30,198 nt of DNA from a virus. The position numbers and the translations under genes are program-made. Below, one piece after another: positions 1-30,198 of this stretch. Position 1 is the first letter of the stretch. Each line of letters begins with the position of its first letter. The notes beneath the pieces were generated by a model. The model made no database searches. It saw only the letters and a program-made list of their open reading frames with translations, and was not told the origin of the DNA. Location of the stretch: positions 1 through 30,198 of the IMG/VR virus record IMGVR_UViG_3300043427_000550, one strand, 5' to 3'.

Positions 1-233
1 TCGTGATCATATGAAAATAAGACTTCACAATCAGATTTGCAAAGTGCCTTTACAAATGTTTCATAACAGAAAAGTAAATTTCCAGTATCCATATGCAAAT
101 CACTTTCGGTATATTCGGTCTCTGAAAAAAATTTTTCCCATCGATATCCAGAAGACTCATCCCATCCTATATCAGAATATAGTCCTATAGTGGGACCCAT
201 AATATAATCAATATCAATACTTAATACTCTCAT
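1..233 (-). CDS. Hypothetical protein, 3' end cut by the window edge
   Basis: The reading frame starts with ATG at 231-233 and stays open to base 1, giving about 77 residues beginning MRVLSIDIDYIMGP. The N-terminus looks like a first beta strand followed by an acidic DID motif, as in Rossmann or arginase-like folds. Further on it reads GNLLFCYETFVKAL and ends FSYDHD at the edge, rich in aromatic and acidic residues. I do not recognise the family with certainty. A remote relation to UPF0489-type proteins is possible but is only an impression. It follows the Sm-like gene at 243-488 with a 9-base gap, so it probably belongs to the same transcript. Its length is unknown because the rest lies outside the window. 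Confidence 0.65.
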   Translation of the reverse strand, partial: MRVLSIDIDYIMGPTIGLYSDIGWDESSGYRWEKFFSETEYTESDLHMDTGNLLFCYETFVKALCKSDCEVLFSYDH

Positions 234-242
234 TTTATATTA

Positions 243-488
243 TTAGAGTAAAGAATTATATTTATCCAATAGTTCTTTTTTTGGATCTACAATGGTTATA
301 ATTTTATCGGAATGAATCATAAAAGAATTTTGAGTTGTATACTCAAATAGCCAAGGAGAAATTGTTCCATTATCTTCGACAACATATGGATCTACAAGTT
401 TACAATCTGGTTCTCCTAGTTCTGATCCAACTTCTTCAATTTTAGAAATCAACAAAGTTTTATTCAACAATACAATTATTTTAGTCAT
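243..488 (-). CDS. Sm-like small protein (paralogue 1)
   Basis: An 81-aa protein that appears to be a diverged Sm-like (LSm/Hfq-fold) protein, of a kind found repeatedly in cyanophages. It shares with its upstream neighbour at 485-793 a central PW pair (SPWLF) and a nearly identical C-terminal strand and helix: IITIVDP, then LL, then Y. The first strand pair is degraded: the usual SGE turn reads NKT here. Its ATG overlaps the stop of the upstream gene (ATGA at 485-488), so translation is probably coupled, and the pair looks like a tandem duplication. Function is unknown. Sm-like folds usually form rings that bind RNA, so a role in phage or host RNA handling is an inference only. Confidence 0.7.
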   Translation of the reverse strand: MTKIIVLLNKTLLISKIEEVGSELGEPDCKLVDPYVVEDNGTISPWLFEYTTQNSFMIHSDKIITIVDPKKELLDKYNSLL

Positions 489-793
489 TCAAAGTAATCC
501 TCAGTTTCTGCATTAACAATATCCCTCTGATAAATTTCTAAGATCTTATCAATAGGATCTACGATAGTAATAACCCAATCATTTGGAATAGGTATTTGTT
601 TTGTTTTTGTTAAAGGAGCCCAAGGGAAGAGAGTTATCTTAAATGCATCTTCTTCAGAATCATTTTTCTTAAGATTAACAGTACATGGTTTTTCCAGAAA
701 ATATCCAATTACTTTATCATTTTCGGAAACCATTTCCTTTATTTCGGAGACAATATTTTCTCCGGACTTTAGCATTATAAGTTTTATAGACAT
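485..793 (-). CDS. Sm-like small protein (paralogue 2)
   Basis: A 102-aa protein with the full signature of the cyanophage Sm-like family. The first strand pair is MSIKLIMLKSGENIVSEI, with a GE turn. An FPWAPL motif sits near residues 57-62, and the C-terminal VITIVDP strand leads into a short helix ending in Y. The same pattern occurs at 4522-4809 and, more weakly, at 15736-16125. A sigma70-type promoter (815-843) lies just upstream, overlapping the hsp20 terminator, and would start a transcript about 15 bases before this ATG. This gene therefore probably heads a new transcription unit. An RNA-binding ring function is inferred from the fold, not shown by sequence. Confidence 0.8.
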   Translation of the reverse strand: MSIKLIMLKSGENIVSEIKEMVSENDKVIGYFLEKPCTVNLKKNDSEEDAFKITLFPWAPLTKTKQIPIPNDWVITIVDPIDKILEIYQRDIVNAETEDYFE

Positions 794-814
794 TAGTACT
801 CCAATTCTCTAATA

Positions 815-843
815 ATTCTAGCAAGAAAAAAAGGAGGAGTCAA
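815..843 (-). promoter_or_regulatory. Sigma70-type promoter for the Sm-like genes, embedded in the hsp20 terminator
   Basis: Read on the minus strand, TTGACT (838-843) is followed after exactly 17 bases by TAGAAT (815-820). These match the -35 and -10 consensus at 5 of 6 positions each with ideal spacing. The -35 hexamer lies in the left arm of the hsp20 terminator hairpin and the spacer contains its T-run, so one element ends hsp20 transcription and starts the next unit. Confidence 0.6.
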
Positions 844-866
844 CCTGGATTTTGCCAGGTGCTCCT
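824..866 (-). terminator. Rho-independent terminator after hsp20
   Basis: Plus bases 835-848 and 855-866 form a hairpin: AGGAG with CTCCT and ACCTGG with CCAGGT, one or two bulged bases, and a 6-base loop. The A-run at 826-832 becomes a T-run immediately 3' of the hairpin on the minus strand. It lies 25 bases past the hsp20 stop codon. Confidence 0.8.
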
Positions 867-890
867 CGCGCCGACGATATTCAATTCTAT

Positions 891-1331
891 TTAGAGGTAA
901 TCTTTCCTCTTATGATGATCAGGAACAATTCTACCAAGATTAATAGTCAAAAGCCCATCCTCAAAATCAACTGATCTAACTTCCGTATCATCAGAGAGTG
1001 TCCACGCTCTCTTAAAACTCCGTTGAGCCAAACCTTTGTGGATATAGTTGGACTCCGTTTCTTTATCCTCCTTTTGACCTTCCACAAAGAGTTTGCCGTC
1101 TTGTGTGTAGACATAGACTTCTTTTTTCTTAAATCCAGCAAGAGCAAGTTCCAATCTCGACTCTACATTACTGACTTGAACAAGATTGTATGGGGGATAG
1201 TTTGTTGTGGTTTCATGTAGGTGAAAAATACGATCAAAGTATTCATCCATTCCAATTGAATTGCGAGTGATCTTATCCATCAGCGCAGGAAGATCCGCAT
1301 GTGTAAACCGTGAGGTTACAAGGTTAGTCAT
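891..1331 (-). CDS. hsp20: Hsp20 small heat shock protein (alpha-crystallin family)
   Basis: A 146-aa small heat shock protein. After an N-terminal arm containing MDEYFDRIF comes the alpha-crystallin beta-sandwich (about residues 45-130). Visible motifs are NYPPYNL, then KEVYVYTQDGKLFVEG, then FKRAWTL and the late G-L-L-T-I-N-L strand that corresponds to the conserved A-x-x-x-n-G-v-L motif. Small heat shock proteins are ATP-independent holdases, and this gene is a near-universal accessory gene of T4-like cyanophages. A good Shine-Dalgarno (AAGGAGCT) precedes the ATG. It appears to be a single-gene unit: the regA terminator lies upstream (1408-1434) and its own terminator downstream (824-866). 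Its role in infection, such as capsid folding or protection of host photosystems, is not established. Confidence 0.95.
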   Translation of the reverse strand: MTNLVTSRFTHADLPALMDKITRNSIGMDEYFDRIFHLHETTTNYPPYNLVQVSNVESRLELALAGFKKKEVYVYTQDGKLFVEGQKEDKETESNYIHKGLAQRSFKRAWTLSDDTEVRSVDFEDGLLTINLGRIVPDHHKRKDYL

Positions 1332-1368
1332 TATGGTAGCTCCTTTTTAAAGCGAGTTTGTGTTTTGT

Positions 1369-1398
1369 GGATCCTTTCGGCATCCATTACTAATTATA
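1369..1398 (-). promoter_or_regulatory. Probable hsp20 promoter -10 box and leader hairpin
   Basis: A consensus TATAAT (minus strand, 1393-1398) lies just beyond the regA terminator, with no recognisable -35 at 16-18 bases. The predicted leader starts almost immediately with a small hairpin (1369-1385): GGAT-G-CC, a GAAA tetraloop, GGATCC, with one bulged G. This would cap the 5' end of the hsp20 mRNA. A role in stability or heat sensing is speculative. Confidence 0.4.
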
Positions 1399-1407
1399 CA
1401 AGATAAT

Positions 1408-1434
1408 AAAAAAAGACGGGTAGAGAAACCCGTC
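1408..1434 (-). terminator. Rho-independent terminator after regA
   Basis: A perfect 6-bp GC-rich stem (GACGGG at 1415-1420 with CCCGTC at 1429-1434) has an 8-base loop. It is followed on the minus strand by a run of seven T. It lies about 60 bases past the regA stop and ends the replisome operon. Confidence 0.85.
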
Positions 1435-1494
1435 ATTTTGTAGCGTATATTCCGTATGTAGCGTGTCGCGCACGAAAGAGCGACATATTATATA

Positions 1495-1932
1495 TCAGAC
1501 TTCTTGTGATTTTTTCTTGGAACCAATGGTGTATTTGGTTTCTAGTACCCAATCGCCCTTATCCTTATAAGATAAGACTTTAATCTGATTTAGTGGTGCA
1601 ATATCAGCGATAGATTCATCCTTAACTACACTGATAAGACCCCAATCACAAAGTAAACGTGCAATTCTATTGCGACGCTGAACATCATTCACTGTAAGAT
1701 TTGCGTGCTTACCATCTAGGGCAAATAGTTCCTTAAAGTGAGTGATGTAATACTTGCCTTGCTTATGCAAAATATGGCAACTTTGATAGAGTTTTTTCTC
1801 TTTTCTTGATGCAACTCCGATACGAGTCAAAGTTTCACGAACTTTTAGAAAGTCATCAGGTTCATTAAGGATAACTTCCACCATCATATCAGGAGACCAG
1901 TTTACTTGTGGTTCAATAGTTTGATTAGTCAT
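1495..1932 (-). CDS. regA: RegA translational repressor
   Basis: A 145-aa homologue of T4 RegA (122 aa), an RNA-binding protein. RegA represses translation of many early T4 mRNAs, including clamp and clamp-loader genes, by competing at start codons. The family pattern is clear: MVEVILNEPDDFLKVRETLTRIGVASR, then LYQSCHILHKQGKYYITHFKELFALDG, then NDVQRRNRIARLL with the conserved basic stretch. The C-terminus is longer than in T4 and lysine-rich (GSKKKSQ). The ATG overlaps the gp62 stop (4 bases), keeping the T4 order gp62-regA. A terminator follows, so regA is the last gene of the replisome unit. Autoregulation is known for T4; no RNA target site was identified here. Confidence 0.95.
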   Translation of the reverse strand: MTNQTIEPQVNWSPDMMVEVILNEPDDFLKVRETLTRIGVASRKEKKLYQSCHILHKQGKYYITHFKELFALDGKHANLTVNDVQRRNRIARLLCDWGLISVVKDESIADIAPLNQIKVLSYKDKGDWVLETKYTIGSKKKSQEV

Positions 1933-2297
1933 TTTGTTCCGCCAGTTTCAAGTCGTTGTTTAATAAAATTAAGTTGTTCTTTATTTAGAATCTTCAAAGC
2001 TTGAGATGCCTTTTCATTACTATAACCATAGTACTGTTTTACGCATTCTAAATCTTTGATTTTATCTTTTCGGAGCCAAGGAGAAAATCTCTTCTTTTTC
2101 CTCAGACTATTTAGGTAAAATGAATACTGCATATCTTTATCTAGATGATGATTCATATTCATTTCATTAGAAAAAAGAACACAGTCAATATTACCAGACA
2201 GGCATTTATTAATAATGTATGGGGGATAGTTCTTGATGTCTTCAGACAAATCTTCCTTTGTAAAATTAATAGAGTTTAACCATTCTTTTAATTCCAT
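1929..2297 (-). CDS. gp62: Clamp loader small subunit gp62
   Basis: A 122-aa protein recognised as the short cyanophage form of gp62, the partner of gp44 in the T4-type clamp loader that places the gp45 ring on primer-template DNA. Identity is supported by position directly before regA. It is also supported by the family pattern: YPPYIINKCLSG near residue 25, a DKDMQYSFYLNSLRKKKRFS stretch around residue 55, and a C-terminal SNEKASQALKILN helix. T4 gp62 has 187 aa, so this form is about a third shorter. Unlike in T4, gp44 is not adjacent: a block of six other genes (2314-4809) lies between the two subunits. The T4 loader uses four gp44 and one gp62. Confidence 0.85.
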   Translation of the reverse strand: MELKEWLNSINFTKEDLSEDIKNYPPYIINKCLSGNIDCVLFSNEMNMNHHLDKDMQYSFYLNSLRKKKRFSPWLRKDKIKDLECVKQYYGYSNEKASQALKILNKEQLNFIKQRLETGGTK

Positions 2298-2313
2298 AAT
2301 TAATTCTCATCTA

Positions 2314-3087
2314 CTAACAAAATGTTTCTGGATGTACGTGCAACTTTTTATCGTTCCAAGATTTATACCATTCGGATGTTATTTTCTTTTTATGATTATC
2401 GATATCATCCGCACTCCAACTTAAATTTAATCCTCGAAAAAAAGAAAACACAAACAATCTCAGTTCTTCTTCGCGCAATTCTGGAAGTTTGGTTAAACTA
2501 TATTTCAATTTTATTTTATTGTAAATCTGCTGAAAAGATTCGTTTTCTTCGCTGTTGATATAACCAACAATCAATTGGTGCTCTAATGGCCATATCCACA
2601 TCTTTTCACAAATAATATTTTTTAAAATATTACGAGAGTATTTTGCAATTTCATCCCAGGTTTCTGTTTCATAGTGATCTAGAAGAAGAGTATCACATTT
2701 ACCCTTATATTCGTTTGCATCAACGTTAATAACTTCAAGTTCATCAAAAATTTGTGAATTAAATTTTTTATGGTATTCAATCAATTCATTTGATTTTTCC
2801 AGAACAACAACTTTAGAAACATTTTTCTTAGAAAGAATCCAAGATTCTCTAAGTGCAAATCCAAGACCAGTACAAATACACACTCCATCAGCAATCCAGT
2901 AATGAGAAAAAACTTCCCAAAGACTTTCCTTATATTTTGGAGAATAGGTTAACCATCTTTCTTCACCATTAAAGAGGCAGGCTTCAGATTTATCATTATT
3001 ATATAATACCTTTAAGTTATTTTTTTGGTCTTCAAACTCTACTACATTTGGTTCTACAAAACCAAAAAAATCAAGAAAGTTCTGCAT
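2314..3087 (-). CDS. SAM-dependent methyltransferase-like protein
   Basis: A 257-aa protein from the ATG at 3085-3087, overlapping the end of dam by 17 bases. A longer in-frame start at 3150 would add 21 residues and overlap dam by 80 bases, so it is less likely. Near residues 68-108 is a Rossmann-like pattern: hydrophobic strand VCICTGLGFALRES (a glycine loop), then SKVVVLEKSNELIEYH (strand plus acidic residue). It is followed by EVINVDANEY and CDTLLLDHYE. This order of motifs I, II and III resembles class I methyltransferases, particularly spermidine-synthase-like ones. No DPPY- or PC-type catalytic motif is seen, so the substrate is unknown. Its place next to dam suggests a modification role, but that is inference. 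Confidence 0.7.
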   Translation of the reverse strand: MQNFLDFFGFVEPNVVEFEDQKNNLKVLYNNDKSEACLFNGEERWLTYSPKYKESLWEVFSHYWIADGVCICTGLGFALRESWILSKKNVSKVVVLEKSNELIEYHKKFNSQIFDELEVINVDANEYKGKCDTLLLDHYETETWDEIAKYSRNILKNIICEKMWIWPLEHQLIVGYINSEENESFQQIYNKIKLKYSLTKLPELREEELRLFVFSFFRGLNLSWSADDIDNHKKKITSEWYKSWNDKKLHVHPETFC

Positions 3088-3913
3088 GAAGTTTATAATT
3101 AAAGAGTAAAAGTTCTTTACGTTGTTTTTGATCACGCATATATTCACCAACAGAACGCATAGTATAAGTCAAATCAAACTCAGCAGCGTTCCAGTTTTTA
3201 AAGCGATCTTTTACAAGTTGATCTGAGTTATAGCTAATCAATTGATCCATATTATTAGAGTCGCAATCAGCAGCAAACTTATCGTGATCAAATCCTTTGT
3301 GCATTGATCCCTTGTTCCCATAGAGATTATCCTTAATATCATAAGGAGGATCGAGATACATAAAAGCACCTTTGTCTCCATCCATCAGATAATCATAGGA
3401 GTAATTAGTTATACGCCAATTTGATATTAGCGTAGAATACGAAGGCAATTTTTCGATCCCTCGCATTGAAAAGTTGGAAATCGATGCCTGCTGTGAAAAT
3501 GATGAACTCTCTGTGAGACCACTGAAACTGCACTTATTGACAACATAGAAAGCCACAGCACGATCAATGCTAGGCAAACTTTGGTCATTAACTTGCTCCT
3601 TTGCTTTAAGAAAAAGTTCTCTTGCTAAGACGGGAGTATTGTTTGCTGTCTTTAACTCTACCAGTTTGTCTTTAAGATCAGTTCCAAAGATCTGAAGTTG
3701 CTGCCAGAAATTTACAAGTGGTTCATATAAATCATTTACCCAAATATCTAGGTTAGGATATTTCTTTGTGATATAAATCGCAACACTTCCTCCTCCAAGG
3801 AATGGTTCACGAAACTCATTATAATTACGAAGGTCTGGAAAGTAAGATCCCATCTTTTCACAAGCACGGGACTTACCACCAGGATATCTAAGAGGCGTTT
3901 TGAGGGATTTCAT
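3071..3913 (-). CDS. dam: DNA adenine (N6) methyltransferase, Dam/D12 class
   Basis: A 280-aa D12-class N6-adenine methyltransferase, the usual length of the family. Seen in order: TPLRYPGGKSR at residues 6-16, motif I PFLGGGSV at 38-45 (SAM binding), and motif IV DPPYD at 188-192 (catalytic). The target-recognition region lies between motifs I and IV. Between these is the helical stretch with NKCSFSGL, also typical of Dam proteins. The enzyme would methylate adenine in a short site. GATC is the usual target of this class, but the specificity cannot be read from the sequence. Phage Dam proteins can protect against host restriction or mark phage DNA. The start overlaps the upstream small gene by 26 bases, suggesting coupled translation. 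Confidence 0.92.
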   Translation of the reverse strand: MKSLKTPLRYPGGKSRACEKMGSYFPDLRNYNEFREPFLGGGSVAIYITKKYPNLDIWVNDLYEPLVNFWQQLQIFGTDLKDKLVELKTANNTPVLARELFLKAKEQVNDQSLPSIDRAVAFYVVNKCSFSGLTESSSFSQQASISNFSMRGIEKLPSYSTLISNWRITNYSYDYLMDGDKGAFMYLDPPYDIKDNLYGNKGSMHKGFDHDKFAADCDSNNMDQLISYNSDQLVKDRFKNWNAAEFDLTYTMRSVGEYMRDQKQRKELLLFNYKLHAELS

Positions 3914-4109
3914 AGTCTTTAGGGTGATACTTCAAATATTCAAAGAAAGTTAATTTCATTTCTTTCTGCGTCATTCCACAATGTTTTGCTGCCGCAGGTA
4001 AAGTCATTTTAGCACGAAATAAAGATTCATTCGCTTCTTTTACATTCTCTGGAGTAGTTTTTATTGGATGTTCAATTAGAGATGCCTTATTAATTTTGTA
4101 TGGATTCAT
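3888..4109 (-). CDS. Small protein with helix-turn-helix-like segment
   Basis: A 73-aa protein starting MNPYKINKASLIEHP. The central part, LPAAAKHCGMTQKEMKLTF (about residues 37-55), reads like a short helix-turn-helix: an AAA helix, a CGM turn and a recognition-like helix. Such segments occur in DNA-binding domains and also in unrelated phage small proteins. It is immediately upstream of dam and overlaps it by 26 bases, so the two are probably translated together. It may be a regulator or a DNA-binding partner, but I cannot assign a function. Confidence 0.65.
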   Translation of the reverse strand: MNPYKINKASLIEHPIKTTPENVKEANESLFRAKMTLPAAAKHCGMTQKEMKLTFFEYLKYHPKDYEIPQNAS

Positions 4110-4115
4110 TTCAAA

Positions 4116-4310
4116 TTAATCGTATAAATTCTGTTCTTGCTGTAACCTATCTATATGATGGTATATTGTTTTTTGAGAATATTGAAACTCTTTAAAACGC
4201 CTTGGATTATTTTTTTGCATTTTACTAAGCATATTAATCCAATCATAGCGTTTATCTATACTCCAACCATAATGGCGTTCATCATGAAACAAATCAAATA
4301 TAGAAACCAT
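4116..4310 (-). CDS. Small hypothetical protein
   Basis: A 64-aa protein, MVSIFDLFHDERHYGW at the N-terminus. It is rich in aromatic, basic and glutamine residues and predicted largely helical (WINMLSKMQKNNPRRFKEF, then a C-terminal IDRLQQEQ helix). The start codon overlaps the stop of the upstream membrane protein gene by one base (TAATG at 4308-4312), so it is coupled. A 6-base gap separates it from the next gene. I recognise no family. The good coupling signals and the compact operon are the main reasons to call it. Confidence 0.65.
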   Translation of the reverse strand: MVSIFDLFHDERHYGWSIDKRYDWINMLSKMQKNNPRRFKEFQYSQKTIYHHIDRLQQEQNLYD

Positions 4311-4519
4311 TACTCAAACTCCCTTGTTCGGTTCGTTTTAATTGTAGGAGTTTCATAAGGAACTACACAAGAAACAACAATTTCCATTGATTTGGAGGCA
4401 TCAGCCATCTCACGATATCCAGTACCAACATAAATCTGTCCACTAACTACAGCAATAGCGCAGACTCCCCAAAAGATATAATACCACTTTGCTTTTACTT
4501 GATGTGTAAGATTTTTCAT
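4310..4519 (-). CDS. Small single-pass membrane protein
   Basis: A 69-aa protein starting at the ATG 4517-4519 (MKNLTHQVKAKWYY). It has one clear membrane segment, about residues 12-30 (WYYIFWGVCAIAVVSGQIYVG), preceded by a lysine and arginine-containing tail. A soluble C-terminal part is rich in threonine and charged residues. The positive-inside rule places the short N-terminus in the cytoplasm. It starts 2 bases after the stop of the Sm-like gene that follows gp44. Function is unknown; a membrane protein lodged in a replisome operon is unexpected. Confidence 0.7.
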   Translation of the reverse strand: MKNLTHQVKAKWYYIFWGVCAIAVVSGQIYVGTGYREMADASKSMEIVVSCVVPYETPTIKTNRTREFE

Positions 4520-4521
4520 AT

Positions 4522-4809
4522 TCAAACAATTAACTTTTTACTTGGAGATTTGATCAAAGAAAACATTTGTTCATACTGCTCGACAATTTGCTCCTGTGTT
4601 TCGGAAATATAAACAACATATTTCTTAGAAATTTCTAGATCTACATTCCTATCTTTTAGAAGAGGAGACCAAGGAGCAAATCCCATTTGACCATTTCCTG
4701 TAGGAACAGCAACGATTGGATTTCGGATAACAATAGTATCCCTCAAATCCCCAACTTGGTCTGCAATAACATCTTCACCAGACCACATACGAATCAATTT
4801 TACGTTCAT
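4522..4809 (-). CDS. Sm-like small protein (paralogue 3)
   Basis: A 95-aa member of the cyanophage Sm-like family and the best-preserved copy in the window. It has MNVKLIRMWSGEDVIADQV (strand-turn-strand with SGED), NPIVAVP, the FAPWSPLL motif near residue 44, and KYVVYISETQEQIVEQY at the end of the fold. The pattern G-E-x-V/I, P-x-x-V, P-W, V-x-x-I, Y matches the copies at 243, 485 and 15736. It overlaps the stop of gp44 by four bases (ATGA), so its synthesis is tied to that of the clamp loader. RNA or protein binding is inferred from the fold; no target is visible. Confidence 0.85.
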   Translation of the reverse strand: MNVKLIRMWSGEDVIADQVGDLRDTIVIRNPIVAVPTGNGQMGFAPWSPLLKDRNVDLEISKKYVVYISETQEQIVEQYEQMFSLIKSPSKKLIV

Positions 4810-5750
4810 TTGAATTCACACTCCACCATAATTTCAGTTAATGCAGCAATAAGATTTATTTCTTGATCAGCCACGAATGCACATTGGTATTGATACTTAG
4901 CAATAACAAGAACAGCAGCGGGAATAGATTGGGGTAGAAGGTGATCAAAAGCGGCGTCATAAACCCTGCGAAGTAGATGAGAAGCGTCGTTGTCCAAGTT
5001 GCTGACCACCCACTTTCGGACTTCAGTAAAGTTTTTATCCTTGAGATTTTTAATAAGTTCATTTACAGATACGTCAGAGAAAGATGCAAGAATTCCAGAA
5101 TCAATTTTACCGCCAGTAGAATACCTTTGGATTTCGTTTAGAACACGTCGAAAATCGGGAAAGTGTTTCGATACGAGTTCCGCAACGACTTTTTCATCAT
5201 ACTCAATCTTTTCCTGATCGAGGATAACTCGTAACCTCTGAAAGAAATTCCCAGCGAGTTGCACTCGCTGCTTTCCCTTGATTGTAAAGTCGATGACGGC
5301 ACATCGGGAGTGAAGAGGTTCAATAATTTTGTTCTTGTAGTTACAGGTGAAGATGAATCGGCAGTTGTTATAAAATGCCTCAATATTCGCCCGTAGTAGG
5401 AGTTGTACGTCGTTGCCTGTGTTATCCGCCTCATCGATGATGATGACTTTGTGTTTAGAAGATCCCGTAAGTGAGACGGTCGAAGCGAAGTTCTTTGCTT
5501 GGTTCCGTACAGTATCCAGGAAACGCCCTTCGTCGGATCCGTTGATAACATAATAATCTGCTCCCAGTTCATTGCACAATGCTTTTGCAATGGTAGTTTT
5601 ACCAATACCAGGAGGTCCAGCAAGAAGAAGATTTGGAATCTCTCCCTTCTCTACAAACTCCTTAAATGTTTTTTTAGTATCATCAGGAAGAATACAATCC
5701 TCAATCACTTGAGGGCGGTATTTCTCCACAAAAAGAAATTCACTAGTCAT
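4806..5750 (-). CDS. gp44: Clamp loader large subunit gp44 (AAA+ ATPase)
   Basis: A 314-aa AAA+ ATPase, close to the 319 aa of T4 gp44. It loads the gp45 sliding clamp with gp62. Seen: N-terminal FLFVEKYRPQ, typical of clamp loaders; Walker A GPPGIGKT at 45-52; Walker B IIIDEAD at 103-109; sensor-1 region FIFTCNY; and the LHSRC motif (around 147-151) that holds the arginine finger of RFC-type loaders. A C-terminal helical collar domain follows. It lies 3 bases after the stop of the upstream gene and overlaps the Sm-like gene downstream. The T4 order gp45-gp44-gp62-regA is kept overall but is interrupted on both sides of gp44. Confidence 0.97.
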   Translation of the reverse strand: MTSEFLFVEKYRPQVIEDCILPDDTKKTFKEFVEKGEIPNLLLAGPPGIGKTTIAKALCNELGADYYVINGSDEGRFLDTVRNQAKNFASTVSLTGSSKHKVIIIDEADNTGNDVQLLLRANIEAFYNNCRFIFTCNYKNKIIEPLHSRCAVIDFTIKGKQRVQLAGNFFQRLRVILDQEKIEYDEKVVAELVSKHFPDFRRVLNEIQRYSTGGKIDSGILASFSDVSVNELIKNLKDKNFTEVRKWVVSNLDNDASHLLRRVYDAAFDHLLPQSIPAAVLVIAKYQYQCAFVADQEINLIAALTEIMVECEFK

Positions 5751-5753
5751 AAT

Positions 5754-6266
5754 TTAGACCCAATCAGGTTTGCGTTCAGGCATACGAAGATAGTTATCAG
5801 ACACCCAAGGTTTAGATGCAATGTATCTTTTGTACGCTTCAAATGTATCAATAGTTTCGTCAAACTTCCATTCCTCAGGCATAGCACGAGCAAATGGAGT
5901 TACTTCTGTAATCTTACCCTTAGGAAACAAATAGTATGCATCCACTAGGGTATTATAACAGGAGTGAGTTTTATTATACCGCAGGCAGTATTCATCAGAC
6001 AAGTTCAATCCCCACTTAATTAACCAGTAAGCATTATGGATGCTCTCCAGTGCCCACTTGGTACATGGATGATTGCGGAATGCTCCTTTCTCGGTCCTGT
6101 AGGGGGTTCCATCTGCCTTAGGAAGAGTGCCGTACCCATACCCCCACTTATCAGAGGCAACGATAGAGAGCATCTGACAGCACTCTAAGGGCATCTTAAC
6201 AATATGTTTGTCGGGCAAACAAATAGCACTTTCTGCAGGCCAAGGAGAAGTAACGAAGATGTTCAT
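5754..6266 (-). CDS. Conserved phage protein of unknown function (MNIFV family)
   Basis: A 170-aa protein starting at ATG 6264-6266. The start shares one base with the gp45 stop (TGATG). The N-terminus MNIFVTSPWPAESAICLPDK is followed by HIVKMPLECCQMLS and later NHPCTKWALESIHNAYWL. The spaced D-K-H, E-x-x-Q-M-L and H-P-x-x-x-W residues look like conserved active-site or metal-binding positions. I recognise the pattern from proteins of several large phages, usually annotated as hypothetical. A link to DNA repair or nucleotide metabolism is suggested only by its place between clamp and clamp loader. No membrane segment or signal peptide is seen. Confidence 0.8.
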   Translation of the reverse strand: MNIFVTSPWPAESAICLPDKHIVKMPLECCQMLSIVASDKWGYGYGTLPKADGTPYRTEKGAFRNHPCTKWALESIHNAYWLIKWGLNLSDEYCLRYNKTHSCYNTLVDAYYLFPKGKITEVTPFARAMPEEWKFDETIDTFEAYKRYIASKPWVSDNYLRMPERKPDWV

Positions 6267-6952
6267 CAACCAAATGTAGAATCAGGTTCCAGAGCAATAT
6301 GATAAGTCACATCAAATCCAGTATTCTTAAATCGTGATAAAAGTTTATTTGAAATTACAACCTCATAGTTTCCAGGAAGAATCTTAATGTTCTCTACCTT
6401 GAAATTGAATGAGAATACTTCATCGGTTTCACCAACAATTACTGAAAAATCATTGGATGTATCGTTCTTCTTATCACGAACAACAAGTTTGACCACACCT
6501 GCTTCACCAACCACAGACAAGTCAGGAAGTTGATAAACAGCAGCAGCCTTAAGGAGTTTATCAAGTTCTTTTGTATCAAGAAGGAAACAAACATCCTCAC
6601 TTGGTAGAACGATGTCTTTTTCTGGTGGAGTAATGATTACGTTGGGATCTGCAAAGAAATACTTTGAACGAGATTTACCTTCTTTAATAACAACATACCC
6701 ATCATTTTGAAAATCAAGTTCTGCATTTTGATGTAGATTTAGACCATTCAAAAATTGGTTCAGATCATAAATACCAAAATCTTTTGGTAGATCTTCTTCA
6801 ATCTTTGCTTCCGCAAGGATGTTCCGCATTACAGAGATTGTGCGAAGACTATTACCTTCCTTAAACAAAATTGATTGGTTAATTGAAGAAAAATTCTTTA
6901 GAAGAGTAAGAGTTTTATCAGAGAGTTTCATAGTTTTATCTTGGAGTTTCAT
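6266..6952 (-). CDS. gp45: Sliding clamp gp45
   Basis: The T4-type sliding clamp, which forms a ring that tethers DNA polymerase and, with gp33 and gp55, activates late transcription. T4 gp45 has 228 aa. Two in-frame ATGs exist. The one at 6950-6952 gives 228 aa; the one at 6929-6931 gives 221 aa starting MKLSDKTLTLLKNFSSINQ, which aligns directly with the T4 start MKLSKDTTALLKNFATIN. Further clamp-like features are the N-terminal strand-helix pattern, LDTKELDKLLKAAAVYQLPD in the middle, and a C-terminal EVVISNKLLSRF strand-helix. The two ATGs sit in a 21-base tandem duplication. The gene overlaps the preceding DUF3310 gene when the longer or a TTG start is used. Confidence 0.95.
   Translation of the reverse strand: MKLQDKTMKLSDKTLTLLKNFSSINQSILFKEGNSLRTISVMRNILAEAKIEEDLPKDFGIYDLNQFLNGLNLHQNAELDFQNDGYVVIKEGKSRSKYFFADPNVIITPPEKDIVLPSEDVCFLLDTKELDKLLKAAAVYQLPDLSVVGEAGVVKLVVRDKKNDTSNDFSVIVGETDEVFSFNFKVENIKILPGNYEVVISNKLLSRFKNTGFDVTYHIALEPDSTFG
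6911..6952 (-). repeat. 21-base tandem duplication of the gp45 start
   Basis: On the minus strand the first seven codons encode MKLQDKT and the next seven MKLSDKT. The two 21-base units differ at only three positions, within one codon (CAA against TCT). Both contain an ATG, so gp45 has two equivalent start sites in tandem. Confidence 0.8.
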
Positions 6953-6954
6953 GA

Positions 6955-7455
6955 TCAATATGGAAAATCAGAAGTAGTATTCTTATGTAGACCTGCAAAA
7001 TGATAAAGAAGAATGCAGTAATGGATTGCTTTCAGAATATCCATTTTCGATTTACCATTCTTTTTACCAAAACGAGACAGATACTTGATAGCATTTGATC
7101 GCGTGAATGGTTCAGCATCACCAATGCTTTCAATCAAATCTAGAGTTTGAGTTTTGGATTCTTGAGAAGTATAGTGTTGGTGATAAGTGCTAGAAAGATA
7201 CTGCTCAATCTCTTTCAGAGTTTTATCTTCTTCATATTTCCAGAAACCATTCTTGTTAGTATCTTCAGTCATTTTAATAGTAAAATTTGAGAGTGAAATG
7301 TGATCATCGCCTAGTCCATCAGCAAGGCGAGAACCAGTGAACGTAATAGTATCTGGAGATGGGTAAGGATTTCCAGTCATACTAATACCATCATACTCCC
7401 AGAAATCTTGATTTGGAATTGTACTTTCGTAAGTGCTCTCAAAGTTTTCAGACAT
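6955..7455 (-). CDS. DUF3310-domain protein
   Basis: A 166-aa protein. The C-terminal part (about residues 91-153) fits the DUF3310 pattern of phage proteins: a YHQHYTS-type entry, a predicted helix LDLIESIGD, then NAIKYLSRFGKK and DILKAIHYCILLYHF. Family members are common in phages and are sometimes annotated as nucleotide-kinase-like, but no Walker motif is present here and the role is unknown. The N-terminal 90 residues are polar and Ser/Thr/Asp-rich with no recognised domain. The start has no Shine-Dalgarno but the context ACAAAATGTC. The gene heads the replisome unit, directly after the cobS terminator, and overlaps the gp45 region. Confidence 0.85.
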   Translation of the reverse strand: MSENFESTYESTIPNQDFWEYDGISMTGNPYPSPDTITFTGSRLADGLGDDHISLSNFTIKMTEDTNKNGFWKYEEDKTLKEIEQYLSSTYHQHYTSQESKTQTLDLIESIGDAEPFTRSNAIKYLSRFGKKNGKSKMDILKAIHYCILLYHFAGLHKNTTSDFPY

Positions 7456-7476
7456 TTTGTTTCATAGTAAAAGGAC

Positions 7477-7503
7477 AAAAAGAGGAGGCACATTGACCTC
7501 CTC
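7477..7503 (-). terminator. Rho-independent terminator after cobS
   Basis: A perfect 7-bp stem (GAGGAGG at 7482-7488 with CCTCCTC at 7497-7503) has an 8-base loop and is followed on the minus strand by TTTTTG. It lies 8 bases past the cobS stop codon and separates it from the replisome genes. Confidence 0.85.
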
Positions 7504-7511
7504 ATATTCTA

Positions 7512-8603
7512 TCAGGATTGTTGCTCCTGGTCAACGGGAAGTTGGAAATCAGCATCAACCTTATCATACAGTTCGATGAAAGCTTGTTTGGTTTCATCAT
7601 CAAATCGTGCGGTACATACATCAATCGCCTTTGCTTTGTTACCAAAAATGCTGTAAGCACGGATGATATGAACCAAGCGGCGGGTGCTGATGATTTCCTC
7701 AATACCACCATCGTAGAAGGTCTTGCGGATGATGTCTGCCCAGTCAACCAAACGCTTACAGAAGTCACGATCCTCCACACCAAGGTCCAGAGAGATGCCC
7801 TCAAGGATCTTCTGCTCGGTTGCAGGGGCAGGATACTGCTGCTCAAAGGTCACAGGGAAACGCTCCAGGAATGCCTCATTCAGAACGTTAGTGCCGATAA
7901 AGCGTCCATCATCAGAACCTTTACCCTTGGTGTTGGCGGTGGCGATAACGTTGAAACCAGCAGCAGGTTTCACAAACCGACCAATCTTCTTCAGAAAGAC
8001 ACCCTTACCCTCTAGCACGGATTGTAGACAAAGGATTTTGTTGGAGGCAAGGTCAATCTCGTCAAGGAGCAGGATCGCTCCGCGTTGGAGGGCTTCAATA
8101 ACTGGACCGTTATGCCACACAGTAGCACCATCAACAAGGCGGAATCCACCAATAAGATCGTCTTCATCAGTCTCAATAGTAATGTTTACACGAATCAGTT
8201 CACGATTAAGTTGAGCACACGCTTGTTCAACAGAAAACGTTTTACCATTACCCGAAAGACCCGTAATGAACGTAGGATAAAAAAGGCGGGACTGAATAAT
8301 TTTTTTAACATCAGCAAAATTACCAAACTTGACGAAGGTATCATCTTTATCAGGAATGAGATTTTGTTCTACAGGAGGAACCACTGCGGGTGCTTGATAA
8401 GTACGTTCGATTTCTTCTACCTTTTGTTGAGTCACTTCAAGATTCCATTTACCACGACTAGTTTTAAATTCATCAATTTTCTTAGTTACCGTCTGATAGT
8501 TAGCATCATTCATATTACACCAGGCACGGATATCTGCACTGGTAACATTGTTACCATAAAGTGCCTGGAGGGAAGTGCGGATGTAATCAGAGGAAAGAGA
8601 CAT
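7512..8603 (-). CDS. cobS: CobS-like / MoxR-type AAA+ ATPase
   Basis: A 363-aa AAA+ ATPase starting at ATG 8601-8603. The N-terminal region (1-85) is helical. The AAA+ module follows: Walker A GLSGNGKT at 115-122, RVNITIETDEDDLIGGF at about 138-154, Walker B ILLLDEID at 177-184, sensor 1 IATANTKGKG at 220-229, and LNEAFLERF at 241-249 with the arginine-finger region. The layout matches CobS, the ATPase subunit of aerobic cobaltochelatase, and the broader MoxR family. Cyanophages carry this gene widely as cobS. MoxR ATPases work with VWA partners, and a VWA-zincin protein lies just upstream. A role in inserting cobalt into corrin is not shown by sequence; a chaperone role is equally possible. 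It is its own unit, with terminators on both sides. Confidence 0.9.
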   Translation of the reverse strand: MSLSSDYIRTSLQALYGNNVTSADIRAWCNMNDANYQTVTKKIDEFKTSRGKWNLEVTQQKVEEIERTYQAPAVVPPVEQNLIPDKDDTFVKFGNFADVKKIIQSRLFYPTFITGLSGNGKTFSVEQACAQLNRELIRVNITIETDEDDLIGGFRLVDGATVWHNGPVIEALQRGAILLLDEIDLASNKILCLQSVLEGKGVFLKKIGRFVKPAAGFNVIATANTKGKGSDDGRFIGTNVLNEAFLERFPVTFEQQYPAPATEQKILEGISLDLGVEDRDFCKRLVDWADIIRKTFYDGGIEEIISTRRLVHIIRAYSIFGNKAKAIDVCTARFDDETKQAFIELYDKVDADFQLPVDQEQQS

Positions 8604-8628
8604 TGGTTTGTTTTGTTTCAACTCCGTT

Positions 8629-8634
8629 ATTATA
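8629..8634 (-). promoter_or_regulatory. Candidate -10 box for cobS
   Basis: A consensus TATAAT on the minus strand lies 26 bases before the cobS ATG and immediately after a strong terminator. The -35 is poor (TTGATG at 15 bases, inside the terminator loop), so the call rests mainly on the -10 and on the need for a promoter after the terminator. Confidence 0.4.
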
Positions 8635-8638
8635 GAGC

Positions 8639-8662
8639 AAAAAGGGGGGCATCAATCCCCCC
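8639..8662 (-). terminator. Rho-independent terminator between the VWA unit and cobS
   Basis: A 6-bp all-GC stem (GGGGGG at 8644-8649 with CCCCCC at 8657-8662) has a 7-base loop. It is followed on the minus strand by five T and then GC. It is 6 bases past the stop of the 61-aa gene and is one of the strongest terminators in the window. Confidence 0.88.
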
Positions 8663-8667
8663 AGTGG

Positions 8668-8853
8668 TCAGTTCGCCAACTGGTTCCGTAGTTGGTCTAG
8701 ATGATTCTGTGTAGCAATTCTTCCAATGTATCCTGGGTAATACTTTTCAACTAGAGATGGAATACCCATAGCACTTATGCTGCTAGAACATTTGATCCAT
8801 ACTTCTTTGGTATCGTATTTTACTACGTGTTCAAATGGAAATTTAGTTTTCAT
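8668..8853 (-). CDS. 61-aa hypothetical protein coupled to the VWA gene
   Basis: A 61-aa protein, MKTKFPFEHVVKYDTKEVW at the start, followed by KCSSSISAMGIPSLVEKYYPG and ending GRIATQNHLDQLRNQLAN. Its ATG overlaps the stop of the VWA gene (ATGA at 8850-8853), so it is translated by coupling. No catalytic motif, membrane segment or metal ligand pattern is visible; one cysteine is present. Because it sits between the VWA protein and the CobS-like ATPase it may be an accessory subunit or adaptor of that pair, which is inference from position only. Confidence 0.7.
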   Translation of the reverse strand: MKTKFPFEHVVKYDTKEVWIKCSSSISAMGIPSLVEKYYPGYIGRIATQNHLDQLRNQLAN

Positions 8854-11066
8854 ACGACTAAAGAAATAAACTCACCAAGAACTTTCTTATTTAGTTTTTT
8901 AGTCTTAAGAGATTTGACGAATGCAGTTTTAATTTGAGATTTGGTAGCATCCTCAGAAACTTCAAATTCAGAATCCTGTGCAAGGGCTGTTGCAGACATT
9001 CCGAAGTAAGCATCATATCCAGAGTTAGTGATAGTGAAACTACGCAGTTTCTTCCAATCACTTTGAATTTTATCCCACTGCTTATCAGTTGAAGGATGAT
9101 ATAGTTGAATGAATCGAATTGCAGAACGAGGTTCAAGAACACGAATTCCAATAAAATTAATAGAAGAAAACTTATCCTTCAAATTTTTAAGAAGCGTATC
9201 TGTAAAGGCATGATATCCATAACCAACTTTGTAAGTGGTTCCAAGTTTACGGTCACGAAGGAAAGTATTTTCGGGGTAAATATAACCAGTTCCAAGGACA
9301 GGATCTTTGGAATAATTACGATTAACCTCTTTGTGATAAACAAGTTGATTTGCTTCACCATCAGTCAGAACAATGCACTGAACTTTCTGGAGTTTATTTT
9401 CTTTCTGGAACTTAGGAAGAATTTGATGGAGAGAAATCAATGCTTCATTCAGAGGAGTTCCTGAAAGAGACATACGATTGGAGTATGTGTAAGGAGAATG
9501 ATAAGACCTACCAAAGCAATAAGCAAGACGCCAAATATTCAACAGTTGATGCTCCAGTTCTTTACCATTCACTTTACTGGTAAGAATATTCATCATAGAG
9601 AAAGTTTCGTCTACCAGTAGCAGACCTTCTTTCTTTTCATAGTGAGGAGTGCGATCTGCAGCAAGATGCTTACCAGTTTCATAGTCATACTCACCACGAC
9701 GCCATTCATTCGTGAAGGCATATACTTCAAAAGGAATAGAAACTTTTTTACAGAACCACACCAGATTGAAGAGTTGCTTACAAGTATCAATCATCACATC
9801 GGACATAGAACCACTCCAGTCCAACACAAACACCAGACCATGATTCTTACCGTCAGGAATCACAGAAACCTTCTTGAACAAATCTTCGTTGTACTTATAG
9901 GTATGAAGACGAGCAGTATCAAGAACTCCAGTGCGAGCAGTTGATGCACGAGCATACTGGTCTGCTGCCTTACGACACTCAAACTCTTTTACAAGATAAT
10001 TGACTTCCTTTTGAGCAGAAGACTTGAACTTCTTAAACTCAGTATCAGATTCTTGGTAAAGATTTGTTGGTGTAATTTCTTTATCTTTTGCCCATGCGTT
10101 ATGTATATTTTGTTGGTTGGAGAATGAATAATTAATTTCTTTATGGACATCAAAGTTCTTAGCAATAACAGTATCAAGATTCAATTGAGGAACTTGAATA
10201 TAGATAGTTTCGTATGAGTCATTATTAACGAGATCACGAATCTTTTCTTCCAAAGAATCAGCAGTGCGAACTTCAGGTTCATTATCTTCACCAGAAGATT
10301 TCACTGGAGTTTGATCTCCCTGAGCAGTTCCACCATAGGACCCATCATTCTCTTGAGGTTGAGAGTTATTATTCTCACCATCTTGTTCAGAAGAGGAGTC
10401 ATTCGTCTCTACAATCTCATTAGCAGGAGACTGAGAATCTCCTTGCATTTGATGAGAATCAAATTCAGCAACCTTTTGTTCCTGTTCCTTTTCTTTCTTA
10501 CAATACTTGTAGAGTTCTTCTGCAGCAATCAGCACATCAGCAAAGGTTTCAGTATCGGCAATCAAGTTGACGATCTCAGTTTCTTCCCCACGCTGAATAG
10601 GAATATTGATATAATTTCCAATCTTAAACCACAAGTTAGCGCGATCAGCAAGATTAAACTTAGAGATATTTTCTTCTTTGATTTGGAAGAAGTCATCCTC
10701 ATTCAACTCTTTATAACCATTGTAGAAAGTCTTTGCAAGTCCAGCATACTTGCGTTTCATTAGTTTCTCAATGCGAGCATCTTCAACAACATTCACAAAC
10801 TGTTGAGGAACTTTTACTTTCTCTAACCAATTCTCATCAGGAGTAAAGAGAGCATGACCTACCTCATGACCCACAAGAAGGTCATAGACGATCCCACTTG
10901 CCTTTTCCCACAGAGGAAGAGTCAGAACACGAGTATGAACATTGAAACAGGCAGTAGAGACTTTCTTATGCTCAACCACCAGATCCTCAGTAGCAAGCAG
11001 TTTGGCGAGTTGAGACTTGATTTCGTGGCGGATGGACATTGGGTTTGTTGCGTATGCAGGTATCAT
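8850..11066 (-). CDS. Zincin plus VWA-domain protein, CobT-like
   Basis: A 738-aa protein from ATG 11064-11066; a second ATG at 11037-11039 (MSIRHEIKSQ) would give 729 aa. Near the N-terminus it has HEVGH at 67-71 followed by NVVEDARIE at 92-100. This is the HExxH plus ED-x-RIE arrangement of zincin domains in CobT/VWA proteins. A long acidic, Gln/Ser/Asn-rich linker spans about 195-275. The VWA domain starts near 410 with the MIDAS motif DWSGS at 416-420, then SGTPLNEAL and VLTDGEA. This order (zincin, acidic linker, VWA) parallels CobT, the partner of CobS. Cyanophage annotations often call it a peptidase. It probably works with the CobS-like ATPase as a remodelling complex; protease activity is unproven. 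Confidence 0.88.
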   Translation of the reverse strand: MIPAYATNPMSIRHEIKSQLAKLLATEDLVVEHKKVSTACFNVHTRVLTLPLWEKASGIVYDLLVGHEVGHALFTPDENWLEKVKVPQQFVNVVEDARIEKLMKRKYAGLAKTFYNGYKELNEDDFFQIKEENISKFNLADRANLWFKIGNYINIPIQRGEETEIVNLIADTETFADVLIAAEELYKYCKKEKEQEQKVAEFDSHQMQGDSQSPANEIVETNDSSSEQDGENNNSQPQENDGSYGGTAQGDQTPVKSSGEDNEPEVRTADSLEEKIRDLVNNDSYETIYIQVPQLNLDTVIAKNFDVHKEINYSFSNQQNIHNAWAKDKEITPTNLYQESDTEFKKFKSSAQKEVNYLVKEFECRKAADQYARASTARTGVLDTARLHTYKYNEDLFKKVSVIPDGKNHGLVFVLDWSGSMSDVMIDTCKQLFNLVWFCKKVSIPFEVYAFTNEWRRGEYDYETGKHLAADRTPHYEKKEGLLLVDETFSMMNILTSKVNGKELEHQLLNIWRLAYCFGRSYHSPYTYSNRMSLSGTPLNEALISLHQILPKFQKENKLQKVQCIVLTDGEANQLVYHKEVNRNYSKDPVLGTGYIYPENTFLRDRKLGTTYKVGYGYHAFTDTLLKNLKDKFSSINFIGIRVLEPRSAIRFIQLYHPSTDKQWDKIQSDWKKLRSFTITNSGYDAYFGMSATALAQDSEFEVSEDATKSQIKTAFVKSLKTKKLNKKVLGEFISLVV

Positions 11067-11208
11067 AAAACGAAAGGTCGCCCTTCGGACGACCCATGTG
11101 ACGCTTTTTGAACTGGGCTAGTCTTGCTTTTGCTTGCCTCAGTGCTTGCGGTTTAAGTTTTCGTTTCTGATCCTTCTTGGAGTGATGCTGCCAATTTGGA
11201 GTGTTCAC
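10987..11208 (-). CDS. Small basic hypothetical protein, GTG start
   Basis: A 73-aa frame starting at GTG 11206-11208, with a Shine-Dalgarno GGGAG eight bases upstream. The N-terminal half is strongly basic: TPNWQHHSKKDQKRKLKPQA, then LRQAKARLAQFKKRH. It is followed by GRPKGD, reminiscent of an AT-hook-like GRP core. The terminator hairpin at 11067-11094 lies inside the frame and encodes that GRPKGD stretch. The last 25-35 codons overlap the start of the VWA gene and look less protein-like, so either the overlap is real or the frame is only partly used. It could bind nucleic acid. Confidence is moderate because of the overlap. Confidence 0.45.
   Translation of the reverse strand: MNTPNWQHHSKKDQKRKLKPQALRQAKARLAQFKKRHMGRPKGDLSFYDTCIRNKPNVHPPRNQVSTRQTACY
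11067..11094 (-). terminator. Rho-independent terminator before the VWA gene
   Basis: On the minus strand an 8-bp stem (GGTCGTCC with GGGCGACC, including one G-T pair) has a GAA loop and is followed by TTTCGTTTT. It ends one base before the VWA ATG at 11066. It probably ends transcription coming from gp46 and the sulfotransferase. Confidence 0.7.
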
Positions 11209-11277
11209 TTCACATTCTCCCACTAACCAAACTACAATACTATGTATCTGAGTGATTTAAAATTTTAGTGGACGGTT

Positions 11278-12117
11278 TTAAATCTGGTCCTCGTAAAAAT
11301 TTTCATAATACCATGGATGATCAAACATCATTTCCTCTTGAAGTTTTTTGGGCATAAAACTGAAGTCATATGGATCAAACTTTTCTAATCTTTCCTTTAT
11401 TCTATGATTACCATAAGGCAAAAATACCGTATCATTATAGTCAACCTGCTTAATATTATTCAAATCATGTCCATAAAATCTCTCTCCAAGATACTCCCAA
11501 ATAGATTCTAGAGTTTTTTCTGGATCTAAAATAAAATTCTCATACTTTACTATTTTTATTCTTTTCAAATATTCAGGACGAACATCTAGCATTTCCTTTA
11601 GGCATATTAGATTCTTTCTTATCATTCCAGAATCCATTAAAGATTTGATTCTAATTTTATAGAGATCTTCTTTATTATAATCATAATTTTGTTCACCAAA
11701 ATACATTTCATCCTTATAGCTCATCATAGTTTTCTTATGAACTTTCTCTAATGATGAAATTATTCCTCTTAAATCTCGAATAGTATAGATAATCTTTATG
11801 TCTGGGAATAGATTAAATAGAAAATCTAATTCATGAGACCAGCTTCTGCATTTATCAATGTAAATATCCGTATCGCAAATAGTATCAATCCAAGAATTAA
11901 CACCCGATCTACAAAAATTTTTAATTAAATCATAAGAAGTTTCAGCGTCATATTGAGATTCACGAACAGCATCAGTGAATTGATTTTGTGCTGATTGAAC
12001 TATCGATCCCAATATGGAATCTGGAGATATAGTAACATGTGGATTTTGATTTAATACATTCACTAATAAAGTGGACCCCGTTCTAGGAAGTCCACACATA
12101 CAAACAAATTTTCTCAT
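11278..12117 (-). CDS. Sulfotransferase family protein
   Basis: A 279-aa PAPS-dependent sulfotransferase-like protein. The N-terminal P-loop-like phosphosulfate motif is GLPRTGST at residues 9-16. Near residues 113-127 is IIYTIRDLRGIISSL, with the R-D-x-R and S residues of the 3'-phosphate-binding motif. The remainder is alpha/beta with many lysine, tyrosine and phenylalanine residues. Such enzymes move sulfate from PAPS to a hydroxyl or amine of carbohydrate, lipid or protein. The substrate cannot be read here. No signal peptide is seen, so it is probably cytoplasmic. The ATG overlaps the gp46 stop (ATGA at 12114-12117). By eye it is more AT-rich and more isoleucine/lysine/asparagine-rich than the VWA gene downstream, consistent with acquisition, though gp46 is similar. 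Confidence 0.88.
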   Translation of the reverse strand: MRKFVCMCGLPRTGSTLLVNVLNQNPHVTISPDSILGSIVQSAQNQFTDAVRESQYDAETSYDLIKNFCRSGVNSWIDTICDTDIYIDKCRSWSHELDFLFNLFPDIKIIYTIRDLRGIISSLEKVHKKTMMSYKDEMYFGEQNYDYNKEDLYKIRIKSLMDSGMIRKNLICLKEMLDVRPEYLKRIKIVKYENFILDPEKTLESIWEYLGERFYGHDLNNIKQVDYNDTVFLPYGNHRIKERLEKFDPYDFSFMPKKLQEEMMFDHPWYYENFYEDQI

Positions 12118-13826
12118 GATTTTTTATATGAAAAGTTCTTGATTTTTTCAAACTTTATTGTTGAGTTGAATTTATCATGTAGAGATTCTTTATGAGATAT
12201 AATAAAAACGTTAGCGTCTTTAATTACATATCTGATTATTTTTAAGAAGTCTTCTGTCCCAAATCCATCTAGAGATGAATCAAATACTTCATCTAAGATT
12301 AATAGGTTTGTATTTGTAGAATTTTTAAACTTAGCAACTTCTCTCCACGTAAATAAAAGTGCTAAGTCAATTCTTTGCTTTTCACCTTCACTAAACGAAG
12401 AGTACGAAAAATCTTCATGAATTGGTGATTGGACGGTTTCGTTAAATTCTTCATCAAGAGTAAAATTAATATAAAAATCCATCATCTGAAGATAACGGTT
12501 AACTTGCTGATTTATCAGCGGCAAATACTTCTTAATGATTTTGGATTTAACTCCACCGTCTTTGAGTAAACTATACGAAAAATCGCAATAGTTTATTGTA
12601 TCTTTTTTAGAAGCGAGCTCGTCGTATGTAGTTCTTAAATTGTCTTTGAAGGATTCTAACTTCTCATGTTCAGAATTTCTGTTTGCAAGGTTCTCGGTAA
12701 TTGTTTGAATTTCAGATTCAAGATTTCGGATTTGTCTCCGTAATCCATTAATCTTAATATTGTTTTGAGAAATACCATTCGTTAGTTTTGAAATCTCCTT
12801 CGTTAGAGTATTAAATTGACGCTCTCGCTCCTCTTCCTCTTTAATTGCCTCCTCCAGTTCTTTATAACCAGATTGCAACTCTTTTGCTTTATCTTGAGCG
12901 TCCTTAATTCTATTTATTCTGAAGGTCTCCTCGATTGACTGAGTACATGTAGGGCATACCGTATTCTCAGTAAAAAACTTATGCTCTTGTGTAATAGTAG
13001 ATACTTTTTGAGATATTTTACCTTTAAGGTTTCCTAACTTGCGAAGTTTCTCCGCGTATCCAGTAATAGCATCTTGCTCTCGAATGAGTTCTCTAAGTGG
13101 ATCTTCTACAGATTCATTATCAGACATTAAATATCCAATCTCTTCCGTAAGAGACATAATGGAAATATTTTTTTCTTCTATATTTTTCTTACCTAAGTTT
13201 TCAATTTCTTCGATAAAGTTTTTTTGCATTTCAACTTTATCTTTGATCGTCTCTTTCTTTAATTCAAGTGTTTTAATTTCTTCTTTAAGAGTGCGAATTT
13301 TTTCCTTAATGATAATGTTCATTGAAGAAAAAATTTTAATATCCAATAAATCTTCAATAACTTCCCTGCGACTTGGAGTTGGAAGTTGCATAAATGGAAC
13401 AAAATTACTACTACCCAAAATTACAATCTGAGTAAAGGATTTGTAATTCATTTTCAAAATGGATTGTTCCAGATACTTCTGTTGATCTACTGCAGAAGAG
13501 TTTTGATCCAGTTTTGATCCGTTTCTATAGATCTCAAATACATTTGGTTTTATTCCTCTAACAACTTTCCAAGAAATAGATCCAATAGAGAATTCAATTT
13601 CAACTAGACAGTCTCTTTCATTAGTAGAATTTACCAGCTGAGGTTTATTAATCTTCCTAAAAGATTTTCCAAATAAACCAAAAGTAAGAGCATCAAGAAT
13701 TGTACTCTTACCAGCACCATTAGATCCTATGATTAGTGTAGTATTATTTTCATTTAATGTTATTTCAGTAAATTGATTTCCCGTAGAAAGAAAATTTTTC
13801 CAACGAATTTTTTCAAATAGAATCAT
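12114..13826 (-). CDS. gp46: Recombination endonuclease subunit gp46 (Rad50/SbcC-like ATPase)
   Basis: A 570-aa SMC-like ATPase, close to the 560 aa of T4 gp46. With gp47 it resects DNA ends for recombination-dependent replication and degrades host DNA. Walker A GSNGAGKST is at 34-42. Two long coiled-coil arms (about 165-270 and 300-410) flank a zinc hook, CPTC at 291-294. The ABC signature SFSEGEKQ is at 477-484 and Walker B LLILDEVFD at 508-516. All elements of a working Rad50-type protein are present. The start overlaps the end of the DUF3110 gene by 14 bases, and the stop overlaps the sulfotransferase start. Confidence 0.97.
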   Translation of the reverse strand: MILFEKIRWKNFLSTGNQFTEITLNENNTTLIIGSNGAGKSTILDALTFGLFGKSFRKINKPQLVNSTNERDCLVEIEFSIGSISWKVVRGIKPNVFEIYRNGSKLDQNSSAVDQQKYLEQSILKMNYKSFTQIVILGSSNFVPFMQLPTPSRREVIEDLLDIKIFSSMNIIIKEKIRTLKEEIKTLELKKETIKDKVEMQKNFIEEIENLGKKNIEEKNISIMSLTEEIGYLMSDNESVEDPLRELIREQDAITGYAEKLRKLGNLKGKISQKVSTITQEHKFFTENTVCPTCTQSIEETFRINRIKDAQDKAKELQSGYKELEEAIKEEEERERQFNTLTKEISKLTNGISQNNIKINGLRRQIRNLESEIQTITENLANRNSEHEKLESFKDNLRTTYDELASKKDTINYCDFSYSLLKDGGVKSKIIKKYLPLINQQVNRYLQMMDFYINFTLDEEFNETVQSPIHEDFSYSSFSEGEKQRIDLALLFTWREVAKFKNSTNTNLLILDEVFDSSLDGFGTEDFLKIIRYVIKDANVFIISHKESLHDKFNSTIKFEKIKNFSYKKS

Positions 13827-14091
13827 TGCTTTTAGTCAATTTTGGTGGAATTACAAGATCATTTTTTGTTATTATAGCATACTCATATCCATGAATATCG
13901 CAGGTTTTTATTAAGACTTCATCATCTACTTCTATAACGTTCATTAGGGGATAATCCTCCTCCTCCAACATTATAGAAAATCTCAACGCATCATCTTCTT
14001 CTTCAAAAATATAGAGTACACTATTTCCTTCTTCATTAACTACAGAATATGCACCTTCATCTTCTTTACCATAAATTGTAAGTATAAACAT
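13813..14091 (-). CDS. DUF3110-family protein
   Basis: A 92-aa protein that fits the DUF3110 pattern, a family otherwise known mainly from cyanobacteria and plastid-bearing organisms. Seen: an N-terminal strand (MFILTIYGKEDEGAYSVV), a VLYIFEEEDDALRFSIMLEEED helix in the middle, then a VIEVDDEVLIKTCDIHGYEY segment and a proline-rich end LVIPPKL. The EDDA-x-RF-x-x-ML-E pattern is the family core. Its function is unknown. It lies between gp47 (1-base gap) and gp46 (14-base overlap), so it is made together with the two subunits of the SbcCD-like nuclease. Presence of this family supports a cyanobacterial host. Confidence 0.8.
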   Translation of the reverse strand: MFILTIYGKEDEGAYSVVNEEGNSVLYIFEEEDDALRFSIMLEEEDYPLMNVIEVDDEVLIKTCDIHGYEYAIITKNDLVIPPKLTKSNDSI

Positions 14092-14092
14092 A

Positions 14093-15133
14093 CTACACTA
14101 ATTCGCAAGCTTCTTTATATACCTCCGAAATCATTTCTTGAATTTTTGCTTTATCAAGATTTATTTCAGACTCTAATATATATCTATTCAGTATGGATAG
14201 CGTGTCTTCCGATTCGAAGGCTTCAAATTCTTCATTTGCTTCGATCTGAAAGTTTTCTACTACCTTGAGTTCCGCAACATTTGAAGAATATAATTTATCA
14301 ATAAACTTTTCAAACTTTTTAATATCCGTTTTCTTACGAACTATTACCCTAACAATCTTGTTCTCATATTCACGAGAATCAAACGTTTGATAAGGAGTGT
14401 CTTCATAATAGATATTATAAAATAACCTATGAGGATTATTAATTGGTTCGTGATTTACAGAATCAGTATCGAAGATATGAAACCCTCTAGTATCTCCAAC
14501 ATCTGTCCAGAACATTTCATATGGATTTCCTAGATAGAAGACCGTCCCGTTATCCGATCTAGTGTGATAGTGTCCCGAGTAGACACGCTCGAACTTACCA
14601 AATAGTTTGCTTTCCAAACCATGCTCCATGAGGATTTGTCGATTAACTCTAAATCCCTGGAGTTCAAGGTGCCCCATCGCACACTTGCAAGTTGTATTTT
14701 TAATAAGTTTAAGAGTGCGTTCTTCATTTTCTTGATTAATCCAGGGTATAAAAAGTACGGGTAATTGACCCAACATCACTTCAGTTGGATCTGAATAAAC
14801 AGTTACGTTATCGTATTCGCGCAATAACAAATCAACTGCATTTACATCATTTGTATTTTTATAATATGCAGTATGATTACCAACAATTGTATGAACTTTT
14901 ACTCCCATCTCTTGAAGACGGTCATAGTAATTATTCTTTGCCCACGATAAAGCAGAGAAATCAATTCCTTTACGACTATCAAAAGTATCTCCCATATCAA
15001 CAACAGTAGTAATCCCTTGCTCTTCGAGTGTAGGGAAAAATACATCATTGTAAAACTTTAGGAAATAATCGTGAAAGAGTTTTGAATTCTTTCTTGCTCC
15101 AAAGTGTTGGTCAGTAATAATTGCTACTTTCAT
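14093..15133 (-). CDS. gp47: Recombination endonuclease subunit gp47 (Mre11/SbcD-like)
   Basis: A 346-aa metallophosphoesterase, close to the 339 aa of T4 gp47 and the nuclease partner of gp46. The metal-binding motifs are all present in order: ITDQHFG with D8 and H10, GDTFDSR at 48-54, GNHTAY at 85-90, MGHLELQG around 153-160, and SGHYH at 186-190. The C-terminal third is a mixed region that in relatives binds the base of the gp46 coiled coil. The gene begins right after the gp55 stop codon (adjacent bases 15133 and 15134) and is separated from the DUF3110 gene by one base. It acts on double-strand ends in the cytoplasm. Confidence 0.97.
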   Translation of the reverse strand: MKVAIITDQHFGARKNSKLFHDYFLKFYNDVFFPTLEEQGITTVVDMGDTFDSRKGIDFSALSWAKNNYYDRLQEMGVKVHTIVGNHTAYYKNTNDVNAVDLLLREYDNVTVYSDPTEVMLGQLPVLFIPWINQENEERTLKLIKNTTCKCAMGHLELQGFRVNRQILMEHGLESKLFGKFERVYSGHYHTRSDNGTVFYLGNPYEMFWTDVGDTRGFHIFDTDSVNHEPINNPHRLFYNIYYEDTPYQTFDSREYENKIVRVIVRKKTDIKKFEKFIDKLYSSNVAELKVVENFQIEANEEFEAFESEDTLSILNRYILESEINLDKAKIQEMISEVYKEACELV

Positions 15134-15628
15134 TCAATAACGAAGTTTTGAGTGTACAGCGTCTTTAATGGAATTATAGTCGCTATAATTACTTCCGTCA
15201 AGTGAGTTGTCATCAAAAACTTGATCAAATCCTGTTCTTTCTAAGATTTTATTTTTGATCTCTAACTGCTTTTTCTCTTTCTGAATACGACGAAGGAAAG
15301 CATAGTGAATAATTTGAGTAAAGTAAGCAAAGGGATTTTGTGACTTCTCTGGATTGAAGTTATGAATATATTGAACGCAGTTCTCAATTCCATCGGAAAT
15401 CATGTCTTCCTTGAACATATAGTTCACAAAGTTTGGTTTGAAGGAAAGGTGATTAGCAATCTTCAGGAAACACTCTCCAATGTAGCGAGGAATAGGAGGT
15501 TTTGGTTTATCCTGGGCAAGTGCTAGATCGACACTCTCTCTATAGGAAATTAAAGCAGCTAGAAATTCCTTGTTGTTGACGTAATGTTCAGACCTCTTTC
15601 TTTTGGTCATATTTGTAGTGATAATCAT
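15134..15628 (-). CDS. gp55: Late-transcription sigma factor gp55
   Basis: A 164-aa divergent sigma factor (T4 gp55 has 185 aa) that directs host RNA polymerase to TATAAATA-type late promoters, with the gp45 clamp as activator. The start may be ATG 15628 (MIITTNMTKRK) or ATG 15610 (MTKRKRSEHYV). The sigma-2-like core includes FLKIANHLSFKPNFVNYMFKEDMISDGIENCVQYIHNF and NPFAYFTQIIHYAFLRRI, which correspond to regions 2.1-2.4. Basic residues QKEKKQ follow. A consensus host-type promoter lies 25-53 bases upstream, matching the need to make gp55 before late genes are read. gp47 starts at the next base downstream of the stop. Late boxes recognised by such a factor are found before gp18, gp20, gp22 and other genes here. 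Confidence 0.95.
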   Translation of the reverse strand: MIITTNMTKRKRSEHYVNNKEFLAALISYRESVDLALAQDKPKPPIPRYIGECFLKIANHLSFKPNFVNYMFKEDMISDGIENCVQYIHNFNPEKSQNPFAYFTQIIHYAFLRRIQKEKKQLEIKNKILERTGFDQVFDDNSLDGSNYSDYNSIKDAVHSKLRY

Positions 15629-15652
15629 TTTGTATCTACCTTATATGTAGAT

Positions 15653-15681
15653 ATTATAACATTTCTCCTCAGAGTTGACAA
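15653..15681 (-). promoter_or_regulatory. Sigma70 promoter for gp55
   Basis: On the minus strand TTGTCA (15676-15681) is followed after 17 bases by TATAAT (15653-15658). Transcription would start near 15646, giving an 18-base leader before the gp55 ATG. The -35 matches 5 of 6 consensus positions and the -10 all 6. It shares its -35 bases with the plus-strand promoter at 15675-15703. Confidence 0.75.
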
Positions 15682-15703
15682 CTTTAAAAATAATAACTAT
15701 AAT
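15675..15703 (+). promoter_or_regulatory. Perfect-consensus sigma70 promoter on the plus strand (antisense)
   Basis: On the plus strand TTGACA (15675-15680) is followed after exactly 17 bases by TATAAT (15698-15703), with all 12 consensus bases present. No plus-strand gene follows. The transcript would begin near 15710 and run antisense into the Sm-like gene at 15736-16125 and then uvsW. The -35 hexamer overlaps that of the gp55 promoter by five bases, so the two cannot be occupied together. Confidence 0.65.
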
Positions 15704-15735
15704 ACCTTTGTTGGGTTTGAAGAAAAATAATAGCT

Positions 15736-16125
15736 TTAATTATTCTTAAATATCTTTTCTAATATTTCTTTAGCATCAGATATATTAGCTACGTATCCCA
15801 TTTCTTTAGATATTTTATTCTTTCTGCTAGAAAATTTATCGTTATCTCTTACATAAGACTGATAGATTGATATTATTTGAATGTCTGATGATTCTGAGAT
15901 TGTAATAACGTCAGACATTTTTATGATAAACATATCATCGGATGCTGTTTTTAGCCACGGTTCTACTTTATAACCAGATAACGAGCTTCTTATTACAATA
16001 GGAGATAATACTACTGGGTTTGTAATAAGAAGAAACGTTTCGTGATTTTCTTCCGAAACAGAAACTTTTGCAAATATTTCTTCTCCGGTTTTTAATTTAA
16101 TAGTAGCATAAAAATCTTCTTCCAT
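15736..16125 (-). CDS. Sm-like small protein, long form (paralogue 4)
   Basis: A 129-aa protein whose first 90 residues follow the Sm-like pattern of the window. It has FYATIKLKTGEEIFAKVSV (strand, GEE turn, strand), LLITNPVVL, an EPWLKT motif near residue 55 replacing the FxPWxP of the other copies, and a DVITISESSD strand with a following Y. About 35 extra residues form a lysine-rich helical tail absent from the other copies. The start shares one base with the uvsW stop (TAATG at 16123-16127), so translation is coupled to the recombination helicase. The 3' end faces the plus-strand promoter at 15675-15703. Confidence 0.75.
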   Translation of the reverse strand: MEEDFYATIKLKTGEEIFAKVSVSEENHETFLLITNPVVLSPIVIRSSLSGYKVEPWLKTASDDMFIIKMSDVITISESSDIQIISIYQSYVRDNDKFSSRKNKISKEMGYVANISDAKEILEKIFKNN

Positions 16126-17597
16126 TAGTTTTTAAAATTTAAAGTGATTATTTCATAATTAAATTTTTCTTCGTTATAAATTTTAATTCTTTCTATTAGA
16201 TGATTTAACGTATAATTTTTTCTAGAGTTCACTGTGCAATCGTCAGATATATCATAAAGCATTGCCTTTGTTTTATTTTTTCCTTTTCTAAGGACTCTTC
16301 CTATTGATTGTAGATTTCTTATTCTGGATTTGCTGGGAGAAGCAAAGATAACATTATGCAAATTTCGAATGTTAATTCCGGTAGAAAACGTTCCGTAAGA
16401 TGCAACAATAATTGCGTTATTCTCTCTTTCAGTAATTTCTCTAACCAATTCTCTCTCTTCAGCATCAACTCCACCATGTACAAAAAATACCTTACGGTCA
16501 TCTTTCTTATTCTTATTTATCAAATTAAATAATGGTTCTCCATGAGTAGAAACTCTACTATACAAAACTAATGTATTTCCCTTTAAATCTAAAGTTAAAT
16601 TTTTAATAAAATTGTTTCTTTTATCATGAGAGATTAAATATTGAATCTCATCTTCATAAGTTTCAAACTTTTGCGGATTATGCTTTAGAACCAAACATTG
16701 AATATCTAATTTAGATAGATGTCCCTGCTCCATCAATTCTGCGGTTCTAGTTACTTTATATGATGGTCCAAATAAACCCTCAAGAACCCATTTATGAGTT
16801 TGTGTTCCATCCAATGTTCCAGTAAATCCAAATCTATATTTTGCATGATGAGATTTGCTCATTATTGATATAAGAGATTTGCTCTTGAACAAATGAGCTT
16901 CATCGCCTATAATTACATTGTATTTTTCGAAGAATGATCTTTCTAATTTGTAGATAGATTGCCAAGTAGAAACTGTAACAGGAAGATCACTATACTTCTC
17001 TCTACCCGAATATATTTGATGACAATATGAATCTGCGTCCCACCCGTAATCACGAAAATCCCCGACTATCTGAGATACAAGAGATGTCGTTGGAACAACT
17101 AAAAGAATTTTTTGACCTTTATCCACATAATACCGCACGAGGGCGTAGATCATCAGACTTTTTCCTGACGCAGTTGGACTTATCAATAACTTTCGATTGT
17201 GCCGTAAAGCATCATATACTCCCTCTATTTGATACTGTCTTGGGGAATGAGAACAAATAGAATTCATATAGTCCTTCACTCCTTCAAATGAAATAGTTTC
17301 ATTTACTTCATATGGAAGACCATAGAACTTATTATCTTTAAATTGATACTTATACCCGTAATTATCACAAAAACTTATAACTTTATCTAATAAACCAACG
17401 TAAATTTGTTTTGATCTCATATCGAATAAATGGATCTCTCCATTCCAATTTCTTCCTCTATATTGAGGCATGAATTTTGCATTGGGTACTTCAAACTTAA
17501 AATAGTCTCTTAGTTCATATTCGATATGAGGTTCAGTTGTAATTTTTAGGAAAACCTCATTGGACTTTTCTATAATCAGATTTGCACTATCAACCAT
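16125..17597 (-). CDS. uvsW: Recombination and replication helicase UvsW
   Basis: A 490-aa superfamily 2 helicase (T4 UvsW has 587 aa). UvsW unwinds R-loops and branched DNA and switches replication from origin to recombination mode. Seen: a short N-terminal domain (1-110), the Q-like region SPRQYQIEGVYDAL, motif I SPTASGKS at 140-147, motif II DEAH at 232-235, motif III FGFTGTLDG, and C-terminal motifs including VHGGVDAEERE, YGTFSTGINIRNL (motif V) and QSIGRVLRKG (motif VI). The C-terminus is shorter than in T4. The ATG overlaps the uvsY stop by 8 bases. uvsY and uvsW are adjacent, as typical for cyanophages. Confidence 0.96.
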   Translation of the reverse strand: MVDSANLIIEKSNEVFLKITTEPHIEYELRDYFKFEVPNAKFMPQYRGRNWNGEIHLFDMRSKQIYVGLLDKVISFCDNYGYKYQFKDNKFYGLPYEVNETISFEGVKDYMNSICSHSPRQYQIEGVYDALRHNRKLLISPTASGKSLMIYALVRYYVDKGQKILLVVPTTSLVSQIVGDFRDYGWDADSYCHQIYSGREKYSDLPVTVSTWQSIYKLERSFFEKYNVIIGDEAHLFKSKSLISIMSKSHHAKYRFGFTGTLDGTQTHKWVLEGLFGPSYKVTRTAELMEQGHLSKLDIQCLVLKHNPQKFETYEDEIQYLISHDKRNNFIKNLTLDLKGNTLVLYSRVSTHGEPLFNLINKNKKDDRKVFFVHGGVDAEERELVREITERENNAIIVASYGTFSTGINIRNLHNVIFASPSKSRIRNLQSIGRVLRKGKNKTKAMLYDISDDCTVNSRKNYTLNHLIERIKIYNEEKFNYEIITLNFKN

Positions 17598-18027
17598 ACC
17601 CAGCCTGAAACTTAATTACTTCGATTGCATTCTTAATTTGATACGTTCTGTTTTGTATCATTTTTAAAATACTCTCAATATAATTTAGCATAGTTTCATA
17701 GTAGTCTATTTTCAAACAAATATTTGAAAGTGATTTGTCTGCATCCAGATACTTTTGTAGTGTTTCTTTATCTCTGATTTTCTTTGGGAATGGATTTTCT
17801 AGGTAAACGTCTGGATCTGCTTTACCTGTGTAATATTCATACCTTTCGTGTCGTATATTTCTTCTTTGCTGTTCTGCCTTCTTTTTTAGTAGAATAATAT
17901 TATTATAAAGATCGAAATATTTTGCATGTAAAATTGGAATATTTAAGGATTCTGTATGTAGATTATCTGGATCAATTTTGGAATCTCTTTCCCACATGGT
18001 TTGGATCGATTCAAGATCAAATGTCAT
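17590..18027 (-). CDS. uvsY: Recombination mediator UvsY
   Basis: A 145-aa protein, close to the 137 aa of T4 UvsY. UvsY is a hexameric mediator that helps UvsX recombinase displace gp32 from single-stranded DNA. Recognised by the conserved pattern LQSIQTMW-like start (DLESIQTMWERDSKID), LHAKYFDLYNNIILLKKKAE, and the RHERYEYYTGKADPD motif. KYLDADKSLSNICLKIDYYE and the end QIKNAIEVIKFQAGYG follow, with the last matching the T4 C-terminus in style. It is mainly helical and lysine-rich. The ATG overlaps the preceding gene stop (ATGA at 18024-18027). Confidence 0.93.
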   Translation of the reverse strand: MTFDLESIQTMWERDSKIDPDNLHTESLNIPILHAKYFDLYNNIILLKKKAEQQRRNIRHERYEYYTGKADPDVYLENPFPKKIRDKETLQKYLDADKSLSNICLKIDYYETMLNYIESILKMIQNRTYQIKNAIEVIKFQAGYG

Positions 18028-18593
18028 AGTCTCTTATCTTTTGCATCAAATAGGTTATATAAAGTATACTTGAATGTTACTTCCGCTGTAAAGTATTCTA
18101 CCCCAGTGTCTGTTGCATCAAATTCTAGTGCTGATAAATTTACTGGGAATAAATCATTAAACTGCACTTTAAATTGAGTTTTATATGAACTATTGAATAC
18201 TAATAATGTACCATCCGAATATATATTCATTAATTTTGAATCTCTAGTATCGACATACTTATATTCTCTTTGCAAATCTCTGATCTCTTTTAGACTTTCT
18301 GGAAATCCCAAACCACGCATCCAATTTTGTATTTCCATATAATTCTCTAGATTTTCATCTACCAAAAATCTTAGAGAAAAATCATCAAAAGATAACTTAT
18401 CTCCAGGAATATCAATATCTTTTAAGTATGATGGTTGATTAGCAACTCCTAAAGAAATTCCAGGAATATTTGATGTGTTACTGAAAAAAGCAACTTTTGG
18501 TGCTCTAGTCAGAGTAAATTTAAATCCTGTTGGAGCTAAAAAGTTTCTATTTTTTATTTGAGAATCTAAAAATCCTTTAGATATACCAGCCAT
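18024..18593 (-). CDS. gp19-like tail protein (tail completion or tube initiator)
   Basis: A 189-aa protein with the same signature as gp19-type tail tube proteins: FKFTLTRAPKVAFF, then IPGISLG, then the IPGDKLSFDDFSLRFLVDE stretch. NYMEIQNWMRGLG and a late EYFTAEVTFKYTLY strand follow. The real tail tube gene is at 24524-25189, so this is a second, smaller tube-like subunit, consistent with a tail terminator, tube initiator or connector. In cyanophage genomes the gene after gp23 is often labelled gp3 (tail completion); I am not certain that label is right. A late-type CTAAATA box (18610-18616) and a Shine-Dalgarno precede it. Confidence 0.85.
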   Translation of the reverse strand: MAGISKGFLDSQIKNRNFLAPTGFKFTLTRAPKVAFFSNTSNIPGISLGVANQPSYLKDIDIPGDKLSFDDFSLRFLVDENLENYMEIQNWMRGLGFPESLKEIRDLQREYKYVDTRDSKLMNIYSDGTLLVFNSSYKTQFKVQFNDLFPVNLSALEFDATDTGVEYFTAEVTFKYTLYNLFDAKDKRL

Positions 18594-18609
18594 TTTTTCC
18601 TTTTCTAAG

Positions 18610-18616
18610 TATTTAG
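18610..18616 (-). promoter_or_regulatory. Late-type promoter box CTAAATA before the gp19-like gene
   Basis: CTAAATA on the minus strand starts two bases after the T-run of the terminator at 18619-18644 and lies 17 bases before the ATG at 18593. It is a one-base-shorter variant of the TATAAATA late box found elsewhere in the window. Confidence 0.45.
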
Positions 18617-18618
18617 AT

Positions 18619-18644
18619 AAAAAAAGAGGGCCCGAAGACCCTCT
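18619..18644 (-). terminator. Rho-independent terminator, UUCG type, after the 18648-18917 gene
   Basis: On the minus strand the stem AGAGGGTC pairs with GGCCCTCT (one G-T pair) around a TTCG tetraloop (18633-18636) and is followed by TTTTTTTAT. It overlaps the gene boundary: the stem ends 4 bases past the stop codon. It is nearly identical to the gp23 terminator 358 bases upstream. Confidence 0.88.
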
Positions 18645-18647
18645 TGT

Positions 18648-18917
18648 TTATTTTACTCGCTCACAGTAATAACCATACTGTTTAGTTTCTTCACAAAATA
18701 CCCGTTCAGATTTCCACTTAATTCCTTTTTGAGAAAGACCTTTTGGAAATCCTGGACGACCTTTATCATTATCAAGATCTTCTTTTGATACTGCTTTAAA
18801 AAACCAACCACCAACTGGAGTACTATACCAGGGATAGTTTGCAGATTTACCTTTTCTGTTTGAAAGAGATTTGAATTTATAATTATGTACTGGACCGCCA
18901 GTAATTATAGAAGACAT
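18648..18917 (-). CDS. Hypothetical protein in its own promoter-terminator cassette
   Basis: An 89-aa basic protein, MSSIITGGPVHNYKFKSLSN at the start, then RKGKSANYPWYSTPVGGWFF and KGLSQKGIKWKSERVF, ending YCERVK. The aromatic and lysine-rich composition and two cysteines near the C-terminus suggest a small compact domain; no known motif is visible. It has a sigma70 promoter (18943-18971) directly after the gp23 terminator and its own matching terminator, so it is read independently of the late genes around it. That argues for early or middle expression, or constant expression. I cannot assign a function. Confidence 0.8.
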   Translation of the reverse strand: MSSIITGGPVHNYKFKSLSNRKGKSANYPWYSTPVGGWFFKAVSKEDLDNDKGRPGFPKGLSQKGIKWKSERVFCEETKQYGYYCERVK

Positions 18918-18942
18918 ACTTTTAAACTGTGACTATGATCAG

Positions 18943-18971
18943 ATTATAAGATAAGATGTTTGTTTAGTCAA
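18943..18971 (-). promoter_or_regulatory. Sigma70 promoter for the 18648-18917 gene
   Basis: On the minus strand TTGACT (18966-18971) is followed after exactly 17 bases by TATAAT (18943-18948). Transcription would start near 18936, about 19 bases before the ATG at 18917. It matches 11 of 12 consensus positions. Confidence 0.78.
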
Positions 18972-18977
18972 CCCAAT

Positions 18978-19002
18978 AAAAAAGAGGGTCCGAAGACCCT
19001 CT
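18978..19002 (-). terminator. Rho-independent terminator, UUCG type, after gp23
   Basis: A perfect 8-bp stem on the minus strand (AGAGGGTC with GACCCTCT) closes a TTCG tetraloop at 18991-18994 and is followed by six T in the RNA-like strand. It lies 23 bases past the gp23 stop. It would insulate the very strongly expressed capsid gene from its neighbour. Confidence 0.92.
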
Positions 19003-19025
19003 GAACAGACCTTATGGATCTTAGA

Positions 19026-20411
19026 TCACATGAGGTTCTTAACTGCAACTCTTCTATAGTAACGGTTGCTGTTGGTGGTGAGAGCACCTTCGCCAACATC
19101 TGTACCCTGTGCGAATGGGTTAGCAACGATACCATAGCGAGTCTTAAAGCCGATCTTAGGCTGGAAGGTGTTCTCGCCAACTGCACGTACCATCTGGAGA
19201 GGAACGTAAGGGCAATAGAACAGACCTGCATCATAAGGGGAAGAACCCTTATAACCTACAACGTAGTACTGGTTAGCAGCGTTGTTTGCAGCATATGGAT
19301 CGATATAAACTCTCCACTTACCCATTAGAACACCAGCGAAGGTGTTACCAGTGTCGTCAACGTTGAGGTTTGCATTTAGAGCTGGGGTGTAATCAAGTAC
19401 ACCAGCCATGCTTAGTGCGGAAGCAACGTCTGCGGAACACATGATAACGTTGCCCTTTCCTCTACGAGTTCTTTGTGCGATCTGGTTAGCATCGCGCTCG
19501 ATTTGGAAGAGTAGACCTTTGAACTTCTCAACTGACCAACGACCGTTGGAGTCGATATCTAGGTCAAATACACCTGGAGTTGCTGTGTTTAGAGTAGCAC
19601 CCTGCTCAGCAGTCTTGTAGATGGTTCTGATAACTTCGCGGTTGATCTCAGCAAGAATCTCTGTTGAGAGAATATTTGCGAGTTCTGCTTCAGCATTCAG
19701 ACCATGGATTGCCTTGAGGTCTTGTGCTAGCTCTAGTGAGTACTCAGCCTTGAGTGCTCTGGACTTAGCAGTTACGGTGACTTTCTCGATTGAGAATGCC
19801 ATCTCGTTGAACTGATCAGATACGCCAAGATTCTCAGCGTAATCTGTACGCATACCCTGACCAACATTGTAGTCGGTTTGAGTTGCTGTTGAAGTTGGGT
19901 TTAGAACAGCTGGGTTTGAACCTGCCTGAGCAGTAGTACCCATACCAACACCACCATTGGTCCAACCATTGGTGTTGTCGTATCCTGTATCTTGACCAGA
20001 GAATGCAGTATCTGCTTCATTGAAGAATGCTTCAGTACCACTCTGGTTAACATACTTGGAGCGCATTGCGAAGATGAGTCCAGTAGGACCACTCATTGGC
20101 TGAACGCCTGCGAGATCGTATGCAACGAGGTTAGGCATTGCACGACGAATTAGGGAGATCAGAACAGGGTCGAAACCTGCAACTGTCTGACCGCCAGCTG
20201 AAGTGTAACCACCATTACCAACAGCGTTGGTTGGTGCTTCAGAAAGGAATGAACCAGACTGCTCGAATGCAGACTGCTCTCTTAGAAATCTTTCTTGGTT
20301 TTCTAGCAGGGTTGCGGTTACCGCTCTACGATGGGAATCCTTGATTTGATCAAGACCCTCATAGTTGAGGATAGGTGCCCACTTTTCCTGCAGATGCTCG
20401 TTATTGAACAT
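19026..20411 (-). CDS. gp23: Major capsid protein gp23
   Basis: A 461-aa major capsid protein with the HK97 fold (T4 gp23 has 521 aa). Recognised by the N-terminal pattern NNEHLQEKWAPILNYEGL, the LIRRAMPNLVAYDLAGVQPM segment followed by SGPTGLIFAMRSKY, RALKAEYSLELAQDLKAIHGL in the middle, and KTRYGIVANPFA near the end. The first ~58 residues are the scaffold-interacting part removed by the gp21 protease. The site is probably after E58 in LSEA, similar to T4, where the cut is after residue 65. No gp24 vertex-protein gene is seen nearby, as usual in cyanophages. A Shine-Dalgarno AAGAGGT precedes the ATG. A perfect terminator follows. Confidence 0.97.
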   Translation of the reverse strand: MFNNEHLQEKWAPILNYEGLDQIKDSHRRAVTATLLENQERFLREQSAFEQSGSFLSEAPTNAVGNGGYTSAGGQTVAGFDPVLISLIRRAMPNLVAYDLAGVQPMSGPTGLIFAMRSKYVNQSGTEAFFNEADTAFSGQDTGYDNTNGWTNGGVGMGTTAQAGSNPAVLNPTSTATQTDYNVGQGMRTDYAENLGVSDQFNEMAFSIEKVTVTAKSRALKAEYSLELAQDLKAIHGLNAEAELANILSTEILAEINREVIRTIYKTAEQGATLNTATPGVFDLDIDSNGRWSVEKFKGLLFQIERDANQIAQRTRRGKGNVIMCSADVASALSMAGVLDYTPALNANLNVDDTGNTFAGVLMGKWRVYIDPYAANNAANQYYVVGYKGSSPYDAGLFYCPYVPLQMVRAVGENTFQPKIGFKTRYGIVANPFAQGTDVGEGALTTNSNRYYRRVAVKNLM

Positions 20412-20463
20412 TTGCGTTTACCTCTTAAAAAGTGTGTTTGTTTACGTTTGATTAATATTAAAT

Positions 20464-21630
20464 TCAGCCTTGGCGAAATGCTGAAAGTGTCTTTAGGTAA
20501 GCAGCCATGTTACCTGAATATGATTCAGGAGCTCTGTCTACACCCTCAGATAGGGTTTCAGATTTTGCTGTTTGAGAAACTGATCTTGATGAGAAATATG
20601 ATTCTCTCAATGTTTCCAGTTTTTCACGATATTCTTCCTCACTTTCAAACTCAACACTTTCGGCAAGTGAAGCGAGCTTTTCTTTCTGAGTGTCTGCTAG
20701 ACCCTCGGAAACCTGATCAAAGATTCCATCTGCAACCGCCTCTGCGAGACGCTTGTTTAGGGAAACGTTTTTCTCAATTTGCTCGTTGAGTTTTGTCTCC
20801 ATTTCATCAAGTTTTTCTACCATGCTCTCTAGAACATTATATTTATCTTCAGGGATTGATACATAATGTGCTTCAAAAAGGTCCTTGAGACCAGTCATGA
20901 AGGATTCGGTTAACTCTTCCTTCAGACCATTTTCAACAGCGAGTTTATTTTCATCGATCCACTCGCCAGAAACATATTCAAGATAAGAATCAACTCTTTC
21001 AGTAAGAGCTGATCTAATTTCTTCAACTTCTTCTTGGAGAGCAATCGAATATTGCTCTTCCAATGAAGAGGTGATTTCAGAAACTTTAGAATTGATAGCT
21101 GACTCAAAGATTGTCTTTGCCTTTTCTTTGAACTCTTCTGAAAGTTCTACTTCGGTATCAATATTCAGTAGTGCATTGAGATCTTCTTCAATTTCATACT
21201 CAATGGTTTCTTCTACTTCTTCCTCTGCAGCAACTTCTTCCTCTTCTTCTGCTTCTGCTTCTTCTACCTCTGCGGTAACTTCCTCATCATCTTCTTCAGT
21301 AATAACTTCGTCATCAAGCTCCTCTTCTTCCTTCACAGCAGAAGACTTATTGAGGGTCTTCATTCCATCAGCAGCACCAGCTCCTTTGTTTACTACATTC
21401 TTAACTTGCTTAAGAGTAGCACCAGGAGTTTTTAATTTTGATGAATCATCATCAGACTTATAATTTTCTGGTGTTGGGCCACCCAGATCTTCCCAACCGC
21501 CAGTTTGACCATCAGGGATTCCTGTTGTTAGTTTGCCCATTGGATCAGCAGCTGAAGCTCCACTGTTAACAGCGGTTCTGGATTGCTTAGTGCCTGCTTC
21601 CATTTCTTGTAAATTGTTACCACGAGACAT
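20464..21630 (-). CDS. gp22: Prohead scaffolding core protein gp22
   Basis: A 388-aa scaffold protein, longer than the 269 aa of T4 gp22. It forms the internal core of the prohead and is removed by the gp21 protease. Position between gp21 and gp23 is the first evidence. The N-terminal 100 residues are polar, with two related GASAADPMGKL and GAGAADGMKTL stretches. Residues 101-150 are an extremely acidic run of Glu and Asp. The remainder (about 155-350) is a long helical, coiled-coil-like region with many Glu, Leu and Lys. Several I/L-x-E sites suitable for the protease are present. Two overlapping late boxes lie upstream (21665-21676). Confidence 0.92.
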   Translation of the reverse strand: MSRGNNLQEMEAGTKQSRTAVNSGASAADPMGKLTTGIPDGQTGGWEDLGGPTPENYKSDDDSSKLKTPGATLKQVKNVVNKGAGAADGMKTLNKSSAVKEEEELDDEVITEEDDEEVTAEVEEAEAEEEEEVAAEEEVEETIEYEIEEDLNALLNIDTEVELSEEFKEKAKTIFESAINSKVSEITSSLEEQYSIALQEEVEEIRSALTERVDSYLEYVSGEWIDENKLAVENGLKEELTESFMTGLKDLFEAHYVSIPEDKYNVLESMVEKLDEMETKLNEQIEKNVSLNKRLAEAVADGIFDQVSEGLADTQKEKLASLAESVEFESEEEYREKLETLRESYFSSRSVSQTAKSETLSEGVDRAPESYSGNMAAYLKTLSAFRQG

Positions 21631-21664
21631 TTGAACTCTCCGATTAACCTTGAAATTTAATCTA

Positions 21665-21676
21665 TATTTATTTATT
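21665..21676 (-). promoter_or_regulatory. Tandem late promoter boxes before gp22
   Basis: Two overlapping AATAAATA boxes on the minus strand (21665-21672 and 21669-21676), 35-46 bases before the gp22 ATG. They match the T4 late consensus TATAAATA except for the first base. Confidence 0.65.
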
Positions 21677-21687
21677 AAAATATAATT

Positions 21688-22338
21688 TTAAAGACTATTT
21701 AGAAAATTATTGAATAAGTCTAACTTATGTTCTTCTAGTCTTTTTTGATCAACTAAAGTGTTGATTCTACGCTTAGTTTGCTCTGCAAGTTTTTCACGAA
21801 GAATACCACCATCCCATACCCATTCTTTTCCTTCCATAATTCCTTCAACAAAAGCATCTGGAGCGGAAGGATCTGCTACAATATCTGCAGCAGTCGCAAG
21901 CATAAAGTCATCACCAACAACATTGAATCCTTCTCTTGTTGGTTTTAATGACCCAATACCACGAGAAGAAACGCCTAGTTTTACTCCTTCGCTAATAAGA
22001 GATTCTGCAATTTTACCCATTGGGGTTGAAAGAATCTTTGCTTTACCAATAAAATTATTTCCACTTTCTTTCAATGAAACAATTTTATGAGAAACTCTAT
22101 CTAAATTAACAGTAGGACCATCAGGGTGTCCCAACTCACCAAGAGCTCTTCCTGCTTGAACATGTGCTTCATTATATCTACCAACTTCACGTCTAAGAGT
22201 TTCCATTGGATACATGCGACCATTTCGGTTCTTTATATTTCCCTGTAAGAAAACCCCTTCTATGTACAATGATTTTTTTCCGTTATTTTCTTCAGTAATA
22301 AAATTTACTGATTCTATTTCTTCTCTGATTAGTTTCAT
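21688..22338 (-). CDS. gp21: Prohead core protein protease gp21
   Basis: A 216-aa serine protease of the herpesvirus/T4 prohead type (T4 gp21 has 212 aa). It cleaves scaffold and capsid proteins at I/L-x-E sites during head maturation and then itself. Seen: NRNGRMYPMETLRREV (about 38-53), the catalytic histidine in GELGHPDG (H71), the serine in GVSSRG (about 122-127), and LATAADIVADPSAPDAFV, typical of the family. The last ~50 residues are a helical tail thought to direct it into the core. The ATG lies 5 bases after the stop of the 89-aa gene upstream. A small gap precedes gp22. Confidence 0.95.
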   Translation of the reverse strand: MKLIREEIESVNFITEENNGKKSLYIEGVFLQGNIKNRNGRMYPMETLRREVGRYNEAHVQAGRALGELGHPDGPTVNLDRVSHKIVSLKESGNNFIGKAKILSTPMGKIAESLISEGVKLGVSSRGIGSLKPTREGFNVVGDDFMLATAADIVADPSAPDAFVEGIMEGKEWVWDGGILREKLAEQTKRRINTLVDQKRLEEHKLDLFNNFLNSL

Positions 22339-22343
22339 GGTTC

Positions 22344-22613
22344 TTAGTTGGTGAGTCCTACTTTAGCGGCTAATACTGTTCCAGCAGATGCAAAGATTAC
22401 ATCAGTTGAAGCCTTTTGAAGGAATTCAACTGACCCGGTTGCCAATGTAAATGTATTGGTAGTTGCAGCACCGACAGCAGTTGAGATGCTTACCGTAGCT
22501 GCTGCTCCTGAACCATTATATAATCTTACACAGGTTGCTTCACTAATACTAGAAGCGGCACCTGCAGTTGTAGGCATTGCAACTTCTGTTGCAATTATTT
22601 TTGTTCTTTGCAT
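22344..22613 (-). CDS. Small Ala/Thr-rich protein, probably virion-associated
   Basis: An 89-aa protein, MQRTKIIATEVAMPTTAGAAS at the start. It is rich in alanine, threonine, serine and valine, with alternating hydrophobic residues suggesting a small beta-sandwich: VRLYNGSGAAATVSI, NTFTLATGSVEFLQKAST, VIFASAGTVLAAKVGLTN. Composition and position among head genes suggest a small structural or decoration protein, but no family is recognised with certainty. A late box (22639-22646) lies 26 bases upstream, so it is expected to be a late gene. It ends 5 bases before gp21. Confidence 0.78.
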   Translation of the reverse strand: MQRTKIIATEVAMPTTAGAASSISEATCVRLYNGSGAAATVSISTAVGAATTNTFTLATGSVEFLQKASTDVIFASAGTVLAAKVGLTN

Positions 22614-22638
22614 TGTTATAATAAAGTCCTATAATAGT

Positions 22639-22646
22639 TATTTATT
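22639..22646 (-). promoter_or_regulatory. Late promoter box before the 89-aa gene
   Basis: AATAAATA on the minus strand, 26 bases before the ATG at 22613. It overlaps the stop codon of the gp67-like gene. Confidence 0.6.
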
Positions 22647-22815
22647 ATTCCGCGTCTTCTTCAGATTCATCTTCTAACCCAAAAACTACAGATGCTACTG
22701 TAGGTCTTAGATCATCAATTTTTTCTGAAGATTTTGTATATAAAATATCTTTAATTTTATCACTAATTTCTGAAGGTGCTTCGTCAGACATAATCATGTT
22801 TATTAGATCTTCCAT
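22645..22815 (-). CDS. gp67: gp67-like prohead core protein
   Basis: A 56-aa protein from ATG 22813-22815: MEDLINMIMSDEAPSEISDK, followed by a helix with IDDLRPTVASVVFG and a very acidic tail (EDESEEDAE). T4 gp67 also starts MEGLIEAIKSND, has an I-D-L-I-K-x-x-K-I-A-I-A helix and an acidic tail, and helps shape the prohead core. The position between portal (gp20) and protease (gp21) matches T4. A TTG codon 21 bases upstream could extend the frame, but the exact TATAAATA late box at 22842-22849 and the leader spacing favour the ATG. It is shorter than T4 gp67 (80 aa). Confidence 0.8.
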   Translation of the reverse strand: MEDLINMIMSDEAPSEISDKIKDILYTKSSEKIDDLRPTVASVVFGLEDESEEDAE

Positions 22816-22841
22816 AAATTTTTGAATCAATTTCAATTACT

Positions 22842-22849
22842 TATTTATA
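22842..22849 (-). promoter_or_regulatory. Late promoter box (exact T4 consensus) before gp67
   Basis: TATAAATA on the minus strand, 27 bases before the gp67 ATG and overlapping the end of gp20. It is the only exact match to the T4 late consensus found in an upstream position in this window. Confidence 0.75.
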
Positions 22850-24491
22850 TCTCGGATGCTTCTACATCTGAGGCATCTATTTCTGGTTCAATGGGAACTT
22901 CTCCAGATGCACCATCGATAGAATCTCCAATTGGTTGTCCAGTTTCGGGATCAACAGGAGCATTTGGATCTGGAATAATTCCAGCTTCAATTTCTTGTTG
23001 AATTAGAATATCCTGTTCGATAATTTCTTCATCAGTTTGGCGAAGAATTTTGCGACGAACGTAATCTTGAGAATAATATTTACCAATGTATGGTTCTGCA
23101 GTAGCAACCATATTCAATCGTTCAGTCATCAACTCAGCTTCTTTTAGTTCTGAGAAATGATTATCGTATAGAAAATCATACTGAATATGCTGCTCCATGG
23201 TTTCCCAATCTTCTGGAGTAACAATGTTTTTTAAAATAAGTTGAGTCTTGAGCATATCATTGAACATATTTGAGAATCTCTTTCTCAAACGTCCAACAAA
23301 CTTGGTGAACTTCAATTCATCTCTCAAAATTTCTGAAGAACGACCTAAATTAAATCCACCTTCTCCGTCCATTCTTGATGGTGGTACATTGAGAGAGCGA
23401 TATAATTTCTTTTTAAAATACTCAATATCTGTAATTTCTCCAAGATTTTGACCGCCTGGTAGTGTAGTGATTTCAGTTCCTCTACCACCTTCACGGCGAG
23501 GAAGCCAGAAGTCCTCAAGCATACTCATATATTTCTTATCATCACGAATTTCTCCAGTTGATGCATCATATACAAGTTTATTGCGATAACGCATCATAAC
23601 ATCACGAAGATATTGTTCTGCTTTTACCTTAGGTAAATTGCCTACGTCGATATAGAAAATTCTACGTTCCGGAGCACGAGACAATCTATAGATAACAAGT
23701 GAGTCTTCAATCATACGAAGTTGATTTAGTGACTTAATTGCTTTGTGGAGATATGAGAGAACTGTCCCCTTATTTCTATCCACTAGACCAGAAGTGCAGT
23801 AGGTAATTGAATCTCTAGAAAATTTTACACCGGCACTTGATGATGAAGTATTGCTTGTTAATTGAGATCCTGCATTATTACTTCCCTTTGAATTGTATAT
23901 AAAATATTCATCTATTTCTGGAAATGTAAATGATTCTTCGTCAGAATTTCTTCTAACTAATCCATCATTTTTCTTATCTTTTCTTTGCTGTCTAACATAA
24001 CGCATTTTTAATGCGTCAATATATCTAAGTTCTTGAATTCCGTCTTGTGGATTTTTTAAATCTATTACTTTATGATAATAAAGTCTTCCATCAATATACC
24101 AATTTCTATAGATCTCATGTGATTTTTTATCAAAATCTAATAAGTCTAATATGTGTTTAAATTCTTCTCTTATTTTCTTTTTTATACCATCACTAGCATT
24201 TAAATTTGATAATTCAATCTGAACGGGAACATCATTTGTATCGGAAACAATAGCTTCATTTACAATATCTTCGATTGCACTATCCACCTCTGGGTGAAGT
24301 GCCATTTCCCTATATCTTTTAATTAGATCAAATTCTGTTCTATAAACACCTTCAATATCTACATAAGAACCAAAAAATCCACTGGTTAAATAATGGTCAA
24401 CCCCGTCCTCATTATTTTGAGGAACGGGGGAAACTGTAGATGGTGATTTTTTGTTATTATCTTCTATTGAAAAACCAAATAATTTAGCCAT
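22845..24491 (-). CDS. gp20: Portal protein gp20
   Basis: A 548-aa portal protein (T4 gp20 has 524 aa). The dodecameric ring at one capsid vertex starts head assembly and is the channel through which DNA is packed. Family pattern: DLIKRYREMALHPEVDSAIEDIVNEAI near 55-82, EIYRNWYIDGRLYYHKVID, YCTSGLVDRNKGTVLSYLHKAIKSLNQLRMIEDS in the centre, RAPERRIFYIDVGNLPK, and NVPPSRMDGEGGFNLGRSSEI. The C-terminal tail is acidic and proline-rich (PDPNAPVDPETGQP). A late box (24518-24525) overlaps the stop of gp19 upstream. Its gene is widely used as a cyanophage diversity marker. Confidence 0.97.
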   Translation of the reverse strand: MAKLFGFSIEDNNKKSPSTVSPVPQNNEDGVDHYLTSGFFGSYVDIEGVYRTEFDLIKRYREMALHPEVDSAIEDIVNEAIVSDTNDVPVQIELSNLNASDGIKKKIREEFKHILDLLDFDKKSHEIYRNWYIDGRLYYHKVIDLKNPQDGIQELRYIDALKMRYVRQQRKDKKNDGLVRRNSDEESFTFPEIDEYFIYNSKGSNNAGSQLTSNTSSSSAGVKFSRDSITYCTSGLVDRNKGTVLSYLHKAIKSLNQLRMIEDSLVIYRLSRAPERRIFYIDVGNLPKVKAEQYLRDVMMRYRNKLVYDASTGEIRDDKKYMSMLEDFWLPRREGGRGTEITTLPGGQNLGEITDIEYFKKKLYRSLNVPPSRMDGEGGFNLGRSSEILRDELKFTKFVGRLRKRFSNMFNDMLKTQLILKNIVTPEDWETMEQHIQYDFLYDNHFSELKEAELMTERLNMVATAEPYIGKYYSQDYVRRKILRQTDEEIIEQDILIQQEIEAGIIPDPNAPVDPETGQPIGDSIDGASGEVPIEPEIDASDVEASEI

Positions 24492-24517
24492 TATTAAAGT
24501 GTAAACTAGATTAATAC

Positions 24518-24525
24518 TATTTATT
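24518..24525 (-). promoter_or_regulatory. Late promoter box before gp20
   Basis: AATAAATA on the minus strand, 26 bases before the gp20 ATG and overlapping the gp19 stop codon. Confidence 0.65.
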
Positions 24526-25189
24526 AAACAATAGCAACTCCAGTTTGATCGGTAGCACCACCACTGGTTTGCTGAGATCCAGCAGTCCAGTATTGAACTT
24601 GGAACTCTACAGTGTATTCTTCGATGGTATCGGATGAATCATATGATAGATCAATCTGAGATACATTTGTTGGGAATACATCATAGAATAGATATGTTCT
24701 CAGTGGAGTAATACCAGAACCACCGACTAAATCATAGTTTTGGTTTGAATTGTCCATTCTGTTGCTAGCACCTCTACCGAGTTGATGAACAACAGCATTT
24801 GTCATATATGAAGTTGGATTTGTTGCACCAGTGTTATTATCTAACTTGCTGATGGAATTCATCCAAAGTTCGAACGCAGATCTCAGTTTGAAATCTTCGT
24901 CATTGATAATGGTAACAGTCCATGTATCGAAGGTTCTGTCTCCAGCAACCTTGAGGATTCTTCCTCTAAATGGAACATCAATTGGAGCAATGTTTGATGC
25001 TGGAAGAGCAGCTGCTTTGCATAAGAAATTGAAAGCTTCTGCTTCTCCATTAGCACCAGTTGCCCAAGTTGCACCAGAGTTTGTAGCAGCGGCTGGGAAT
25101 GAAGGAATATTTACTTCAAATAGATTGGGTCTAGCGCCGCCACCTGCTAATTTTGATTTGAAATCTGTGATAGTTCTTAAAGTAGACAT
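24524..25189 (-). CDS. gp19: Tail tube protein gp19
   Basis: A 221-aa tail tube subunit (T4 gp19 has 163 aa), forming the inner channel of the contractile tail. Family features: N-terminal FKSKLAGGGARPNLFEVNIPSFP, the AALPASNIAPIDVPFRGRILKV segment, TFDTWTVTIINDEDFKLRSAFELWMNSI (the core of the tube fold), and EEYTVEFQVQYW near the C-terminus. Insertions around residues 100-140 and a polar tail explain the extra length. A strong Shine-Dalgarno (GGGAGGAC) precedes the ATG. It follows gp18 with a 35-base gap that has no late box, so both may share a transcript. The 18024-18593 protein is its shorter relative. Confidence 0.95.
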   Translation of the reverse strand: MSTLRTITDFKSKLAGGGARPNLFEVNIPSFPAAATNSGATWATGANGEAEAFNFLCKAAALPASNIAPIDVPFRGRILKVAGDRTFDTWTVTIINDEDFKLRSAFELWMNSISKLDNNTGATNPTSYMTNAVVHQLGRGASNRMDNSNQNYDLVGGSGITPLRTYLFYDVFPTNVSQIDLSYDSSDTIEEYTVEFQVQYWTAGSQQTSGGATDQTGVAIV

Positions 25190-25224
25190 TTTAGTAGTCC
25201 TCCCTTTTTAAGTTAAAATAATAA

Positions 25225-27444
25225 TCAAACTCTTCCAGCCACTTCTTCGAAGCTTACACCTGTACGGGTTGCTACGAAAGTTAGTGTTACGAAGTTAATT
25301 GACTTGGCTGGTTTTAGGAAGATGTCTGCTCTAAATTCATTGTTATCAATAACATCGGGAGTGTTATTGGTTTCATCACAAATAACCAGGAAGTCATAGA
25401 CTCCTCTCTTAGCTTGAATATCTCTAAGATAAGGTTCTACAATGTTAACGAAATTAGCTCTGGTGATTTGATCATTAAGTTCGAATAACTGAGCTTCTGC
25501 TGCTTTTTGTAATGCTTGCTCAACCGTCAGGAATAAACGACGAACGTTAATTCTGTCGAATGCTGAAGAATATCCAAGAGCAGTTTTATCACCAAAGAGA
25601 AGAATTCCAATTCCTGGTTGATTAACAATTGCGTTAATTCTTCTTGGATAGAGTTGATCTCTTTGTGCTTTATTTGGGTTGTATGCTAGTTTAATTGCAT
25701 TGTTTAAAATTCCTCTTTGCTGACCAGCAGGTGAGAACCATGGATATGCAACTAAGTTTGTTCTAACCATCATTCCGCCAACATCACCATTACATGGGAT
25801 ATATCTGAATTGATTATTAAATCTATCATACATGTACTTATAACCAGTATCAAATACTGCGTATGATGAAGAAGGAAGTGGACTAAAGAATCTAATTAAG
25901 TTGTCGGTTTGAGTATCGGAATTTGTGATACCAATAATACCCTTTCCATCTGCTCCTCTGTGTGGAGAAATGCAAGCAACGCAATCTTTTCTCTGATTTG
26001 CGATGGACATCACATAATTTGCTTTTGCTTGTGATTCTTCTAAAGTTCCAAAACCAGGACCATTTAGAATGAAGTCAACTTCGATTTCATCCTTGTTTGA
26101 GAAGAGACTATATGCTGAAATTACATCACCCAATTCAACGGAATAACCATTATTAGCAGAATTGTAGTTGTTACCATTTGTTAGGGTATATGTAACATTT
26201 CCAATAGCACTGAATGTAACACCCTGAGTTTCTTGGTTCCAAATGCCATCAGCAATTGAAATTGGACTAAATGATTCTGATTTTACACCAGAATATGTTG
26301 TAAATCCAGTAGCAACAGGTGTAGTACCATTTTGAGAATCATATTCATCTGAAGGATTAGCGCCAGCAAAAATATAATCTGAGAAGTTAGCTAGATAATT
26401 CTTCCACCAGATCTTCTGTGGAGAATTGATTGCGGAAATTGAATCAGTTGCCTTCGAAAGATTTACATGCTTTTCTAGAAGATTTCCTTGAATTCCTGTG
26501 ATCTTTCCTTCATCATCAAAAATCGCAATATGTAGCGCGTCATTTTTTGAACTTCTATCTAACGAATATCCATTAGAAATTGGTTTTGGTGCAATTGATT
26601 TCCAATAAATTGTGCTATTAACTAATCCAAGAGTTTGCGAATCATACCAATCAGCGACCGATGTTGCCTGCGATGTGTTTACGTTGGTTCCAGAGTTATT
26701 TACGAATGTTAAAGTATCAAGTCTAACTATGGAAGATAGTCTATCATTTTCAGAATATGTTATTGGTGTTTCCACCCCAGTGGTGCTAGCAAGGGAAACG
26801 ATCTTAACGTCAACTTTACTTGCTCCGGTAGAAGCATCTGTTGTAACACCAGTAATTATTCCTTTAAGGTAACCATTAAATACTGAGGTGCTTCCTGATC
26901 CAGCTGAAACGCTGTTTATACCGACTGTAACACCATATCCAATTACTGCTCCAAGTGCAGATGGATTAGTTGTTGCAATTCCGATTATTTGATCTGCTTT
27001 ATCATCAATTAAACAAACCTTTAGACCATTTGCCCAGACTCCTGGATTTTTTGCTGCATAGGCAAAAGTTACAGAATCATCGGAGTGATTATCATCATAA
27101 TCATCGTAGTTGTAAATTTTTAGATCATTTGAGGCAGATACATCAAATCCTGCGTTAGCATTGTTTAGTTCATCACCAGCACATCTTACAACCTTAAGAA
27201 CACCACCGTATGATAAGAATGAAGATGCTGTGAGCCAATACTCATACTGTCCATCTTCATTTTTTGGTTTTCCAAAAATATTAATTAATTCTTGTTCGGT
27301 GTTGATGTCTATTGGTACTTCAACTGGACCGATGGGAAAGGGGCCTGCAATAGCACCAATATTATCTAAAATATTTTCAGCTCTCCCAACTGTTAAATCA
27401 ACTTCCCTAGTAAGTACACCGGGAGATAATTGAGGAGTCGCCAT
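25225..27444 (-). CDS. gp18: Tail sheath protein gp18
   Basis: A 739-aa contractile tail sheath protein (T4 gp18 has 659 aa). Recognised by the N-terminus PQLSPGVLTREVDLTVG, followed by IGAIAGPFPIGPVEVP, and by the C-terminal sheath domain: NPNKAQRDQLYPRRINAIVN, then GIGILLFGDKTALG, FDRINVRRLFLTVEQALQ and FLKPAKSINFVTLTFVATRTG. The middle (about 150-450) is a variable, surface-exposed part with many Ser, Thr, Asn and Gly residues. The Shine-Dalgarno CAGGAGA precedes the ATG. A terminator (27488-27523) and a late box (27480-27487) lie directly upstream, so gp18 heads a late unit. Confidence 0.97.
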   Translation of the reverse strand: MATPQLSPGVLTREVDLTVGRAENILDNIGAIAGPFPIGPVEVPIDINTEQELINIFGKPKNEDGQYEYWLTASSFLSYGGVLKVVRCAGDELNNANAGFDVSASNDLKIYNYDDYDDNHSDDSVTFAYAAKNPGVWANGLKVCLIDDKADQIIGIATTNPSALGAVIGYGVTVGINSVSAGSGSTSVFNGYLKGIITGVTTDASTGASKVDVKIVSLASTTGVETPITYSENDRLSSIVRLDTLTFVNNSGTNVNTSQATSVADWYDSQTLGLVNSTIYWKSIAPKPISNGYSLDRSSKNDALHIAIFDDEGKITGIQGNLLEKHVNLSKATDSISAINSPQKIWWKNYLANFSDYIFAGANPSDEYDSQNGTTPVATGFTTYSGVKSESFSPISIADGIWNQETQGVTFSAIGNVTYTLTNGNNYNSANNGYSVELGDVISAYSLFSNKDEIEVDFILNGPGFGTLEESQAKANYVMSIANQRKDCVACISPHRGADGKGIIGITNSDTQTDNLIRFFSPLPSSSYAVFDTGYKYMYDRFNNQFRYIPCNGDVGGMMVRTNLVAYPWFSPAGQQRGILNNAIKLAYNPNKAQRDQLYPRRINAIVNQPGIGILLFGDKTALGYSSAFDRINVRRLFLTVEQALQKAAEAQLFELNDQITRANFVNIVEPYLRDIQAKRGVYDFLVICDETNNTPDVIDNNEFRADIFLKPAKSINFVTLTFVATRTGVSFEEVAGRV

Positions 27445-27479
27445 GTTTTTCTCCTGATAGTTTCAGATTATCTAAAAAA

Positions 27480-27487
27480 TATTTATT
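27480..27487 (-). promoter_or_regulatory. Late promoter box before gp18
   Basis: AATAAATA on the minus strand, 35 bases before the gp18 ATG. It directly follows the T-run of the upstream terminator-like hairpin. Confidence 0.65.
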
Positions 27488-27523
27488 AAAAAATCACTTT
27501 ACGCGGGGGAAAATGTGCGTAAA
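27488..27523 (-). terminator. Terminator-like hairpin between the zinc protein gene and gp18
   Basis: A 7-bp stem (TTTACGC at 27498-27504 with GCGTAAA at 27517-27523) has a 12-base loop rich in G/C on one side. A T6 run follows four bases later on the minus strand. The stem is weaker than others in the window. The element starts 4 bases past the upstream stop codon. Confidence 0.6.
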
Positions 27524-27527
27524 CATA

Positions 27528-27758
27528 CTACCAATCAGGATATTCCCACATATATCCTAAATTAGATGTCTTTCTTTTTCTCAAAACTCTGTTTATTGTA
27601 CAATCTTTACATTCGTAGGAAAATGATGATGCAACTGCTCCTCTATCTTTGCGTGTTCTATAGAAACAGTCTATAAGGTTTTTTATTTCTCCACATACCC
27701 TGCATTCTCTATCGTATAATAAAAGATGTCCAAACTTTACCTGATTATCTAAGTCCAT
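27528..27758 (-). CDS. Small four-cysteine (zinc-binding) protein
   Basis: A 76-aa protein from ATG 27756-27758; the start shares one base with the gp17 stop (TAATG). Four cysteines are arranged as C-x2-C at residues 19-22 and C-x2-C at 50-53, with TRKDRG between them. This is the zinc-ribbon or treble-clef spacing of HNH-type small proteins, but the HNH catalytic histidines are not seen. It may be a degenerate or DNA-binding domain rather than a nuclease. Small HNH-like proteins next to terminase genes are known in several phage groups, where they can aid DNA cleavage during packaging, so a packaging role is plausible but unproven. Confidence 0.75.
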   Translation of the reverse strand: MDLDNQVKFGHLLLYDRECRVCGEIKNLIDCFYRTRKDRGAVASSFSYECKDCTINRVLRKRKTSNLGYMWEYPDW

Positions 27759-29404
27759 TATTTGTACTCCCACATATAAGACATATCTCCATATTCATCC
27801 GTAAACCATCTATCTCCACTAGAATCAACAAAACTCTCAGAATCTAACCCATCAACTATAAAACCAAATGGAGACATATCTTGCTCTATCTGATTTTTTT
27901 GTTCTTCATACAAACGCTTTCTGATATCTTGATCTGTAAGTTCCTTAAAATACTCTTGTGCAACTAACCAAGCATAGATGACTAGACACATCGCTAAGTC
28001 ATCATTACAACCCTCTTCTGCTTCAAATGAATTATGCTTTGAAATGAAAGTCGTAAGTTCTGATATTATTTCATAATCTTTAAAGAGTAACTTATCACTC
28101 TCAATCATTGCTTTAAGATTTAAAGCACCGACTTTTTTTACAGTTTTGGACATCTTTACTCCAAGTTGAGTCTTCTTCCCAGAGAAACCTTGTCCTACAA
28201 TCTGCCCAGCACGCCCTCTCATAGAGCACATTAGTACATTTTGATACTCTAGATCGTAATGTAATAATGACGCTACCTGATCGCCTATATCATTGACCTC
28301 ACAGAGAATATACGCACTATTATAATTCTTTGCAACTTCCCAAATTATATTTGGGAATAACATAGGTTTAATTTCATTATTCCTGTATTTTGCTACAATT
28401 CTATGAGGAAATTGTGTTATATCTACAACTACAAATGCGGAGTAATCTTCACTAACTCCTCTAGCGACATCCACTGTAATTATATAATCGTGGTTTTCTA
28501 TTACTGGTTCGTATACATCCAATCCCGCACTTTTTTTGATTGGATCTTCGTAAACAAAACTTTTTAATTTACTTGGTGAAATAAGAGTATCGACGGATCC
28601 TAAAAATTCACACTCAAATTCGATTTTGAATTGTTGATCGGATGTGTTTGCAATGGTTTGTTTTTTCCATTCCTCATCTCTTCCAGGAACTTCCGACCAA
28701 TGAACATCAGTTGGTACATATTCATTTTTACCTTTTTCTGCATCATGCCACATTCGGTAGAAATGATTCATACCATGTGGAGTTGATACGATAATTACTT
28801 TCGTGTTTTTACCGGAAGTAATAGTAGGATAAACAGATGCAAAGAAGGAATCTGCGATATGGTTTGGAACGAAAGCGAACTCATCGAGAAAGAGGATATT
28901 GAACGACATGCCTCGGACAGCACTTGCAGACGTAGAAGCAGCCAGAATCTTTGATCCATTTTCTAGTTCAATGTTTCCTTTATTCCATGCTATTATACCC
29001 TGTTGCATCCATTTTGGTAAGTTTTCGTAGGCAGTTGCTAACCTACTTAACAATTCTCTAGCAGTTGCCGCTTTGTTAGCAAGAATACCAATATTTACAC
29101 TATCGTTGAAAATAAGATAATGTAAAAGATACGAAACAACAGTGGTAGATTTACCAGTCTGCCTAGGCATTTTGCAGATGTTAAATCTATTTTTGTGGAA
29201 ATTGTTGATTAATTTTTCTTGGAAATGATATGGCTCAAACTGTGTTAACCCCTCATCAAGGCTTACAATCTTTACATAATTTTTAGCAAAATATACCGGA
29301 TCTTCCTGACATTTTACGAACTCAAGAATTTGATCTTGAGTAAATTCAATTTGAGTATTTGCCTTCTTTAAATTTGGATTACCAAGATATACACTATCAG
29401 TCAT
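27758..29404 (-). CDS. gp17: Terminase large subunit gp17
   Basis: A 548-aa DNA packaging motor (T4 gp17 has 610 aa), with an ATPase and a nuclease domain. Seen: Walker A MPRQTGKST at 79-87, Walker B NILFLDEFAF at 169-178, the coupling motif VIIVSTPHG around 203-211, and the RNase H-like nuclease domain with IITVDVARG (D312) and the second acidic site at about 382-391 (ILCEVNDIGD). A third acidic element is CNDDLAMCL. The N-terminal portion lacks part of the T4 extension. The stop codon overlaps the next gene. It lies 5 bases after the stop of the preceding structural gene, so both are probably on the same late transcript. Confidence 0.97.
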   Translation of the reverse strand: MTDSVYLGNPNLKKANTQIEFTQDQILEFVKCQEDPVYFAKNYVKIVSLDEGLTQFEPYHFQEKLINNFHKNRFNICKMPRQTGKSTTVVSYLLHYLIFNDSVNIGILANKAATARELLSRLATAYENLPKWMQQGIIAWNKGNIELENGSKILAASTSASAVRGMSFNILFLDEFAFVPNHIADSFFASVYPTITSGKNTKVIIVSTPHGMNHFYRMWHDAEKGKNEYVPTDVHWSEVPGRDEEWKKQTIANTSDQQFKIEFECEFLGSVDTLISPSKLKSFVYEDPIKKSAGLDVYEPVIENHDYIITVDVARGVSEDYSAFVVVDITQFPHRIVAKYRNNEIKPMLFPNIIWEVAKNYNSAYILCEVNDIGDQVASLLHYDLEYQNVLMCSMRGRAGQIVGQGFSGKKTQLGVKMSKTVKKVGALNLKAMIESDKLLFKDYEIISELTTFISKHNSFEAEEGCNDDLAMCLVIYAWLVAQEYFKELTDQDIRKRLYEEQKNQIEQDMSPFGFIVDGLDSESFVDSSGDRWFTDEYGDMSYMWEYK

Positions 29405-29409
29405 AAAAA

Positions 29410-30198
29410 TTACCTTTGTTCAATCCAGTTCAATACCGCAAGTGCTTTTTTGTTGGTGTTTGGACTTGCACAAACAAGTGTATAAGTATCACTAATTGTT
29501 CCAATACCACTTCTACCTAACTGAAGTGCTGCTTTAATATCAAGATCAACTAACGCACCACTACCATTAATTACAAAACCACTCAAAAGATCACTTCCAC
29601 CAGATACTGCGGTTTGAGTGATATTATACTGCATAAAGGAGTTTGGATCGGGATGATCCAACCAAGTTCCTCCAGTCAGTGTTGCATTTTGTAGAAGTTG
29701 CCAATAAACATTCGTATTATCATCAGTTGCTGCCTGTAATGATCTCAAAAGCATTACACCAGTTAGATTATTAGATTTTAAACGAATGCTTATAATTGGA
29801 TAATATGTATTTGCAGATGCCATCGTTGTCCCTGTGATGGGATTTGATATACTCAAAAGAGTTCCAAGTTTCTCTGGTTCTCCTTCCTGAATAAGAGAAT
29901 TGGAACCTTGATAAAGATAATGAGTTCCTGCAACACCAGTTACATTTTCTATCTCAAGACGAATGGGAAGGAATGGAGTAGAACACCAAACTCTATCTTG
30001 AGTGTTTGAGTTATCAAAAGTATGACTTTTAATGGTTTCACCTTTCATTAACCATTCAAAATTTACCGTTCCAGCACCATACCACTCATAACTTATAGAA
30101 ATCATCTGTTGTTTTGTTGGGTCTGCGACTACACCAGTCCAACCATTACCATCAAACTTTTCACCATTCCAATCATCTCTACCAACTCTTATTTCTGT
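29410..30198 (-). CDS. Virion structural protein, 5' end cut by the window edge
   Basis: The frame is open from the right edge to the stop at 29410-29412, giving at least 262 residues. An internal ATG at 30105 exists, but the frame continues upstream to 30198 with protein-like sequence (RDDWNGEKFDGNGWTGVVAD), so the start is outside the window. The visible part is rich in beta-strand-like stretches, Asn, Thr, Gly and aromatic residues (YEWYGAGTVNFEW, YYPIISIRLKSNNLTGV). The end reads TNKKALAVLNWIEQR. That composition suits a tail fibre, baseplate or decoration protein. I do not recognise a defined T4 counterpart. Confidence 0.8.
   Translation of the reverse strand, partial: TEIRVGRDDWNGEKFDGNGWTGVVADPTKQQMISISYEWYGAGTVNFEWLMKGETIKSHTFDNSNTQDRVWCSTPFLPIRLEIENVTGVAGTHYLYQGSNSLIQEGEPEKLGTLLSISNPITGTTMASANTYYPIISIRLKSNNLTGVMLLRSLQAATDDNTNVYWQLLQNATLTGGTWLDHPDPNSFMQYNITQTAVSGGSDLLSGFVINGSGALVDLDIKAALQLGRSGIGTISDTYTLVCASPNTNKKALAVLNWIEQR

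Follow-up and report, generated by a model that had tools for sequence, protein, structure and literature searches.

Does the short interval between the hsp20 gene and the gene of an Sm-like protein in this phage DNA merely end one transcript and begin the next, or does it hold a gene of its own? The window analysed here, the whole stretch of 30,198 bases, is a fragment in IMG/VR from a T4-like cyanomyovirus, whose core genes it carries on the minus strand. Cyanomyoviruses rank with the most abundant viruses of the ocean, and we know of few non-coding RNAs from them. Pfam and PHROGs recognised genes in the window for a terminase, the major head protein, a UvsW-like helicase and a UvsY-like mediator, together with a late sigma factor (15134-15628; phrog_234, E 7e-68), a clamp loader, a processivity factor, RegA and Hsp20. 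On the minus strand, the interval in question runs from the end of hsp20 at 891 to the start of the next gene at 793, and the comparisons described below suggest that its terminator is the tail of a previously undescribed, highly conserved, single-copy small-RNA gene that would be switched on late in infection. We put the probability of a small-RNA gene at this junction, with a promoter lying within its terminator, at about 0.78. The parts of the junction and its two flanking genes are as follows.

891..1331, minus strand: hsp20, the upstream gene, whose transcripts the same terminator would end (Pfam HSP20, E 2.8e-14; phrog_432, E 1e-55).
888..894, minus strand: CTAAATA, a box of the late promoter type that shares bases with the hsp20 stop codon (CTC TAA ATA); TAAATA is kept in relatives.
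868..882, minus strand: conserved stretch GAATATCGTCGGCGC that opens the predicted small RNA, with a putative 5' end near G882.
834..867, minus strand: terminator hairpin GAGGAGCACCTGG-CAAAAT-CCAGGTTGACTCCTC, with a computed fold of about -20 kcal/mol and a loop conserved as CAAAAT or CACAAT.
838..843, minus strand: -35 hexamer TTGACT, within the 3' arm of the terminator; TTGAC[AGT] in 142 of 164 promoter-matching relatives.
837-821, minus strand: spacer of 17 nt, read from the sequence, with the T-run inside it.
826..832, minus strand: intrinsic-terminator T-run, read from the sequence, and predicted 3' end of the ~57-nt RNA (882-826); its columns are highly conserved in relatives.
815..823, minus strand: extended -10 TG-C-TAGAAT (TAGAAT 820-815, TG 823-822); among relatives the 17-nt spacer is kept in 104/110 and TG in 100.
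485..793, minus strand: gene that the embedded promoter would start, encoding an Sm-fold protein (phrog_431 / DUF6561; Pfam, PHROGs and AlphaFold).

The sequence-only reading had placed TTGACT in the terminator stem and the T-run inside a 17-base spacer leading to TAGAAT, and this arrangement was confirmed on the minus strand with its coordinates right. By itself the 10/12 promoter match was insignificant, as 42 promoter-like sites were counted against 53.5 expected over positions 1-15100; because the AT-rich window makes such a match weak alone, the promoter was taken as real from its conservation among relatives. A sigma70-like promoter matching at least 9 of 12 positions lay in the hairpin region of 110 of 120 unique relatives, which had been picked by the upstream motif only, with the promoter ignored, compared with 6% of controls made by order-1 resampling. 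A -10 placed 17 bases from a stem-embedded -35, the pattern that the earlier reading had proposed to search for in related genomes, therefore proved strongly conserved: among the 110 promoter-bearing relatives, 104 had the 17-nt spacer and 100 had TG before the -10. Column information was high across the -35, the T-run, TG and the -10 and fell directly past the last T of the -10, in a set that had been selected to contain TTGAC. By this comparison chance is excluded, and the predicted end of one transcript and the predicted start of the next are the same bases.

Pairing in the hairpin was kept while its arms varied. When the stem arms of the relatives were tabulated, 83 distinct combinations of outer arms were found with pairing kept, while the inner stem was mostly AACTGG/CCAGTT or CCTGG/CCAGG and the loop CAAAAT or CACAAT. 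The 3' side of the stem is bulged, and in 73 copies the bulge is GAC, the middle of TTGACA; the bulge was mostly GAC in promoter-bearing relatives, and where the promoter is absent it measured one or two nucleotides or was missing. RNAalifold on a MAFFT alignment recovered seven pairs only, a low number because bulges shift the arms, so that the arm tabulation is the better evidence. The overlap is an example of a -35 box held within a terminator arm, with a bulge that accommodates it in most promoter-bearing copies.

The earlier description of a compact terminator-promoter module held for these two elements, but as an account of the full unit it missed a late-type box and a conserved 5' motif upstream. 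In the window, CTAAATA is followed on the 5' side of the hairpin by GAATTGAATATCGTCGGCGC, in which the near-invariant motif is GAATATCGTCGNCGC. In a set of 102 unique relatives for which the hairpin was the sole criterion, TATCGTCGNCGC was conserved at 92-100% per column, and the 5' motif was present within 3 mismatches in 126 of 130 hairpin matches; it was mostly unpaired in computed folds. In most copies TAAATA lay 8 nt 5' of TATCG / TATCGTCGNCGC, and all cyanophage-type matches of the motif had TAAATA directly upstream, whereas chance matches in unrelated sequences came without TAAATA and without the hairpin. Matches in bacterial contigs included unrelated bacteria among those listed and were discarded, a similar number being expected by chance for 15 specified bases. 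The N of TATCGTCGNCGC was G, C or T, with A in 0/102 copies; an A at this place (region of 870 in the window) would make the palindrome GTCGAC, and possibly RNA dimerisation or a restriction site is being avoided.

The late promoter of S-PM2 is NATAAATA and that of T4 is TATAAATA (PMC2984593). Among the relatives the box was [C/A]TAAATA, near NATAAATA though not in every case identical to the published form, and CTAAATA in the window differs from it by one base; the sequence box expected of a T4-type late promoter is thus present, at a near-fixed distance in relatives. Since late box, motif and terminator are linked, they make up one unit of about 57 nt.

Copies that lack the embedded promoter were found in several phages. 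In S-PM2, Syn9 and S-RSM4 the late box, the motif and the terminator were kept while the -35/-10 was missing, and likewise in the S-WAM2 and S-PRM1 loci and in several IMG/VR contigs, which shows that the RNA part is separable from the promoter part. Six unique promoter-less copies had a late box within or right behind the T-run instead. In three IMG/VR contigs (L052, L109 and L111) it is a late promoter that is packed in this way, the terminator T-run of the predicted small RNA passing straight into TATAAATA (CCCCTTTTTATAAATA). In two further variants, L058 (about 565) and L087 (about 759), the motif was kept and a GTTGGCAAAATCCAAC-like hairpin was detached from the terminator, a -10 lying between the separate GGCAAAATCC hairpin and the terminator.

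Each of three pattern scans of IMG/VR found at least 120 stretches carrying the module, and a pattern with one fixed linker length gave 108 matches. In a separate blastn search with a 90-base query, 134 phage records matched, nearly all of them Synechococcus phages, and several matches were confined to the intergenic block while the flanking genes were different. With a covariance model, 22 of 25 complete cyanomyovirus records each yielded a single strong copy, and pattern searches agreed; within those 25 records the block was absent from P-SSM2, P-SSM4 and P-HM2 and is therefore not universal. The covariance-model match in T4 (E 0.23) was noise, and TATCGTCTCCGC in P-SSM4 and P-HM2 (1 mismatch) was found inside coding sequence and rejected as a copy of the RNA.

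The place of the unit changes from phage to phage. It lies between hsp20 and the Sm-like and gp43 genes in S-SM2, Sf-FR1, Bellamy and S-CAM1, before a gp214-type gene and psbA in S-IOM18, S-CAM22, Syn19 and S-RIM8, after psbA in S-PRM1 and in the gp212-gp213 interval in Syn9; the S-PM2 copy, about 55 nt long, sits behind hli03 and faces a convergent structural gene. In NC_008296 the Syn9 copy occupies 164,131-164,185, and in NC_006820 the S-PM2 copy occupies 124,970-125,027. The window copy adjoins core replication genes (hsp20/Sm-like interval), while in other phages the unit is found near hli/psbA. The downstream gene belonged to the Sm-like cluster for 133 of 175 copies, with the remainder spread over 16 other clusters (17 in all), and the upstream gene was hsp20 in 73 of 151 and otherwise one of many genes. 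As many copies occupy one orthologous place, before the Sm-like gene, the sequences are not independent.

Comparison across these phages establishes that the parts are conserved and linked, that the unit is single-copy, that its stems covary and that its RNA part survives where the promoter has been lost. The sequence signals of a small-RNA gene are all present, namely a promoter of its own, an intrinsic terminator, a conserved unpaired segment and a lack of coding capacity. A single-copy unit that begins at the late box and 5' motif and is kept without the embedded promoter argues for a small-RNA gene that shares its terminator with the promoter behind it, and the best reading of the predicted elements is that this terminator in most cases also acts as promoter for the operon that follows, which is most often headed by the Sm-fold gene. 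Late in infection a gp55-type late sigma would recognise CTAAATA, where hsp20 ends, and give rise to an RNA of about 57 nt. This RNA would start at or close to GAAUAUCGUCGNCGC, the 5' arm that stays mostly unpaired, and would finish with the terminator hairpin and its loop CAAAAU. The same hairpin would also terminate transcripts arriving through hsp20, and its 3' arm with the T-run would supply the -35 of a host-type extended -10 promoter, together with most of that promoter's spacer, for the downstream operon. We infer transcription from the late box, termination, late timing and a regulatory role of the predicted RNA from these sequence features. In phages of this kind, host-type promoters may reportedly drive middle rather than early genes, according to a study of Syn9.

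The strongest competitor, which we nevertheless consider unlikely, is that the junction is a composite terminator-promoter only, with a 5' motif that either extends the late promoter or is carried along for no apparent reason, and with no functional separate RNA. PeSLs (promoter-early stem-loops), in which T4-type phages combine promoter and terminator in one motif (Arbiol et al. 2010, Comeau et al. 2014, as cited in PMC4503421), are an established feature of that group, and the present element resembles them in joining a stem-loop terminator to a sigma70-like promoter at a gene junction. Such successions are also common in these genomes. In 1.39 Mb of cyanophage DNA, with the hsp20/Sm-like-type module left out, a -10-like or late box lay no more than 22 nt past the T-run at 64 of 84 (76%) unique intergenic terminators, against 239 of 1835 (13%) intergenic T-runs that lacked a hairpin (odds ratio 21, an approximate effect size because related loci are partly dependent and the ORF filter is crude). 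That terminator-promoter junctions are a recurring design, as had been suggested for this genome, is supported by these cyanophage counts. The four looser examples put forward with that suggestion gave a mixed picture. At 1369-1434 there is a terminator with an extended -10 TATAAT and no -35 match in the stem; at 8629-8662 TTGATG lies in the loop with 15-nt spacing to TATAAT; at 18610-18644 a terminator is joined to CTAAATA, a late-type promoter without a -35; and at 27480-27523 there is only a weak hairpin (-6.2 kcal/mol) with the late-type TAATAAATA. A junction that the sequence-only reading had not listed, at 18943-19002 on the minus strand in the gap that separates gp23 from the ORF at 18648-18917, consists of a terminator (19002-18983) and then a separate TTGACT-17-TATAAT (18971-18943).

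PeSLs are said to occur in many similar copies per genome, permitting recombination, and to sit in hyperplastic regions where genes are shuffled. The element at the hsp20/Sm-like junction has the conserved sigma70-like promoter of that class (TTGAC-17-TG-N-TATAAT) and a GC-rich predicted hairpin with a T-run that overlaps the promoter and has covarying stems; however, it is present in one copy, unlike recombining cassettes, and the other terminator-promoter junctions do not repeat its sequence. It differs further in holding the -35 inside the terminator arm, in being preceded by a late-type promoter and a near-invariant 5' motif, and in its usual position beside core replication genes. The 5' motif is also the most conserved part, is missing from the window's other terminator-late-promoter junctions and stays where the sigma70 promoter is gone, all of which speaks against a bare composite junction.

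That the element is a cis-acting leader or attenuator, with late transcripts from CTAAATA passing a regulated, riboswitch-like terminator into the downstream gene, seems very unlikely to us. Such a leader would look like what is seen here, a conserved motif with an intrinsic terminator behind it and, in most cases, one particular family next downstream; however, the downstream neighbour in S-PM2 is convergent, the downstream genes of 17 clusters imply that the block is no leader for one particular gene, and the mostly unpaired 5' motif showed no competing anti-terminator in folds. Marginally less probable again is a site that works as DNA, for instance as an origin of replication or in recombination or packaging, and contains promoters and a hairpin by coincidence. 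One copy per genome at a varying position would suit a DNA site, and T4 replication origins use transcripts; yet a late box at near-fixed distance, a U-run behind the hairpin and a transcript-like orientation are expected of an RNA gene, and a DNA site needs none of them. A short coding sequence (frame GAA TAT CGT CGN CGC = EYRRR, its sole freely varying base at a four-fold wobble position) is hardly credible and was rejected, because N is never A, the remaining wobble positions are invariant, S-PM2 has no start codon in this frame and reading frames close or diverge directly past the motif.

For the small-RNA gene, the most likely role of the predicted product is that of a trans-acting regulatory RNA with its 5' arm as the contact surface. 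A target search of complete phage genomes gave near-matches and complementary sites at or below the level of reversed-pattern controls, with no excess. A wider proposal, which we hold tentatively and regard as doubtful, is that of a late small-RNA family, widespread in Synechococcus-infecting T4-like phages, that acts in trans via the GAAUAUCGUCGNCGC arm on host or phage mRNAs and is paired with a phage Sm-fold protein whose operon starts at the promoter nested in the small RNA's terminator. If this were true, it would be a phage-borne sRNA/Sm-protein pair. An RNA motif that hardly varies, occurs once per genome behind a late-type promoter of its own and is kept in many genera while its place changes makes a clear experimental target.

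The AlphaFold model of the 485..793 product (pLDDT 91.9) has an Sm fold, a shared fold being no proof of RNA binding. Its best solved structural match was 3BY7 (Z 14.4, 1.3 A over 82 residues), followed by Lsm and Sm proteins at Z 7-8.4. The downstream operon in the window comprises the Sm-fold gene and a paralogue, and in annotated relatives DNA polymerase gp43 comes next. At least four related Sm-like/DUF6561-type proteins are encoded within the 30 kb, one with a Pfam Sm_like match, and their genes are listed below.

243-488, 485-793, 4522-4809 and 15736-16125, minus strand: Sm-like/DUF6561-type genes (phrog_431, 483, 527, 471).

Small RNAs of the Yfr group in marine picocyanobacteria are short host sRNAs with single-stranded conserved motifs. 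The predicted phage RNA has shortness and a single-stranded conserved motif in common with them (PMC2518516 as background), whereas the motif itself probably differs, in a comparison limited to Rfam. Against Rfam (4227 families, release 15) the window had no match at the gathering cut-off, and 815-895 had none even at E <= 10; weak STnc50 and ROSE_3 matches lay elsewhere in the window and were ruled out for the site. The cyanophage Rfam motifs wcaG, PhotoRC-II, manA and glnA are described as cis-regulatory 5'-UTR elements (PMC2864571, PMC9964418); like the present element they are conserved structured RNAs of T4-like cyanophages near hli and psbA, whereas the latter is a short motif plus a terminator hairpin with its own late box, unmatched in Rfam. 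Matches in related loci were to wcaG and PhotoRC-II only, and both wcaG (L344 551-645, Syn9) and PhotoRC-II (L020 1862-1954, S-WAM2) were observed ~1 kb or less from the predicted small-RNA gene. The CfrI antisense RNA of cyanophage S-PM2, also a non-coding RNA from a lytic cyanomyovirus, is about 225 nt long, cis-antisense and located between psbA and a homing endonuclease gene (Millard et al. 2010, described in PMC12197685), whereas the S-PM2 copy of the present element lies between hli03 and a structural gene. A literature search with the motif letters returned unrelated papers among the matches listed.

Two minor observations concern other parts of the window. A sub-threshold match to the heat-shock RNA thermometer ROSE_3 (1326-1389, minus strand; 24.3 bits vs a cut-off of 43, E 0.011), which includes AGGAGCTACCATAATG, adjoins the phage hsp20 on its upstream side. 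Upstream of the late sigma gene, at 15653-15703, there are overlapping divergent promoter-like sites, TTGACA-17-TATAAT on the plus strand and TTGTCA-17-TATAAT with TG on the minus strand.
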